NCBI GenBank assembly: GCA_028687995.1 | Contig: JAQTZA010000003.1 | Coordinates: forward strand, 1 to 64,000 | Direction of reading: 5' to 3' | Length of the DNA: 64,000 nucleotides | DNA from: Bacteroidales bacterium | Lineage (GTDB): Bacteria; Bacteroidota; Bacteroidia; Bacteroidales; UBA7332 | Shown here: positions 1 to 64,000 of the stretch, in pieces | Layout: every line of letters starts with the position of its first letter | How positions within the stretch are numbered: the stretch's first letter is position 1 | The notes under the pieces: generated by a model | What the model was told of the DNA's origin: nothing | Database searches by the model: none | What the model saw: only the letters and a program-made list of their open reading frames with translations | Made by a program: the position numbers and the translations under genes

Positions 1-1
1 C

Positions 2-295
2 GACGAAACCCACCTACTATCTGCCCAGATAGGTCAATTTATTACGATCGCTTGCCGAAAGAATAAAACATGGTATTTGGCTGGTATAAATTCTACGAAC
101 GAATATAAACGTATAGAAATTAATTTAAATTGTATTTCTCAATCAATCAAATCGTTAAGTATAATAACAGATAAAGAAAACGGCAAGGGCTTTGAAACAA
201 AAGAGTTTGAGGTTACAGATAAAAACAGTTTCCATATTTCGTTGAATCCCTATGGCGGGTTTGTCACTCAATTTGTAATTGATTCTTCAAAATAA
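2..295 (+). CDS. C-terminal fragment of a GH97 glycoside hydrolase
   Basis: The reading frame is open from base 2 to the TAA at 293-295, so this is the 3' end of a gene that starts left of the window. The first codons give DETHLLSAQIGQFITIACRK followed by KTWYLAGIN. That resembles the start of the all-beta C-terminal domain of GH97 (SusB-like alpha-glucosidase/alpha-galactosidase) enzymes, where IARR...WYVAGI is typical. The end, with GFETKEFEV and a closing GGF, also fits that domain. The catalytic barrel is outside the window, so retaining versus inverting type and substrate cannot be judged. An internal TTG at 77 opens a nominal 72-codon ORF, but the in-frame upstream codons continue the same domain, so I do not accept that start. 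It is collinear with the glycosidases that follow. Confidence 0.75.
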   Translation, partial: DETHLLSAQIGQFITIACRKNKTWYLAGINSTNEYKRIEINLNCISQSIKSLSIITDKENGKGFETKEFEVTDKNSFHISLNPYGGFVTQFVIDSSK

Positions 296-455
296 TCTGA
301 ATCTTATTTGGATGATATTTCCTAATTAATGGAATATATATCCAATAGTAGAAGATCAAATCCCTCTATTTTTGTAATGTAATATTGTTTCAGTTCATCT
401 GCACTGAAAGCTTTTGCCTAATACCAAACATGAAAATCAAAAATCGAATGCTTCT

Positions 456-3400
456 ATGAAAAGATTTATAATTAATCTGTTATCTACATTTGTCGTCCTT
501 TTTTCATTCTTTTGTTCCGATCTGTTGGCTTTCACGCCATTGAATAGCAATTCCAAAGTGCAACTTGGCATCAGCGGAGTTTCGTCTTATGGCAGACCGC
601 TCTTTGCAAATGCTCTTTATAATGAACCGCGTGGCTGGAAGTCCAGCCTTACTAATCAGGCCGTCCCAACGACTCAACTCAGTGTCGACGGATACCCGTT
701 ATACCTCAATACTGGAGAATATATTTTTGTTCAACCTGGCCAAAACGCTGGCTTAAATGCTTCTTCTTATGGAGGACGAATATGTGTGACGTGGGAAGGT
801 GAGGCAGACATTACCATTGGTTCGGCATCCTATTTAGGCGGAAGTACAGCTGCAGGATTAATCGTAAATGGGAAACGTTATTTTAATAATGGAACTAATC
901 CCAATGGTATTTTCGTGAAAATTATAGGTATAAACAAAGATAATCCTCCAAAGAATATTAAAGTATGGTTGAATGATTTAACAAATCCTACTCTATCGCT
1001 TGACCCTGCTGAACAAGGAGGAAAAGAGTTTCTTTTACACCCCTCATTCGTTAATCTTTTTGGAGGCGATGCGTTTCAGATTTATCGATTTATGAATTTG
1101 ACTCAAACGGCTGACTGCGAAATTTCAAATTGGAGCGATAGACGGAAACCCTCTCATTGCTTTCAGTATGGAACCATCAATGGAGTTGCAAAAATGGGAA
1201 TAAGCTATGAAAAAGCAATTCAGATTTGTAACGATCTGGGTAAAGATATGTGGATAAATGTTCCGGCCAAAGCCGATCAAAACTTTGTAGAACAACTAGC
1301 ACGCCTGATAGATGGGAAAGATCCAGATGGAACAGGTTGTCCCGGGTTAAATAAAAATCTTCGCTGCTTTGTTGAATACAGCAATGAAATGGGTTGGACG
1401 TATTGGTCAAGCTATTGTACTTCGCAAGGACAACTGGAAAATCCAAAAGTGGATGGACGAACATGGGCAGGAAAGCAAAAAGCGCGCGTAAATAGTTGGT
1501 TCAGAAATATTGTTGGAGCAGATAATGAACAATACAAATTCATCCACGCCATCCAAACGGCTGAATTTACCAATTCAGACAAAGAGCTTGCTCAGGCTTG
1601 TACTACTTATGGTCCAACGTTGTCGCCATCAGGTGTTCCTGATTACATCGGTATAACAGGATATTTTGGCAGTCAAATTGAACAATACATTTTTAATGAA
1701 ATTAATTATTGGGATCCTGCGGTACGAGAAACTGAACTGGAGAAGGTTTTCAAAGAGTTAGAGAATAGAACTTTATCCGAAACAGCATCTGTAACTGGAG
1801 TTGATTTCACTGGAGGTGGCATATCTCAATATGCCAAGAATCTGCGTACTAAATATGGGAAACCATTTATTGCTTACGAAGGTGGTTGTGGTTTAAATCT
1901 CACAGGATCAAGCAAATGCAAGTTAGATTGTAAGATTGCGGCAACCGGCACAACTTGCAGTACGAATATTAAAACTCTTGCAGACGGCTGTGGCGAATTT
2001 GGTGGCTATGCCGGATCAACAAACTACATCAGTTTTCTAACAGCAGTCCACAAGCATCCTTTGATGAAAAAGATGTTTGAAATAAACAATTCGTTGGCAA
2101 AAGCCAACGGGCTTGGGGTATTGAGCCAATTTGGTGAAGTGGCAGATCCAGCCGCAGGTATAGATTATGGTTATTGGGGTTGCTTGACGAACTATAAACA
2201 AGATTTACAAACTGCCTATAGATACCAGTATTGGCTAGATTGGACAGCGGATCAAAAAGATATTAGAGAGGTTGGTAATCCGATTGGAACTGCGCCAGCA
2301 TTCATTTCGAAAGGAGATATTTTACCCATTAAAGTAGGAGAAGAGTCGAATCGCGAGATTTTGTTTGGCAATGGAGATGGAGCCATTGAGGTAAAAATGA
2401 TAAGTAGACAAGACCAATTACCTTCAAGTTTATCATTCACACCTCAAAGCAATAAAATTTCAATAACCGGCGTACCTCAAAAGGATGAAATCGGAACTTA
2501 CTATATTTTGTATCGATTGCTGGATTCTGATAAAGATCCTGCGTATGGATTGTTTACACTCAAAGTGCTACCAGCAGAGAAAGACACATTGCTTGCGTAT
2601 GACGATTTTGGCACCACCGAAGCCCCCTTATATCAATCGGCTAATGGATTTGGTTTTTCATCAGGTTGGTATGTTCAAAGCTATTCCACCACCAATTTCT
2701 TATTAGTGAATCAACCACAGCTAAGCTACAAAAACCTCAAATCGTCGAAAGGTTGTGCTGCCTATGGTGGTGGTGGATTCCTTACAGCCGGTCGATCTTT
2801 TGATGTTCGTAAATTCGATTATTTGATGAATTCGGTCTCTAAAATTTCTGTCGGAGAACCCAGTACAAGTCTTTGGTTTAGTTCGCTATTTATGCGCACG
2901 GCTAATACAAATACAAAGGATATTTTTCGCTTCTTAGAAACCGGAAATTATGAAACAAGAGCTGATTCAAAAGTCATTCTTACTATTAATACAAATGGCA
3001 AATTTAATCTTGATTGCCGAAATGCTGCGAATAGCGCATTTATCTCTGTTCCGACCACTATAGATGCATCAATTGGTGATACATTCTTGATCGTTATGGA
3101 GTTCAGATTTGGCTTAACAAACGACATGATTAATCTGTATATCAATCCAATCAATTTAAGTGAGAAGATTCCTAACATTGATCCCTCAGCCACATTTACG
3201 ACAGAAAACGGACAAGTAATACGATTGGCTAAATTTGGTTATTATGGACATTCTGCTGCAGCAACTTACATCGACGACTTGAGGTTTGGTGACAGTTATA
3301 AATCTGTTACTCCTATTGGGAGTGGCGATACTGCCATTAAACCTTTATTGGCTGATGGGATAAAAATATTCAGAAACAAAGAATTTATCCAAATATCATC

Positions 3401-3563
3401 CAACGAATCTGGAGGTGTAGTTCAGATTTTCAATATCTTCGGACAAATGCTTAGCACTAGACAGATGGATACATCAGCTAAATTTACGGTTCCGTCAAAA
3501 GGTACTTATGTTGTGAAATATGTGAGTGATTCAGGGACAATAGTTAAAAAGATAACATTTTAA
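456..3563 (+). CDS. Secreted clan GH-A-like hydrolase, paralogue 1 (T9SS substrate)
   Basis: A secreted protein of 1035 residues. I chose the ATG at 456 because it opens directly into a signal peptide (MKRFIINLLSTFVVLFSFF, cleavage near LLA/FTP); the in-frame TTG at 414 would add a hydrophilic leader. Residues about 25-610 form a probable (beta/alpha)8 hydrolase. VEYSNEMGW carries the NE pair (N310-E311) expected of a clan GH-A acid/base, and IAYEGGCG supplies a candidate nucleophile (E475). Cysteines recur around both sites. An Ig-like (He_PIG-type) segment follows at about 640-705, then a concanavalin/LamG-like domain at about 710-955. The last 70 residues look like a type A T9SS sorting domain (FNIFGQ, GTYVVKYV, final KKITF). 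I cannot assign a named GH family. Two paralogues follow immediately. The signal peptide and sorting domain imply export to the cell surface or medium. Confidence 0.75.
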   Translation: MKRFIINLLSTFVVLFSFFCSDLLAFTPLNSNSKVQLGISGVSSYGRPLFANALYNEPRGWKSSLTNQAVPTTQLSVDGYPLYLNTGEYIFVQPGQNAGLNASSYGGRICVTWEGEADITIGSASYLGGSTAAGLIVNGKRYFNNGTNPNGIFVKIIGINKDNPPKNIKVWLNDLTNPTLSLDPAEQGGKEFLLHPSFVNLFGGDAFQIYRFMNLTQTADCEISNWSDRRKPSHCFQYGTINGVAKMGISYEKAIQICNDLGKDMWINVPAKADQNFVEQLARLIDGKDPDGTGCPGLNKNLRCFVEYSNEMGWTYWSSYCTSQGQLENPKVDGRTWAGKQKARVNSWFRNIVGADNEQYKFIHAIQTAEFTNSDKELAQACTTYGPTLSPSGVPDYIGITGYFGSQIEQYIFNEINYWDPAVRETELEKVFKELENRTLSETASVTGVDFTGGGISQYAKNLRTKYGKPFIAYEGGCGLNLTGSSKCKLDCKIAATGTTCSTNIKTLADGCGEFGGYAGSTNYISFLTAVHKHPLMKKMFEINNSLAKANGLGVLSQFGEVADPAAGIDYGYWGCLTNYKQDLQTAYRYQYWLDWTADQKDIREVGNPIGTAPAFISKGDILPIKVGEESNREILFGNGDGAIEVKMISRQDQLPSSLSFTPQSNKISITGVPQKDEIGTYYILYRLLDSDKDPAYGLFTLKVLPAEKDTLLAYDDFGTTEAPLYQSANGFGFSSGWYVQSYSTTNFLLVNQPQLSYKNLKSSKGCAAYGGGGFLTAGRSFDVRKFDYLMNSVSKISVGEPSTSLWFSSLFMRTANTNTKDIFRFLETGNYETRADSKVILTINTNGKFNLDCRNAANSAFISVPTTIDASIGDTFLIVMEFRFGLTNDMINLYINPINLSEKIPNIDPSATFTTENGQVIRLAKFGYYGHSAAATYIDDLRFGDSYKSVTPIGSGDTAIKPLLADGIKIFRNKEFIQISSNESGGVVQIFNIFGQMLSTRQMDTSAKFTVPSKGTYVVKYVSDSGTIVKKITF

Positions 3564-3649
3564 TTATTTGATATAAAGCTATTTATAAACAGATGGAATA
3601 CAAATCGTTTCATCTGTTTTTTGTAAAATATTCAATTTTCGTACAAATG

Positions 3650-6600
3650 ATGATTCAAATTAAAGCGTTTCAGCATCGGTTTCTTATCGTGTTATTTTTA
3701 GCATTTATTTTTCCGCAATCAGAATTTGCGTTTACTCCTAAAAACACCACTCAAGAGCTTCAACTAGGCATTTCAGGTATCGCTTCATACGGTAAACCGC
3801 TATTCGCAAATGCGATGTATGATGAAACAAGAGGTTGGAAATCGACCAATGAAACGAGTTTTCCATTACAATCAAATCAAATTGGATCTGACGGATACCC
3901 TCTATATCTTACACCCGGGCAAAGTCTGTACGTTCAACCTGGTCAAAATTCTGCTTTGAACGCAACGGCTTATGGTGGTCGTATCTGCGTTTCCTGGGAA
4001 GGAGAGGCCGACATTACAGTTGTCTCAGCTACATATTTAAGCGGTAGTCCAGCTACAGGTTCTGTGCTGAATGGAAAGCGGTTTTATAACAACGGCACAA
4101 AACCTAATGGTGTCTATTTGAAAGTTATTTCTATTAATGCTGCCAATCCACCTAAAAACATCAAAATATGGCTGAATGATTTAAGGAATCCTTCATTATC
4201 ATTGGATCCATCTGAACAAAGCGGTAAAGAATATTTGCTGCATCCGAGCTTTGTCTCACTTTTTGGAAATGAGACATTTACGTTGTATCGGCTAATGAAT
4301 CTAACAGAAACGGTAGATAGCAAGATTGTAAATTGGAGCGATCGGCGTATGCCAAATCACTGTTTTCAAAAGGGAGTTCTCAATGGGCTTTCAATGGTTG
4401 GTATTAGTTATGAAAAGGCAATCCAGATATGCAACGAATTAGGAAAAGATATGTGGATCAATATTCCACCAATGGCTAATCAGAATTTTGTCGAAAATCT
4501 GGCAAGATTAATTGATGGACAAGATCCCGATGGCACAGGATGTGCGGGGCTTAACAAAGATTTGCGCTGTTTTGTAGAATGGGGTAACGAAATGGGGTGG
4601 AGTTATTGGATAAATGAGTGTAACGCATGGGGGGCAGCAGAAGCACCAGCAATAAGCGGAAGGCAGTATGCTGGAAGACAGCAAGCCAGAACGACAAGTT
4701 GGTTTAGAAATATTGTTGGTGCAAATAATGAACAATATAAATTTATTCATGCTATTCAGACATCAGAACTATCAAACTCGGATGCAGAACTTGAGCAGTC
4801 TTGTACGCTATTTGGGCCAACATTAACGCCATCTGGCAAGCCTGATTACATCGGCGTAACATCTTATTTTGGAAGCAAAATAGAACAATACGTTTTCGAT
4901 AATATCAACTACTGGGACACGTCTGTTCAGGCTGCCGAATTGGGGAAAACCTTTACCGAATTTGAAAAACGAACGCTCTCGTTATCCTCTTCCGTAACTG
5001 GGGTCGATTATACAGGCGGCGGAATCCCTTCTTCTGCCCAAACATTAAGCTCAAAATATAACTTGCCTTTTATGATTTACGAAGGAGGTTGTGGACTTAA
5101 TTTAGCATCTAGTCAAACGTCATTAGACTGTAAAATTGTGCCAAAAGGAACTTCAGGAGGTACCTTTAATGTTTTCCTGAATAACTTGGCTGATGCATGC
5201 CATACAAATGGCAAGGTGCTTTACACCAATTTTATAAGAGCAATACATTCCGATTCAAGAATGTCCAAAATGCTTGAAATCAATAATTGCATCGTAAAGT
5301 CGATAGGTGTGGAAACAATGAGTCAATTTGGCGACGTTGCCGATCCTGCTCTTGGTATCGACTACGGATATTGGGGATGCAAAACAGATTATCTTCAGGA
5401 TCCGGCAACATCTTATCGGTATAATTTTTGGACAGATTGGTACAACGAACAAAAGAACATCAGAGAGGTTGGTCATTCGACCGGCGCTGGAGGTGCACCT
5501 TCTTTCCTCACCGATGCAACACTTTCTCCAGCAAGAGTAGATGAACCAATGATTAGAGAAATTTATTTTGGTGGAGGTGATGGCTCACTTGAAGTGAAAA
5601 TGATAAACCAATCGTCCATACTTCCTTCATCCTTGCAATTCAACTTGCAGGGAAACAAAATTGTTATTTCCGGAACTCCGACCTTGAGCGATGTAGGAAC
5701 TTGTAATTTTATGTATCGATTATTGGATACAGACAAAGATCCAGCTTATCGAATTTTCTCTTTACAAATTTTACCACCGCCGAGCAATACACTTTTTGCT
5801 GGCGACGACTTTGGAACTACGGATTCTACTCCACTTCATGGCCTCAATACTGGTTTTGGGTTTAAATCAGCCTGGTCTGAGCTAACGAATTCGTTGACAA
5901 GTTTTGTTACAAAGACCAGTTCTCCTCTTTTGTATCCTACTCCACACACTCTCCCCTCTCTTTTATGCTCGCAGGGAGCACGGGTGAATACTACAACCTC
6001 CTATACTTATTACGCTTCGCGTATTCTTGATGTTTCTAAATTTGATTATTTGATTAATCCGACTGATGCAAACAATATTGGACAACCGGGTGCAAGTTTG
6101 TGGTTCAGCTCTTTATTCTCAAGATCGGCTGCAAATACGGCTAAGCTTGATATATTTCAATTTCGACCAAATTCTGCTAATACAATCTCAAATAGAACAC
6201 AGGCTCCAGTAATAATAACACTTGATGCAGATGGCAAATTTTCGTTAGATTGTCTAACTCTTTCTGGCACCTTTGTTACCATACCAACAAATATCACGGC
6301 ATCGATAAACACAACTTATTTTGTCGTTGTTGAGATAAAATTCGGATTGACTAATGATGTGGTCAATCTCTATATTAATCCTGCTAATTATGGCGGTACT
6401 TCTCCCTCAATTTTACCTTCAGCCAGTGACACTACCGAAGTCGGACAGGTCACACGTATCGCTAAAATTGCGATTACCGGAAAAATTGCGATGGCGTCTT
6501 ATGATGATTTTCGTTTTGGCGACACCTATCGAGCCGTAAGCCCAATAGAGGATCTGACCGTGATTAATCAGTCTCCAAAAACAGCACTATCAATTACATA

Positions 6601-6805
6601 TTCAAATCATCTACTCTATATTAAATCGAATGAAGAACATAGTTTAGTTCAAATTTTTGACGCTATGGGAAAACTGGTTTTTTCGAAACATATTGACTTT
6701 CAGGCTAACCCAATCCCCATTACCACTGAAGGAATCTACATCGTTAAAGTGAATGAAAAGTCCAACCATTTAAGTAAAATTATAGCCGTTAAGCCTATTC
6801 AATAA
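3650..6805 (+). CDS. Secreted clan GH-A-like hydrolase, paralogue 2 (T9SS substrate)
   Basis: A protein of 1051 residues with the same architecture as paralogue 1. There are ATGs at 3593, 3647 and 3650. The last gives a normal signal peptide (IQIKAFQHRFLIVLFLAFIF, ending near EFA/FTP) that aligns with its neighbour, whereas 3593 adds an 18-20-residue leader. The putative acid/base is E314 in VEWGNEMGW and the putative nucleophile is E478 in MIYEGGCG. They are 164 residues apart, exactly as in paralogue 1. An Ig-like segment, a LamG-like domain (NTTYFVVVEIKFGLTNDVVN, DDFRFGD) and a C-terminal T9SS sorting domain (QIFDAMGKLVFSK, GIYIVKV) follow. The gap to the upstream gene is only about 85 bp, so co-transcription is likely. 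Substrate is unknown. Duplicated genes with slightly different active-site neighbours (WG versus YS) may have different linkage preferences; that is an inference. Confidence 0.75.
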   Translation: MIQIKAFQHRFLIVLFLAFIFPQSEFAFTPKNTTQELQLGISGIASYGKPLFANAMYDETRGWKSTNETSFPLQSNQIGSDGYPLYLTPGQSLYVQPGQNSALNATAYGGRICVSWEGEADITVVSATYLSGSPATGSVLNGKRFYNNGTKPNGVYLKVISINAANPPKNIKIWLNDLRNPSLSLDPSEQSGKEYLLHPSFVSLFGNETFTLYRLMNLTETVDSKIVNWSDRRMPNHCFQKGVLNGLSMVGISYEKAIQICNELGKDMWINIPPMANQNFVENLARLIDGQDPDGTGCAGLNKDLRCFVEWGNEMGWSYWINECNAWGAAEAPAISGRQYAGRQQARTTSWFRNIVGANNEQYKFIHAIQTSELSNSDAELEQSCTLFGPTLTPSGKPDYIGVTSYFGSKIEQYVFDNINYWDTSVQAAELGKTFTEFEKRTLSLSSSVTGVDYTGGGIPSSAQTLSSKYNLPFMIYEGGCGLNLASSQTSLDCKIVPKGTSGGTFNVFLNNLADACHTNGKVLYTNFIRAIHSDSRMSKMLEINNCIVKSIGVETMSQFGDVADPALGIDYGYWGCKTDYLQDPATSYRYNFWTDWYNEQKNIREVGHSTGAGGAPSFLTDATLSPARVDEPMIREIYFGGGDGSLEVKMINQSSILPSSLQFNLQGNKIVISGTPTLSDVGTCNFMYRLLDTDKDPAYRIFSLQILPPPSNTLFAGDDFGTTDSTPLHGLNTGFGFKSAWSELTNSLTSFVTKTSSPLLYPTPHTLPSLLCSQGARVNTTTSYTYYASRILDVSKFDYLINPTDANNIGQPGASLWFSSLFSRSAANTAKLDIFQFRPNSANTISNRTQAPVIITLDADGKFSLDCLTLSGTFVTIPTNITASINTTYFVVVEIKFGLTNDVVNLYINPANYGGTSPSILPSASDTTEVGQVTRIAKIAITGKIAMASYDDFRFGDTYRAVSPIEDLTVINQSPKTALSITYSNHLLYIKSNEEHSLVQIFDAMGKLVFSKHIDFQANPIPITTEGIYIVKVNEKSNHLSKIIAVKPIQ

Positions 6806-6931
6806 TCGCTTTCATTGACAATTAGAATTACTGCTATTATTATTTGTTTGAATACTGTTCTTTATATTCTTTGAGAATCAAGATTCCTCACTAAATAAAA
6901 CAGACCCTTTTCGATTAATATAGAACACGTT

Positions 6932-9052
6932 ATGCTCAAAATGACTCTTATAAAATGGCATCGAAACAGACTGATTCTATTGCTTTTGGGGTTCACTTTT
7001 CTGACCATTGATAGCGCATCACAGGAATTTAATCCGCTGAACAAAAGCAAAGAGATTCAACTGGGACTCTCCGGAATCGCTTCGTACGGAAGAGCGATTT
7101 TCGCCAATGCGCTTTTTCAAGAAACGCGAGGATGGAGGGCAGTTGATGCTGCTAATACTCCTGTCGATTCTGAACAAATTGGGGCGGACGGATATCCAGT
7201 GTTTCTTAAACCCGGTCAGGTTTTGTTTGCACATCCCGGACACGATGCGTCAGCAAATTGCGCATCATACGCTGGTCGAATTTGCGTCACTTGGGAAGGT
7301 GAAGCTGATATCCGTTTGCCAAATGCACGTTTTTGCTCAAGTCCTTCACTTGCCACAGGTTCTGTTGTTAATGGAAAGAGATATTACGACAATGGCTTGA
7401 TGCCCGATGGTGTGAGGGTAGAGATTGTGGCAATTAATCCGAAAAATCCACCAAAAAACATAAAGGTTTGGCTCAACGATAGTCGAAACCCCGCTAAAAG
7501 CCTCGATCCTGCTGAGCAAAATGGAAAAGAATACTTATTGAATCCAGCCTTTTCGTCTCGATTCGGTGTGGATGCCTTCTTTATGTATCGATTTATGGAC
7601 ATGACCGATACCAATCACAGCGATATTGCTCAATGGTCTGATCGAAGGAGCTCAACACATTGTTTCCAAAAAGGGAAAATTAACGGCGTAGATGTTGGGA
7701 TGTCCTACGAATTAATACTTGATATTTGTAATACTTCAGGCAAAGATTTATGGATAAATATTCCGGCAAAAGCTGATGAAGAATTTGTAAAAAAACTGGC
7801 TATGCTCATTGATGGAGATGATCCTGATCATACTGGCTGTAAAGGATTGAATAAGAATCTTCGATGTTATGTCGAATATGCCAACGAAGTCGGGTGGTCT
7901 TATTGGGCCGATTACTGTACATCAAAAGCAAAGACTGAAGGATTGCCTTCTGGCAGACATTTTGCCGCCATGCAGAAAGCTCGAGTAGCCAGTTGGTTTA
8001 GATCGGTGGTTGGCGAAAACAACGAACGATTTAAAATGGTTCAGTGTATTCAAACCGGCAGCATGTATTTCTCGGATATTGAGATGGATATTACCTGCAA
8101 ATCGTATGGCCCGACATTAAAACCGTCTGGTGTGCCTGATTTTATGGGTGTAACGGCTTACGTCAGCAATCAGATGGAGCAGTTTGTATTCGACGAACTT
8201 AATTATTGGGATAAAAAGGAGAGAGAATCGCAGTTGAATCTTTTCTTCAATGAGTTTGAACGACGTGCGCTATCGGGTGGTTCAACCGTATCAGGTGTCG
8301 ATTTCACAAGCGGAATTTCATCCGTTGCGAAAGATTTAAGAACTACATACGGCAAGCCAATTGTCATTTACGAAGGTGGTTGTGGCATGTCGCTCACCCA
8401 CAAAAGATGTGCGAAAGATTGCAAAATTGTCCCAACTAATACAATGGGCGCAAATTGCAATTCACTCAAAAAATTGGCAGATAGCTGCGGGGGAAGCGAT
8501 AATTATGTAAATTTTATTCGCGAAGCGCACAAGCATCCATTAATGGCAAAAATGTTCGATATTTGTTTCTCGCTTTCGAAAGCTGAAGGAGTGGAATCCC
8601 TCAGTCAGTTTGGTGATGTGCAGGATGTAGAGGCAAATATTGATTACGGCTATTGGGCTTGTATGAACGATTTGAGCTCCAATCCACCATCGGCCTTACG
8701 TTATCAGTTTTGGTTAAAATGGTTTAAAGAACAGCGACAGATCAGAGAGATTGGATCTCCGGCTGGTGCATCACCACAGTTCTTTTCAGCCCCTGAGATA
8801 GAGCCATTTTATGTAAATAAAGTCAATGAGAGAGAGATTTTATTTGGGAATGGCGATGGCAAAACCGAGGTTAAATTAATCAGTAGAAAAGAGACTTTGC
8901 CATCAAGAGTAAAAATTGAATACCAGAGTGGTAAGATTATAATCTCAGGAAAACCCCTAAAATCTGATCAGGGAAACTATTTCTTATTATTTCGATTGCT
9001 CGACCAAGACAATGACCCTGCTTATCGGGTGTTTAAATTAAATATCGTTTGA
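6932..9052 (+). CDS. Clan GH-A-like hydrolase, paralogue 3, short form without a T9SS tail
   Basis: A protein of 706 residues, homologous to the first ~700 residues of the two preceding genes. It has a signal peptide (RNRLILLLLGFTFL, ending near ASQ/EFN), the barrel with E319 in VEYANEVGW and E481 in VIYEGGCG, and the Ig-like segment ending in RLLDQDNDPAYRVFKLNIV. It stops exactly where the others continue into the LamG-like and sorting domains. I see no frameshifted remnant of those domains in the 27 bp before the next gene. The protein should therefore stay in the periplasm or leave by another route, while paralogues 1 and 2 are predicted T9SS cargo. The 5' gap of 126 bp is AT-rich without an obvious terminator. 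Function is not known; the conserved NE and YEGG glutamates argue that it is an active glycosidase. Confidence 0.73.
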   Translation: MLKMTLIKWHRNRLILLLLGFTFLTIDSASQEFNPLNKSKEIQLGLSGIASYGRAIFANALFQETRGWRAVDAANTPVDSEQIGADGYPVFLKPGQVLFAHPGHDASANCASYAGRICVTWEGEADIRLPNARFCSSPSLATGSVVNGKRYYDNGLMPDGVRVEIVAINPKNPPKNIKVWLNDSRNPAKSLDPAEQNGKEYLLNPAFSSRFGVDAFFMYRFMDMTDTNHSDIAQWSDRRSSTHCFQKGKINGVDVGMSYELILDICNTSGKDLWINIPAKADEEFVKKLAMLIDGDDPDHTGCKGLNKNLRCYVEYANEVGWSYWADYCTSKAKTEGLPSGRHFAAMQKARVASWFRSVVGENNERFKMVQCIQTGSMYFSDIEMDITCKSYGPTLKPSGVPDFMGVTAYVSNQMEQFVFDELNYWDKKERESQLNLFFNEFERRALSGGSTVSGVDFTSGISSVAKDLRTTYGKPIVIYEGGCGMSLTHKRCAKDCKIVPTNTMGANCNSLKKLADSCGGSDNYVNFIREAHKHPLMAKMFDICFSLSKAEGVESLSQFGDVQDVEANIDYGYWACMNDLSSNPPSALRYQFWLKWFKEQRQIREIGSPAGASPQFFSAPEIEPFYVNKVNEREILFGNGDGKTEVKLISRKETLPSRVKIEYQSGKIIISGKPLKSDQGNYFLLFRLLDQDNDPAYRVFKLNIV

Positions 9053-9079
9053 TTTCGCATTCTGAAAAAATTATTAATC

Positions 9080-10549
9080 ATGAAAAAATCAATTTTCGCA
9101 CTCGTTATAACTTTATTCTTCCATCCATTAGTGGGGCAAAATCTGCTGTTGCCTTCTATTTTTAGCGACAATATGATTTTGCAGCGCCAAATCGAGAATC
9201 CGGTTTGGGGAAAGGCGACGCCAAAATCGACGGTAGTCGTTCAGATCGGAAATTGTATAATCTCCGTAAAATCATCCGCTTCGGGCGATTGGCACGTCAA
9301 ATTGCCTGTTTTGGATTCTAATCTGGAATATGAGCTCACGGTGTGGAATCTCAACCAAAAAGTGGAGTTTCGTCACGTTATTTTGGGGGATGTCTATTAC
9401 GTGGGGGGACAATCGAATATGCAATTCGCTCTGAAAAAATCGACTGGTGGCATTGAGGCTTTGAAGCGTGCTGATTATCCAAATATTCGGCTATTCAAAG
9501 TTCCGCAGTCCATATCTTACAAACCTCAGTTCGATCTCAATCGTAACTCTACTAACGGCAAATGTGCCGGACATTGGTGTCGTTGCGATAGTCTATCCGC
9601 AGTCAATTTCTCGGCTATAGGATTCTATTTTACCGAAATACTGCATCGTGAGGAGAAAATCCCTATTGGCATTATCGATGTGTCGTGGGGAGGTACACCG
9701 ATCGAAGCTCACTCCTCTTTAGAGGTAAATAATCATTTTTCAGATTTTAAGAAGGATGTGAAAACTATTCGTAGCAAATCAATATTCGATACGCTTACAA
9801 TCGAAAAATCGAAAAGCACTCCACAGCTTCCATCGTCCATCTACAATGCCATGATTCATCCGCTTATTCCCTACGGAATAAAGGCTTTCGTATGGTATCA
9901 GGGGGAGCACAACTGGAATTATCCGCAACGTTACGAAGCACAGCTAAAAGCAATGATCAAAGGCGTGAGGAAAAGTTGGCGAATGCCGACAATGCCTCTT
10001 TTTATCGTGCAGTTGCCCAATATCGGGAAAAAAGATTCATTGTTAACAGATTATTATTGGGCTGTTTTGCGAGAGTCGCAGGCAAAAGTTGCGGCCATGC
10101 CACACAACCATTTGTGTGTGACCATCGATCTGGGCGAAGACGGTAATTTACACCCCAAAAATAAGCTCGGTGTTGCCAAACGCTTAGCTGAATTAGCTCA
10201 AAACCACCTCTATAATCACCCGAAGAGTGGACTTTCTCCTGCTTTCAAATCTTTCCGTGTAATCGGCAATCAGATTGAATTGACATTTACTGATGTCACG
10301 GAAGGTTTCCAGTCGGTCGATTCCATTGTAGGATTTGCGATTTGTGGTGCCGACAACAAATTTGTATGGGCAAACGCCAGCATATCAGGCAATAAAATTG
10401 TGGTCAGTCATCCCGAAATTTCGAAACCAAAAGCCGTTCGATACGCTTGGGGTAACAATCCCACATGCAATCTTTTTAATGCACAAGGTTTCCCTATAGC
10501 TCCTTTCCGCACAGATCGGTTTCAATTGCCAAAGGATGGAAAGTGGTGA
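9080..10549 (+). CDS. Sialate O-acetylesterase-like (SASA family) carbohydrate esterase
   Basis: A secreted protein of 489 residues that begins with a signal peptide (KKSIFALVITLFFHPLVGQ). The region LPSIFSDNMILQR followed by an Ig-like stretch is the usual start of SASA-family esterases. GGQSNM around S112 gives the SGNH-type nucleophile, and DGNLHP near the C-terminus offers the Asp/His partners of the triad. In polysaccharide loci this family removes O-acetyl groups from plant glycans such as acetylated xylan or pectin as well as from sialic acid; no sialidase is nearby, so a plant glycan is the better guess. It starts 27 bp after paralogue 3. The last 61 bases of the coding region are repeated 386 bp downstream, beyond the stop codon. 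Confidence 0.85.
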   Translation: MKKSIFALVITLFFHPLVGQNLLLPSIFSDNMILQRQIENPVWGKATPKSTVVVQIGNCIISVKSSASGDWHVKLPVLDSNLEYELTVWNLNQKVEFRHVILGDVYYVGGQSNMQFALKKSTGGIEALKRADYPNIRLFKVPQSISYKPQFDLNRNSTNGKCAGHWCRCDSLSAVNFSAIGFYFTEILHREEKIPIGIIDVSWGGTPIEAHSSLEVNNHFSDFKKDVKTIRSKSIFDTLTIEKSKSTPQLPSSIYNAMIHPLIPYGIKAFVWYQGEHNWNYPQRYEAQLKAMIKGVRKSWRMPTMPLFIVQLPNIGKKDSLLTDYYWAVLRESQAKVAAMPHNHLCVTIDLGEDGNLHPKNKLGVAKRLAELAQNHLYNHPKSGLSPAFKSFRVIGNQIELTFTDVTEGFQSVDSIVGFAICGADNKFVWANASISGNKIVVSHPEISKPKAVRYAWGNNPTCNLFNAQGFPIAPFRTDRFQLPKDGKW

Positions 10550-10554
10550 ACATT
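10489..10554 (+). repeat. 66-bp direct repeat, copy 1 (end of the esterase gene)
   Basis: Bases 10489-10554, covering the last codons, stop and a few bases after the esterase gene, recur at 10875-10940 with a single mismatch (T at 10520, G in the copy). The offset is 386 bp. This is the genuine coding copy. Confidence 0.95.
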
Positions 10555-10640
10555 TTAAGAGAATAAAAATTACGAAACGATGATAATAATAAATTCCCCG
10601 TCCTCATGGATATGACGCTTATAAAAATGATGATCCGTTG

Positions 10641-10659
10641 GTGGGATCTGCGCTCCCGC
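10641..10659 (+). repeat. REP-like GC-rich palindrome, left copy
   Basis: The 19-mer GTGGGATCTGCGCTCCCGC lies in an otherwise AT-rich gap and forms a short hairpin (GGGA with TCCC around a TCTGCGC loop). It is present in inverted orientation at 10813-10831. The arrangement resembles REP elements spread by RAYT transposases. No RAYT gene is in the window, so that link is inferred. Confidence 0.6.
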
Positions 10660-10812
10660 CTTTTATGTACTATAGGAATCGAAGATCAGCGGAGCTAATT
10701 TGCAATTGCTTTCGGCGAACATTGTTTCCGACAACAAAAAATAAATTTTAATCAGTTGATATTTAATGGAATGTAGAGTTATCGGATCACAGATCCTTGC
10801 AATACTAAAAAA

Positions 10813-10831
10813 GCGGGAGCGCAGATCCCGC
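10813..10831 (-). repeat. REP-like GC-rich palindrome, right (inverted) copy
   Basis: GCGGGAGCGCAGATCCCGC is the reverse complement of the left copy except for one base. A GCTAACC tail matches the GGT...-side flank of the left copy imperfectly. The two palindromes enclose about 150 bp with no ORF. The rest of the 411-bp gap 10550-10960 holds only the flanking 66-bp repeats. Confidence 0.6.
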
Positions 10832-10874
10832 TAACCAATATCACCATTCTACGGTATATCCGAAGGGATGGGGA

Positions 10875-10940
10875 TTTCCCTATAGCTCCTTTCCGCACAG
10901 ATCGGGTTCAATTGCCAAAGGATGGAAAGTGGTGAACATT
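10875..10940 (+). repeat. 66-bp direct repeat, copy 2 (non-coding duplicate)
   Basis: A non-coding duplicate of the 3' end of the esterase gene, 65 of 66 bases identical. It ends 20 bp before the ATG of the GH2 gene, so the original gene junction (end of esterase, then short gap, then GH2) appears preserved here. The 386 bp between copies look inserted or tandemly duplicated. Confidence 0.95.
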
Positions 10941-10960
10941 AAAATTAAACTTTTACAAAT

Positions 10961-13570
10961 ATGAAACAATACTTTATTCTTCTTTTTGCATTTCTATCAG
11001 TCGGGGCTATGGCCGAACGATCGGTAATAACCATCAACGACAACTGGCAGTTTACCAAAGACTCGGTTTCCGATGTCGCGCAACTCAGTGATTCGCATAT
11101 CAACTGGGAAAATATCAATCTCCCGCATACGTGGAATGCAGAAGATGCGTATGTAAAGAAAAACTATCATCGCGGAACGTGTTGGTACAAAAAGGAGTTC
11201 TCACTCCCGAAAACAGATGTTTCGGCTTCACACTTCCTGAAATTCGAGGGAGTTTTGTCGTATGCTGAGGTTTATCTGAATGGAAAACTGTTGGGAACAC
11301 ACAAAGGTGGATATTCCGCTTTCGTTTTCGATATAAGCAACATTGCAAAATTAGATCAAAAGAACAGTTTGTGGGTAAAAGTGAATAATGAAAACCGTGA
11401 TATTCCGCCATTGATGGGCGATTTCACGATGTGGGGCGGCATCTATCGCGATGTAAGAGTGGTGACAGTCGATCAACTTCACTTCGCTTATGGAGAATTC
11501 GGGCACAACGGCATTTTGATACAAACACCTGTAGTCAGTCAAGCCAAAGCGACCGTCAAAGCGACCGTTGATGTAAAGAATGATTTATCCACTGCGTCGA
11601 AAATAGCTGTAAAATGCGTGTTGCGCGACAATGATCAAAAGATTGTGGCTTCTCAGTCGCTTACCGTTACGATAGCCGGAGGCGAAAAAAAGAGACTCAT
11701 TTTCGAAAAGTTGAGCGTTGCAAACCCTGATTTGTGGTCGCCCGATGCTCCAACTCTCTATTCTATTGAAACAGAAATAGTAAATACTAAAACGAATCAT
11801 GTGACAGACCGACTGCTGAATAATATTGGGTTTCGCTGGTTTAGCGTAGATGCAAATAAAGGATTCTTCTTAAACGGAAAACACCTGAAGCTGGTCGGCG
11901 TAAACCGTCATCAGGATTTTGATGGATTGGGCAGTGCGCTTACCGATGAATTTCATCGACGCGATATGCAATTAGTAAAAGAGATGGGTGCCAATTTTAT
12001 CCGAATTGCACACTATCCACAAGACGATGCCGTACTTGATGCGTGCGACAAATTAGGAATTATTGCTTGGGAAGAGATTCCGATTATCGAAACAGTTTTG
12101 CTTGATGAAAACTTTGAGCTGTTGTGCAAAACTAACTTTAAGGAGATGATTTATCAACACTTCAACCACTCATCCGTAGTGCTTTGGGGACTAATGAATG
12201 AATCTATTTGGGGAACGATAAGACTTTATCCTGAAGACAAGCGAGAACCCTATTTGCGTCGTACGCATCTTTTTGCAAAAGAATTGGATAGTATATCGAA
12301 AGCGATTGATCCGCAACGACTAACGACCATTGCACATCACGGCGATCGTCCGGCATACGAAAAATGCGGATTGAGCAGCGTGACCGATGTTGTAGGGTGG
12401 AATGTCTATAACGGTTGGTACGGAGGCGACACCAAAGGCTTTGCAGAGACAGTTGATGCCGAGCATAGCGAACACCCTGAGCGGATATTGATGGTGAGCG
12501 AATACGGAGCCGGAAGCGACAAACGGTTGCAAACCCTTCGCGGTCAATCGTTTGATTTTAGCATCGAATATCAACAACAATACCACGAAGCTATTCTACC
12601 CTATATTTTGGAACGCGATTTTCTGGCGGCAACTGCCGTGTGGAATATGAACGACTTTGGATCGGCCAACCGCGACGAATCGATGCCCCGCATCAACAAC
12701 AAAGGTTTGATGTATTACAACCGCGAACCAAAAGATGTCTATTATTACTATCAGGCAATGTTGACTAAGAAGCCGGTTTTACATATTGCAACCCGTGATT
12801 GGTTTATGAAAACTCTGGTGGCGGAATCACCTACTAACACAGTGATGTATCCGGTGAAAGTCTATTCAAATCTGAAAAGCATAGAGCTGTTTGTGAATGG
12901 ACAATCGTATGGTAAAATGACACCTGAGAATGGACACGCCATTTGGATGATTCCGCTAAAGAATGGAGTCAATACACTCATTGCCAGAGGAGATATGAAC
13001 CGTGAAGATGCCACTACAGTAGATATTAAGGTTATACCTTTCGATTTAAAATCCTCTAAAAACAACTTGTTGGAGATTGCGTTGAATTGCGGAAGTAATT
13101 GCGATTTCACCGACGACAAATCGAAAATGAGCTGGATTGCCGACAGACCATACACACAGGGTAGTTTTGGCTACATTGGCGGCGACTGTTACAAGCCCAA
13201 CGATTATAAAATTGGGTTTAATAATCAGGTGTACGGAACCCGCAACGTACCACTTTTTCAAACCATCAGATTGGGTGCTTCGGGTTATAAATTCGATGTA
13301 CCCGATGGAGATTACGAAGTGGAACTCGACTTCGCTGAACCACCAACCGACAATCAAACCATTATACCGGCAGAAAATATTTTCGATGTTTTCATCAACA
13401 ACCAGTTGATTTTACCCAAATGGAACATTGCCGAAAATGGCGGTCGCTGTTTTGCGATTTCTAAAAAAGTAATTGTGACAGCGTCAGGTCAGGAAGGGAT
13501 TCATATCGAGCTGAAAGCTATCAAAGGTACAACATTAATCAATGGTTTAAAGATTTGCAGAATAGAGTAG
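10961..13570 (+). CDS. GH2 beta-glycosidase with C-terminal malectin-like domain
   Basis: A protein of 869 residues. A signal peptide (FILLFAFLSVGAMA) is followed by the GH2 jelly-roll (NLPHTWNAEDAY, YHRGTCWYKKEFSLP), an Ig-like domain and the TIM barrel (GVNRHQDFDGLG). The acid/base is E414 in GLMNESIWG and the nucleophile is E514 in MVSEYGAGSD, both in the usual GH2 contexts. After the barrel come a DUF4982-like/Ig segment and a malectin-like carbohydrate-binding domain at about 700-869 (IALNCGSN..., ending ...GLKICRI). Such proteins act as beta-galactosidases, beta-glucuronidases or related exo-enzymes; the sequence alone does not decide. There is no T9SS domain, so a periplasmic site is likely. 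A strong terminator follows. Confidence 0.88.
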   Translation: MKQYFILLFAFLSVGAMAERSVITINDNWQFTKDSVSDVAQLSDSHINWENINLPHTWNAEDAYVKKNYHRGTCWYKKEFSLPKTDVSASHFLKFEGVLSYAEVYLNGKLLGTHKGGYSAFVFDISNIAKLDQKNSLWVKVNNENRDIPPLMGDFTMWGGIYRDVRVVTVDQLHFAYGEFGHNGILIQTPVVSQAKATVKATVDVKNDLSTASKIAVKCVLRDNDQKIVASQSLTVTIAGGEKKRLIFEKLSVANPDLWSPDAPTLYSIETEIVNTKTNHVTDRLLNNIGFRWFSVDANKGFFLNGKHLKLVGVNRHQDFDGLGSALTDEFHRRDMQLVKEMGANFIRIAHYPQDDAVLDACDKLGIIAWEEIPIIETVLLDENFELLCKTNFKEMIYQHFNHSSVVLWGLMNESIWGTIRLYPEDKREPYLRRTHLFAKELDSISKAIDPQRLTTIAHHGDRPAYEKCGLSSVTDVVGWNVYNGWYGGDTKGFAETVDAEHSEHPERILMVSEYGAGSDKRLQTLRGQSFDFSIEYQQQYHEAILPYILERDFLAATAVWNMNDFGSANRDESMPRINNKGLMYYNREPKDVYYYYQAMLTKKPVLHIATRDWFMKTLVAESPTNTVMYPVKVYSNLKSIELFVNGQSYGKMTPENGHAIWMIPLKNGVNTLIARGDMNREDATTVDIKVIPFDLKSSKNNLLEIALNCGSNCDFTDDKSKMSWIADRPYTQGSFGYIGGDCYKPNDYKIGFNNQVYGTRNVPLFQTIRLGASGYKFDVPDGDYEVELDFAEPPTDNQTIIPAENIFDVFINNQLILPKWNIAENGGRCFAISKKVIVTASGQEGIHIELKAIKGTTLINGLKICRIE

Positions 13571-13590
13571 CTTCTTCTATTAATCAAATA

Positions 13591-13638
13591 AAACAGAAAT
13601 GCCGATACAACATCAAAGAGGTATCGGCATTTCTGTTT
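13591..13638 (+). terminator. Intrinsic terminator after the GH2 gene
   Basis: A perfect 18-bp stem (AAACAGAAATGCCGATAC at 13591-13608 pairing with 13621-13638) with a 12-base loop, followed by TTTTA. It lies 21 bp after the GH2 stop codon and probably ends the first transcription unit. Confidence 0.88.
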
Positions 13639-13774
13639 TAAATTTTCAATTCAATTTTGGAATAATAATACTAACTATTGGAATATCATTTTTGCTGTTA
13701 TCCCGATTTATCGATTAATTTTGAAATTGCATAGTTGTGCAGTTTCTTAATCTAAAAAATCAAAGGATAATCTT

Positions 13775-16700
13775 ATGAAAAACACATATCCAAAACTCCT
13801 AATTTTGTTGTTATCACTTAATACTTGGTTCAATATTGATGCAGCAAACGGATATTTCGATAATTTCATTCATGCTAACCGGGTATCGAACTGGACTTCG
13901 AAAGCGGGATATGGATTCAGCTGGAATAACGCCGGACAATCACTGCAATTGCAGATGACCAGCACGACAGCCAACCGAACCGATGTACAAATAAAAGACG
14001 AAAGCCAAAACCCCTATACCCTCAACCTTACCGGATATCCTTTGGTGCGTTTCAGAGCTTACGCAAACAAAGCGGTGTCGAATGTAAACTTCAAACTGAT
14101 TGATGTTAACAACAAAAAAAACGATCACTTTGTAAATGCAAATACCAAAGTGAATCTCGCTGGAAATAAATGGGAAGAATTTACCATCAATTATACTGGG
14201 AAACTGTATTACGACGGACAGCTGCACACCATCGATATCAGCCAGATAAAAGCGTTACATTTCGACGTAACCGACGGCGTATCAGATGCGCTCATCTATT
14301 TCGATGATTTTTGCGTTGGTGTTGATGCTGCAAGAAATGTCAAACCACGATTCGATGCCATTCCTAAACCAAATTATATTCTTTCGAACGCACCTATGCA
14401 AACCATTCCCTTGTCGGGAATCGACGATGGAAATCCCGAAAGAGAAGAGCAAATGACCATCACTGCGGTTAGTAGCAATCAATCTGTGGTTGCCGACGGC
14501 TCCATACACATCATTTACGATGGCATTTCCGGAAATGCGCAGCTTCAATACACAATCACTGGAAATTCAGGCATTGCCGAAATTTCGGTCACCGTAAAAG
14601 ACGACAGAGGAACAGCTTATACTGGTGAAGAGGATGCTGCAACACAGAAATTTATCGTTGAAGTACGAAATCCTGCACTGAATAACTCTCCAATCTATGG
14701 TGGACTATCATCGACCATCTATGCCGGCAAAGGATCGCAGGTGATTACAGTGAAAAATGTGACGGACGGTGATGACGATAAAACACAAAATCTGACGCTT
14801 TCTGCTGTTTCTACAAATCAGGCTTTATTGACAATCGAATCTGTTCAGTACAATTCAGCAGATAATTGTGCCTTTATCTTTGTCAAAGATCAGGAACAAA
14901 CCGGAACAGCAAATATTCAATTGACGCTCACCGACGATGGAGGAACAGCAAACGGTGGAGTGAATAGCTACACACGCACAGAGTCAATCCCAATCCTCAA
15001 ATACAGCAACACTTGCGCCAATTTCGTACAATTTGATATCCAACATTGGCAACCACGCCCTCTCCAGACTGAATCGCCAACCACCGGTTCGTATGTAAAA
15101 ATTTGCACATCGAATACTCCCATCGAGAATCTTGAACGGAATTTCTTTTGGTCGAAAATGTATGGATACATCGTTCCTTCAGTTACCGACAATTACAATT
15201 TTCAGGGATTCTCAAATGAAGGTTTCTATTTCTACTTAAATAAAGACGATGGTATCTCAACTCTACCTGCCAATCTCACCACAATGGTTGAAGATTCTAA
15301 GGTGATTTGGTCATCAACAACCGCGACTCCTCTCGTGGCAGGAAAACCTTACTACTTCGAAGCTTATTCTCGCGACATTGTCAACAATCAGGCGTTTTGG
15401 CTCAAATGGTCGTCAACTTCATCCCCTACTGTCGATTTTATTGCGAATGAGAACTTGATGCCCGACTACGATGTAACCAAACCATCCATGCCTGCTAGTT
15501 TGCAGGCGACTACAATAGGTGTGAATGATGTTAAACTTACTTGGAGTGCGTCAACGGACAACAAAAGTGTAAAAGGATACCTAATTTTCGTAGATGGTGT
15601 TTGTCAAAATGACAACCCTATTTCAGAAACAGAATATTTGGCTGTTAATCTAAAACCAAATACCTCATATTCGTTTCACGTAGTGGCTGTTGACAATTTT
15701 GAAAATTATTCTACCCCTTCCAACATTGTAAATGCCAAAACCTACAATGTAGATGCCATTGCCCCTCCAAAACCAACAAATCTGAAAGCAGACTTTACCA
15801 CCGCATTTGCCGTAAAATTATCTTGGAGTCCGGTGGTTGACAATGAAACACAAACACGTGGCTATACTATTTATCAAGATGGAAAAGCGGTAAAAACAAA
15901 TATTAATGCGACCAGTTTCTTAGTAACGGATTTGTCTCCAACCACCAATTACAGTTTTACAGTAACGGCTGTAGATGCAAATTACAATGAATCTCTGAAG
16001 AGTGACGCACTTATGGTCAAAACGCCCGCTTTCGACCCGACCGAGACTCGCGACGATGTTCGTAAAGGTAAGTTATCGATCAATCTTACTCCTTTGTGTA
16101 AAGCAGATGGATTTGGGATTGGAGTCGATTACGAAAAAACGAGCATTTTGAGTAGTAATAAAGTAATGTATGGCGGATTCGAAAGTCCATCCTTTGAAAC
16201 CTTTACCGACTCACAATTGAAACAAGCCACAAGCAACGCCACGTTGACACGTGTCACTGACAATCCCTATCAGGGAAGTTATTGCGGAAAAGTAGTTTCA
16301 AATGCTGCCAATGGCTATTTCAGGAAAGTAGTTTCAACGCCTGTTGATCTGCGATACACCTATTTGGTGCGCTTTGCGATGCGAAAAGACCCACTTTACA
16401 CCGGAACGGTGCGCGTTAATGTAAGCGGAAATGGTGGATTTTCCAGTGCGGTGATAACACCTACCAACGATTGGAAAATGTATGAAGTAGATTTAACCAC
16501 AACCTATCAAGGTGTAGAGGAAACCTGGTGGCTCGATTTTATCACCTCAGCTCCCGGAACGTTCTATATTGATAATATTGAATTTCATAATAAAAATTTC
16601 TACAAAGCTGGGTCACCATTTTCGACCAAAGTAATGGACCTTCTTAGAGAGTTTAAACCTTCCTCTGTGCGTTGGGGTGGAATTAATGCGAATGGAGAAT

Positions 16701-18511
16701 CATTTAATCTTTCTTCCGGATTACAATCGGAGGCGACACTCTCTTATGCCGATTGGGTGAAAATGAATAATGAATTAGGCGCGAGGGCAAGCATCGTGAC
16801 AGGTATTTCGAATGCTACTGATTTCAAATCGAATACCCAAACGTTCAAATCGTTGGTGGAATATTTAGCCGGTGATGCCTCAACCGTTGGTGGAGCAATC
16901 CGTGAGAAAGAAGGATACGACGATTTGATGACCGATTGCAAGGGTGTTAATTTTGAATTGGGAAATGAAGTGTGGGGAGCTGCTGTGCACGTAGCTGAAA
17001 TAGGTGCAGATTACACACAATATGGTGCATGGTGTCGCGGCGTTGCTAATACTATGCGCAACACGCCTGCTTATGATGCTACCAAGATGACCTTAACATA
17101 CAGCGGAAGAGCTCCAGACGTAAATTATGGATTACACAAAAAAATGCTCACAGGTGATACGGGCGAAATGGATATTTTGTCGTTGAGCGGATACCTTGGA
17201 GGAAACCTGAATTTAGAAACTGGAGTCGATCCCGGAGCTTCATTACTCGATTATTACAAAAACGGGCTCTACACGATGCAGACAAAATTCAGTGGATTTC
17301 AGTCTGATTGGACAGAAATGAAATCGTGTCTGGGAGGTCGTGTTTTACCAATGTATTTGTATGAAGGCAATATGACACAGAACTCATACAATGGTCGCCT
17401 CGGTCAGGCTGTTATCATGGCAGATTATTATTCTTCCGCTCCATTGTACGGAGCTCCGTTAACCACTCTTTTCCATTTCGATAGCGGACAATGGAGATTA
17501 ATTGATAATCCGGTTGATTTCAAAAAGATGCCACTCTTCTATATTGGAAAATATGTGAACAACTATTGTAAAGGATCCATATTGGGTACCACGTTCACTT
17601 CGTCTTACAAAATTTATACCGGCTCCACAACTCCCGTAGCATTAACATTAGATCCTGTGGGTTGCAAAGCTTACGCCGACAGTACAAACTATACAGTTGC
17701 ACTTTACAGTCGTGATTTTGAACACGATTTTGTAGTACAAATAGATTTACCCGATAATATTCTGAGAAGCTCAAAAGCTCACATTACAACGGTTAAAGGT
17801 GAATCTTTTAGTGCTACCGATGTGGTTGTAGATGAACAAGAAATCACTGATTTTACTGATAGCATATTGGTGAAAGTACCAAAATACAGTGTTGTGTTTG
17901 TTCGTTTCAAAGGAGAAGATAAATCGCTTACCGCACCTCTTCTCTATCCCAATTATCAAAATGTGAGAACATTGAAAATCTCTTCTACCGAGGGTAAAAA
18001 TACAATTGAGTCACAAAAAGGATCACTCCATCTTAGAGCTACGACGACACCCTCTGTGTTGTTTGCTTCCAACATTAATTGGGAAATTCTAGATAACGAT
18101 GTTACAAAAGCCTATTTCACCGTTACTCCTACTACTCGCACAATATCCGGTTCAGGATTGCTGGATGGCAATGGAACAGTAAGGGTGGTAGCGACAGCCA
18201 CTGATGGATCCGGAGTTTCGGATGTGTTTAATGTTGCAATATCGAATCAAGGAACGGATGGAATAGCGAAAACTGAAGCGAATAGATTTCTAATATATCC
18301 AAATCCAGTCAAAGATATTTTGTATGTCAATTTCTCTTCTCAGATTGTCGGATCCATGACGATTTATGATTTGCAAGGAAAGAAAATAGACAGTCAGATG
18401 ATAAAAGGAGAAAACGAAATAATGGATGTGCGGAAATTGCGCCCTGGGTTCTATCTGCTCAAAGCTTCTTCATCTCAAGGTGTTTTTATTCGTAAGTTTT
18501 CGAAAGAGTAG
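13775..18511 (+). CDS. Multidomain GH51-like arabinofuranosidase candidate, T9SS-exported
   Basis: A secreted protein of 1578 residues. A signal peptide is followed by a CBM-like beta-sandwich (about 25-190), two Ig/cadherin-like repeats (about 195-400, TVKDDRG and LTLTDDGG), a PA14-like domain (about 405-560) and two FN3 domains (about 570-750, VKLTWSASTDNKSVKGY and VKLSWSPVVDN). A catalytic region (about 765-1390) resembles alpha-L-arabinofuranosidases of GH51. It contains the CBM4-like insertion seen in those enzymes, the motif SSVRWGG, an acid/base at E1065 in ELGNEVWG and a candidate nucleophile at E1197 in YLYEGN. The final ~75 residues (IYPNPVKDILYVNF, IYDLQGKK, PGFYLLK) are a classic T9SS sorting domain. 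It follows a strong terminator and a 200-bp gap, so it probably has its own promoter. The exact family and substrate are uncertain. Confidence 0.8.
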   Translation: MKNTYPKLLILLLSLNTWFNIDAANGYFDNFIHANRVSNWTSKAGYGFSWNNAGQSLQLQMTSTTANRTDVQIKDESQNPYTLNLTGYPLVRFRAYANKAVSNVNFKLIDVNNKKNDHFVNANTKVNLAGNKWEEFTINYTGKLYYDGQLHTIDISQIKALHFDVTDGVSDALIYFDDFCVGVDAARNVKPRFDAIPKPNYILSNAPMQTIPLSGIDDGNPEREEQMTITAVSSNQSVVADGSIHIIYDGISGNAQLQYTITGNSGIAEISVTVKDDRGTAYTGEEDAATQKFIVEVRNPALNNSPIYGGLSSTIYAGKGSQVITVKNVTDGDDDKTQNLTLSAVSTNQALLTIESVQYNSADNCAFIFVKDQEQTGTANIQLTLTDDGGTANGGVNSYTRTESIPILKYSNTCANFVQFDIQHWQPRPLQTESPTTGSYVKICTSNTPIENLERNFFWSKMYGYIVPSVTDNYNFQGFSNEGFYFYLNKDDGISTLPANLTTMVEDSKVIWSSTTATPLVAGKPYYFEAYSRDIVNNQAFWLKWSSTSSPTVDFIANENLMPDYDVTKPSMPASLQATTIGVNDVKLTWSASTDNKSVKGYLIFVDGVCQNDNPISETEYLAVNLKPNTSYSFHVVAVDNFENYSTPSNIVNAKTYNVDAIAPPKPTNLKADFTTAFAVKLSWSPVVDNETQTRGYTIYQDGKAVKTNINATSFLVTDLSPTTNYSFTVTAVDANYNESLKSDALMVKTPAFDPTETRDDVRKGKLSINLTPLCKADGFGIGVDYEKTSILSSNKVMYGGFESPSFETFTDSQLKQATSNATLTRVTDNPYQGSYCGKVVSNAANGYFRKVVSTPVDLRYTYLVRFAMRKDPLYTGTVRVNVSGNGGFSSAVITPTNDWKMYEVDLTTTYQGVEETWWLDFITSAPGTFYIDNIEFHNKNFYKAGSPFSTKVMDLLREFKPSSVRWGGINANGESFNLSSGLQSEATLSYADWVKMNNELGARASIVTGISNATDFKSNTQTFKSLVEYLAGDASTVGGAIREKEGYDDLMTDCKGVNFELGNEVWGAAVHVAEIGADYTQYGAWCRGVANTMRNTPAYDATKMTLTYSGRAPDVNYGLHKKMLTGDTGEMDILSLSGYLGGNLNLETGVDPGASLLDYYKNGLYTMQTKFSGFQSDWTEMKSCLGGRVLPMYLYEGNMTQNSYNGRLGQAVIMADYYSSAPLYGAPLTTLFHFDSGQWRLIDNPVDFKKMPLFYIGKYVNNYCKGSILGTTFTSSYKIYTGSTTPVALTLDPVGCKAYADSTNYTVALYSRDFEHDFVVQIDLPDNILRSSKAHITTVKGESFSATDVVVDEQEITDFTDSILVKVPKYSVVFVRFKGEDKSLTAPLLYPNYQNVRTLKISSTEGKNTIESQKGSLHLRATTTPSVLFASNINWEILDNDVTKAYFTVTPTTRTISGSGLLDGNGTVRVVATATDGSGVSDVFNVAISNQGTDGIAKTEANRFLIYPNPVKDILYVNFSSQIVGSMTIYDLQGKKIDSQMIKGENEIMDVRKLRPGFYLLKASSSQGVFIRKFSKE

Positions 18512-18537
18512 AATCAGTTAATGAGTGATTCTCTTGT

Positions 18538-19623
18538 ATGATACATACTGCTTTTTTAAGGCATTGTTTATCTGTTGCAGTGTTGGGTCTATGCGTTTAC
18601 ACTGCTGTAGCTCAGAAACCGGATCGATTCATTGACAGTTTCCTCGAGAAGAGGCATCATTTCTCGACTGTCGAAGATGTGGAAGGAAACTACACCATTG
18701 ATCTGACCGTCGATGCAATGATTAATTATGAAACCCAGACTGGAGATACAACCTATTTAGCGGCCATCGATCGATTTTTTGCTTTGCGCAGATATAACTT
18801 CGCAGAGCAAATTCCGTATCAAAAAATCCCCTTTTGTGATGTCTATTTCAGCTATTTTCAACTCAAGAGAGACAGCGCATTCATAAAGCCCTTTATTGCC
18901 GAAAGTTACCGGATGATGAAGGAGATTGCACGCTCGCCCGAAGGCGCAATCTGCATCAATCACAAAGGAGAAAATCGTATGTTGATTGATTATCTCCAAA
19001 ACTACATCTCGCGCATGGCGAAAGCCGGTTCTTTATCCGGCGATACAACATTCTTCGACGAAACGACTCGTCAGATTCGTCTTTATCGATCCATTCTACA
19101 ATACTCCAACTCTAAATTATACAGTCAAGGGCGTGGTTGGCTGGTTGATAAGAGTGAGATATCACCCTCTGCCTGGTCGCGTGGCCAAGGCTGGATGATG
19201 CGAGGATTGGTTAGCGCATTAGAATTCTTACCACCCAACTCTCACTATTCGACTGAGGTATCAGAATATTTGAAAGAATTATCTGTCGGATTACTAAAAA
19301 GACAAGATGAAGACGGAATGTGGCATACTTTACCGTTGTTGGGAAACAAGGAGAGTGCACCCGAAGTGAGTGGAACAGCAATGATTGCTTATTATATGTC
19401 TGTAGCCTTGCACAAGGGATTTATTGAAGGTCGTCATTTCAAAACTGCCGTGCAGAAATCAATTCGGGGTGTTCATAACTATACCGGTGGTGATTGTATT
19501 GTCCGAAACGTAAGCAAAGGACCCGGGCCACTGGTCTCGATTGATGACTATCGACAAATGGGAGAATGCGATAATTTGCATGGATTGCAGGCCATTATAA
19601 ATTTGCAAACCATAGAACACTAA
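18538..19623 (+). CDS. GH105/GH88-type unsaturated uronyl hydrolase
   Basis: A protein of 361 residues that begins with a signal peptide (HCLSVAVLGLCVYTAVA). The sequence is an (alpha/alpha)6-barrel of the YteR type, with WSRGQGWMMRGL from W213 as the hallmark active-site helix, DGMWHTL, and SGTAM near the end. GH105 enzymes hydrate and so open the 4,5-unsaturated uronic acid that a polysaccharide lyase leaves at the end of rhamnogalacturonan or ulvan fragments. It starts 26 bp after the GH51-like gene and is probably co-transcribed. No polysaccharide lyase is visible in this cluster, although its presence implies one elsewhere. The signal peptide suggests a periplasmic location. Confidence 0.85.
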   Translation: MIHTAFLRHCLSVAVLGLCVYTAVAQKPDRFIDSFLEKRHHFSTVEDVEGNYTIDLTVDAMINYETQTGDTTYLAAIDRFFALRRYNFAEQIPYQKIPFCDVYFSYFQLKRDSAFIKPFIAESYRMMKEIARSPEGAICINHKGENRMLIDYLQNYISRMAKAGSLSGDTTFFDETTRQIRLYRSILQYSNSKLYSQGRGWLVDKSEISPSAWSRGQGWMMRGLVSALEFLPPNSHYSTEVSEYLKELSVGLLKRQDEDGMWHTLPLLGNKESAPEVSGTAMIAYYMSVALHKGFIEGRHFKTAVQKSIRGVHNYTGGDCIVRNVSKGPGPLVSIDDYRQMGECDNLHGLQAIINLQTIEH

Positions 19624-19690
19624 TTGGATTTTATAAGAGTATTGCCATAACCAATCTAGAAAAACTATAGAATAGAATCCAATTTATTAA

Positions 19691-19706
19691 CCTGAGTTCA
19701 GAATAA
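19691..19706 (+). repeat. Left 16-bp boundary repeat of the intergenic repeat island
   Basis: CCTGAGTTCAGAATAA recurs, with one mismatch, at 20256-20271 in the same orientation. The two copies bracket all the hairpin repeats of this gene-free 849-bp gap (19624-20472) between convergent genes. Confidence 0.7.
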
Positions 19707-19760
19707 GGATATTTTGAAAATGACAAATATGAATTGAACTCATAATTTAAATCAAAGTAT

Positions 19761-19798
19761 TTTGTCTGTAATGCAAAGGCCTTTGCATTACAGACAAA
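19761..19798. repeat. Perfect 38-bp palindrome
   Basis: TTTGTCTGTAATGCAAAGG (19761-19779) is followed directly by its exact reverse complement (19780-19798), with no loop. It lies about 140 bp after the GH105 gene. As RNA it would form a long hairpin and could act as a terminator, but there is no U-tract after it. As DNA it could be a cruciform or the inverted fusion of two copies of the neighbouring CTTTGCAT repeat. Confidence 0.95.
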
Positions 19799-19800
19799 GT

Positions 19801-20057
19801 GCTTTGCATAAAATGAAATGCGCTTTGCATGGAAGACATAGCGTTAAAATTTCAAGAAATGGCGTATGTATAAAAGTAAATGCCTTTTGTAAATAAGCAG
19901 AAGCGTTTCCGCTGAATGAAAAGGGCTTTGCATAAAATGAAATGCGCTTTGCATGAAAGACATAGCTCTAAAATTTCAAGAAATGGCGTATGTATAAAAG
20001 TAAATGCCTTTTGTAAATAAGCAGAAGCGTTTCCGCTGAATGAAAAGGGCTTTGCAT
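19801..20057 (+). repeat. 124-bp tandem repeat (two full copies and the start of a third)
   Basis: Unit 1 (19801-19924) and unit 2 (19925-20048) have equal length and differ at three positions. A third copy begins at 20049 and diverges after GCTTTGCAT. Each unit contains GCTTTGCATAAAATGAAATG followed by CGCTTTGCAT, and a tail ending GCTGAATGAAAAGG. No ORF runs through it. Confidence 0.95.
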
Positions 20058-20100
20058 ATCATACATAACAGAAAACATCTTAATTTAGGTCATCGCATTT

Positions 20101-20250
20101 TATGCAGAAGGCTTTGCATCACATGCAGAAGGCTTTGTATTACATGAAATAGGCATTTATAGTTGTACATGGTGCATTTCATTAATGCTTTTCGCCTATG
20201 TTTGAATTATTTTGAGCAAACACAACATGCAAAAGGCTTTGCATAAAAAT
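20101..20250 (+). repeat. Dispersed ATGCARAAGGCTTTGCAT hairpin repeats
   Basis: Three further copies of an 18-bp hairpin-forming word (ATGCA...TGCAT arms) lie near 20102-20119, 20123-20140 (variant ending TTGTAT) and 20227-20244. Counting the palindrome and tandem units, the island 19770-20244 holds eight exact CTTTGCAT words, one inverted copy and one variant. Confidence 0.8.
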
Positions 20251-20255
20251 AATTG

Positions 20256-20271
20256 CCTGAGTTCAGGATAA
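20256..20271 (+). repeat. Right 16-bp boundary repeat of the intergenic repeat island
   Basis: CCTGAGTTCAGGATAA, 15/16 identical to 19691-19706 and in the same orientation. The 565-bp spacing contains the whole repeat island, which is compatible with a non-autonomous mobile unit or a recombination product. Confidence 0.7.
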
Positions 20272-20310
20272 CATTTATAAAGCAATATTTATTCAATAAA
20301 TCGAAAAAAG

Positions 20311-20342
20311 TAGCCCCATGTATCATTCAACACACAGGGCTA
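20311..20342 (-). terminator. Probable intrinsic terminator of the beta-helix gene
   Basis: Read on the minus strand, TAGCCC pairs with GGGCTA through an imperfect stem extended by TGT/ACA, and is followed by CTTTTTTC. It lies about 130 bp past the stop codon of the minus-strand gene ending at 20473. Confidence 0.55.
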
Positions 20343-20472
20343 AAACCATCACACAATTTCACACACAACACTTATCTATTTTACATATAATCTATAGACA
20401 ATCTCTTTGTTCTAGAAGTAATTATCATTAAACACATTAATAAGTACTGTGACGGATGATCAACACAAACTA

Positions 20473-22824
20473 TTATTTTACAAACTTCACTGCTTTATTA
20501 TTCACTTTCAAAATGTAAACACCATTCTTTAATGCTCGTGAATATATTCCATTGGCGACTACTTTATCAATTAAACTTCCGTTTAGAGTATAAAGTTCAA
20601 CATTGGCAACACCATCGAATGTAGCTACAATACCACTACCATTACGAGCAATACGGGTATCATTTTTCACTTCATTGTCAATTCTTGTAACAATAGATGA
20701 CTGTTCGTGAGCACCCATTTTAGGAATAGAACGTGTAACATTCCAGAAATCAGTGGCAACACTAGTAGATGTACCTACCAATGATGCTGATATCGTATTT
20801 GAAGTTAAGTAATTAGCAGCTGTCTTTCCACCAGCACTCAAAAATAATGGATCCACGCTTACACTATTTGCGTCTGGTGATATTGAAATACCTTGCCAAG
20901 CTGCTAAATCAACTTTCCCAGATGTATATTTTCCAACGAAATTGTCGGTGGCTGTTGTTACATATAAATCGTTATAATTACAGACCAAAGCACCAGAAAC
21001 ATATGTAGCTATATTGATGGCATAATTTTTTCCTGTTGCACCTCCATTTACACGATTATTGAAGATAATGTTATTATTAATATTCCTTGTATTAGAAGTC
21101 GATAGACTATTAATACCAAAACTATTCAAAGTCCCTGTAGTTGGCGTTCCAGTTATATATATAGTATTATGATATAAATTTGTTGGAGTCGTTGATAATA
21201 CTTCGTTTATTCCAGCTATTGTATTTGCAAAATTATTTCCCAACGAAATAATATTATTTGAACAAGTATTTGTACCGCTTGCTGGCAAATTTATACCATT
21301 TAATGCTGTAGCTGTGCTATTTGGTGAAGCTAAATTATATATCAAGTTTGCATTAACGGTATTAGTACCTGCACCTAAATCAATGGCATTTACAACGCCA
21401 CTGGTTGAGCCTGTGGTCAAACTTCCAATTTCATTATTACTGATAGTATTTGTACCAGTTCCTGTACATACAATTCCTTTCACATTTTGCGAAGCTATAG
21501 TTGTTGCTGAATAAATACTATTATCAATCGAACTACTACCAATAATATTATTGCTAATGTTTGTATTTGCTGCTTGTGTACCTCTGTTAATCGCATTAAT
21601 TGCAACTGCAAATCCAGTACTATTTGCAGTTATTGATCCAATCTTATTATTCAAACAATCAACCGCTGAAGTTGAAGCAATGCTGATACCGGTAACAACA
21701 CCATTTGCGGCACCATTGGAAGTAGTAATAGAGCCAGTTGTGGTATTGTCACCGATGTAATTACCATCAATGGTTGCGGCACTCGCAAGTCCAACAAGAA
21801 TGCCTGTCCAAGTACCACCTGTTGAATTTGTCCACGAAAAGTTTTTAATAACATTATTCTTGATTGAACTGGCTGTTCCACCAGTTGAAGCCGAAGCAAA
21901 ATTTATAGCAATAAAAGCACTTGAGTTATTACCCGATTTAGTCCATGTCCCACTGTTATCAGAAGCACTACCTCCGATTACATTATCAGAAATATCATAA
22001 TCAGTTCCTTTTTGCACATTTATTATTGAAACTGAAGCGTTACAAGTGGCTGTTCCAGTTTCATAAAACTTATTACCTTTAATAGTCCAGCCAGTATTAA
22101 ATGAGGTATTTGACAATGTTATTACCTGAGATGCTGCGCCCCAATTTAAACAGTCTTTAAATTCGTTATTCGTTATAATATTACCAGCGTTTGGACTTGC
22201 TGTATTACCTAACGAATAAATTGCATTTATCGGTCTTGTTCCATTATTAGTAATTAGATTATTGTCTATTGTATTTAGCCCAAATCCATTAGCAATAGTT
22301 GCCACTGCGCCAAATGCGATAATACCTTTATTAACACCTGTACCACCAGTGATTGTGCAATACTTTACCGTGTTACTTTGAGCTGCATGTGTGGCATCAC
22401 CAGTAAAATTGACTGTAGAATTGGTTGTTCCAGTATTACTTAAAGTCATGCTTCTTGCACCCGCTTGATTTACCCGACCATCAATAGTAACATTATTAGC
22501 TCCTGAAAACTGAATCAGAGCATTAGAAGTAACACCTGCAGTTAACGTAACATTATCAACAGTGGGGTAGATAGTCAACGAAGTCCAGTCACCTGCACCA
22601 ATTACAATACCAGAAGCAGCCTCTGAAGTGCTTGCAGAGATTGCAATGTCGATAGTTTGTCCGGGTTGAGATAAGCCAATTGCAGTAATGGCATCACCTA
22701 ACGTAGCATAGCTGCCATCTTGAGCGGCCGATCCTGATACTGTTACCTGTGCCGAGAGGTTAAGGGAAAGGAAAACGATTCCCAAACAAAGCATTAAAAA
22801 TCTAAAAGTTGAAGTTGTTTTCAT
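20473..22824 (-). CDS. Secreted parallel beta-helix protein with T9SS sorting domain
   Basis: A protein of 783 residues. A signal peptide (FLMLCLGIVFLSLNLSAQ) is followed by a long right-handed parallel beta-helix made of ~20-30-residue turns rich in Asn, Ile and Gly (repeated NNIIG, NNEIGS and GNYIGD ladders). The last 75 residues (VELYTLNGSLIDK, NGVYILKVNNKAVKFVK) form a T9SS sorting domain. Beta-helix proteins of this type include polysaccharide lyases, but I see no clear catalytic Lys/Arg/Asp signature of a pectate lyase. A surface adhesin or glycan-binding role is equally possible. It belongs to a minus-strand group of three T9SS substrates. A motif pair in its upstream region is shared with the gene starting at 26653. 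Confidence 0.7.
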   Translation of the reverse strand: MKTTSTFRFLMLCLGIVFLSLNLSAQVTVSGSAAQDGSYATLGDAITAIGLSQPGQTIDIAISASTSEAASGIVIGAGDWTSLTIYPTVDNVTLTAGVTSNALIQFSGANNVTIDGRVNQAGARSMTLSNTGTTNSTVNFTGDATHAAQSNTVKYCTITGGTGVNKGIIAFGAVATIANGFGLNTIDNNLITNNGTRPINAIYSLGNTASPNAGNIITNNEFKDCLNWGAASQVITLSNTSFNTGWTIKGNKFYETGTATCNASVSIINVQKGTDYDISDNVIGGSASDNSGTWTKSGNNSSAFIAINFASASTGGTASSIKNNVIKNFSWTNSTGGTWTGILVGLASAATIDGNYIGDNTTTGSITTSNGAANGVVTGISIASTSAVDCLNNKIGSITANSTGFAVAINAINRGTQAANTNISNNIIGSSSIDNSIYSATTIASQNVKGIVCTGTGTNTISNNEIGSLTTGSTSGVVNAIDLGAGTNTVNANLIYNLASPNSTATALNGINLPASGTNTCSNNIISLGNNFANTIAGINEVLSTTPTNLYHNTIYITGTPTTGTLNSFGINSLSTSNTRNINNNIIFNNRVNGGATGKNYAINIATYVSGALVCNYNDLYVTTATDNFVGKYTSGKVDLAAWQGISISPDANSVSVDPLFLSAGGKTAANYLTSNTISASLVGTSTSVATDFWNVTRSIPKMGAHEQSSIVTRIDNEVKNDTRIARNGSGIVATFDGVANVELYTLNGSLIDKVVANGIYSRALKNGVYILKVNNKAVKFVK

Positions 22825-22914
22825 AATTGTGTAGTTTAGTTAAATGTATTTTATTGAATGTCTATGACAAATTTATAGAATAGAGGAGCTCATAATCAGT
22901 AGCTATGTTGAAAT

Positions 22915-22933
22915 AATAGAGACAAATGTTCCA
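22915..22933 (-). promoter_or_regulatory. Shared upstream motif pair, copy A
   Basis: The plus-strand words AATAGAGACA (22915-22924) and AAATGTTCCA (22924-22933) lie about 90-110 bp upstream of the gene starting at 22824. The same two 10-mers occur, in reversed order, upstream of the gene starting at 26653. They may be regulator sites; no function is demonstrated. Confidence 0.35.
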
Positions 22934-23067
22934 AGCGATTAAAATATGGAGGAAATCGATTGAAGTAGAGACTACAAATAGAGCGTAATGCGTTGTTTTT
23001 ATTTTTGCTTCCACTCCTCCGTTTTAGAAGCTGAATAATGAGCAATATTGTTTAAGAAAGTGATGCG

Positions 23068-25452
23068 CTAAAGCACCACTTTCTTGGAAATTGTTTTACC
23101 ATTCGACTCAATTCTCACCAGGAATATTCCTTTCGTGTTTACCGTTATGGAGTTCACACCTGCTTCGAGGGTCACCTGACTCAATCTCTTTCCTTCGATA
23201 TTGTATATCGCTGCTTGGGCGCTTTGTGGAAGAGTAGATTTGATCAATATAGATCCATTGGCTGAAGAAATGGATACAAATACTTCCGCTGGAATATTCT
23301 TGATAGCATTATCGGCACTAAACTCATGTGCTCCTAAATCGGGCGTAGTTTGACGTACATTTCCATCTATATCTGTATCTACCATCGGTAATGAAATTCC
23401 TGCTCTTTTAATGGCGGTTTCAATTCCAGTTTGTATATGCAAATCGGAAGGAGATACAAATGGAGGAAAATCGAGCATCGAATGTTGTTCCGCAGTAGCC
23501 ATGTAGGTTTTGTAATCATCAATGGTCAAATATTGCGCCTTAGCTGGAAGCGGAATAGACCCAGCTCCGACAGTTGTAGTAGCAGTAGTGTTGTTCGTGA
23601 TGATGAGTGCAGCGCCTTCGGTAGGTGTTGCGAAATATAAGTTGTGATCCATATTTTCATCGAAAACACGTGTGTCATTCGTCCCAAATTTCGAAAAAGG
23701 ATAGCATTGAGAATACATTGCATAAGGCAAACCTCCTGTAGATGTATTGACAAAAATATTATTCGCCATTGTTACTCCAATTTGCTGATTGAAGAGAATA
23801 ATCAATGGAGCCGTTTTATAATCTGTGATTGTACTAGAGCCATTTTGACTTAGATAAACAGAATTGTTCCAAACATAGTAGTTTGGTTTAAAAAGTTCTG
23901 CGGTAGTCAATTGAATACCGCTTGTAATATTGGTAGCAGAAGTTCCGGTCGATTTCTCAGCTTTGAGGTTTGAAACCATATTATTATAGATATAAACCTC
24001 AGGTGCTAACAAATTAATTCCTGCAATTTTGGTGCTTGTTCCTGCATCTGTCGTCACCATGTTCCTAACAATATTATTATAGCATTTAATAAACCCGGTA
24101 CAGTTGCTCATGGTGTAAGAAGTCGCTGTCGTAATTCCTTTCATAAATCCGGAATAAGAAGTTTCTACACCCACACCATCCAGTATATTGTTGTAAATCT
24201 TCGTGTTTTTGCAAAACTCAATGTGAATACCTCCAGCCTCTAAGCCAAAATTTCCAGTAATCTTATTCCCAAAAATCTCGTTATTTTCATCATTAACAAC
24301 AGGCGCAACATTCAACGGTGCCTGATCTACCACCTGATTGAAATTCACACCGGCATCCGCATTTTTCAACTCGTTATTCATCACCATATTATTGTTATTG
24401 GCTCCAGTTACGTCCGTAGCTGCAGATGCAAATTTTATACAATAAATTCTAGTTTTATTGGCACTTGCCATATCAATGGTGCAATTCTTTACGGTATTGT
24501 TTGAGCATCCATTTGTAAATAATCCTCTAAATAAAATTCCATTTTCTAAATAGGTTCCGGGCGCAACGATTCCAGTCGCTCTAAACTCCAAACCATCGAT
24601 TGTGACATAGTCTGCTCCTAACAGTCCCAGTATTTGATCGGCATTACCTGCATCTTGAAATCCAGTAGTGGCCGGTGATGTAATAATGGGTTTTGCAGTT
24701 CCTGTTCCACTTCGTTTGATAATGAGTGGAGATGCTTCAGAGCCAGATTGACGGATATATTTGTAGGTATTATCAAAATCGGTAGCCGATTGAGGGAATG
24801 TTTCGTCGTCGTTTAACACTACAGTAAGACCTGAGCCACCCACTCCTTTTGTATTTATATCAAGAATAGCAGCAGGAAGTGAAGAATAGTCTCCTCCGTC
24901 GTTTTTAATTGTTTTAACACCGGAAAGATTGTCTGAAACAACAGCATTTTTGCTGACCTCTACCGTAGGTTTTGGTTGTGTACCTCCCGCATTCAAACTA
25001 TCACAAATAACATCAAGAACAGATCCAACTGTTGCTGTTGGTTTAACGTCAACCACAACCCAGAAAATAGATTCAACTCCTGAAATTGTCTTTGTTGCAT
25101 TAGTAATATCAACTTTAGCACCCGGATTTAATACCTCACCGTATAAATATGTCAAATCGGGATATATTGGATCTCTGGGACTCGCATAGATGGCTACTCG
25201 GGATATCTGACTACTCCCTGTAAGCGTCAGGCTGATTTTGGACAAATTAAGAGCAGGAGCTCCTGACCCTGTTGTCGCAATTGACAATGCCAACATTCTT
25301 TGATTAGTTGTTCCTATACCATAAGGTTGATTGTCGACTAATCGAAACTGAGATTGACTTGCACTTGCATATACTACTGCGGCATTTGATTGGAAGCAGA
25401 AAGAGCTAAGAAAAGTTACTCCTGCGACAAAGAAGGTTTTAAGTGTTTTCAT
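23068..25452 (-). CDS. Secreted beta-helix protein with N-terminal BNR-associated-like domain, T9SS-exported
   Basis: A protein of 794 residues. A signal peptide (KTLKTFFVAGVTFLSSF, ending near SNA) precedes a first domain (about 25-165; ALSIATTGSGAPALNLSKIS, IFWVVVDVKP) that resembles the N-terminal region found in some Bacteroidetes BNR-repeat proteins. A parallel beta-helix of about 480 residues follows, opened by DGGDYSSLPAAILDI and containing NNTVKNCTID and NNEIFGNKITG turns. The last ~75 residues (AAIYNIEGKRLSQVTL, KTISKKVVL) form a T9SS sorting domain. The helix may bind or cleave an anionic polysaccharide, but no catalytic motif is clear. Its start lies about 120 bp downstream of the neighbouring gene's stop, with a strong terminator between, so it probably has its own promoter. 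Confidence 0.68.
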   Translation of the reverse strand: MKTLKTFFVAGVTFLSSFCFQSNAAVVYASASQSQFRLVDNQPYGIGTTNQRMLALSIATTGSGAPALNLSKISLTLTGSSQISRVAIYASPRDPIYPDLTYLYGEVLNPGAKVDITNATKTISGVESIFWVVVDVKPTATVGSVLDVICDSLNAGGTQPKPTVEVSKNAVVSDNLSGVKTIKNDGGDYSSLPAAILDINTKGVGGSGLTVVLNDDETFPQSATDFDNTYKYIRQSGSEASPLIIKRSGTGTAKPIITSPATTGFQDAGNADQILGLLGADYVTIDGLEFRATGIVAPGTYLENGILFRGLFTNGCSNNTVKNCTIDMASANKTRIYCIKFASAATDVTGANNNNMVMNNELKNADAGVNFNQVVDQAPLNVAPVVNDENNEIFGNKITGNFGLEAGGIHIEFCKNTKIYNNILDGVGVETSYSGFMKGITTATSYTMSNCTGFIKCYNNIVRNMVTTDAGTSTKIAGINLLAPEVYIYNNMVSNLKAEKSTGTSATNITSGIQLTTAELFKPNYYVWNNSVYLSQNGSSTITDYKTAPLIILFNQQIGVTMANNIFVNTSTGGLPYAMYSQCYPFSKFGTNDTRVFDENMDHNLYFATPTEGAALIITNNTTATTTVGAGSIPLPAKAQYLTIDDYKTYMATAEQHSMLDFPPFVSPSDLHIQTGIETAIKRAGISLPMVDTDIDGNVRQTTPDLGAHEFSADNAIKNIPAEVFVSISSANGSILIKSTLPQSAQAAIYNIEGKRLSQVTLEAGVNSITVNTKGIFLVRIESNGKTISKKVVL

Positions 25453-25533
25453 TATTTCGAAAATTAAGAATAATACAACGATTGATTCAAAAAAGGAAAT
25501 TAGGTAGCCATTAGTTCATTTTTTAAAATACAA

Positions 25534-25567
25534 AAACTCTGTGTATTCCACCAAATACACAGAGTTT
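25534..25567 (-). terminator. Intrinsic terminator after the LamG-like protein gene
   Basis: A 14-bp stem (AAACTCTGTGTATT at 25534-25547 with its complement at 25554-25567) and a 6-base loop. On the minus strand it is followed by TTTTTGTATTTT. It lies 10 bp past the stop of the gene ending at 25577 and separates it from the next minus-strand gene. Confidence 0.87.
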
Positions 25568-25576
25568 AAACACACA

Positions 25577-26653
25577 CTACAATACTACCTTTTTCACGTC
25601 TAACCCTACTTTTACTATTACCAATCCTTTTGTGGAAACTGCGATTTCTGTTTCGCCATCACTCACTTGTTTCGAGGCTATTTTTTTGCCAACTGCATTA
25701 TAAACTTCCACTAATTGGCCGTTTGCTCCGACAACTTTAAGAATACCTTTTTGAGAGATCACTTTTATATTCGCTGAATGTAGTTTATCAATCCCGGTTT
25801 CATTATTTAATTCACCAACCTCAGCCCAAGTTGTAGCAACACGTAGACCTCCAACTTTGATTTTAGATTTGGTCGTCACATAACTTGTATTGATTTGTTG
25901 AAGAAACTGAACTGCACCTACAAGATTGCCTAGCTCTACATTGACATCGGTGACATCATTCTGAATCCAAGTAGGTTCTGTACTACCTAGTGTTGGATTT
26001 ATTGACATATAAACACGGTCATTTTTATCTCCACTAATAAGAGTATATTTGATTACAACTAGATAAGTGGTATTGAGACTGCGCTCGGTAGCATCCCAAA
26101 CTGTTTTGGCATTTCCGTTTCTAGTAACACCAAAGACAAATCCATTTCCTGATTTTTTGGTATAAATACGACCTTGAATACCTATCCCCCAATTATTTGA
26201 TCCAAAACCAAAGAAGCAATCACCTTTCACATCACCGTCTGGTGCTTGTTCTATATTTACCAACATAGAAGCATAAACACTACTATCGGCCGTTGCCATA
26301 CGACCGCCAACGGGAGATCCGGCACTGTATGCTTCAGTGGTTGTTCCAGGTATATGTGGGAAAAGTTTATATACGTCCTTGTTTAACCCATCAATCTGTA
26401 TAGATTTACCAACTTTAGTAGATAAATAACCAGGATATTCAAGTGTAGCATCAGCAATGGCTATATCACTGACGGCAGTTGATTTCTCTGTGCCAGTCTG
26501 TAGTAAAAAACTTTTCCAACTATTGTTGGTAGCCAGCGGTTGAGCTACAGTATAGTCAAAATTTTCAGTGATTAGAATGGTTGCGGTAGCGTTTGTAGTA
26601 AAAAACACCAATACACCAAATACAAGAATTTGCAAAAAAGTAAATTTTCTCAT
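25577..26653 (-). CDS. Secreted concanavalin/LamG-like protein with T9SS sorting domain
   Basis: A protein of 358 residues. A signal peptide (FLQILVFGVLVFFTTNATA) is followed by a beta-sandwich that resembles the C-terminal domains of the two large hydrolase paralogues. Shared features are ENFDY at the start, an ASMLVNI/FSSLF strand, TTYLVVIKY, a D-R-V-Y-M-S-I-NP strand, and a closing KVGGLRVATTW strand. The last ~70 residues (VYNAVGKKIASKQV, GLVIVKVGLDVKKVV) are a T9SS sorting domain. No catalytic motif was recognised, so a surface carbohydrate-binding role is the simplest inference. The same upstream motif pair as at 22915 precedes it. Confidence 0.65.
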   Translation of the reverse strand: MRKFTFLQILVFGVLVFFTTNATATILITENFDYTVAQPLATNNSWKSFLLQTGTEKSTAVSDIAIADATLEYPGYLSTKVGKSIQIDGLNKDVYKLFPHIPGTTTEAYSAGSPVGGRMATADSSVYASMLVNIEQAPDGDVKGDCFFGFGSNNWGIGIQGRIYTKKSGNGFVFGVTRNGNAKTVWDATERSLNTTYLVVIKYTLISGDKNDRVYMSINPTLGSTEPTWIQNDVTDVNVELGNLVGAVQFLQQINTSYVTTKSKIKVGGLRVATTWAEVGELNNETGIDKLHSANIKVISQKGILKVVGANGQLVEVYNAVGKKIASKQVSDGETEIAVSTKGLVIVKVGLDVKKVVL

Positions 26654-26828
26654 AATTGTAAGATTTTAAAAAGTTAATTATTAGTTAATAAGAATAAGTC
26701 GTTTCAAAATAGACTTTAGCCTTTTAAATAATCTCCCATTACAAGAGAAAGCTTTAATATCCAACAGCTATTTGACAACTTAATTTCAATGAACAAAGTT
26801 AGACTTCACCCTCAAAAAGATATAGTAT

Positions 26829-26850
26829 AAATGTTCCAGAAATAGAGACA
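26829..26850 (-). promoter_or_regulatory. Shared upstream motif pair, copy B
   Basis: AAATGTTCCA (26829-26838) and AATAGAGACA (26841-26850) lie about 175-200 bp upstream of the gene starting at 26653, in the 376-bp gap 26654-27029. The rest of that gap is AT-rich, with no ORF or strong hairpin that I can see. Confidence 0.35.
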
Positions 26851-27029
26851 TATAAACCGAAATTGAGAATTTGGGCTACTTCGGTCATGGATTGCTACAT
26901 TTCATTACCTCTTCTTAAAAAAACGTATCTCTGAAGTAATAATCTCACTAATACATCAGTCATTCACAATCAGTTGTCAAATCTTTTCCAATACAATTTC
27001 CCTATTTTTCAAATCATTAAATACAAGGA

Positions 27030-30000
27030 TTACATGCTGATGCCAATGTTACTTAGTTGATCACAAAGTTGCGTGTGGATTTGCACACCTTGATGGTTAA
27101 TATCTGTATGAGAAGCTTTATCAAAATATGATTTCGCACTCTTCAGTTCACCTAATCCAAGATACCCTAATCCAATCACATAGTTGCAATGTATTTTATT
27201 TCTGAGAGTCAAATCATCCTCCCAAATCAGCATGTCCGGTAATGAAACTGCAAAATAATCGAGTTTAATTTCCTCCTCCATATGCGCTTTACCGAAAGCA
27301 ATTAATCTGTCGAATCGTTCTCGAGCCTCTTCCTTTCTACCAAGTTTCAATAAGGCCAACCCTTGATAAAAAATCTTATCCGGTTTTTGATCATTATAAA
27401 AGATGGCAGCCGCAGGCTCACTGCTTCCATCTTTTGCAAGTTTCCAGTATTTTTTTGCTTCATCCATTTGCCCTAGCCCCTCATAGGCACATCCCAGCCA
27501 ATAGTGAAAATCATTTTCCTGAGTTCCGTAGAGTTTACCTTCGCCAAAATTTTGCAGATATTCTAAACACTTATTCAGTAGAGTTACAGCATCAGTATAA
27601 TTTTGCAAGCTGATGGCTATTTTGGCTAATTCTACATGAGCAATCTGATATTGAGCAGGCACTTTGCCTTCCCCTCCCTCCCAAGGATGAAAGTTATGAT
27701 TATTAATCAGCTCTATAGCTTTGGCGTAACTACCTATTTGGTTGCATAAAGTAGCATACTCAAGATACACATCATCGCGTTGTTGAACCAAATCGAGATT
27801 ATTTTCCAAAAATGCCAATCGCTCTTTGTGTGGCCTACAAAGTCGCTTGTATAATTGATCTAACTCCATCAAAATCCGAGCATCAGTTGTATCTAGTGAA
27901 AACGCCTTTTCAAGAAATTCGACGGCTATTTTTTTCTGATCAGCTTTATTGAAGTATGCCAAAGATAGATTTCGAAGAACTGTAGGAAATGAATCGTCCA
28001 AAATTGCTGATTTCTCCCAACATGCAATGGCTTCTGCGTATTGACGCTTATCATACCACAGATTGCCAAGATAATAAAGTGCTTTTGAATCTGCGTTATT
28101 AAATTCGAAAGCACATTGCAATGCTAAAATCGCTTCAAGGCGATTAGGAAAACAATATTCTGGAGCATGCAGCATTGCTATAGAAAATGCTTCTTTACAC
28201 TCTTTGTGACCCAAATACAAACTCCAACCCATATAGTAATATGTCATCGGCGATGTTTTGCAGACTTGGATACCTACTTCCAATAATTGCACAGCCTCAT
28301 CATAAAACCCAGAAGCGATATAATCCAATGCTATAATTTCATAATTATGAATCTCTTTACGCATAAAACTGTGCATTTCAGTCAACACTGATTCATTCCT
28401 TGTTATAAGATATTTCTCAAAACGACATCCAAAATTGAATAAATCAATCTTCAAGGAATCCTCGATCAGATTTAAGGCTTCCTTTTCATCTCCTATTTTA
28501 CGAAGAATCGCTGTTTTTAGTGCTCGTGTCTTGTGATTGTGATTGTTGCGGATCAATGATTTGTCAATTTCATACAAAGCAGACTCAAAATTCCCTCTTA
28601 GACACGATATTTGAGCGCACCCATAATACCCGGCATCCTGAAGAGCGGCATTCCAACAAGATTTATAGAAAGCATCGTATGCGTTTTTAATCTTTCCCTG
28701 AAATTGTAATGCTAGCCCAAGATTGTAATAAGGTTCGCCGTCGTAGGGATTCGGATTCCTTTGCAATTGGGTGTCAATGGCAGTTTGAAAATAGAGCTCA
28801 GCTTCAGGAAACTTACCTCGACGAAGCAACCACAATCCCATTGCATTATTATTTCTAATATCAGACGGGTCGCGTCTCAAGGCTTCGAGATAATAGTCGG
28901 TTGCATTATAGGTTGCATGACGATATTGCTCTAAATGTAACCCAGTGAGATACAATTGCTCACATGATGTGGTTTCAGTCGGAGAGCTTACCGTCTTTGC
29001 TGCATCAGGTATCACTTTTTCAATTTGGTTATCAGATCTTATACCTAATAATTCACGACCATTTTCTGCGTACACCATAAGTTCCAAACTAGTTAGTGGA
29101 ACGTTGCCTATTTGTATTTCGCATTCAAAAATAGATTCTGGTTTCAAATCCAGCGATTGATCAAAAAAGTCACTCAAGACTACACGAGCATTCTTTTGAT
29201 GAGAAGTCGCAAAAATTTTGATTATTGCTTTATCTTCAACTTTTTCCATATTCATAAGAATATCGGCCGAAGCATTTTTCACTATTCCCAATTCACGATA
29301 GGGAAGAAAATATTGTGTAAATGTTTTCTCTTCGTACGGTTGCAACCATGAAAAATCGGGTTGATTGTCAGTAAAGACACCTGCCATTAGCTCGATATAG
29401 GGTCCATCTTCGTCGGTCAGATTTCTGTCCCAAGCCTTTCCAAAATCACCATTTCCCCACGTCCATTGTTTTTTTCCAGGGGATATATGATGATCTGCTA
29501 CGTGCAATACTCCTGCTTGTGTGTCGTTTTCGTATCCTCCCACAAAATTATATTCAGAGTTGATTGCCATATACGATGTTGGAACAGGTATATTCCTATA
29601 GTTTGATATATCAACACCAGCCGAATAATCAATTTTATAGTACGTCCCTGTAGCAATTGGAAATGTTGACACATCTCGTTTGCCATGATCAAAAACGGCA
29701 TGCACATCTGGTGGAAAAACCGATTGATAAAAATCGTTGACCGCTACAGCCGGATTTGCCCACCAGAGGAATGTCTGGGGAAATGGAGTTGGATTATATA
29801 ATCTCCCTTTAATTTCGAGATAAGCTTTAGATGGATACAATGTAAAACCTGCCATTCCTTTCTGATGAGACATTTTTTCATACTCATTCACCCAAACCGT
29901 AATGCTTCCATCTACGTTGGACTCAATTGTATAATCTACCGGAAGAAAAGTGCTTGGTCGGTGATGCTGTGGCCAATTAAACTCTATTCCACCCGAAATC

Positions 30001-30326
30001 CAAGGACCAGTCAAGCCAACTAAAGCCGGTTTAATTACATGATTGTAATAAATAAAGTGCCGTTTCTTGAATTTATCGTAAGCCATTTGAACACGTCCTC
30101 CAAGCTCAGGAAGTATCATCACTTTGATATACTCATTTTCCAGATAGATTGCGTGATAAACCTTGTCGATCTTTTCATCTTCAATTTTTTCAATCACCGG
30201 ATACGGATAAACTGCACCACTACTTCCTTGGTAAACTCGTTTTTCAAGAAAAATTGGATTTTTCTCTGGCTTGCCTATTTCATACGTTGGTATAACAACG
30301 TCTTCTTCCCATACTTTTACTTTCAT
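27030..30326 (-). CDS. Cytosolic DUF5107 (mutarotase-like) protein with long TPR array
   Basis: A protein of 1098 residues with no signal peptide. Residues about 40-345 match my knowledge of DUF5107, a galactose-mutarotase-like beta-sandwich (LPELGGRVQMAYDK, GGIEFNWPQHH, WWANPAVAVN, WGNGDFGKAWDRNL, YIELMAGVFTDNQPDFSWLQ). A linker leads into about 600 residues of tetratricopeptide repeats (AMGLWLLRRGKFPEAELYFQ, GYLGLGELKSAKSYFDKA). The family recurs in Bacteroidetes sugar loci; its reaction is not known to me. It is the last gene of the glucan locus and starts 46 bp after the symporter, suggesting action on an imported sugar, perhaps as an intracellular glycosidase or epimerase. That role is inferred. 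Confidence 0.75.
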   Translation of the reverse strand: MKVKVWEEDVVIPTYEIGKPEKNPIFLEKRVYQGSSGAVYPYPVIEKIEDEKIDKVYHAIYLENEYIKVMILPELGGRVQMAYDKFKKRHFIYYNHVIKPALVGLTGPWISGGIEFNWPQHHRPSTFLPVDYTIESNVDGSITVWVNEYEKMSHQKGMAGFTLYPSKAYLEIKGRLYNPTPFPQTFLWWANPAVAVNDFYQSVFPPDVHAVFDHGKRDVSTFPIATGTYYKIDYSAGVDISNYRNIPVPTSYMAINSEYNFVGGYENDTQAGVLHVADHHISPGKKQWTWGNGDFGKAWDRNLTDEDGPYIELMAGVFTDNQPDFSWLQPYEEKTFTQYFLPYRELGIVKNASADILMNMEKVEDKAIIKIFATSHQKNARVVLSDFFDQSLDLKPESIFECEIQIGNVPLTSLELMVYAENGRELLGIRSDNQIEKVIPDAAKTVSSPTETTSCEQLYLTGLHLEQYRHATYNATDYYLEALRRDPSDIRNNNAMGLWLLRRGKFPEAELYFQTAIDTQLQRNPNPYDGEPYYNLGLALQFQGKIKNAYDAFYKSCWNAALQDAGYYGCAQISCLRGNFESALYEIDKSLIRNNHNHKTRALKTAILRKIGDEKEALNLIEDSLKIDLFNFGCRFEKYLITRNESVLTEMHSFMRKEIHNYEIIALDYIASGFYDEAVQLLEVGIQVCKTSPMTYYYMGWSLYLGHKECKEAFSIAMLHAPEYCFPNRLEAILALQCAFEFNNADSKALYYLGNLWYDKRQYAEAIACWEKSAILDDSFPTVLRNLSLAYFNKADQKKIAVEFLEKAFSLDTTDARILMELDQLYKRLCRPHKERLAFLENNLDLVQQRDDVYLEYATLCNQIGSYAKAIELINNHNFHPWEGGEGKVPAQYQIAHVELAKIAISLQNYTDAVTLLNKCLEYLQNFGEGKLYGTQENDFHYWLGCAYEGLGQMDEAKKYWKLAKDGSSEPAAAIFYNDQKPDKIFYQGLALLKLGRKEEARERFDRLIAFGKAHMEEEIKLDYFAVSLPDMLIWEDDLTLRNKIHCNYVIGLGYLGLGELKSAKSYFDKASHTDINHQGVQIHTQLCDQLSNIGISM

Positions 30327-30372
30327 CTTCTAATAGCTTTTTTCAATATTTTCAACAAGCGTATTATCGCTA

Positions 30373-31755
30373 TTACGAAATCATTGTCTCAATTTCTTCC
30401 AAACTCTGTCCCTTTGTTTCGGGCAATTTTCTGACAATAAACAAAAACCCAAGAATACAAATTCCCGCATACACCCAGAAAGTACCTGCAGCTCCGAATG
30501 ATTTATTCAGTAATGGAAATGTATAAGTGAGTATGAAACAAGCGATCCATAGTGAGAATGTGGCTAATGCCATAGCTGCACCACGAATTCTATTTGGAAA
30601 AATTTCAGCCAAAACAACCCAAACTATTGGCGCCAGCGACATCGCATAAATAGCAATAGCTCCAACTACTAATGATAGCACAGCAACTCCTTTCAGTTGG
30701 AAATAAAATGCACTACCAAGCATAATATAGGTTGTTGCTAAACCGATGGATCCGATTAACAGCAATTTTTTTCGTCCCCATCTGTCAACGGTAAACATCG
30801 CCACCAATGTGAAAATCAAATTCACGCTACCCGTAATCACAATATTGAATAATGTATCACTTACGCCATATCCAGCGGCACTAAATATTTCATCAGCATA
30901 ATTGAATACCGTATTGATTCCACACCATTGCTGAAAGACAGCTAATACAATTCCAATGAGTAGTACATTTCGAAATTTGGGATTTATAAGGGATTTGAAG
31001 TCTGCTTTTTCACTCGAATCATTTAAAGTCAACTGAATACTTTGCATCTCTTCGCGAGCAAACTCATCTCCACCTATTTTTTTTAATGTTGGGAATGCCT
31101 TCTCCTGTTTCCCTGCTTTTATCAACCAACGAGGACTTTCTGGAAGGAAAAAAGCAAGGAGTAAAAATAAAACCGAAGGAATCGCACATGCAAAAAACAT
31201 CCATCTCCAACCCATTAGTCCATTCCACGAAGTACGAATAAACTCGTCAGTTGCTCCAATGGGTACTTTTTCAGCGATCAGTAGATTGATAATTTGGGCA
31301 GCTAAGATGCCAACTACAATAGTCATTTGGTTGAGTGAAACAAAGCGCCCTCGCAAATGGGATGGAGCAACTTCGGCGATATACATTGGAGAGAGTGCAG
31401 ATGCCAATCCAATTCCCACTCCTCCTATAATTCTAAAAAAAACAAATACATCATAGGTAGGAGCAAATCCTGTTCCCACCGAAGCGACTGTGAAAAGAAA
31501 TGCAGAAAACACCAATGGCCATTTTCTTCCAAATCTATCACTCACTACGCCTGAAATAACTGCACCTATTACACATCCTATCAAGGCACAACTCATTGCC
31601 CATGCTTGTAAATTGGGGATAGATGCAATAGCAAAAAATCGCTCATAAAAGGGTTTTGCACCACCGATTACTACCCAGTCGTAACCGAAAAGCAATCCGC
31701 CCAAAGCAGAAATCATAGAGATGCCAAAAATATAGGTTTTATTGAATTTACTCAT
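30373..31755 (-). CDS. Sugar:proton symporter of the MFS sugar porter family
   Basis: A protein of 460 residues with twelve predicted membrane helices. The sugar-porter signatures are GYDWVVIGGA in helix 1, DRFGRKWPL after helix 2, PESPRWL before the central loop, DRWGRKKLL after helix 8, and PETKGQSLEEIE after helix 12. It resembles XylE/GLUT-type transporters for glucose, xylose or similar monosaccharides. In this locus it would take monosaccharide released in the periplasm by the GH3 enzyme across the inner membrane. It sits 61 bp downstream of GH3 and 46 bp upstream of the DUF5107 gene, consistent with one operon. Confidence 0.9.
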   Translation of the reverse strand: MSKFNKTYIFGISMISALGGLLFGYDWVVIGGAKPFYERFFAIASIPNLQAWAMSCALIGCVIGAVISGVVSDRFGRKWPLVFSAFLFTVASVGTGFAPTYDVFVFFRIIGGVGIGLASALSPMYIAEVAPSHLRGRFVSLNQMTIVVGILAAQIINLLIAEKVPIGATDEFIRTSWNGLMGWRWMFFACAIPSVLFLLLAFFLPESPRWLIKAGKQEKAFPTLKKIGGDEFAREEMQSIQLTLNDSSEKADFKSLINPKFRNVLLIGIVLAVFQQWCGINTVFNYADEIFSAAGYGVSDTLFNIVITGSVNLIFTLVAMFTVDRWGRKKLLLIGSIGLATTYIMLGSAFYFQLKGVAVLSLVVGAIAIYAMSLAPIVWVVLAEIFPNRIRGAAMALATFSLWIACFILTYTFPLLNKSFGAAGTFWVYAGICILGFLFIVRKLPETKGQSLEEIETMIS

Positions 31756-31816
31756 ATTTACTAGATTTTCATTGTCTAACTAACTCATCGGAATTCTAAT
31801 TCACAGAATGCTCACG

Positions 31817-34045
31817 TTAGGGGATCAAGGTAAATGTTGCCTTTAATGGAGCTACACTACTGCCGCCAATCCACACATTAAAATCTCCGGATTCAGCTTT
31901 TAAAGTCCTATCTAATCCCCAAAACGCTAAATCATTTGCAGAAAGGACAAACTCAATAACTTTACTCTCGTTTGCTTTCAGTAAAACACGCCGAAACCCT
32001 TTCAATTCCTTTACTGGTCGGATTATACTACCCACAATATCCTGTACGTATAACTGCGCAACTTCAGTTCCGTCAACATCGCTATTATTTCTCAATGTGG
32101 CTCGTATCGTTATCGAGTCACCCATTTTTATTTGCTGCGCCGATAAACTGAGATTGGAATATTCAAATCGACTATATGACAACCCATAGCCAAACGGATA
32201 CAGGGGCTCATTCCCTGAGTCTAAATAAAATGAAGTATTACCTAATGAATGCTGAATAGCTTCTACAGGTATCTCATTCAACCTCGTTACTCTGCCTATG
32301 GCTGGTCGACCGGTATTATTATGATTGTAGTACATCGGTATTTGTCCAACTTCTCTCACAAAAGTTACAGGTAGTTTCCCACTCGGATTCTCCTTCCCAA
32401 AAATCAAATCCATAATGGCAGGCCCGCCCATTTTTCCGGGATGAAAGATATATAAGACGGCATCTGCGTTTTTCAAATCTCGTTCTATTGTTAAAGGTCT
32501 CCCCGCAATAATAACCAACACTACCGGTTTTCCTACACTTTTTACGGCTTCCAGCAACTCAGATTGTACACCAATAAGATTAATATTAGACAGTGAATGA
32601 GCCTCACCCGACAAAATTGATTCCTCACCCAAAAATACGATTGCTACATCAGATTTTTGAGCTGCAATAACAGCTTTACTAAAATGCTCTTTGTTCAGAT
32701 CTCTTGAAAAAGCCAACGCAGGTTCGTACACATATTGCACATCCGGATAATCAGTTTGCAAAGCTTTCAGAGGAGTAATGGTGTGCGATTTTTCGGCATC
32801 CAAAACCCATGTGCCCAATTGGTCGTGAGGAGCATCTGCCAAGGGGCCGATAATTGCTACTTTAAGTCCTTTCTTTAGAGGCAAAGTATTATTATCATTC
32901 TTCAGTAATATAGCTGATTGGACAGCTGCTTTTTTGGCCATTAAAAGATGATCAGGAGAATAAAACTCTGATGGAACGTTTTTCTCAGTATAATTTTTAT
33001 CAAACAAGCCCAATCGGAATTTAATTCTTAAAATATTTCGTACGGCGTCATTTATTACTTTTACCGACACCTTACCTTCTTTCACCAATTGGGGCAAATT
33101 CTCCATATAAGTGCCACTTTGCATTTCCATATCAAGGCCTGCATTGGCCGACAACTGTGCCACTTGTTTCCTGTCCTTAGCAAAACCATGTGTTATCATC
33201 TCTTCCATTGACCCCCAATCCGAAACTACAAATCCATCAAACTTCCATTCATCTCGCAGAATATTCCGTAATAAATACTTATTTCCTGATGAAGGAATAC
33301 CATCATTATCATTGAATGAAGTCATTACTGTTGCTGCTCCGACTTTTATTGAGGCTTCAAATGTTGGCAAATAAACGTTTCGCATTAAGTATGGAGGAAT
33401 ATTCGTACTGTTGTAATCGCGGCCCCCCTCGGCAGCACCATAGCCCACAAAATGCTTCACACAAGACGCTATGGAGGTCGGATTTGAAAGGTCATTAGTT
33501 TGAAATCCTTTTACCATTGCCGCACCTAAAATACTAGCCAAATAAGTATCTTCACCCAAACTTTCAGCAATTCGTCCCCAACGAGCATCTCTCGAAATAT
33601 CCAACATCGGTGTGAATGTCCAATTTATTCCTGCTGAACTGGCTTCAATGGCTGCAATTCGAGCTCCTGATTCAACTATGGATGGATTGAACGATGCAGC
33701 CTGCCCTAATGGTATAGGAAAAATTGTTTTAAAACCATGAATCACATCACGCCCCATGATTAAAGGTATCCCCAAGCGGCTCTCAGTTTTTGCAATTCTC
33801 TGAATTTTATCAATTGCCGTTTTATCGGATATATTAAGTAAAGAACCAATCTGTCCATTTTTCAGCTGGTTAATGAGATTATCATCTAGAGCATTGAAAT
33901 TTTGTTGATTCATCTGTCCCACTTTCTCCTCGATGGTCATTTGTGAGAGAATTTTCTCAATTTTTTCATCCTCACTCTTTTTGCTTGCGAAAACTGTAAG
34001 TGAGATGAACAACACAAAAATTAAAACTGCATTTCTATTTTTCAT
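31817..34045 (-). CDS. bglX: GH3 beta-glucosidase (BglX-like)
   Basis: A protein of 742 residues with an N-terminal signal peptide (KNRNAVLIFVLFISLTVFA), so it should be periplasmic. The GH3 N-terminal barrel contains IEEKVGQMNQ, DVIHGFKTIFPIPLGQAASF and KHFVGYG, with the nucleophile D276 in VSDWGSM. The C-terminal alpha/beta sandwich (VAIIGPLAD, VFLGEE) and the FN3-like domain (YPFGYGLSYSRFEYS) complete the usual BglX architecture at normal length. It would release glucose from the non-reducing ends of oligosaccharides taken up by SusCD. The gap to the upstream GH2 gene is only 6 bp, indicating tight coupling. The gene name reflects family resemblance, not proven orthology. Confidence 0.9.
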   Translation of the reverse strand: MKNRNAVLIFVLFISLTVFASKKSEDEKIEKILSQMTIEEKVGQMNQQNFNALDDNLINQLKNGQIGSLLNISDKTAIDKIQRIAKTESRLGIPLIMGRDVIHGFKTIFPIPLGQAASFNPSIVESGARIAAIEASSAGINWTFTPMLDISRDARWGRIAESLGEDTYLASILGAAMVKGFQTNDLSNPTSIASCVKHFVGYGAAEGGRDYNSTNIPPYLMRNVYLPTFEASIKVGAATVMTSFNDNDGIPSSGNKYLLRNILRDEWKFDGFVVSDWGSMEEMITHGFAKDRKQVAQLSANAGLDMEMQSGTYMENLPQLVKEGKVSVKVINDAVRNILRIKFRLGLFDKNYTEKNVPSEFYSPDHLLMAKKAAVQSAILLKNDNNTLPLKKGLKVAIIGPLADAPHDQLGTWVLDAEKSHTITPLKALQTDYPDVQYVYEPALAFSRDLNKEHFSKAVIAAQKSDVAIVFLGEESILSGEAHSLSNINLIGVQSELLEAVKSVGKPVVLVIIAGRPLTIERDLKNADAVLYIFHPGKMGGPAIMDLIFGKENPSGKLPVTFVREVGQIPMYYNHNNTGRPAIGRVTRLNEIPVEAIQHSLGNTSFYLDSGNEPLYPFGYGLSYSRFEYSNLSLSAQQIKMGDSITIRATLRNNSDVDGTEVAQLYVQDIVGSIIRPVKELKGFRRVLLKANESKVIEFVLSANDLAFWGLDRTLKAESGDFNVWIGGSSVAPLKATFTLIP

Positions 34046-34051
34046 TCTAAT

Positions 34052-36874
34052 TTACTTTATTAAAGCTTTTATATCGGTTGTGTTTAGAATAATGTTAGGA
34101 TTGAAATCATTACCATTCATATAATTTAGAATACTTAATTTTAGTTGTTTACTTGCCGGACGATTATTCATATCCTGTGTAAAATCAACAGAGCAAACCA
34201 TTAACTTTCCATTTCCAACCTTACATTCCCACAAATAAGCAAGTTTATCGTTTACAATATAGGAATCAATTACACCAATCAACGGTTTTATTTCTTTTGG
34301 TAAATCATTCATATTCATGGCATAAGCATTCATGGTAATATCCCACCATTGCCAATTGGAGTAAAAATCGGTAGGAAAATCACTGAATACCTGATGTTTC
34401 GGATCGCATAAAATTCCCATGGTATGAGCTTTTTGCATCCATTTGTGTATGGAATTCCAGAAGATTGTGGTAAAACAACTTTCACGATATTTCCGTAGTG
34501 TATTTTTATCCAATTGCAGCAAAACCTTTTGTCCTTCTGCTAATTTTTGAAATAAAATATCAGTATTCGTACCATTTAGAACCAATACATCTCCTACATT
34601 CTCTTTGATTTTTTTAGGATACACCCATATTTCCCATGAGTTTACGAACCCTGTTTTAGGTATTGTCACAGTAAGAGTAACTTTAGACGCTTCTTTAATA
34701 TTTTTCAGGGCAAAACTTATTGAAGAGAATGCTGTAATTCCTCCTTTTTTTACAGTTAGTTGGTTCAGAACGCCTTTTTTGATTATATTTTGTTGTGAAT
34801 CGGTTACTGTCCATATTGGTTTTACTGCCAATAAATCATCAAACGTAAAATTTGAAATCTCAACATTTGCCTCAAATTGTTCGTCATTAGTCCATACCCT
34901 TTTTTTCATCTTCGCAAGAGGCACTACCGATTGGCAATACTCACTGTGTTTTTGTGGTGTAACCAATCCTTTCGATTCCCAAAAATCGTTCAAAATACCT
35001 ACAATAGAAATATACTGACCCTGGTAGTCGTGTAAATCGAGTAATTGGAAACCTCCATAGTTCGGAGTTCGGAGTATCGATTCTATTTCTTCTTTATACA
35101 AAATGCTTGACAGCATTCCGGATGCTTTTGCAAAATCTTTATTATACGGGAGTAAGCCTCTCTTTTCGATTTGAACTTTTATGCGTTCATAATTTGTATT
35201 TCTCAAAACACCTTTTTCATATTTAGGTATTTCATCAAAATCTGGGAACATAGCCCACTGTCCCATTTCGTGGGCAATAATTGGTACATTTATACCTTTT
35301 ATTTCAGAGGAGAAGGTGGATTGTGTTTCGGGTGAATATAAATTAAAACGACTTGCAGTTACTACATCGCCGCCGCCCCAAGTGATACCAACAATACGTT
35401 TATGAAAAGGCCACTCGTTAGTTTTTTCAATACCCCAGGCAGAAATAAAATAATCATCGTTGCGGTTTACTCCCACCGGCTGAGTAGTGCAAGCATATAA
35501 ATGCCTTTTATCTTTAATTTTTGCTTTGGCTACCAATTTTTCGTTAAGTTCAGTATTGCCCATCACCTCATTGTTAAGTGAAAGCATACAAAAAGATGGG
35601 TGGTTACCGTAAGTGTCAAGAATACGGTTGATTTCGGCATAAGGCACACCTGCCAGTTCAGCTTGCAGATACAGACCAACTTCGTCGGCAGCTTCAAAAG
35701 CAGCTTCGGGTGGACACCATGTATGATACCGTACATGGTTCAATCCGTACGATTTTATAATTTTCATTATTTCGATCCATTTATCTTTCTTCATATAAGG
35801 GTAACCAGTCAAAGGAAATGAACCACAATCAAGTGTTCCTCTCATAAAAACATTATTCCCGTTTATGGTAATATAGCCATCTTTTGTACCAATTTCACGC
35901 ATACCAAAAGTTGTAATGAAACTGTCGATGGTTTTTCCATCACTTTCCAATTCGCATTTCAATTCATATAGCACCGGAGTAAATTCACTCCACAGTAACA
36001 CTGGTTTTGGTATTGCAAAATTAGTATTCAGAGAGTCATTGATGTTTATTTCCGTTTTTATCAATTCAAACTTATCCTCCCCTTTTTTCCGAACAGAAAA
36101 TTTTACTTTTGTGTTTTTCAAACTGCTCCCTAAGACAAAAACAAGTTTTACATCAACGCTTCCGGTTTTTATCTGGGGATACACAAATACATTATCAATT
36201 TGAGCTGCGGCATTTTTTGCTATCAGCTCTATTCTACCCACAATTCCATTCCAAGACGATCCGTTGCCACCATAACCATGATGACCAAAGCTTGCATAGC
36301 GCATATCATCTTTATTTATTAGAACTGTGAGTAAATGTTCACCGCTTTGTATTGATTTATCAATTGTAATTATATGTGGATAAGCCAAGCCATAATCTTC
36401 ACCCACTTTTCTATTGTCCCAGAAAACAGTACTTCCCCCCAAAGTTCTCTCCATGAAAAGTGTAACAGTTTTGTTTTTCCAGCTTTCAGGAATAATCACT
36501 TTGCGTTGTACCCAAAAAGCCCCATCGTAAGTTCTTAATCGCTCCAACCCGGGTGTATAAATTTGCGATTCTTTCAATACAGCACCGATACCTGCTTCAT
36601 CGGTTGAACCTGGCAGGTTTATCCAATCGTTTACTGTAAAATCTGCATTTTTAAAATAAATTTGATTCAGCATCGAAACCGACTTATTGGTCGGGAGCTC
36701 TTGTTTATACCATCCTTCCGACGCTCCGACTTTTTCCGGCCAATCTTTGTAATTTCCATCGAGTACAATTCTCCATTTACCTGCCAAAGAAATCACGTTC
36801 TGCGAACTCATCTCTGAAGAAAGCATAAAAATGAGTGCGAGAAAAAAATAGAATCGAGTTGAAAGAGATTTCAT
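34052..36874 (-). CDS. GH2-family glycosidase of the glucan locus
   Basis: A protein of 940 residues counted from the ATG at 36874, which opens directly into a signal peptide (KSLSTRFYFFLALIFML); an earlier ATG at 36907 adds eleven charged residues. GH2 jelly-roll features (LAGKWRIVLDG, WINLPGSTDE, FWVQRKVIIP) are followed by an Ig domain and a TIM barrel. E436 in MLSLNNEVMG is the expected acid/base. E536 in IIAHEMGQW is the likely nucleophile in an atypical setting (H-E-M-G rather than S-E-Y-G). About 350 further residues form beta-rich accessory domains. The odd nucleophile context makes the specificity unclear; exo-beta-glucosidase, galactosidase or glucuronidase are all possible. It sits between GH16 and GH3. 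Confidence 0.78.
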   Translation of the reverse strand: MKSLSTRFYFFLALIFMLSSEMSSQNVISLAGKWRIVLDGNYKDWPEKVGASEGWYKQELPTNKSVSMLNQIYFKNADFTVNDWINLPGSTDEAGIGAVLKESQIYTPGLERLRTYDGAFWVQRKVIIPESWKNKTVTLFMERTLGGSTVFWDNRKVGEDYGLAYPHIITIDKSIQSGEHLLTVLINKDDMRYASFGHHGYGGNGSSWNGIVGRIELIAKNAAAQIDNVFVYPQIKTGSVDVKLVFVLGSSLKNTKVKFSVRKKGEDKFELIKTEININDSLNTNFAIPKPVLLWSEFTPVLYELKCELESDGKTIDSFITTFGMREIGTKDGYITINGNNVFMRGTLDCGSFPLTGYPYMKKDKWIEIMKIIKSYGLNHVRYHTWCPPEAAFEAADEVGLYLQAELAGVPYAEINRILDTYGNHPSFCMLSLNNEVMGNTELNEKLVAKAKIKDKRHLYACTTQPVGVNRNDDYFISAWGIEKTNEWPFHKRIVGITWGGGDVVTASRFNLYSPETQSTFSSEIKGINVPIIAHEMGQWAMFPDFDEIPKYEKGVLRNTNYERIKVQIEKRGLLPYNKDFAKASGMLSSILYKEEIESILRTPNYGGFQLLDLHDYQGQYISIVGILNDFWESKGLVTPQKHSEYCQSVVPLAKMKKRVWTNDEQFEANVEISNFTFDDLLAVKPIWTVTDSQQNIIKKGVLNQLTVKKGGITAFSSISFALKNIKEASKVTLTVTIPKTGFVNSWEIWVYPKKIKENVGDVLVLNGTNTDILFQKLAEGQKVLLQLDKNTLRKYRESCFTTIFWNSIHKWMQKAHTMGILCDPKHQVFSDFPTDFYSNWQWWDITMNAYAMNMNDLPKEIKPLIGVIDSYIVNDKLAYLWECKVGNGKLMVCSVDFTQDMNNRPASKQLKLSILNYMNGNDFNPNIILNTTDIKALIK

Positions 36875-36911
36875 ATATTTAGTTTTTGTTTTTTTGAAAA
36901 GTGTCATTCGG

Positions 36912-37748
36912 TTATTTAATCACATATTGGTAAACCCTGACGTAATCGACCAACATCTCTTGGGGGAACATAGAATCGTCTACTCCTTTTATTCCGCCCC
37001 AATTGCCTCCAATTGCTAGATTGAGAATTAGATAAAAAGGTTTGTCAAATGGCCAAGTTTCGTCATTTTTTATGTTGGGATTGTAGCTATAAAAGATATT
37101 ATCTGGAGAATCTATGTAGAAATCTAATTGATTGAATGTCCAATTTACGCCGTATATGTGAAATTTGCAATCGTAATTCGCAATTTTTTTTGTACCTGTA
37201 TTTACGGTCATTCCAAAACTAGATGGACTATGCAGAGAGGAGTGTATCACGGCGGTATCGAGACCAACGTGTTCCATAATATCAATTTCGCCACATCTAG
37301 GCCATCCTATTTGGTCAATATCATGACCTAATAGCCAAATAGCCGGCCATGTACCAACTCCGCTAGGCAGTTTCGCTCTTATTTCGAAGCGACCGTATTT
37401 AAACTCTCTTTTCTTACTACTATTGATTCTTCCTGAAGTATATTCCCCTTTTTTATGCTCTTTTCCAATTTTTTTAGCCGTTATTTTCAGCAATCCATCT
37501 TCAATAACAATATTTGCTCCATCTGTGTATATTTGCCACTCGTCATTCACAAATACATTGGTTTCAATCCTCCAGTTGCATGTATCAAGGCTTTTACCAT
37601 CAAATTCGTCCTGCCAAATGAGTTTCTCTACAAATGGAGGATTAATCTCTACTCTTTTGACATTATGGCTTTGGGTTTGAGAGTAGGAGTCAATGCTCAC
37701 ACTAAGAATCGAAAATAAAAGCACGAAATGAGCCAATTTAAAATTCAT
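36912..37748 (-). CDS. GH16 endo-beta-1,3-glucanase (laminarinase type)
   Basis: A protein of 278 residues from the ATG at 37748, where a signal peptide begins (NFKLAHFVLLFSILSVSI); an upstream ATG at 37808 would bury it. A single GH16 jelly-roll shows LIWQDEFDG, a YGRFEIRAKLP strand, GTWPAIWLLG and the catalytic motif GEIDIMEHVG, with E154 as nucleophile, D156 as helper and E159 as acid/base. FYLILNLAIGGNWGG and DYVRVYQY close the domain. The extra residue in EIDIME is the laminarinase-type bulge. It probably cuts beta-1,3 or mixed beta-1,3/1,4 glucan. It lies 37 bp upstream of GH2 and downstream of a hairpin after susD. Confidence 0.92.
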   Translation of the reverse strand: MNFKLAHFVLLFSILSVSIDSYSQTQSHNVKRVEINPPFVEKLIWQDEFDGKSLDTCNWRIETNVFVNDEWQIYTDGANIVIEDGLLKITAKKIGKEHKKGEYTSGRINSSKKREFKYGRFEIRAKLPSGVGTWPAIWLLGHDIDQIGWPRCGEIDIMEHVGLDTAVIHSSLHSPSSFGMTVNTGTKKIANYDCKFHIYGVNWTFNQLDFYIDSPDNIFYSYNPNIKNDETWPFDKPFYLILNLAIGGNWGGIKGVDDSMFPQEMLVDYVRVYQYVIK

Positions 37749-37821
37749 AAAATATTGATATCTAGTAAATCTATTATTCCAGCATGGTAAAATTAAATAA
37801 GAAAGCAAGATTAAAGATAAG

Positions 37822-37869
37822 AAACAATGAAAAAGAAGTAGGACATCACCTCCCCCTTTTTCATTGTTT
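37822..37869 (-). terminator. Hairpin between susD and GH16 genes
   Basis: A 14-bp stem (AAACAATGAAAAAG at 37822-37835 with 37856-37869), and on the minus strand a following GTTTCTTATCTTT. It lies 7 bp past the susD stop and about 75 bp before the GH16 start. It probably lets susCD be made in excess over the downstream enzymes. Confidence 0.7.
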
Positions 37870-37875
37870 TAGTTT

Positions 37876-39552
37876 TTACCAGTTTGGATTTTGCACAAGA
37901 CTTGGATTAAGCAGAATCTCTTTCGTAGGTAAAGGTCTCAAATAATGTTTTGCAGGATCGAAAGCTCTTCCTGAAGCACTTTCTGCAACGATAAATCCGT
38001 CAGCATCAGTCTTAGTTTGCCAACTTGTTTTTTTATACGGATTCTTGTTTACTCCCGCCACCATGACAGGGTCTATCCATGTAGAATTTTTAATTTTTAT
38101 CCCTTTAATATCCTGAGGCAATTCTATTTCTGCAGTTTTCCATCTTCTCAAATCGTCGTATCTGAATCCTTCTAACGCAAGTTCAACAGTTCTTTCTCTG
38201 CGAATTTCAGTTTTCATATCTAACCCATTGGCGGTAACAAAAGAATTAGTCAGTTTTGTAGGCATGGTTGCTCTTGTTCGCAGAAGATTGATTGATTTGT
38301 CTAAGTCTGCATCAGAAATCATACCATTTCTTTCGAAAGTTGCTTCTGCATAGATCAAAAGCATTTCTGCATATCGAATAATATGGTTATCAAACTTAAA
38401 ATTGGGACTTTCTCCATTGGTATTTGCATATACGTCTTCAGAAATATATTTGTACGGAGTATATCCTGTGTTCGGATTACGTTGAGGGTAAAAGGGCCAA
38501 CTGGCTACACCGTTTTGATAAAATGATTGAGGAACCACTTTTCCTGGTACGATGATGGTCATTGTCATGCGCGGATCGCGGTTCTGAAATTCTGAGGTAG
38601 TTGTACCGTAACCTTGAAACAAAGATGAAGCTGTTGTTGGTAATCCATCGGAACACAAATACATATCAGCCATTTTTTTGGTTGGCAAATAACCCTCCCG
38701 CTGTATCAGTGCAGGAAAAGTCTGACCCTCGATGTCTTTTTCATATCGACGATCTAAAATACACTCTTCTGAATCATCACCCTCTTCGATAAATAAATAG
38801 CGATAGCTATTGGCTCCTTTTGCATTGTATAGAGTGTATTGACCACTTTCCATTACAGTTTTTGATGCTTGAATAGCGATGTCAAGATAAGCGTTGGCAT
38901 TGGCATCATTGCGATATTTACCCCAAGTGCCCTCAAATAATGCTACTCTGGCTCTTAGGCCATCTGCCGCACCTTTGGTAATTCTTCCTCGATCTGTAGC
39001 TGATAATGCTTTTCTCCCAGGCAAATCAACCGCTGCGTCGGCCAGATCTTTGATAATAAAATCGGCAATCTCTTTTCGACTTGCTCTTGGAGCGTATAGA
39101 GCCTCGCTATTAATATCCAGAACTTCCGAGATGAGAGGAACACCACCAAATAATCTCAATAATCTCCAATAGTTATATGCTCTGAAAAATTTCGCTTCGG
39201 CGGCATACACTTTGGCACTTTCTGCAATAGCAGGATCTTGAGCCTTCGCAATGATATTATTACACCTGCGAATATAAGTATAGCTATTGTTCCAATCATT
39301 ATTTGTTTCAGCAGTTTGATACGTACTATTGCTTACCGAATTATTCACATTGTAAGCAATATCTGATTCAGTATCAGCATACCACAATCCATCTAAAGTG
39401 TAATACAAATTATTCGCACCCATTTTAAAATCTGCTGCTGTTTTCCAAAATGAAGCATCAGACATTGTATCTTTAGGCGTTAAATCGAGATTTTTGCTAC
39501 AACTCGTCACAAGAAAAGTCGTGGCTATCAATACATTAACTATATTTTTCAT
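37876..39552 (-). CDS. susD: SusD/RagB family glycan-binding outer-membrane lipoprotein
   Basis: A protein of 558 residues. A lipoprotein signal peptide ends in FLVTSCSK with the lipid-bearing C18. It is followed by the SusD N-terminal TPR-like scaffold (ASFWKTAADFKMGANNLYY, AEAKFFRAYNYWRLLRLFGG) and the characteristic end (AEMLLIYAEA, RRERTVELALEGFRYDDLRRW, LRPLPTKEILLNP). It caps the SusC channel at the outer membrane and binds the oligosaccharide before import. The gene starts 25 bp after susC. The symbol denotes family membership; the ligand here is more likely a beta-glucan than starch. Confidence 0.93.
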   Translation of the reverse strand: MKNIVNVLIATTFLVTSCSKNLDLTPKDTMSDASFWKTAADFKMGANNLYYTLDGLWYADTESDIAYNVNNSVSNSTYQTAETNNDWNNSYTYIRRCNNIIAKAQDPAIAESAKVYAAEAKFFRAYNYWRLLRLFGGVPLISEVLDINSEALYAPRASRKEIADFIIKDLADAAVDLPGRKALSATDRGRITKGAADGLRARVALFEGTWGKYRNDANANAYLDIAIQASKTVMESGQYTLYNAKGANSYRYLFIEEGDDSEECILDRRYEKDIEGQTFPALIQREGYLPTKKMADMYLCSDGLPTTASSLFQGYGTTTSEFQNRDPRMTMTIIVPGKVVPQSFYQNGVASWPFYPQRNPNTGYTPYKYISEDVYANTNGESPNFKFDNHIIRYAEMLLIYAEATFERNGMISDADLDKSINLLRTRATMPTKLTNSFVTANGLDMKTEIRRERTVELALEGFRYDDLRRWKTAEIELPQDIKGIKIKNSTWIDPVMVAGVNKNPYKKTSWQTKTDADGFIVAESASGRAFDPAKHYLRPLPTKEILLNPSLVQNPNW

Positions 39553-39577
39553 AACAATTATTTTTTAATATTATATT

Positions 39578-42500
39578 CTAGAATTTGACATCTACACCAA
39601 AAGAGATTACCTTACTCATCGGATACATTTGTTCAGACCAAGCAGAATCTTCTGGATCATACGATCCGTTCCATGTTCCACTTGAAAATGTAAACAAATC
39701 TTTACCACTCACATACAAGCGTATGCCGTTCATTTTGATTTTCGAGCAGATTGTTTGTGGCAGATTGTAAGCCAAACTTATTTGTTTAATTTTAAGATAG
39801 GCCATATTATCGATGCGCATGGCCGATGTTCGCCAGTTCCAGTCTCTTAGACCATCAAATCCTAGACCGCCGGGTATGATACGTGGATATTTTGCATCTG
39901 TATTTTCAGGAGTCCAGTTTTTTCCATAGAAATACTCCAACGGTTGATGCCAAACAAAGTAATAAGGTTGCCCAAAATCACCATATTTAATTACATCTTT
40001 TTGTCCAACACCTTGTAAAAATACATTCAAATCGAATCCTTTGTAAGATAAACTTATGTTTGATGAGTAGGTATACCGTGGCAAGGTATTTCCTAAATAT
40101 TTCATATCACCTTTAGTTCCTAATGCAGGATCTCCATAAGCAGTAATTTTTCCGTCACCATCCAAATCTCCATACATTACATCTCCGATTCCTATATTGG
40201 AAGGTATGCCACCCAATTTTTTATATTCGGCAAGTTGTTCTGCATTTTGAATAATTCCATCGAATTGATAGCCAAAATACGAGCCCAATGAATAACCCTC
40301 TCTTGTCCAAACATAACCTTCATTGTAGCTATCATTACCTTCCAGTTTTATCAGATTATTCCTACTATCGCTTATAGAGGCAGAAACGCTGTATTTGAAG
40401 TCGCCAATTTTATCTGCCCAACTGAGTGCTATTTCCCATCCTTTTGTTTCAAGTGTACCCGCATTGCTAGTAGGTGCGTTTCCGCCCAAAGTGGCAGGTC
40501 GCTCCACGCCAACCAACATATCGTTATTTCTTTTGATAAAATAATCGAAACTTGATGTCAGTTTTGAATCAAAAAGGCCTAAATCTAAACCAACATTGGA
40601 TGTTTGAATAGTCTCCCAACTTCTGTCGGAGGATGCAATGCTTGATGTGACCCCTTTTAATCCGACATTGGGTGATCCGAGCGGATATGATCCATACATA
40701 TTAACTAGTGGAATGTAATCGTAATTACCGAAATTCAATTCTTGATTTCCCGATCTCCCCCATGATCCTCTCAATTTAAGTTTATTGAAAACATTCAGTG
40801 ATTTGATAAATTTTTCTTCTGATAAATTCCAAGAAGCTGATAATGCAGGAAAAACAGCACTCCAACGCTTACTTGGTGCAAATTTTGAACTTCCGTCCAT
40901 TCTTGTAGTAAAATCAAGGAACAATTTATTGTTATAAGCATAACTAAACCGCCCAAAATATGAACTCATGGCATTATCTGAAGCGGAGCTCGTGAAGTCT
41001 TTTGTATAATCTAATTTTGTTTTGTCCGAAAGATTTAGTGTAAATAGAGTATTGCTAGAGAAATTTCTTCCGGTTGTAGATTGATCAAATCCGTCATACT
41101 CTTCGTGTGAAGCACCTGCCATAAGATTTAACTGATGTTTCGTAAACAGTGTTTTTGTATAATCTAAATAGCTGGTTAGCGTTTTATAACTGCTATGAGA
41201 GTTGGAATAGACGGCAGAATTGATATCGTTGTATGTGCCCTGCGAACCACCAGTCCAATTGTATGCCTGATAAGTTGGATAATAGCCATTTCCATTCCAG
41301 AATCCAAGTTCCACTCCAACTTGTGTCACCAACTTCAACCCTTCCATAATTTTTACGTCAGCTTTGAAATTTGTAGAAAACCTAGAATAATCGGAGACAT
41401 ATTCACCTCCCTCAACTAAATCTTGTACAGGATTACCATATCCCTGATACTTATAGAATTGACCCAACGGGTTGTAAACCGGCAAATAGCTCCAACTCCG
41501 AGATAATACCCTAAGTGCCTCACCCAAAGCAGCAGGTTCAGTGGTTACTGCATTCTCGAAAGATGTTCGAGTTTCAAATTTGATGCGATCAAGAATATTG
41601 AAGTCGTAATTCAGTCGAAGATTATATCTGTCTGATGAGTTTTTGCCATACTTAAATACACCTCCATTGCTCTCGTACCCTCCAGAAAGAAGATAGCTAT
41701 TATTATCTCCACCACCGGAAATACTTAAATTATGCATTTGTTGGATACCTGTTCCGTATACCTCTTTATTCCAGTCTGTATTTTGATAAAACCCGGGATA
41801 ATCTAATAAATAATTCATCCATCCTCCATTTACGTCTGGTTCTGCATTGGCATCAATTTTGTCAAACACAGATTGGTCAATGCCGGGCTGTCCTATGTTT
41901 TTCAATCCCTCATTCAACATCTCTGTTAATTGTCGAGTATTAGTCATTTTCTTTAAGAATTGAGGTGTTTTTATTCCATAGTTATACGAGTATGCTACCG
42001 TAGGTTTTCCTTTCACTCCCTTTTTTGTAGTGATAATAATTACACCATCAGCGGCACGCGCACCATAAATTGAGGCAGCAGCATCCTTTAAGACCGTAAC
42101 ATCTGCAATATCATTTGGATTAAGAACGTCTATATTTCCAGGGATACCATCCACTAAGACCAAGGGTTTATTTCCATTCACCGAAGAATATCCACGAATT
42201 TGCAAAGCAAAACCTTCGCCACCCGGCTTACCACTACTTCTGGTAACTGTTACACCAGATAAAGCACCTTGTAGCGCATCCATCGTGTTTACGATTGGTT
42301 TTGACTCAAACATTTTACTGTCAATCTTAGCAATACTTCCGGTAACAGCTCCTTTTAGTCTTGTTCCATAACCAATCACAACTACCTCGTCTAATTCTTT
42401 ACGATCCTCCAACATCGTTACGTTAATTTTATCCTTGCTCGAGACTGTAATTTTTTGAGTAATCATACCTGCAAAGCTGAATATTAGTTTCTGGGATGAT

Positions 42501-42721
42501 GCTACACTAATCTTAAAACTTCCATCTAAATTACTCACCGTACCAATGGTTGTTCCTTCAACTCGAATATTCACACCAGGCAAAGGCTGCTTAGTAGCAT
42601 CCTTAACTATTCCACTTACGTTGATCGTTTGAGCCATAATACTATTTGGAATTACGGCTCCAGCAAACAACATAAGTACCAGAACTGTTGCTCTAAATAC
42701 TGATTTTTTTTGTAGATTCAT
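39578..42721 (-). CDS. susC: SusC/RagA TonB-dependent outer-membrane transporter
   Basis: A protein of 1047 residues. A signal peptide ends near SIMAQ. A carboxypeptidase-regulatory-like beta-sandwich follows (INVSGIVKDATKQPLPGVNI), then the SusC hallmark DEVVVIGYGTRLKGAVTGSI and the plug (NTMDALQGALSGV, DAAASIYGARAADGVIIITT). The remaining ~800 residues form a 22-strand barrel ending in KVISFGVDVKF. It imports oligosaccharides into the periplasm, powered by TonB-ExbBD. It is paired with susD 25 bp downstream and preceded by the lipoprotein hydrolase. There is no STN domain, so no anti-sigma-type signalling is expected; the divergent AraC gene is the likely regulator. Confidence 0.95.
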   Translation of the reverse strand: MNLQKKSVFRATVLVLMLFAGAVIPNSIMAQTINVSGIVKDATKQPLPGVNIRVEGTTIGTVSNLDGSFKISVASSQKLIFSFAGMITQKITVSSKDKINVTMLEDRKELDEVVVIGYGTRLKGAVTGSIAKIDSKMFESKPIVNTMDALQGALSGVTVTRSSGKPGGEGFALQIRGYSSVNGNKPLVLVDGIPGNIDVLNPNDIADVTVLKDAAASIYGARAADGVIIITTKKGVKGKPTVAYSYNYGIKTPQFLKKMTNTRQLTEMLNEGLKNIGQPGIDQSVFDKIDANAEPDVNGGWMNYLLDYPGFYQNTDWNKEVYGTGIQQMHNLSISGGGDNNSYLLSGGYESNGGVFKYGKNSSDRYNLRLNYDFNILDRIKFETRTSFENAVTTEPAALGEALRVLSRSWSYLPVYNPLGQFYKYQGYGNPVQDLVEGGEYVSDYSRFSTNFKADVKIMEGLKLVTQVGVELGFWNGNGYYPTYQAYNWTGGSQGTYNDINSAVYSNSHSSYKTLTSYLDYTKTLFTKHQLNLMAGASHEEYDGFDQSTTGRNFSSNTLFTLNLSDKTKLDYTKDFTSSASDNAMSSYFGRFSYAYNNKLFLDFTTRMDGSSKFAPSKRWSAVFPALSASWNLSEEKFIKSLNVFNKLKLRGSWGRSGNQELNFGNYDYIPLVNMYGSYPLGSPNVGLKGVTSSIASSDRSWETIQTSNVGLDLGLFDSKLTSSFDYFIKRNNDMLVGVERPATLGGNAPTSNAGTLETKGWEIALSWADKIGDFKYSVSASISDSRNNLIKLEGNDSYNEGYVWTREGYSLGSYFGYQFDGIIQNAEQLAEYKKLGGIPSNIGIGDVMYGDLDGDGKITAYGDPALGTKGDMKYLGNTLPRYTYSSNISLSYKGFDLNVFLQGVGQKDVIKYGDFGQPYYFVWHQPLEYFYGKNWTPENTDAKYPRIIPGGLGFDGLRDWNWRTSAMRIDNMAYLKIKQISLAYNLPQTICSKIKMNGIRLYVSGKDLFTFSSGTWNGSYDPEDSAWSEQMYPMSKVISFGVDVKF

Positions 42722-42795
42722 GATTGTTTTTATTTAAGGTTAAATTTTAAAATAAGAATATAAATATTTTATTTATTGGTCAATTGTTTCAATTA

Positions 42796-44166
42796 TTATT
42801 GAAGACTTACTTTAAAAGGGAAAACTTCGGTTGCGGTTCTTCCTTTCGAATCTTTCACTATTACATAAAGTTTATATGCTTTTTCGTCCATATTTTCCGT
42901 GAATTTAAGTTTGCACGATGTTGTTGTTTCGTCATATATAATTCCGGGAATATATTTCATTGTGTGGCTGTTGTCAGATGTCAATCCTTCCGTTGAATTA
43001 TAGGGTTGCACAATATATTCTACATCCATTGCATCTCCCTCCAAATCTAAAATCTGTTGAATATACGAGTTTTCGTTTGAGTTAGTTATTATGGTATTGT
43101 ACTTATTGTCGCTTCCGTTTAGTTTACTTGATAAAATTGAAGGTGCTCTGTTTGTAGGATACGAACCAGTCCATACTTTTGTTAGCTCATCTAACTGCTC
43201 TACTGCATTTCCATTATAAAACAGACTAAACCATGTGGGTCCCCAATCCTGAATATCACCCCACAAAAAAGCATACGAACCAATGCAATACCCTTCGTAC
43301 CCGCTAATATAAGTATTGTATCTATCTCTGATAATAATGGCTTTCTGTCTGCTGCGATCTTCAATGGGACAACCCCACGGAGTCTTGCCAACTTCCCATT
43401 CTCCATTCACGCCCCATTCGGTCACCACATACGGTTTTTTGAGTCGAGATGCTGAAATTTGTGGGTAAATTGCAGGAATTCCGGCATAATAATTGACACC
43501 TACAAAATCTATATCTGGAATTAGATCGGCTATTTTATTTGCCAATTTTGTGGTTATTCCTGCTGTTACGATAGAAGTGATATGGTTAGAATCCTCCTGA
43601 TGAATCATTATCGAAACCTCGTTCATAAACTTGAACATCTCGTCACTTGAATTTTCTCCAACTACCTCATTGCCGATGCCCCAAGCCAGAAGTGCCGGAT
43701 GATTTCGATATAATCTAACTTTTGAACGTACTTCTTCAAGCTTCGCACTTGTTGCTGACTGATCTGAATAATCGAACCATTCTTCCGGGAGAAACCAAAT
43801 GCCCTGCATGACGGTAACTCCGTATTTTGAAGCCAAATCAAGCGAGGTCTTTGTTGTGCTGCTAAAATCGTACAGACGAATGGAATTTCCTCCATATTTC
43901 TGCATGTTCTTAAACTCAACATCTGTTCCATATCCGGCTGAAGCTCCTTTGATGAAGAATGGCTGTCCTTTTCGCATAATTTGCCATCTCCCATTTTCGC
44001 TTTTTACATAAACCGTTCGACCTAAGGTATCAGAGGAATTTTGCGGAATTGTATCTGTGGGAGATTCTACCTTGTCATCAATTATTGACTTTGGTTCGCA
44101 CCCTGAAAAGAGGAGAAACAACAAGAATACAATCAATCCATTACTAATATGGAGTATGTTTTTCAT
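42796..44166 (-). CDS. Surface lipoprotein GH-A hydrolase, GH158/GH2-TIM type
   Basis: A protein of 456 residues with a lipoprotein signal (FLLFLLFSGCEPK, lipidated C23), so probably on the outer membrane. After a Ser/Thr/Pro-containing linker comes a bare TIM barrel (GQPFFIKGASAGYG, YGGNSIRLYDF, NHPALLAWGIGNEV), with E167 as acid/base and E250 in VVTEWGVNGEW as nucleophile, 83 residues apart. A C-terminal Ig-like domain (about 340-456) closes the protein. Barrel plus Ig domain, lipid anchor, and the neighbours GH16, GH3 and SusCD recall the GH158 endo-beta-1,3-glucanase of Bacteroides glucan loci. A generic GH2-TIM or GH5-like assignment remains possible. It is preceded by a terminator-like hairpin. 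Confidence 0.72.
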   Translation of the reverse strand: MKNILHISNGLIVFLLFLLFSGCEPKSIIDDKVESPTDTIPQNSSDTLGRTVYVKSENGRWQIMRKGQPFFIKGASAGYGTDVEFKNMQKYGGNSIRLYDFSSTTKTSLDLASKYGVTVMQGIWFLPEEWFDYSDQSATSAKLEEVRSKVRLYRNHPALLAWGIGNEVVGENSSDEMFKFMNEVSIMIHQEDSNHITSIVTAGITTKLANKIADLIPDIDFVGVNYYAGIPAIYPQISASRLKKPYVVTEWGVNGEWEVGKTPWGCPIEDRSRQKAIIIRDRYNTYISGYEGYCIGSYAFLWGDIQDWGPTWFSLFYNGNAVEQLDELTKVWTGSYPTNRAPSILSSKLNGSDNKYNTIITNSNENSYIQQILDLEGDAMDVEYIVQPYNSTEGLTSDNSHTMKYIPGIIYDETTTSCKLKFTENMDEKAYKLYVIVKDSKGRTATEVFPFKVSLQ

Positions 44167-44230
44167 AAAAAATGGATTTATATTCGATGATAATTATTTC
44201 ACAACATCTCCTCCACGAATTAAAGGAATA

Positions 44231-44264
44231 AAACGAGTGATATATTCTAACATATCACTCGTTT
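44231..44264 (-). terminator. Terminator-like hairpin after the first gene of the glucan locus
   Basis: A 13-bp stem (AAACGAGTGATAT at 44231-44243 with 44252-44264), loop of 8, and TTTTATTCC following on the minus strand. It lies 20 bp after the stop of the CBM-like gene and about 65 bp before the next start. Partial termination here would make the first product the most abundant. Confidence 0.78.
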
Positions 44265-44284
44265 TAATTGAACTTACAATCCCT

Positions 44285-45643
44285 TTATTTTACGGTTATT
44301 TTTGATGTGGAACCATCAATTCGAACAATATAAACACCTGATTTCAAATGTTTAGATAAAAAAGTACCCTTTAATTTTGCCGTTTGCAAATTGCGTCCAC
44401 ATGTATCAAATAACTCCACGTTGGATACCACACCATCTACTTTCAAGACTCCTTCATTCACAATAATCCTGTATTTATCCATTTTTGGAGAAACAACACC
44501 TAATCCTGTTCCTTTTTCTCTAAATAAGACTTCATCAAATAAGAAATCGAAGCTGAAATTACTACCTGTCTTTATCACAAAATAGTAGTCGTTTGTTTCT
44601 GGACAAACAAAATTTTTCACATCACCTGCGGCCGATTGAAAAGTTATATCCTTATGTAGAGGAGTTGCTGCTGGGTTCCACGAACTTAACAAACCAATTT
44701 TCCCATCCGTGAAATCAACACTAGTTACTGGCTCTGAAGCACTTAAATACACCTCGACCCATGCCTCTTTACTTTCTTCAGTAATATCTTTGAAAGCAAG
44801 GTCGTATTCATACGTTTTATCTGCCTCAAGCGCTACTTTTTGATAAATACAAGCATTAGTAAAACCAGTGGTCGGTTTTGTTCCAACAACTCTAAAACAA
44901 CCAGCACTACCATATTGAGGAGCTTCAGCAGTATAACCCCATGTAGTGACTGGCGCTGGATTTGCATCTAAGTTGGTTTCTGTCCAAGCTCCCTTTGTTT
45001 CCATATTACCATTACCTAATAAACCACCACCGGTAAGTGCCACAACGGTAGACTCGGTTAATGACAATTCGTCTAAAGAGATATCCATTGTAAATGCGCC
45101 CCAAAGTCCAACTTTCACTACTAGATAATATGTGCCAGAAGTTGTACATAATATTTTTCGAGAACCAGAAGCACCCATTTCAAAAGTATTATCTTTATCA
45201 GCTGGATCTGCTGCAGGCACCCATGAGTTATACTCACATAACCAACCTTCGGTATAGTCAGTTGCACTGGGCTGCGTTTGTCCAAGATAAACTTGAATGC
45301 CAGCTTGTTTTAATCCACCTGCATTGTCAATAAATGCTCCATTAAAAGTGTACAATTTTCCAGCCTCTAAAGTCACAGCTTGGTAAATTGCTACTGTTGA
45401 CGAAGGATCAGCATTACCAGCAGATGTTATTCTCAAACAACCTCCTTGACCATAAGTAGGTGTATAAGTTGTTTCATTCCATGTAAGTACTGGATTCGGA
45501 GCTCCTCCATGAAGATTTGTGACTGTCCAGCCAGTAGCTGATTCCATATTGCCATTAACCAACAGTCCACCCCCTGTCAAAGGAGTGAATGCAAAAACTG
45601 ACGCTGCAACGCATAAAGCAAGAGCAAGAAATAATGTTTTCAT
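44285..45643 (-). CDS. T9SS-exported protein with two tandem CBM4-like beta-sandwich domains
   Basis: A protein of 452 residues. The signal peptide is KTLFLALALCVAASVFA. Two clearly duplicated domains follow (about 25-195 and 200-375). Each starts LTGGGLLxNGNME and contains Gly-Cys-(L/F)-R, a YQxVxLEAxKxY strand, a Tyr-Tyr-(L/F)-V-(I/V)-K strand and an (S/F)-x-DE(L/V) strand, a pattern like CBM4/CBM9-type modules. No catalytic residues are visible. The last ~70 residues (YRIIVNEGVLKVDG, NVELFDTCGRNLQ, SGVYIVRI) form a T9SS sorting domain. As the first gene of the locus, opposite the AraC gene, it probably takes the place of the SusE/F-type surface glycan-binding lipoprotein. Its ligand is likely the same beta-glucan. 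Confidence 0.77.
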   Translation of the reverse strand: MKTLFLALALCVAASVFAFTPLTGGGLLVNGNMESATGWTVTNLHGGAPNPVLTWNETTYTPTYGQGGCLRITSAGNADPSSTVAIYQAVTLEAGKLYTFNGAFIDNAGGLKQAGIQVYLGQTQPSATDYTEGWLCEYNSWVPAADPADKDNTFEMGASGSRKILCTTSGTYYLVVKVGLWGAFTMDISLDELSLTESTVVALTGGGLLGNGNMETKGAWTETNLDANPAPVTTWGYTAEAPQYGSAGCFRVVGTKPTTGFTNACIYQKVALEADKTYEYDLAFKDITEESKEAWVEVYLSASEPVTSVDFTDGKIGLLSSWNPAATPLHKDITFQSAAGDVKNFVCPETNDYYFVIKTGSNFSFDFLFDEVLFREKGTGLGVVSPKMDKYRIIVNEGVLKVDGVVSNVELFDTCGRNLQTAKLKGTFLSKHLKSGVYIVRIDGSTSKITVK

Positions 45644-45810
45644 AATAATTGATTTTAAAAAATTAATAATGATAATTTGTGAATTTATTTTACAGATAAA
45701 ACAAGTCAGTAATACATGTTTCTATTCTATGTTTTTGAATGGTAAAAAAGAGTATTGATCGATTAAGAAAGAGCAACTAGTAAACGATGCAAAGTTGAGG
45801 ATGATTTATG

Positions 45811-45869
45811 TGGATTACCATAGAATAAATAATTATTTGCATGGATTATTTTACGATAATTATTTATTT
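45811..45869. promoter_or_regulatory. Candidate operator region between the glucan locus and araC-type gene
   Basis: The 272-bp divergent gap contains TGGATTA at 45811-45817 and 45843-45849 (32 bp apart, three helical turns). It also contains an inverted repeat AATAAATAATTAT (45824-45836) with ATAATTATTTATT (45857-45869). Direct repeats on one helix face are typical of AraC-family sites; the assignment is an inference. Confidence 0.4.
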
Positions 45870-45915
45870 TGTAGCTTTACCATTATTTTGAGTAATAAAG
45901 AGACAAAATACTACG

Positions 45916-46806
45916 ATGGCAAAATTAAAAAGCGGGTTTCTAGGTGAAAGGGCGATTATAATTCCAACACCAATTATAGAGGACCTAAAAAACGATTCGT
46001 TGGGTAGCTTACTGCATATCACTGACATAGGGTACTATCCCAAAGCTGATTTCCATTTTAGGAAAAGAGACAAGGAGGAGGCTAGGCAGTTTATTCTCAT
46101 CTATTGTGTAGAAGGATTAGGCTGGTTTGAAGTTGACGGAATTCGACACAATGTATCTTCTGATCATTTTTTCATACTGCCTAAAAACAAAGCACATCTC
46201 TATGGTAGCAATAAAAAAAAACCTTGGACGATATATTGGATACACTTTGATGGAGAAAAAGCTGATTTTTTCTCCACTGGTTTTGATAAGCCAACACACA
46301 TTTCCCCGGAAAAAAATTCACGGATTGAGGAACGTCTAAATTTATTCGAAGAGATGTATTCAACCCTCAGAAATGGATATAGTAAAGGAAATTTAGATTA
46401 TAGTATCTCGAGCCTATTCCATTTCTTGGGGTCTCTAAAGTTCATGGGTGCTTACAGAGATAGCGCATCCTCAAAACAATCTGAACGCGACATCACGGAC
46501 AATGTTATTCACTTTATGCGCGAAAACATCCATAAGCGACTTTCTCTAAAAGAAATATCAGAATTTTCAGGACTCTCTGTATCTCATTTTTCGTCAATAT
46601 TCGTAAAGAAGACGGGGTACTCACCTTCGAACTATTATTCTCAACTCAAAATACAGAATGCATGTCATTATCTAGATTTTTCGGATATGAAAATTAGCCA
46701 GATTGCATCATTAATAGGCTTTGATGATCCGTTTTATTTCAGCCGAGTCTTCACAAAAACCATGGAAATTTCTCCAACAGAATATAGGAGTAAAAAGAAA
46801 GGATGA
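45916..46806 (+). CDS. AraC-family transcriptional regulator of the glucan locus
   Basis: A protein of 296 residues. The N-terminal half is a cupin-like sugar-sensing domain (YCVEGLGWFEVDGIRHNVSSDHFFILP, WTIYWIHFDGEKA). The C-terminal ~100 residues are two helix-turn-helix motifs of the AraC/XylS type (LSLKEISEFSGLSVSHFSSI, and the signature from KISQIASLIGFDDPFYFSRV to SPTEYRSKKKG). It is divergent from the locus, 272 bp from its first gene, and is the only regulator nearby. No hybrid two-component sensor or ECF sigma gene is present. It probably activates the locus in response to a mono- or disaccharide inducer in the cytosol. Confidence 0.9.
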   Translation: MAKLKSGFLGERAIIIPTPIIEDLKNDSLGSLLHITDIGYYPKADFHFRKRDKEEARQFILIYCVEGLGWFEVDGIRHNVSSDHFFILPKNKAHLYGSNKKKPWTIYWIHFDGEKADFFSTGFDKPTHISPEKNSRIEERLNLFEEMYSTLRNGYSKGNLDYSISSLFHFLGSLKFMGAYRDSASSKQSERDITDNVIHFMRENIHKRLSLKEISEFSGLSVSHFSSIFVKKTGYSPSNYYSQLKIQNACHYLDFSDMKISQIASLIGFDDPFYFSRVFTKTMEISPTEYRSKKKG

Positions 46807-46962
46807 CTTTATAAGCAATTAAAATCTGTGATTTCAAAATCAAAATTCTATATATTAGGAGAAAGTTATTAAACAGTTTGCAAATATATTTATTACTATT
46901 CTTTTCTCAGTTATTTCAGTTTCAGAAATAAAATCTTTAAAGCTTCACTTTAAATAGACTCA

Positions 46963-47433
46963 ATATTTGTAATAACCTTTAAATCCATCACATACGATAC
47001 CTTCAACCACACAACCTTATTGCTCTAAATATTCAATTTCATTTTTGTGATTAGAGAAACGTTCTTTGCCTATAAATTTACAGTAAAGAACTTCTTTGTT
47101 GTGTGCATCCATCATCACCAAAACACCCCAATTTCGTCCCCAATAAGTGGCATTCATTGGCAATTCGACAGAGCGTGCTTTTGGAGTTGATTTCGCTGCT
47201 TGTTGATTCAATTTTTACTTGTGCTTGATGGTGCTTTTATTGACTTGATATTGATCCGCAAGATCTAAATAGGTCTGCTTTCCAAGTACATATTGTTGTC
47301 ATAATTGGAATACATCTATTTGATTTTCTCCATGAAAATGACACTTGCAAACATAACATTTATACCTTGAACAACATTCAAAAGACCGTTTTCTTCACTA
47401 TTGAAGAACCACAATATAAACACTTTTTTCATA
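46963..47433 (-). pseudogene. Decayed IS transposase (zinc-ribbon plus start of DDE-type domain)
   Basis: On the minus strand the frames piece together a transposase. An N-terminal zinc ribbon (KKCLYCGSS, then YKCYVCKCHF after frameshifts) is followed by a helical segment (QQYVLGKQTYLDLADQYQVN) and the beginning of the catalytic domain (ATYWGRNWGVLVMMDAHNKE). It then continues after a stop as GCVVEGIVCDGFKGYYKY. I count at least three in-frame stops and two frameshifts, and the rest of the catalytic domain is missing. The frame 47017-47211 alone looks like a 64-codon ORF but is only a piece of it. The family resembles zinc-ribbon DDE transposases common in Bacteroidetes; I do not assign an IS name. 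It lies beside a tRNA gene. Confidence 0.75.
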
Positions 47434-47595
47434 ACCGTTGATTTGCCTCAAAGGCAATATACATCGTCTTTGTAGAGCTTTGCAGCCTCAATTTTGATCT
47501 ATAAGAATAATATTTCAAATGAAAGTCTGTTTGTGGTGAAGATTGTTATTTGATTTGGATAGCCAATTGGGGTATTTCAACCATTTGAAATAAAA

Positions 47596-47627
47596 AATCC
47601 TCGATAATCTATTGAATATCGAGGATT
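47596..47627 (-). terminator. Terminator of the tRNA(CAU)/comM unit
   Basis: An 11-bp stem (AATCCTCGATA at 47596-47606 with 47617-47627), followed on the minus strand by a T-run (TTTTTTATTT). It lies about 17 bp past the tRNA 3' end. Confidence 0.85.
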
Positions 47628-47643
47628 AAAAAATTACGATTTG

Positions 47644-47717
47644 TGGTCCCACTTGGGCTTGAACCAAGGACCCCCTGATTATGAGTCAGATGCTCTAACC
47701 AACTGAGCTATAGGACC
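47644..47717 (-). tRNA. tRNA with CAU anticodon (Met or lysidine-modified Ile)
   Basis: A full cloverleaf of 74 nt: acceptor GGTCCTA paired with TGGGACC, D-arm GCTC...GAGC, anticodon stem TCTGA/TCAGG with loop CTCATAA (anticodon CAT), and T-arm CTTGG-TTCAAGC-CCAAG. CCA is not encoded. Elongator Met is the simpler call; tRNA-Ile2 cannot be excluded by eye. It lies 87 bp downstream of comM on the same strand. Confidence 0.93.
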
Positions 47718-47804
47718 GAATTCGGTGGTTAATTCCGAAAGCGTTGCAAATGTAGTGCTATTTCTCGAAACTGCAAAACAGTTTTTCCATTTTTGAATGA
47801 AAAA

Positions 47805-49343
47805 TCAGCCTGCCCATCCCTCTCTGTCGAGGTTTCGGTAATTGATGGCTTCTCCCACGTGATGAGATTGAACGCATTCGCTTCCCTCTAAATCTGCAAT
47901 GGTTCGAGACACTTTCAGTATGCGATCGTAAGCTCTGGCTGATAGATTGAGACGATTCATGGCGTTTTTGAGAAGTGCCATTCCTGCATCGTCGGGTAAA
48001 GCATACGTGTTGAGCAATTTGGTGCTCATTTGAGCATTGCAATATACGCCATCGTTCTCTTTGAAACGCTCTTCTTGTATGTTGCGCGCATTTATTACCC
48101 GTTCACGAATAAGAATGCTCGACTCTGCGGGTCGACTATCGGATATTTTTTCGAAAGGTACGGGTACTATTTCGATATGAATATCGATACGGTCTAGTAG
48201 TGGTCCCGATATTCGGTTGAGGTATTTCTGCACCATGCCTTGTCCACACACACAATCTTTCTCAGGGTGATTGTAATAACCACACGGACAAGGATTCATC
48301 GATGCTACAAGCATCACACTGGCAGGATATTCCACTGCAAAACGTGCTCGCGAAATACTAATCTTTCGGTCTTCGAGCGGTTGGCGCATTACCTCGAGTA
48401 CCTGACGATTAAATTCAGGCAATTCGTCGAGAAACAGCACCCCGTTATGTGCCAAAGAGATTTCTCCCGGTTGAGGAAATGAGCCTCCACCGACTAATGC
48501 CGCCGAAGAAATCGTGTGATGAGGTGAGCGAAAGGGACGCTGCGACAGCAACGACATATTTTTGTCAATCTTTCCAGCAACAGAGTGTATTTTAGTCGTT
48601 TCGAGCGCTTCTGCCAATGAGAGCGGAGGCATAATGGAGGCAAAACGCTTCGCCATCATTGACTTTCCTGCTCCGGGTGGGCCAATCATAATCAGGTTGT
48701 GACCACCTGCTGCTGCTACTTCAAGGGCGCGCTTCACGCTTTCTTGTCCTTTCACATCTTCAAAGTCGAGATCGAAATGTGTTTGGTTGGCAAAAAATTC
48801 TGCTCGTGTGTCCACAATCGTTGGTTCAAGCTCTTTTTCTCCATTGAAAAATTCAATCACTTCACGAATATTCTCAACACCATACACTTTCAAATTATTG
48901 ACCACCGCTGCTTCTCGTGCGTTTTGTTTGGGAATTATCAATCCTTCAAACCCATCTTCTCGTGCTTTTATGGCAATGGGTAAAGCTCCTTTTATCGGTT
49001 GCAGTGTGCCATCGAGTGAAAGTTCACCCATCATCATATACGATTCGAGTTTCTCTTCAGTCACGGTGCTGTTGGCTGCCAAAATTCCAATAGCAATTGG
49101 TAAATCATAAGCAGAGCCCTCTTTGCGGATGTCCGCCGGAGCCATATTGACAACTATTTGCTGCGATGGAAACTTATAGCCATTTACTCTGACTGCTGAA
49201 ACAATGCGCTCGTGGCTCTCTTTTACGGCGTTGTCTGGCAATCCGACTAAGAAAAACTTAATTCCCTGCGAGCAGTTCACTTCGATGGTGACGACTAGTG
49301 CATTCACGCCTTGAACAGCTGCAGCATACGTTTTTACAAGCAT
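47805..49343 (-). CDS. comM: Magnesium-chelatase-like AAA+ ATPase of the ComM/YifB family
   Basis: A protein of 512 residues, the normal length for the family. An N-terminal ChlI-like/Lon-protease-fold domain (GVNALVVTIEVNCSQG, FFLVGLPDNAVKESHERI, GELSLDGTLQPIKG) is followed by the AAA+ core. The core has Walker A GPPGAGKSM, Walker B LFLDELPEF, the PFRSPHHTISSAALVGGG loop and the C-terminal helical domain (LSARAYDRILKVSRTIADLEG). In competent bacteria ComM is a hexameric helicase that extends branch migration of incoming DNA during transformation; its role in Bacteroidetes is not established. A cysteine cluster (CPCGYYNHPEKDCVCG) lies within the ATPase. Confidence 0.93.
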   Translation of the reverse strand: MLVKTYAAAVQGVNALVVTIEVNCSQGIKFFLVGLPDNAVKESHERIVSAVRVNGYKFPSQQIVVNMAPADIRKEGSAYDLPIAIGILAANSTVTEEKLESYMMMGELSLDGTLQPIKGALPIAIKAREDGFEGLIIPKQNAREAAVVNNLKVYGVENIREVIEFFNGEKELEPTIVDTRAEFFANQTHFDLDFEDVKGQESVKRALEVAAAGGHNLIMIGPPGAGKSMMAKRFASIMPPLSLAEALETTKIHSVAGKIDKNMSLLSQRPFRSPHHTISSAALVGGGSFPQPGEISLAHNGVLFLDELPEFNRQVLEVMRQPLEDRKISISRARFAVEYPASVMLVASMNPCPCGYYNHPEKDCVCGQGMVQKYLNRISGPLLDRIDIHIEIVPVPFEKISDSRPAESSILIRERVINARNIQEERFKENDGVYCNAQMSTKLLNTYALPDDAGMALLKNAMNRLNLSARAYDRILKVSRTIADLEGSECVQSHHVGEAINYRNLDREGWAG

Positions 49344-49445
49344 TTTAGAGAGTAGTTTATGAATTAGTATTTAGATTCACAAACATAGAAAATAATTTTG
49401 TAGTAGAGGTAATTAGTTTTTGAAATAATTATAAAAACTAGAAAA

Positions 49446-50672
49446 TTACTCGTAAACCAAACTGAAAATCTGCGTTTCGTTAAATATTTCGTTAGCAACC
49501 TCTAATAGTTGAGAGGTAGTAAGTTTTTCTACCCGCTTGGTTACTTCTTCCAAAGATTCGAAGCGGTTGAAGTGCAAAAATGACTTCCCCATTGCCATTA
49601 CCAAACTTTCGCGATTGTCTACCGAAATGCCTATCTGTCCGATGAGCTGTTTCTTGGCGGCAGAAAGTTGTAGCTCTGACAATTTCTTCTCGCGAAGGAG
49701 TTGGATCTCTTTCTGAATCAAATGAATACATTTCTCTCGATTTTTAGGGTCAGAGCCAAAATAGATGGCTAATATTCCAGTATCAGAGTAAGATGTAAGA
49801 TTCGATTCCACCGAATAGACATAACCACGCCGTTCCCGAAGTGCCAGATTGAGGCGGCTATTCATGCCTGGTCCTCCAAGTATATTGTTAATCAAGTAGA
49901 GTGCTAAACGATTTGGATGATGTAAGTCGTAAGCACGAGCACCTACTATAACGTGCGATTGATATGTATCATGAGATAATCGTAAAGATTGACCAATTGA
50001 AATATCAGGTGCGAGTCTGTTTTTTTGTTTTGCAGATGAGGATATGTGGCCTGCAAACTTTTCTACAAGTCGCAAGATTTTGCTAAAATTGGTATTTCCC
50101 ATCGAGAAGAAAACCATGTTGTCGGGAGTGTAGAATCTCTGTAAAAAGTCCACTCCATGATCGGTTGTGAAGCTCTTGAGATGATCAATCTCTCCCAAAA
50201 TATTATGTCCCAAAGCATGATTGGCAAAGACCAAATTCTCAAATTCGTCGTAAATCATTTCCGACGGATTGTCTTTGTAAGAGTTAATTTCGTCAAGAAT
50301 CACCTCAATCTCTTTTTCTATTTCGGATTGTGGAAAACGAGAATGAAACACTAAATCAGAAAGGAGTTCTATCGCTCGCTCTATGTGTACTTCGAGAAAG
50401 GTGGCGTGCACGAAAGTCTCCTCTTTCGATGTATAAGCGTTAAGTTCTCCACCCACCACCTCCATTCGGTTGAGGATGTGCCACGAGTTGCGTTTTTTCG
50501 TTCCTTTAAAAATCAGATGCTCCACAAAATGAGCCATCCCAAATTCATTGGACTCTTCGTCGCGCGTACCCGCATTCACGGCATAACCACAGTATGCAAC
50601 TGGTGATTCGGTTGGTAGATGAATAATTCTTAACCCGTTTGAAAGAATATGAGTTTGATATTGGATTGCCAT
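49446..50672 (-). CDS. M16 family zinc metallopeptidase (processing-peptidase-like)
   Basis: A protein of 408 residues without a signal peptide. The inverted zinc motif HFVEH (H48, E51, H52) and the downstream Glu region (EIEVILDEINSYKDNP) identify an M16B single-domain peptidase. LGGPGMNSRLNLALRERRGYVYSV is the conserved substrate-clamp segment of the second half. Such proteins act as homodimers on unfolded peptides. It is divergent from hsp20 across a 255-bp gap, and 102 bp upstream of comM on the same strand. No special feature suggests a role beyond peptide turnover. Confidence 0.92.
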   Translation of the reverse strand: MAIQYQTHILSNGLRIIHLPTESPVAYCGYAVNAGTRDEESNEFGMAHFVEHLIFKGTKKRNSWHILNRMEVVGGELNAYTSKEETFVHATFLEVHIERAIELLSDLVFHSRFPQSEIEKEIEVILDEINSYKDNPSEMIYDEFENLVFANHALGHNILGEIDHLKSFTTDHGVDFLQRFYTPDNMVFFSMGNTNFSKILRLVEKFAGHISSSAKQKNRLAPDISIGQSLRLSHDTYQSHVIVGARAYDLHHPNRLALYLINNILGGPGMNSRLNLALRERRGYVYSVESNLTSYSDTGILAIYFGSDPKNREKCIHLIQKEIQLLREKKLSELQLSAAKKQLIGQIGISVDNRESLVMAMGKSFLHFNRFESLEEVTKRVEKLTTSQLLEVANEIFNETQIFSLVYE

Positions 50673-50766
50673 GGTTTACTAAATGAAGTCGCAAAGGTAA
50701 TCTTTTTAGGAAATGATTCTGGCAGATTCGATTTCTTTACGTCGAAATATATTGAGTTTTTCTTTC

Positions 50767-50799
50767 TGACAAAATGTCATAAAAACTGACAAAATGTCA
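50767..50799. promoter_or_regulatory. Two tandem TGACA-AAA-TGTCA palindromes upstream of hsp20
   Basis: Identical 13-mers at 50767-50779 and 50787-50799, exactly 20 bp apart (about two helical turns). They lie roughly 80-110 bp before the probable start point of the hsp20 promoter, where an enhancer-binding protein of the sigma-54 system would be expected to bind. Confidence 0.6.
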
Positions 50800-50852
50800 G
50801 ATAACTATCTATTAAATAGCATTCTAAATAACATTCTCTATCATAAACAATT

Positions 50853-50867
50853 TGGCACAAAGTTTGA
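50853..50867 (+). promoter_or_regulatory. Probable sigma-54 promoter of hsp20
   Basis: TGGCAC (50853-50858), five bases, then TTGA (50864-50867). This matches the -24/-12 consensus TGGCAC-N5-TTGC except for the last base, with the correct 11-base spacing between the diagnostic G residues. It predicts a transcript start near 50879. The gene begins at 50928 after GGAGGT. Confidence 0.6.
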
Positions 50868-50927
50868 TTTAGAGTAAATGCTATAGCACTAAAATTAAAT
50901 TGTTAAACTTTAGAAACGGAGGTAATT

Positions 50928-51374
50928 ATGACACTCATTAAAAGAGAAAACTTTTTTCCTACTTGGACAAATCTATTTGACGATTTCTTAGGAAAAGAGA
51001 TGGTAGAATGGCCAAATCGCCGTTCAAATTTTGCGAATTATTCAGTGCCATCGGTCAATGTAAAGGAAAATGAGAACAATTTCGAAGTTGAAATGGCAGC
51101 TCCAGGCCTTCAAAAGGCAGATTTTAAGATTGATTTGAATCGAAATTTATTAACAATCTCTTCAGAGAAAAAAGAAGAGACCGAAGTGAAAGAAAGCAAC
51201 TCTTACACAAGAAAAGAGTTTAGTTATCAATCATTTAGTCGCTCTTTTACTCTACCCGAAATTGTTGATAGCGAAGCTATTTCTGCGAAATACGATAACG
51301 GAATACTCACCGTTACCATTCCTAAAAAGGAAATCGCCTTACGAAACAATGTCAAGCAAATTGAAATTCAATAA
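50928..51374 (+). CDS. hsp20: Small heat-shock protein, Hsp20/alpha-crystallin family
   Basis: A protein of 148 residues. A short N-terminal arm (FFPTWTNLFDDFLG) is followed by the alpha-crystallin domain at about 38-140 (SVPSVNVKENENNFEVEMAAPG, EIVDSEAISAKYDNGILTVT) and a brief tail ending KQIEIQ. It is an ATP-independent holdase that keeps stress-unfolded proteins soluble as oligomers. An unusually good Shine-Dalgarno (GGAGGT, 6 bases before ATG) fixes the start; most genes in this window lack one. Upstream lie a probable sigma-54 promoter and paired palindromes, and a terminator closes the single-gene unit. Confidence 0.94.
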   Translation: MTLIKRENFFPTWTNLFDDFLGKEMVEWPNRRSNFANYSVPSVNVKENENNFEVEMAAPGLQKADFKIDLNRNLLTISSEKKEETEVKESNSYTRKEFSYQSFSRSFTLPEIVDSEAISAKYDNGILTVTIPKKEIALRNNVKQIEIQ

Positions 51375-51380
51375 ACAAAC

Positions 51381-51414
51381 AGAAAGAGGATAGTCAATCG
51401 ATTATCCTCTTTCT
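51381..51414 (+). terminator. Terminator of hsp20
   Basis: A 12-bp stem (AGAAAGAGGATA at 51381-51392 with 51403-51414) and a 10-base loop, followed by ATTTTAT, located 7 bp after the hsp20 stop. Confidence 0.88.
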
Positions 51415-51628
51415 ATTTTATACGAATCATTTTCGTTTAAAATTGATGTAGCGCGATTCGCTGGACACAAAAAATAACAATTGTAGTAAGATTTAATATT
51501 CCATGAAAATGAATAATCTAACTAAATATAACTGCATCTACTTTTTTTTAAAATAGTAACATAGATCAAGCTATATTTTTCATCTTGATCCAAATTAGGT
51601 CGAATAACAGTAATACTTCCCAATAAAA

Positions 51629-51660
51629 AAACCCTAACTGATTGAAATCAATTAGGGTTT
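51629..51660 (-). terminator. Terminator of tRNA-Leu(CAA)
   Basis: AAACCCTAA (51629-51637) pairs with TTAGGGTTT (51652-51660), with an inner TGAT/ATCA extension. On the minus strand it is followed by TTTTTATTGG. It lies 11 bp after the tRNA 3' end. Confidence 0.85.
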
Positions 51661-51671
51661 AGTTGGTAATG

Positions 51672-51755
51672 TACCCAGAGCCGGGATCGAACCGGCATGG
51701 AAGTGAATCCACTGGTGTTTGAGACCAGCGCGTCTACCAATTCCGCCATCTGGGC
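51672..51755 (-). tRNA. tRNA-Leu (CAA anticodon)
   Basis: 84 nt with acceptor GCCCAGA/TCTGGGT, D-arm region GGCGGAATTGGTAGACGC typical of tRNA-Leu, anticodon stem CTGGT/ACCAG with loop CTCAAAC (anticodon CAA), a long class II variable arm, and T-arm GCCGG-TTCGATC-CCGGC. It reads UUG codons. CCA is not encoded. Confidence 0.95.
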
Positions 51756-51832
51756 GTTTTTAACGGTGCAAAGGTAGGATTTTTTTTTATATCTCAAATA
51801 TAACTACTGGCTTTTTTAGAAATAATCACATT

Positions 51833-51866
51833 TTTGTAAGATTTTGACATATACATATTATCTTTA
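51833..51866 (+). promoter_or_regulatory. Possible Bacteroidetes-type promoter of the guanylyltransferase gene
   Basis: TTTG at 51833-51836 and TATCTTTA at 51859-51866 resemble the Bacteroidetes -33 TTTG and -7 TAnnTTTG boxes (one mismatch, slightly long spacing). The start codon is 40 bp downstream. Confidence 0.35.
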
Positions 51867-51905
51867 CATCCCAAAGATAAAACAGAATTAAAATTATCAG
51901 CTTTT

Positions 51906-52982
51906 ATGGAAAATAACTATTGCGTAATAATGGGTGGCGGTATTGGTAGCCGTTTTTGGCCAGCAAGTCGCACCAATATGCCAAAGCAATTTTTGGATTT
52001 TTTTGGAACTGGTCGTTCATTATTACAAATGACGTATGATCGTTTTGCGAAGATATTACCCAAAGAGAATATCTTAATTGTAACAAATGAGAGTTATGCT
52101 GAACTAATAAAAGAGCAACTTCCAGAAATTTCTGATGCTCAAATATTATTTGAACCAGCTCGAAGAAACACTGCACCTTGTATTGCATGGGCATCTTACC
52201 ATATTCGTGCATTGAATCCCAATGCAAATATTGTAGTAGCACCTTCAGATCATTTGATTATGAAGGAGGATGCTTTTGCTTCGACGATACGTGAAGGTTT
52301 GTCATTTGTAAAAAGCAGTAAAGCATTAATGACTTTAGGAATTACACCTAGCAGACCCGAAACAGGCTACGGTTATATACAGATAGGTGAAAGCGTGACT
52401 GATTCTATTAAAAAAGTGAAGACTTTTACAGAAAAGCCTAACTTAGAATTGGCAAAAGTTTTTCTTGAAACGGGAGAATTTTTCTGGAATTCAGGTATCT
52501 TCTTGTGGAATGTGAATACAATCATTTCAGAATTTGAATCTCAACTGCCTGAGATTGCTGCGATTTTTGAAACAGGAAATGACAAATATACTACGCCACT
52601 AGAACAGGCATTTATAAATGCAAATTTCCTTTCGTGTCCAAATATTTCTATCGATTACGGCATTATGGAAAAAGCACATGATGTTTCTGTCTTATGTGCT
52701 GAATTTGGATGGTCTGATTTAGGAACATGGGGTTCACTCTATGACATTTCACCAAAAGACGAGCAGCAAAATGTGACGTTGAAATGTGATTCTTTGTTGT
52801 ATGATTCCGAATCAAATATCGTTGTTTTACCGAAAGGAAAATTGGCAGTTGTACAAGGTTTGAAAGATTACATTATTGTGGAATCTGATAATGTATTGTT
52901 GATTTGCCAGAAAGAAGAAGAGCAACGAATTCGTCATTTTGTGACAGACGCTAAAATGAAAATGGGAGAAGATTTTGTTTAG
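51906..52982 (+). CDS. manC: Mannose-1-phosphate guanylyltransferase
   Basis: A protein of 358 residues with a nucleotidyltransferase fold. GGGIGSRFWPASRTNMPKQF is the GTP-binding signature, and FEPARRNTAPCIAWA, APSDHLI and PETGYGYI are family hallmarks, with FVEKP-like FTEKPN and NSGIFLWNV in the sugar-binding half. It lacks the C-terminal isomerase domain of bifunctional ManC/AlgA, as is normal in Bacteroidetes. It makes GDP-mannose from mannose-1-phosphate and GTP in the cytosol, for capsule, O-antigen or GDP-fucose. It stands alone between a tRNA and a convergent operon; a bidirectional terminator follows. Confidence 0.93.
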   Translation: MENNYCVIMGGGIGSRFWPASRTNMPKQFLDFFGTGRSLLQMTYDRFAKILPKENILIVTNESYAELIKEQLPEISDAQILFEPARRNTAPCIAWASYHIRALNPNANIVVAPSDHLIMKEDAFASTIREGLSFVKSSKALMTLGITPSRPETGYGYIQIGESVTDSIKKVKTFTEKPNLELAKVFLETGEFFWNSGIFLWNVNTIISEFESQLPEIAAIFETGNDKYTTPLEQAFINANFLSCPNISIDYGIMEKAHDVSVLCAEFGWSDLGTWGSLYDISPKDEQQNVTLKCDSLLYDSESNIVVLPKGKLAVVQGLKDYIIVESDNVLLICQKEEEQRIRHFVTDAKMKMGEDFV

Positions 52983-53003
52983 GAATATCATTCAATATAA
53001 AGT

Positions 53004-53044
53004 AAAAAGCGGGGAGAATCATTTAGATTTCACCCCGCTTTTTT
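53004..53044. terminator. Bidirectional terminator between manC and thiL
   Basis: AAAAAGCGGGG (53004-53014) pairs with CCCCGCTTTTT (53033-53043), a GC-rich stem with a T-run on one side and an A-run on the other, placed between convergent stop codons. It serves both transcripts. Confidence 0.92.
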
Positions 53045-53045
53045 G

Positions 53046-54080
53046 TTAGTTATTTACTGAATTCCATCCTTGAGCTTTAAGTGTGATTTCTGCTCCATCC
53101 CGAGTGACAAGGCACGAGCCTAGCGACTCGTTTGTGATGTGTCCAATGACTCGTACACCTTTAATGGCTTCTATATGATCGTGGAGTTCTAATGGAACAG
53201 TGAACAAAAGTTCATAATCTTCGCCTCCATTGAGAGCAGCTGTTACCAGATTCATATTAAATTCTTCTGCGAGAATAGCTGTTTGATAATCAATCGGAAT
53301 GCGTTCTTCGTAAACTCGACAACCCACATTGCTTTGTGTGCAAATATGTAGTAACTCAGACGAAAGACCATCTGAGATATCAATCATTGATGTAGGGAGA
53401 ATGTTGTTTTCCGCTAAAGCGACAATGATGTCACCACGAGCTTCAGGTTTTAATTGACGTTCGAGCAGATACTCCTTTCCTGCAAAATCAGGATTGAACT
53501 CCGAAGCACCTTTGAAAACTGTTTTCTCTCGCTCCAAAAGTTGTAGTCCCATATAGGCAGCACCTAAATCCCCAGTTACGCAAATCAAATCATTCTCTTT
53601 GGCTCCGTTTCTATAGACAATCTTTGATTTTTCAGCTTCTCCGATACATGTTATTGAGAGGGTTAGTCCAGTCATTGATGCTGATGTGTCACCACCTATC
53701 AAATCAACGTTATATTGCTCACAAGCCAATTGTATGCCCGAGTAGAGAAGTTCTAAATCTTCAACCGAAAATCGTTTTGAAACACCCATCGAAACAGTAA
53801 GTTGTCGAGGTTGACCATTCATGGCGAAAATATCGGAGAAATTGACGATCGCTGCCTTATAACCCAAATGTTTCATCGGGACATAAGTTAAATCGAAATG
53901 AATTCCTTCGAGCAACAAATCGGTGGTAACAAGTATTTGTTTATCAAGATATTCAAGTACGGCGGCATCGTCCCCTACTCCTTTTTTAGAAGAGTCGTTT
54001 TTCAACTCGAATGTCTTGGTAAGATGATTGATTAATTTGAATTCACCTAAAGAAGAGATCTCTGTTCTGTTTTGTTCCAT
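53046..54080 (-). CDS. thiL: Thiamine-monophosphate kinase
   Basis: A protein of 344 residues of the PurM/SelD-like ATP-binding family. ThiL hallmarks are SLGEFKLI at the start, KKGVGDDAAVL, VTTDLLLEGIHFDL, NFSDIFAMNGQPRQLTVSMG, DLIGGDTSAS, DISDGLSSEL and GGEDYELLF. It phosphorylates thiamine monophosphate to thiamine pyrophosphate using ATP in the cytosol, the last step of vitamin B1 synthesis. It is the last gene of a long minus-strand cluster, starting 3 bp after the purine nucleoside phosphorylase stop. No other thi gene is in the window. Confidence 0.95.
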   Translation of the reverse strand: MEQNRTEISSLGEFKLINHLTKTFELKNDSSKKGVGDDAAVLEYLDKQILVTTDLLLEGIHFDLTYVPMKHLGYKAAIVNFSDIFAMNGQPRQLTVSMGVSKRFSVEDLELLYSGIQLACEQYNVDLIGGDTSASMTGLTLSITCIGEAEKSKIVYRNGAKENDLICVTGDLGAAYMGLQLLEREKTVFKGASEFNPDFAGKEYLLERQLKPEARGDIIVALAENNILPTSMIDISDGLSSELLHICTQSNVGCRVYEERIPIDYQTAILAEEFNMNLVTAALNGGEDYELLFTVPLELHDHIEAIKGVRVIGHITNESLGSCLVTRDGAEITLKAQGWNSVNN

Positions 54081-54083
54081 TGG

Positions 54084-54896
54084 TTAAATTTGTTTGAGCA
54101 ACTCTTTCATTATCAGCGTCATTTTTGGTTGAGCGCTGTTGGCGGCTTCGAGCACCTCTTCGTGCGAAACCTCCACGGGTTTTCCGTCATACCACATGTC
54201 GGTGATAATTGAGACCGCAAAAACCTCCATATCGCCGTGTTTTGCTACAATTACTTCTGGCACAGTTGACATTCCAACAGCGTCACCACCGATGATATGG
54301 AAATATTTATATTCTGCTGGTGTTTCGAACGTCGGTCCTTGCGAACCAATGTAAACTCCTTTTTGAACTTTGATATTGTTAGCAGCAGCAATCTCTTCCG
54401 CCATTTTCAAAAATTTCTTCGAATAAGTATCGTGCATATCGAGGAAACGAACACCAAGTTCTTTGTAATTTTTGCCACGCAACGGATGCTCTGGAAAAAG
54501 GTTGATATGGTCGTTTATCAACATGATATCGCCCACGACGAAATCAGGATTCATACCGCCTGCCGCATTAGATACGAATAGATTGTTGATGCCAATGGCT
54601 TTCATAACGCGAACAGGAAATGTCACTTTTTTCATGTCGTAACCTTCGTAGTAGTGGAATCGACCTTGCATCGCTAATATCTCTTTTCCTCCTAATTTTC
54701 CGAATATGAGTTTTCCACTGTGTCCTTCTACAGTCGATACAGGGAAATTTGGAATTTGCTCGTAAGGTATCTCTTGTTTATCTTCGATGTGATTCACTAA
54801 TTCTCCTAATCCAGAACCTAAAATAATAGCGGTTTTGGGAGCTGATTTAACTACGCTCTTCAGATAGTTTGCTGTTTCGTTGATGAGTTCTAACAT
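54084..54896 (-). CDS. punA: Purine nucleoside phosphorylase
   Basis: About 270 residues from the ATG at 54896 (MLELINETANYLK); ATGs at 54902 and 54923 are also in frame. The trimeric PNP signature is clear: ILGSGLGELV, VEGHSGKLIFG, MQGRFHYYEGY, FVSNAAGGMNP, GPTFETPAEY and GMSTVPEVI, with Glu and Asn positions matching the guanine/hypoxanthine pocket of low-molecular-mass PNPs. It splits purine nucleosides with phosphate to base and ribose-1-phosphate. With any of these starts the gene overlaps the 3' end of lpxK by 50-77 bp, which suggests translational coupling. The exact start is uncertain. Confidence 0.93.
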   Translation of the reverse strand: MLELINETANYLKSVVKSAPKTAIILGSGLGELVNHIEDKQEIPYEQIPNFPVSTVEGHSGKLIFGKLGGKEILAMQGRFHYYEGYDMKKVTFPVRVMKAIGINNLFVSNAAGGMNPDFVVGDIMLINDHINLFPEHPLRGKNYKELGVRFLDMHDTYSKKFLKMAEEIAAANNIKVQKGVYIGSQGPTFETPAEYKYFHIIGGDAVGMSTVPEVIVAKHGDMEVFAVSIITDMWYDGKPVEVSHEEVLEAANSAQPKMTLIMKELLKQI

Positions 54897-55962
54897 ATTC
54901 ATAAATTTTTTCGTTGAATTCAATTCGTTTGTTTTCTAAAAATTTTATCTCAATTCGCAGATAGAAAATAGACTTTTTAAGTGATTCACTCAGATATGGA
55001 GATTGTTGAAGTCGTACCGCATCTTTTTCGGTGACCAAAATCATCTTTTCAGGTGATTTTATTTGATTGAACGTTTGCTCAATTAAGTCCAAATCTTTCT
55101 TTTCGAAATTATGATGATCTGGAAATTTAATCTCTTCGAGTCGATCTACATAATTTAATAAATCTGTGACCAATTTTCGTGTTGAAGCTATTCCAGTGAC
55201 CAAAAGAACAGTTTCTGTTTTTTTATTGATATCAGATAATCGACGACCAAATGCCAATCCTCCAGCAAAAAGAGGAATCATATCGCCATAATGTATTGAG
55301 GAAAAGAAGAGAGACTGGTGTGGTCGTGGCTCTAAGTATTTTGATGTAATGCGAATGTCCATCGGTTTCGTATCCACAGGGCACTTGGTCACAATCATAA
55401 TGTTTGATCGCTCTTTTGCCCAAAGTGGTTCACGTAATCTTCCTGCCGGCAATAATTTATCTTCGTATATTTTACGATTATAATCCATCAAAAGGATAGA
55501 TAATCCTGGTTTGACATATCGATGTTGAAAAGCATCATCAAGTATTACCACATCCAGCTTGGGATTCATATCCATCAACGTACGAATGCCAATTCGACGA
55601 TCTTCACAAACCGCCACCATGATGTTTGAAAATTTTTGTTTAATCTGGAATGGTTCGTCCCCAATTTCTTTTACAAGCGTATCTTTATTGGCTAAAACAA
55701 AGCCTTGAGTTTCTCGTTTATAACCACGACTCAAGACTGCTACTGTATATTTTTTATGCAAAATAGAGACCAAATACTCGGTGTGAGGTGTTTTTCCTGT
55801 TCCACCAACGGTAAGATTTCCCACACAAATGACAGGAATGTCAAACGATTCGGATTTCAGAATACCCCAATCAAAGAGTTTGTTGCGCACATCGACCACT
55901 AACCCAAAAAGAAAGGAAAGTGGGAGGAGTGCGTTATTTATTTTTGGTGATTCTTCGTGCAT
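54847..55962 (-). CDS. lpxK: Tetraacyldisaccharide 4'-kinase (lipid A synthesis)
   Basis: A protein of 371 residues. A hydrophobic N-terminal segment (NALLPLSFLFGLVVDVRNKLF) anchors it at the inner membrane. The family P-loop VGNLTVGGTGKTPHTEYL follows, then VLSRGYKRETQGF, GDEPFQIKQKF, VILDDAFQHRYVKPGL and LLPAGRLREP. It adds the 4'-phosphate to the lipid A precursor disaccharide. It begins 9 bp after sppA and its 3' end overlaps the next gene. Placement among unrelated housekeeping genes resembles the lpxK-punA-thiL clusters common in Bacteroidales (from general knowledge). Confidence 0.94.
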   Translation of the reverse strand: MHEESPKINNALLPLSFLFGLVVDVRNKLFDWGILKSESFDIPVICVGNLTVGGTGKTPHTEYLVSILHKKYTVAVLSRGYKRETQGFVLANKDTLVKEIGDEPFQIKQKFSNIMVAVCEDRRIGIRTLMDMNPKLDVVILDDAFQHRYVKPGLSILLMDYNRKIYEDKLLPAGRLREPLWAKERSNIMIVTKCPVDTKPMDIRITSKYLEPRPHQSLFFSSIHYGDMIPLFAGGLAFGRRLSDINKKTETVLLVTGIASTRKLVTDLLNYVDRLEEIKFPDHHNFEKKDLDLIEQTFNQIKSPEKMILVTEKDAVRLQQSPYLSESLKKSIFYLRIEIKFLENKRIEFNEKIYEYVRTHQRNSKLSEERS

Positions 55963-55971
55963 TTATTTGAT

Positions 55972-57726
55972 TTATTCGATGTTCATCACAAACGGAATAC
56001 GTGCCTGAACCGGATTTTGATGTTCTAAGTTTTTAAGCGTGATGTAATATTTGAAACTCTCTCCAAAATATAATTTTGCGAGTGCTGTAGAAGTTTCTGC
56101 TGATATGTCCTCCATAATTTTCTCATAAAATTCTTTCTTTCGAGGATAATCCTCCACCCGATAATTTTTCAGTTTTGCTTTTTTAACGGCTAATTTAATA
56201 GCGGTTTGAATGCCTCCTAGCTTATCGACCAATCCTATTTGAAGAGCTTTTTCTCCAGTCCACACATGACCTTGGGCTACGGTTTCAATTTTCTCTTTGG
56301 TCACTTTTCTACCATCGGCACAGCGCGTTACAAACAAATCGTACCCTCTCTCGATAAATGATTGAAACAACATTTTTTCATCCGCTCGCATCGCGTGATT
56401 CACGCTGGGCGTATTAGCAAATTTATTAGTAGAGACTTCATCAAACGTAATTCCTAATTTATCAGTAAGTTTACTCACATTAGGTAACATTCCGAAAATT
56501 CCGATAGAACCAGTAATGGTAGTGGGTTGTGCTACGATGGCCGTCGCGGGACAAGAGATATAATATCCACCAGAGGCAGCATAATCACCCATCGAAACAA
56601 TCACAGGTTTTGTTTTATTGATTTCTGCTATTTCGTGCCATATTTGTTCAGAGCCAAATGCGCTTCCACCAGGAGAATTTACTCTCAAAACAACTGCTTT
56701 CACAGTAGAGTCTTTTTTGATTTTTGCCAACTCTTTCGATAGTTTCTCGCTGTTGACGCCGTCACTCGATCCATCATCGATACCGCCAGCAGCGTAAACC
56801 ATGGCTACAATATCATTTGCGTCATTCGATGGTGTTTCTATTTTCTGAATATCAGTCACAGAAACCAATCCATTTTCTTCTTTTTCGATATCAGACTTTG
56901 CCATTTTCTGAATGTGACTCCAAAGATCAGAACGATACAGTACTTTATCGGCAAATTTCATTTTAACAATGTTTTCTGTCGATGAAAACATCATTCCTTG
57001 GTCGGCATAACTTTTGAGACTATCTACCGAAATCTTTCTTCCATTCGAAACAGAAATTAGAATATGATCCCAAAGCCCATTCATATATTCTGTTACTTGA
57101 GCGCGGTTGGCGTCACTCATTTTCTCATTTGTAAAAGGTTCGACAGCCGATTTGTAGGTGCCAACTTTGAAAATCTGCATCTCAATTCCGAGTTTATCGA
57201 GTGCATTTTTGAAGAACATCGGTTCACCACCTAATCCCCTGAAATCGATTGTACCTACAGGATTGATGAAAATCGAATCGGCGACGCTTGCCAAGAAATA
57301 CTCTTTTTGAGAGTACATATTACTGTATGCTGCGATAAATTTTCCTGATTTTTTGAACTCTTTCAGGCGTTCTCTAATCTCTTCGTAAGTGGCAAGTCCA
57401 GCATTCGAAAAGTTGAAATCTAAAAAGATACCTTTGATGTCTGCCTGATTTTCGGCTTTGTCGATTGCCGATAAAATATCGTCCAATCCTTGTGCCTGTA
57501 CTTTGTAGTCAGAAAAAATCTCGCCGAATGGATTTTGTTCCGATCGTTCCACGATTTCACCCTTCAGTTCGATATGAAGAACTGAAGTGGGTTTTAATGT
57601 GAAAGTCTTTTCTTCAGTTTGCGAAATAATGGCAATTATAGCAAATAAAGAGAGGCTAAAAATCACAGTAATAGCCATAAAAACGCCCAAAGCGCTAGCA
57701 AAAGCAAATTTGAAAAACTGTTTCAT
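55972..57726 (-). CDS. sppA: Signal peptide peptidase SppA (67-kDa type)
   Basis: A protein of 584 residues with an N-terminal membrane anchor (LGVFMAITVIFSLSLFAIIAIIS). It has two tandem ClpP-like/S49 domains: the N-terminal one with the catalytic Lys in FKVGTYKSAVEPFTNEKMS, and the C-terminal one with VNSPGGSAFGSEQIW and the nucleophilic Ser in YAASGGYYISCPA. It degrades cleaved signal peptides in the inner membrane as a tetramer. The length fits the long two-domain form. It starts about 50 bp after the DUF4954 gene and leads into lpxK. Confidence 0.94.
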   Translation of the reverse strand: MKQFFKFAFASALGVFMAITVIFSLSLFAIIAIISQTEEKTFTLKPTSVLHIELKGEIVERSEQNPFGEIFSDYKVQAQGLDDILSAIDKAENQADIKGIFLDFNFSNAGLATYEEIRERLKEFKKSGKFIAAYSNMYSQKEYFLASVADSIFINPVGTIDFRGLGGEPMFFKNALDKLGIEMQIFKVGTYKSAVEPFTNEKMSDANRAQVTEYMNGLWDHILISVSNGRKISVDSLKSYADQGMMFSSTENIVKMKFADKVLYRSDLWSHIQKMAKSDIEKEENGLVSVTDIQKIETPSNDANDIVAMVYAAGGIDDGSSDGVNSEKLSKELAKIKKDSTVKAVVLRVNSPGGSAFGSEQIWHEIAEINKTKPVIVSMGDYAASGGYYISCPATAIVAQPTTITGSIGIFGMLPNVSKLTDKLGITFDEVSTNKFANTPSVNHAMRADEKMLFQSFIERGYDLFVTRCADGRKVTKEKIETVAQGHVWTGEKALQIGLVDKLGGIQTAIKLAVKKAKLKNYRVEDYPRKKEFYEKIMEDISAETSTALAKLYFGESFKYYITLKNLEHQNPVQARIPFVMNIE

Positions 57727-57777
57727 ACAGTATGTTTTTTTGAAGGGTTGAAGTTAATTCAAAATTTTCAAAGAGAG

Positions 57778-59763
57778 TTAATTTTTAAAGTGCGAAATCA
57801 CTTCAAGTGCTTGTTCTGCTATCTTTTTCTTAGCATTGGCCTCTTGATTTAGATTTTTCACCACAGAATGTTCATCAAATTTTCCACGCACGGCATCAAA
57901 ATCAGCCTTTCGCGTCGCTTCATTTCCATCTATTCCAGAACCTGTTGAGATGATAAATGCAAACTCTTTATGCGCATCATCTGCCAAATTTTGGTAGAAT
58001 AAATGAATTGATTGTGTATAATTTTGAATAAAGCGGATGAAATCTTGAATGGTAAATTCTTCGATTTTGTGACCAAATCGTTTTTCGAGTTGATTTACAA
58101 TCCAATTCCATTCGTACTCTTCAAAAAGCTGATGAATTGTATTAAACTCTAAATCTATTTCAGCCACGTCTGATATTACACCCTTTTCAATTCGAGTGAT
58201 TATTTCCTCTACCTTAAGCTGAGGAGCAATTAAACCAGAAACATCAATCCATTTATCAATTCCTTCTGTCTGTGTTGGCTTAAGAGTTTTGATAAGTTCT
58301 TCAAATGTGACCGAACTTGTTGTTGAAATCTTATCTAATAATTTTTCGCCTAAATATTTAGTCAATGTTATTTCATACAATCCGAGTCCTTTTCGCAGCG
58401 ATGAACCATTGATTTTTACTCCTTGATAATTGTAAATATCCGCTGTTAGACCTTGCTTGTTTTGCAGCGAACGTAGAACCTCAATAGCACGCAGAATTTT
58501 CTGAACGGTGTATGGTGTAAAAAGACTAGCATTGATTTTATCGAGTCGATTCGATGTTTTCAAGGTGTCTCGCGTTATCCATTTCTGAGCATCTCTGATA
58601 GTGCCAATATTGCGTAGTGTAGCTCCCGGAATTAAGTAAGTCTCTCCAGCATTATCAACTAAATAGGAGAATGGTAGTTCCGAGGTGTCTGCATGACTTT
58701 TGTGTCTTCCCATGACCAAAGAGAAAGCTCCCACGCGCGATGGCCAAAGAATATATGAGTCACTGGCGGTCTTACACCCGCGCTCCATTATTCCTTGATG
58801 CGATGGCCCAAGTCTGTAAAGATGATTACTTTGATTGGTTCCGCTACCAGCATTCATAAACGAATAATAACCGCCGATAAGCAGTGTTGATTTGTGGTGC
58901 GTGACGGTAAAAGGTCCTGCAAATGCTGCACACGCTTCACCGTGTTCACCTTGGCAATAGGTAAAAAACAAGGAATCGACTGCTGAGAAATAGTGCGCTA
59001 AATGTACCGCTTGCCCTACGAAACTATTGGTTACCGAAGCTCCAGATTCTACATTTGCACCAGCGGAAATGATGAAATTTTTCGCAATCACACCCTCTCC
59101 AACATAGCTCGGAGTTTCGGCGGTGCTATTGATAGATCCGTTTTCTAATCGGGTGACTCCAACCAAAGTAGAAGCATCTCCAAAATGAATATTTTTCAAA
59201 GTGCCACAGTTCGAAATGTCACAATCTGAACCAATCGAACCCATATTCGATGATACTTTTTTCGTGAAATCTGCTACCAGTTTCTTGAGTTGATCAATGA
59301 GAATTGGTTTGTGTCGATAAAGAGCTTGAAAATAGGCATTCTGTGCGGATAAATTATTGAAAATCGTCACTTCTCTGCCCCCAGTTTCATTCAAAACAGA
59401 GACATCCGTTCCATTTCCAAAGGAGCTTGTTCCTTCCACAAAAAGTTCTGAAATATTTCTGATTCTACTATTTTCGCCGATAGAATAGTTGGCTATATAG
59501 GCATTTTCAATCAAAATATTATCACTTAGAATGCAATTATGCAAAGTTGAATGAGAAATACCAGCGTGTTTTTGCACGCCGCCAGAAAGAGAAATTGATT
59601 TTTCGAACATCCCAAAAACCATTTTTCCAGAAAATGTTGAACTTAGAATGTTATTTGGTGAGAAATTTTCACAAACAGAAATCAACGACCAATCTGTGGA
59701 TGAACAGCCTTGGAACTCCAGTTGCTTTATTTCTCCTTGTGTGAGGGGTCTGTGTGAATGCAT
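57778..59763 (-). CDS. DUF4954 family protein with left-handed beta-helix
   Basis: A protein of 661 residues that I recognise as DUF4954, a conserved Bacteroidetes (and spirochaete) family. The first ~330 residues read like hexapeptide turns of a left-handed beta-helix (NCILSDNILIENAYIANYSI, GVIAKNFIISAGANVESGAS), similar to UDP-sugar pyrophosphorylase or acyltransferase coils. It is followed by conserved His/Cys-rich stretches (YCQGEHGEACAAFAGPFTVTHH, GGYYSFMNAGSGTNQSNHLYR) and an alpha-helical C-terminus. No signal peptide is visible, so it is cytosolic. The function is unknown. It lies between hflX (29 bp) and sppA. Confidence 0.85.
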   Translation of the reverse strand: MHSHRPLTQGEIKQLEFQGCSSTDWSLISVCENFSPNNILSSTFSGKMVFGMFEKSISLSGGVQKHAGISHSTLHNCILSDNILIENAYIANYSIGENSRIRNISELFVEGTSSFGNGTDVSVLNETGGREVTIFNNLSAQNAYFQALYRHKPILIDQLKKLVADFTKKVSSNMGSIGSDCDISNCGTLKNIHFGDASTLVGVTRLENGSINSTAETPSYVGEGVIAKNFIISAGANVESGASVTNSFVGQAVHLAHYFSAVDSLFFTYCQGEHGEACAAFAGPFTVTHHKSTLLIGGYYSFMNAGSGTNQSNHLYRLGPSHQGIMERGCKTASDSYILWPSRVGAFSLVMGRHKSHADTSELPFSYLVDNAGETYLIPGATLRNIGTIRDAQKWITRDTLKTSNRLDKINASLFTPYTVQKILRAIEVLRSLQNKQGLTADIYNYQGVKINGSSLRKGLGLYEITLTKYLGEKLLDKISTTSSVTFEELIKTLKPTQTEGIDKWIDVSGLIAPQLKVEEIITRIEKGVISDVAEIDLEFNTIHQLFEEYEWNWIVNQLEKRFGHKIEEFTIQDFIRFIQNYTQSIHLFYQNLADDAHKEFAFIISTGSGIDGNEATRKADFDAVRGKFDEHSVVKNLNQEANAKKKIAEQALEVISHFKN

Positions 59764-59792
59764 CTTAAAACTAATTTGTGTGTGATGATAGT

Positions 59793-61013
59793 TTAAAGCT
59801 CTTCTTCTGTGTATTTTTGAAATAGAAAATCGTTGTACGGATAGCGATCGATGTGAATCGCTTTCACTCGCTCGTAAAGCATTTCTTTCAGTTCATCGAT
59901 GTTGATTTTTTCTTTTGCGGAAATAAAGATGCAGTTGTCGTGTAGATTTGCAAACCATGATTTTTGCAATTCATCGAGTGTGATATTTTCACGTTTTATC
60001 GGTGTCAAATCATCTTCGTCTTTCTGCACATGCGAAAAAGCATCCACTTTGTTGAAAATTATAATGACAGGCTTTTCGGCTGAAGCACACACGTCGTGCA
60101 ACGTCTGTTTCACCACCTCCAGTTGCTCTTCGAATGCCGCATGCGAAATGTCTACCACGTGCAGCAGCAAGTCGGCTTCGCGCACCTCGTCGAGTGTCGA
60201 TTTGAACGACTCCACCAAGTGAGTGGGCAGTTTTCGGATAAAACCAACGGTGTCAGTCAGCAGAAATGGAAGATTATCCACAATCACTTTACGCACCGTG
60301 GTGTCGAGCGTAGCAAACAGCTTATTTTCGGCAAAAACCTCCGATTTCGAGAGCAAATTCATCAGCGTAGATTTACCCACGTTGGTGTAGCCAACCAATG
60401 CCACGCGCACCATTTTCCCGCGGTTTTTGCGTTGCGTTGCTTTCTGTTTGTCGATCGATTTGAGGTCTTCTTTCAGCTTGGCGATTTTATCGAGAATAAT
60501 CCGACGGTCGGTCTCAATTTGAGTTTCACCAGGGCCACGCATTCCGATTCCACCTCGCTGACGTTCCAAGTGAGTCCACAGACGAGTAAGACGCGGCAAA
60601 AGATATTGGTATTGAGCTAGTTCCACCTGAGTTTTAGCATTAGCAGATTGCGCTCTTTTGGCAAAAATATCGAGAATTAAACTTGTTCTATCTAAGATTT
60701 TAACTTGTAGTTCGGCTTCGATGTTTTTTAGCTGCTTGGGCGATAAATCGTCGTCAAAAATCACCAATCCAATCTCATTATCTTCGATGTATGCCTTGAT
60801 TTCCTGCAACTTACCTGTGCCAACGAAAGTCACAGGATGTGGACAATCCAATCGCTGTGTAAATCGTTTGACCGGTACTGCGCCTGCTGTATCAGCCAAG
60901 AAATCGAGTTCATCAAGGTATTCGTTCGATTTCAGTTCGTTTTGTTGTGGGGTAATGAGGCCAACCAAAACCGTTCTCTCGGTCTCATTCTTTGTTATAA
61001 TAAATTCTTTCAT
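59793..61013 (-). CDS. hflX: GTPase HflX
   Basis: A protein of 406 residues. The N-terminal HflX domain (ELDFLADTAGAVPVKRFTQR, FVGTGKLQEIKAYI, DDDLSPKQLKNIE) and helical linker (RLTRLWTHLERQRGGIGMRGPGETQIE) precede the G domain. The G domain has G1 GYTNVGKSTLMN, G3 LTDTVGFIRKLP and G4 NKVD. HflX binds the 50S ribosome and splits stalled or hibernating 70S ribosomes, including during heat stress. It follows prfC, another translation factor, in the same cluster. The C-terminus is short, as in many Bacteroidetes homologues. Confidence 0.95.
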   Translation of the reverse strand: MKEFIITKNETERTVLVGLITPQQNELKSNEYLDELDFLADTAGAVPVKRFTQRLDCPHPVTFVGTGKLQEIKAYIEDNEIGLVIFDDDLSPKQLKNIEAELQVKILDRTSLILDIFAKRAQSANAKTQVELAQYQYLLPRLTRLWTHLERQRGGIGMRGPGETQIETDRRIILDKIAKLKEDLKSIDKQKATQRKNRGKMVRVALVGYTNVGKSTLMNLLSKSEVFAENKLFATLDTTVRKVIVDNLPFLLTDTVGFIRKLPTHLVESFKSTLDEVREADLLLHVVDISHAAFEEQLEVVKQTLHDVCASAEKPVIIIFNKVDAFSHVQKDEDDLTPIKRENITLDELQKSWFANLHDNCIFISAKEKINIDELKEMLYERVKAIHIDRYPYNDFLFQKYTEEEL

Positions 61014-61158
61014 TCAGTGTCAATTCCCTTTATGGGATACAAATATAGTGAAATTGCTTGCAAATGAACCCTTTATAAATCAAAAACTTAAAGGGCACAA
61101 AAGGCCTTTCTCCTGAATGATGAAAGACATTTTGGCGTAATAATATTTTTCTTTACGA

Positions 61159-62736
61159 TTAAAACTCCGAAGTGAAGTGGAACCTAATTTTCTTGAAATC
61201 GTTTTGCGCCATCATCAGCACATAGCTCGAATCGGCGAGGAATACATCGCGACCCTCTTTGTCTTTTGCCATAAACTGATGTTTCCGTTTCTTGAAATTG
61301 TCGAGTTCAGCAGCGTCGTCACTCTCGATCCAGCAGGCTTTGTAGAGGCTGATGGGTTCCCAGCGGCATTGCGCATTGTATTCGTTCAGCAGACGGTATT
61401 GAATTACCTCAAATTGGAGCTGACCAACCGTTCCGATAATCTTCCGACCGTTGAATTGGTTCGTAAACAACTGCGCCACGCCTTCGTCCATCAACTGATC
61501 GATGCCTTTGTTGAGTTGCTTGGTCTTCATCGGATCGGCGTTGTCGATGTACTTAAACATCTCGGGAGAGAAGCTCGGCAAACCTTTGAAGTGCAGCTCT
61601 TCACCACCAGTCAGCGTGTCACCGATTTTGAAGTTGCCGGTGTCGGGCAGACCCACGATATCGCCGGGATAAGCCTCATCCACAATCGATTTCTTTTGTG
61701 CCATAAAGGCCGTTGGACTCGAAAAGCGCATCTGTTTGCCGTGCCGAACGTGCTTGTAGTTTTCGTTTCTTACGAATTTTCCCGAACAAACCTTCACAAA
61801 AGCGATACAGCTTCGGTGGTTGGGGTCCATGTTGGCGTGAATCTTGAAGATAAAACCCGAAAATTGTTCCTCTTCGGGTTTGACTTCACGCTCGATTGCG
61901 TGGATCGGTTGAGGCGACGGTGCAATTTTGCAGAAGCAATCCAACAACTCTTTCACACCGAAATTATTCAATGCAGAACCAAAAAACACAGGCGCTAATT
62001 GCCCTTTCAGATAAGTTTCTGTACTAAATTCAGAATAAACGCCTTCAATCAGCTCGATATCAGAACGGAGTTTTTCGGCATCGTCACCGATGTAGTTTTC
62101 TAGTTCGGGACTCGAAATATCGCTGAAGTTCACCGACTCGGTCACCACCTGTTTGTTAGGAGTATAAAGGTCGAGTTTTTGTTCGAAAATATTGTAAACG
62201 CCTTTGAATCGCTGTCCGATGTTGATTGGCCAACTGAGCGGACGGACCGAAATGTTGAGTTCAGCTTCCACTTCGTCGAGCAGTTCGAATGGGTCTTTCC
62301 CTTCGCGGTCCATTTTGTTGATAAAGACAATCACCGGCGTGTGGCGCATACGGCAAACTTCCATCAGTTTACGCGTCTGAGCTTCCACCCCTTTGGCAGC
62401 ATCCACCACGATGATAACACTATCAACAGCCGTCAGCGTGCGGAAAGTATCTTCTGCAAAATCCTGGTGACCTGGCGTGTCGAGAATGTTTACCTTGCAG
62501 CCATTGTATTCGAAAGCCATCACGGAGGTCGCAACCGAAATTCCGCGCTGTTTCTCGATTTCCATCCAGTCGGATGTGGCTGTCTTCTTGATTTTGTTCG
62601 ATTTCACCGCACCAGCCACGTGAATCGCTCCCCCAAAAAGCAACAGTTTCTCGGTCAGAGTCGTTTTCCCCGCATCGGGGTGACTGATAATGGCGAAGGT
62701 TCGCCTTCTTTGTATTTCTTCTTCTAATTCGGTCAT
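61159..62736 (-). CDS. prfC: Peptide chain release factor 3
   Basis: A protein of 525 residues, a translational GTPase. G1 is [19 protein letters not shown], the switch region is [20 protein letters not shown]3 is [13 protein letters not shown] and G4 is [10 protein letters not shown]. The domain II and III features ([48 protein letters not shown]) separate RF3 from EF-G and TypA. It uses GTP to recycle RF1/RF2 from the ribosome after peptide release. It is 94 bp downstream of rfbD, across a short-repeat region, and 145 bp upstream of hflX. Local GC is higher than in the PUL genes, as expected for a translation factor. Confidence 0.96.
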
Positions 62737-62742
62737 AAAAAA

Positions 62743-62827
62743 GTTGTAAGTCGTAAGTTGTAAGTCGTAAGTTTGCCTGTAACTTCTTTAGCGAAGCGGT
62801 AACTTCTTCTAACTCCTTTAACTTCTT
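62743..62827. repeat. Short tandem repeats between rfbD and prfC
   Basis: GTTGTAAGTCGTAA occurs twice head to tail (62743-62756, 62757-62770). It is followed by three copies of TAACTTCTT at 62780, 62800 and 62819, about 20 bp apart. There is no ORF. Confidence 0.85.
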
Positions 62828-62830
62828 AAA

Positions 62831-63694
62831 TTAAAACAGTTTTGCCACGCACTCCGACAAGCTCTCTTCCCAATGTGGAATGGCAATACCGAAGGTGGTT
62901 TTTATCTTTTTCTTGTTCAAAACGCTGTAATGCGGGCGTGCCGCAGGCGTTGGATAATCGGTTGTTTCTATTGGTTTCACTTCGCAATGGACGGCTGCCA
63001 TACGGTGGATTTTCTTCGCGAAATCGTACCAACTACACACGCCTTCGTTGGAGTAGTGATAGATGCCCGAAACCAACTCTTTTTCCTCAGCAAAAGCTGC
63101 AATTTTGAGCAATGCTTCTGCTAAATCAGCGGCATAAGTCGGTGTTCCGATTTGGTCGAAAATCACGCCCAGAGAATCGCGCTCATTACCGAGACGAATC
63201 ATCGTTTTTACGAAATTGTTAGCAAAACTGGAGTACAGCCACGAGGTGCGAACGATAGCAGCATCAGCGCAAACACGCATCAACTCCTGTTCGCCAGCCA
63301 ATTTCGATTCTCCGTAAACCGATTGCGGGCAAACGGCATCCTCTTCGGTGTATGGTTTAAAGTTCTGTCCGTTAAACACGTAGTCGGTCGAAACGTGAAT
63401 CACCGCTGCTCCGTGAGCTGTAGCCACTTCGCCGAGATTGCGCACCGCATCGCGATTGATTTTGTAGCACAATTCACTGTCAGTTTCAGCCTTATCGACA
63501 GCCGTGTAAGCCGCACAATTGATGATGTAGTTAATCTTGTTTTTCACCACAAAATCATTGATGGCTTCTTTGTTGCAAATGTCGAGTGTATCGGCATCGG
63601 TAAAGAAGTAGGCAAACTGTGGAAAGTATTCGGATGCGACTTTCAGTTCGCTACCCAATTGCCCGTAGGCTCCGGTGATAAGGATATTCTTCAT
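62831..63694 (-). CDS. rfbD: dTDP-4-dehydrorhamnose reductase
   Basis: A protein of 287 residues, an extended short-chain dehydrogenase. The NAD(P)-binding GAYGQLGSEL is at the start, then INCAAYTAVDKAETD, VSTDYVFNG, the catalytic YGESKLAGE (Tyr-x-x-x-Lys), and GTPTYAADLAEALLKI. RmlD/RfbD reduces dTDP-4-keto-L-rhamnose to dTDP-L-rhamnose for O-antigen and other surface glycans. The other rml genes are not here, which is a common arrangement in Bacteroidetes. It follows the DUF4924 gene by 45 bp and probably shares its transcript. Confidence 0.95.
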   Translation of the reverse strand: MKNILITGAYGQLGSELKVASEYFPQFAYFFTDADTLDICNKEAINDFVVKNKINYIINCAAYTAVDKAETDSELCYKINRDAVRNLGEVATAHGAAVIHVSTDYVFNGQNFKPYTEEDAVCPQSVYGESKLAGEQELMRVCADAAIVRTSWLYSSFANNFVKTMIRLGNERDSLGVIFDQIGTPTYAADLAEALLKIAAFAEEKELVSGIYHYSNEGVCSWYDFAKKIHRMAAVHCEVKPIETTDYPTPAARPHYSVLNKKKIKTTFGIAIPHWEESLSECVAKLF

Positions 63695-63739
63695 AAATTA
63701 ATTTTATTATTCCGTCAACTAAAGCAGACGGCAATTAAA

Positions 63740-64000
63740 TTATTCGGGGTTCAATTCTGAGTTTATATCTTGAATATGCTTGTCGTTCAGCATTCCCAAA
63801 AAAACGGAAATCTGTTTAATCGCATTCATTGTCTCTTCGCTTACGGTTTGACCTTTTAGCCGTAACATCAAAATACCATACAGCGCTGAAAAACAAGTCT
63901 CGATTTCACCCTTTTTATCGTCACCCGATTTTGCACGGAGCTCTACAATGTATGGTAATGTTTTGTAATAGGTCGATACATAAAACGGCTCTTTCCCCGA
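63740..64000 (-). CDS. DUF4924 family protein, C-terminal 86 residues
   Basis: An open frame on the minus strand from the window edge (64000) to the TAA at 63742-63740, so the 5' part lies outside. The readable part gives FYVSTYYKTLPYIVELRAKS, then GEIETCFSALYGILMLRLKG, SEETMNAIKQISVFLGMLND and a tail ending LNPE. The pattern (all-helical, ELRAKS, IE-C, YG-L-LRL, S-ET) matches my knowledge of DUF4924, an all-helical cytosolic family restricted to Bacteroidetes and often placed next to RfbD. The function is unknown. Confidence 0.7.
   Translation of the reverse strand, partial: SGKEPFYVSTYYKTLPYIVELRAKSGDDKKGEIETCFSALYGILMLRLKGQTVSEETMNAIKQISVFLGMLNDKHIQDINSELNPE

Follow-up and report, generated by a model that had tools for sequence, protein, structure and literature searches.

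Three adjacent genes at the start of a Bacteroidales contig (JAQTZA010000003.1, positions 1 to 64,000; this whole stretch of 64,000 nucleotides is the window referred to below) appear to encode the same hydrolase barrel three times over. This raises the question of what kind of enzyme the barrel is, whether it belongs to a named glycoside hydrolase (GH) family and what it acts on. The window begins at base 1 of the contig (C20), so gene 1 is seen without its upstream neighbourhood.

Three tandem paralogues

The genes, their domains and the gene that follows them are:

456..3563, plus strand: paralogue 1 (gene 1), open reading frame, 1035 aa; signal peptide-like N-terminus, GH-A-like barrel with inserted beta-sandwich, Ig-like domain, unnamed module of ~260 aa, T9SS sorting tail
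2571..3347, plus strand: unnamed ~260-aa module of gene 1 (HMM match; no Pfam hit)
3381..3554, plus strand: T9SS type A sorting domain of gene 1 (TIGR04183, above the curated cut-off)
3593..6805, plus strand: paralogue 2 (gene 2), 1070 aa from the first ATG, layout as gene 1
5774..6577, plus strand: unnamed ~260-aa module of gene 2 (HMM match; no Pfam hit)
6614..6784, plus strand: T9SS type A sorting domain of gene 2 (weak, just below the cut-off)
6932..9052, plus strand: paralogue 3 (gene 3), 706 aa; barrel, inserted beta-sandwich and Ig-like tail only
9080..10549, plus strand: SASA-type carbohydrate acetylesterase (gene 4; PF03629, 1.7e-14; sialate O-acetylesterases in PDB)
10640..10660, plus strand: terminator-like hairpin 3' of the esterase gene, closing genes 1-4 (consensus scan only)

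The three proteins are 53.4, 53.0 and 50.6% identical in pairwise comparisons over the barrel region and Ig-like tail, far above chance, which confirms the sequence-only reading of this DNA as three adjacent paralogues on one strand with the same barrel. In gene 2 a later ATG, at 3650, gives the residue numbering used in that reading. Gene 3 has neither the ~260-aa module nor a T9SS tail. The gaps between genes 1 and 2, genes 2 and 3, and gene 3 and the esterase gene are 29, 126 and 27 bases, and with the hairpin after the esterase these short gaps make genes 1-4 look like one unit. The stretch from the acetylesterase gene to the GH2 gene also holds two near-identical hairpins with the core GGGATCTGCGCTCCC, one on each strand (10642-10658 and 10814-10830), and there is one further copy in the genome.

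A widespread family with the trio as a divergent branch

A profile made from the trio alone found no relative among 84,980 species genomes (GTDB), which shows how isolated the trio's sub-branch is. Gene 3 likewise had no close relative in a sample of about 790 genomes from its phylum and order, although two of these belong to its own genus. Searches with single proteins found distant relatives on another contig of the same genome (C15) and in other Bacteroidota. An alignment of four such relatives yielded at least 561 encoded relatives in GTDB from more than ten phyla, the phyla being read from record titles, many of which belong to metagenome bins. Among the matches listed are Bacteroidota, Planctomycetota, Verrucomicrobiota, Spirochaetota, Pseudomonadota, Myxococcota, Thermodesulfobacteriota, Chloroflexota, Cyanobacteriota, Armatimonadota, KSB1 and Fermentibacterota. 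The family was present in 11 of 296 genomes sampled from the phylum. Relatives were sought with a barrel-only profile, because the full-length alignment (A2) had pulled in mostly matches to the T9SS tail.

As a control for circularity, a profile was built from 79 relatives without the trio. It matches gene 1 with an E-value of 8e-43, gene 3 with 1.6e-39 and gene 2 with 5e-36, with the NE and YEGG motifs aligned. Eight other proteins, four from the neighbourhood and four distal ones of CAZyme type, did not score, and neither did shuffled controls. The trio can therefore be placed within the wider family. In a phylogenetic analysis the three proteins form one clade (100/100) on a long stem of 2.31 changes per site, and these long branches leave the exact placement of the trio in the tree unsure. 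On these sequence comparisons the trio is a divergent branch of a large, unnamed clan GH-A family.

The two C15 genes form a second tandem pair of the family in the same genome (L006:5407-8556 and 8709-12746). Both carry PKD and a ~260-aa module, the second gene also F5/8C, and the pair adjoins two SGNH/GDSL-type esterase-like proteins. It falls inside a clade of PKD-bearing Bacteroidota proteins, separate from that of the trio, and is thereby ruled out as the trio's source. Elsewhere in the family, a planctomycetotal sequence (L087:5748-9443) has the motif FVEYSNEVWN twice and apparently contains two barrels in one chain.

Predicted catalytic residues and fold

The putative catalytic glutamates are encoded at:

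1386..1388, plus strand: E311 codon of gene 1, predicted acid/base, strand 4; invariant in 82 sequences
1878..1880, plus strand: E475 codon of gene 1, predicted nucleophile, strand 7
4589..4591, plus strand: predicted acid/base Glu codon of gene 2 (E333 of the long ORF, E314 from the later ATG)
5081..5083, plus strand: predicted nucleophile Glu codon of gene 2 (E497 of the long ORF, E478 from the later ATG)
7886..7888, plus strand: E319 codon of gene 3, predicted acid/base
8372..8374, plus strand: E481 codon of gene 3, predicted nucleophile

The earlier numbering of these residues holds, as does their spacing (164, 164 and 162 residues in genes 1, 2 and 3). Thirteen residues are identical in all of 82 aligned barrels, namely R220, W235, R238, N267, W274, E315, N318, E319, W322, Y410, Y480, E481 and G483 in gene 3 numbers. 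All of them, both glutamates and the tyrosines included, are intact in genes 1, 2 and 3, so that by profile match and invariant residues alike the trio is a member of the unnamed EYxNE/YEGG family. Along the barrel the sequence starts with R (strand 2) and continues with E-x-x-N-E (strand 4), Y (strand 6) and E (strand 7), which is the clan GH-A pattern of GH5 and its kin. Clan GH-A barrels have been recruited elsewhere for binding or transglycosylating roles, and the trio might likewise be glycan-binding or transglycosylating proteins instead of hydrolases. In L127, a distant relative from the same order, both catalytic glutamate motifs are apparently gone, which makes it a possible pseudoenzyme and lends this idea some weight; the intact set of 13 residues in each gene of the trio argues against it and makes it very improbable.

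AlphaFold2 run on the 82-row alignment predicts a (beta/alpha)8 barrel with pLDDT 80 and pTM 0.87 (0.86-0.87 across models). In model numbering, which is gene 3 minus 30, the strands are at 11-15, 188-190, 242-247, 282-286, 337-342, 374-380, 447-453 and 524-529. Strand 4 ends at 286 with N288-E289 next to it, and E451 lies within strand 7. The model thus agrees with the earlier expectation of a TIM barrel with its glutamates at strands 4 and 7, and on this predicted fold, with Asn before the acid/base Glu at the end of strand 4 and the nucleophile Glu at strand 7, the barrel is of the clan GH-A type. The model also places a beta-sandwich of ~150 residues between strand 1 (11-15) and strand 2. 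In two relatives (L009 and L125) a strand-1-like GxNFWN is followed within ~60 residues by the strand 2 RFMD motif with no sandwich between, which supports the view that the predicted sandwich was inserted into the barrel behind strand 1.

A Foldseek search with the whole model was misled by the Ig domains, and a barrel-only model was searched instead. Rows 1-40 of the result are all clan GH-A proteins (GH51, 53, 164, 1 and 2, family names that for some entries we presume), most of them with a probability of 0.95-1.00. The scores are weak, with a best E of 1.4e-3 and TM values no higher than 0.41, which may be due in part to the absence of strand 1 from the barrel-only model. A Foldseek search against the viral library added nothing.

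Relation to named families

The sequence-only reading had found no named GH family for the paralogues and took a strong match to an existing one as grounds for giving up the idea. Searches of Pfam, NCBIfam and PDB sequences with the 82 barrels produced no such match. The three full proteins gave matches only to sorting tails and by chance in Pfam and NCBIfam, and paralogue 1 had no match among PDB sequences. At E-values up to 10, the 82 barrel domains matched no glycosidase model in Pfam, PF00150 (GH5) included, with chance matches only to non-GH families, and their profile (A5) matched no glycosidase among all PDB chains, so that the GH158 and GH164 entries were unmatched. NCBIfam named only sorting tails and attached domains in 46 full-length members. 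The relatives on plasmids are annotated as hypothetical, as calcium-binding or by a fused partner domain, none as a numbered GH in its own right. Literature searches returned only unrelated papers for the VEYSNE motif, and targeted ones nothing that matches a founding paper of such a family.

Like clan GH-A as a whole (GH1, 2, 5, 39, 51, 53, 79, 164 and others), the trio is predicted to have a (beta/alpha)8 barrel in which N-E comes at the end of strand 4 and E lies on strand 7. It differs in the beta-sandwich that separates strand 1 from strand 2 and in its signatures, Y-E-G-G and W-x-x-R, and has no significant sequence similarity to the clan families tested. In GH5 (PF00150) the motifs follow one another in the same way, from G-x-N (strand 1) and R (strand 2) to E-x-x-N-E (strand 4) and E (strand 7), and hhalign against a small GH5 profile aligns NE with NEP and YEGG with GEFG; the E-values, 0.17 to 0.32, are not significant, and no member of the trio's family scores against PF00150. 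With small GH39 and GH53 profiles the E-values were 0.15-0.24, again not significant and no better than those of a GH29 control.

A rather doubtful alternative is that the three proteins are remote members of a numbered CAZy family, for example a newer one of clan GH-A, which has no match in Pfam, NCBIfam or PDB. A precedent is GH148 (EngU), also of clan GH-A with its acid/base in an NE motif, which was founded largely on sequences from uncultured bacteria that bore very little resemblance to known members (PMC5725463). GH148 has the motifs INNEN and VTEYN, and in its known members strand 4 is followed by an insertion (PMC5725463). By that description the trio differs, with the motifs EYxNE and YEGG and the insertion after strand 1 instead; in the AlphaFold2 model a GH148-type insertion between strand 4 and helix 4 is absent, the helix beginning within 7 residues of E289. 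GH158 and GH164 are candidates as structural neighbours in Foldseek (9-12% identity), yet the 82-sequence profile missed both families, though they have PDB entries. The annotations of the plasmid relatives and the outcome of the literature searches likewise tell against a numbered family. The unnamed EYxNE/YEGG family is a candidate new CAZy family.

Partner domains and cysteines

In genes 1 and 2 the ~260-aa module follows the barrel, whereas in the C15 pair, as in 29 of 77 relatives, it is fused on the N-terminal side; the copy from gene 2 has no match in PDB. That different clades carry it at different ends of the barrel suggests that it was recruited more than once, as a binding module might be, and the module is probably glycan-binding. 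Other CAZyme-like companions of the barrel in relatives are CBM9, PA14, dockerin, PKD and, in one chain, GH16 with RTX. These companions fit action on carbohydrates generally and no single substrate. The GH16 chain is a 2302-aa protein from a Paracoccus marcusii plasmid (L117:1471-8379) that consists of the family barrel, an EglC-type GH16 and RTX repeats.

An unusual set of conserved cysteines near the active-site strands had also been pointed out. Eleven cysteines are indeed common to all three paralogues (C118, C244, C266, C303, C312, C329, C389, C484, C497, C519 and C577), but they are not part of the shared active site: in nine of these columns none of 79 wider relatives has a cysteine, while C266 is found in 31 and C329 in 4. 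As a family-wide active-site feature the cysteines are thus ruled out. Being nearly private to the trio, they mark its sub-branch, where they may form disulfides.

Gene neighbourhood and proposed function

Downstream of the four-gene unit lie further enzyme genes:

10961..13570, plus strand: GH2 enzyme, close to Bacteroides uniformis beta-glucuronidase 2 (E 4.5e-224)
13775..18511, plus strand: fn3/T9SS protein of 1578 aa with NEVWG and YLYEGN motifs, GH-A-like
18538..19623, plus strand: GH88/GH105-type unsaturated uronyl hydrolase-like protein (PF07470, 3.2e-40; GH105 structures)

The 1578-aa protein has no named catalytic domain in Pfam and no match in PDB, and judging from its motifs is possibly another unnamed GH-A enzyme. 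About 7 kb beyond this cluster begins a separate minus-strand SusC/D locus (27030-44166) with GH16, GH3, GH2-like and MFS transporter genes, for which a beta-glucan target is likely; an AraC regulator lies at 45916.

We consider it quite probable that the trio are secreted, retaining clan GH-A beta-glycoside hydrolases of an unnamed family that act on an acetylated uronate polysaccharide, genes 1 and 2 at the cell surface and gene 3 in the periplasm. A hydrolase of clan GH-A type without a named family is also what the sequence-only reading proposed, and the HMM searches and predicted fold support it. The same reading saw in the triplication a sign of selection for a hard substrate, a conjecture that goes further than these results. 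In such an enzyme the acid/base Glu of E-x-x-N-E on strand 4 and the nucleophile of Y-E-G-G on strand 7 would carry out retaining hydrolysis, and the invariant R220, N318, Y410, Y480 and tryptophans (gene 3 numbers) would line the -1 subsite. The T9SS tail and probable glycan-binding module of genes 1 and 2 suggest that these enzymes cut the polymer, presumably by endo-action, at or outside the cell surface. Gene 3 is probably periplasmic, as its missing tail implies, and with its partners would trim the resulting fragments there. The acetylesterase, the beta-glucuronidase-like GH2 and the GH88/105-like enzyme could strip acetyl groups and uronic acids, and their presence points to an acetylated, uronate-containing polysaccharide as the substrate. 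The neighbours of those relatives that were examined gave no steady substrate signal.

The trio could instead remodel the exopolysaccharide of the bacterium itself or of its neighbours, or serve in biofilm turnover, in which case a food polysaccharide would not be the target. Calcium-binding (RTX-type) proteins are frequent among the relatives encoded on Alphaproteobacterial plasmids, and the chain that joins the barrel to an EglC endo-glycanase-type GH16 has a glycosyltransferase and a polysaccharide deacetylase nearby. The setting of the trio itself, beside acetylesterase, GH2 and GH88/105-type enzymes with the SusC/D-GH16-GH3 locus not far beyond, suits uptake and catabolism, and we therefore think a role in exopolysaccharide turnover unlikely.

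Implications

What had been three odd paralogues thus becomes a branch of something larger. We lean, by a little, towards a family that has no CAZy number, spans more than ten bacterial phyla, carries a beta-sandwich after strand 1 and is often coupled to an undescribed carbohydrate-binding family of ~260 aa. A family so widespread, with its active site fully conserved but neither a Pfam or NCBIfam name nor a relative of solved structure, marks a gap in the annotation of carbohydrate enzymes. The activity of one member would suggest a function for the hundreds of proteins that are currently annotated as hypothetical and might found a new enzyme family, and its partner module could become a newly defined binding domain.
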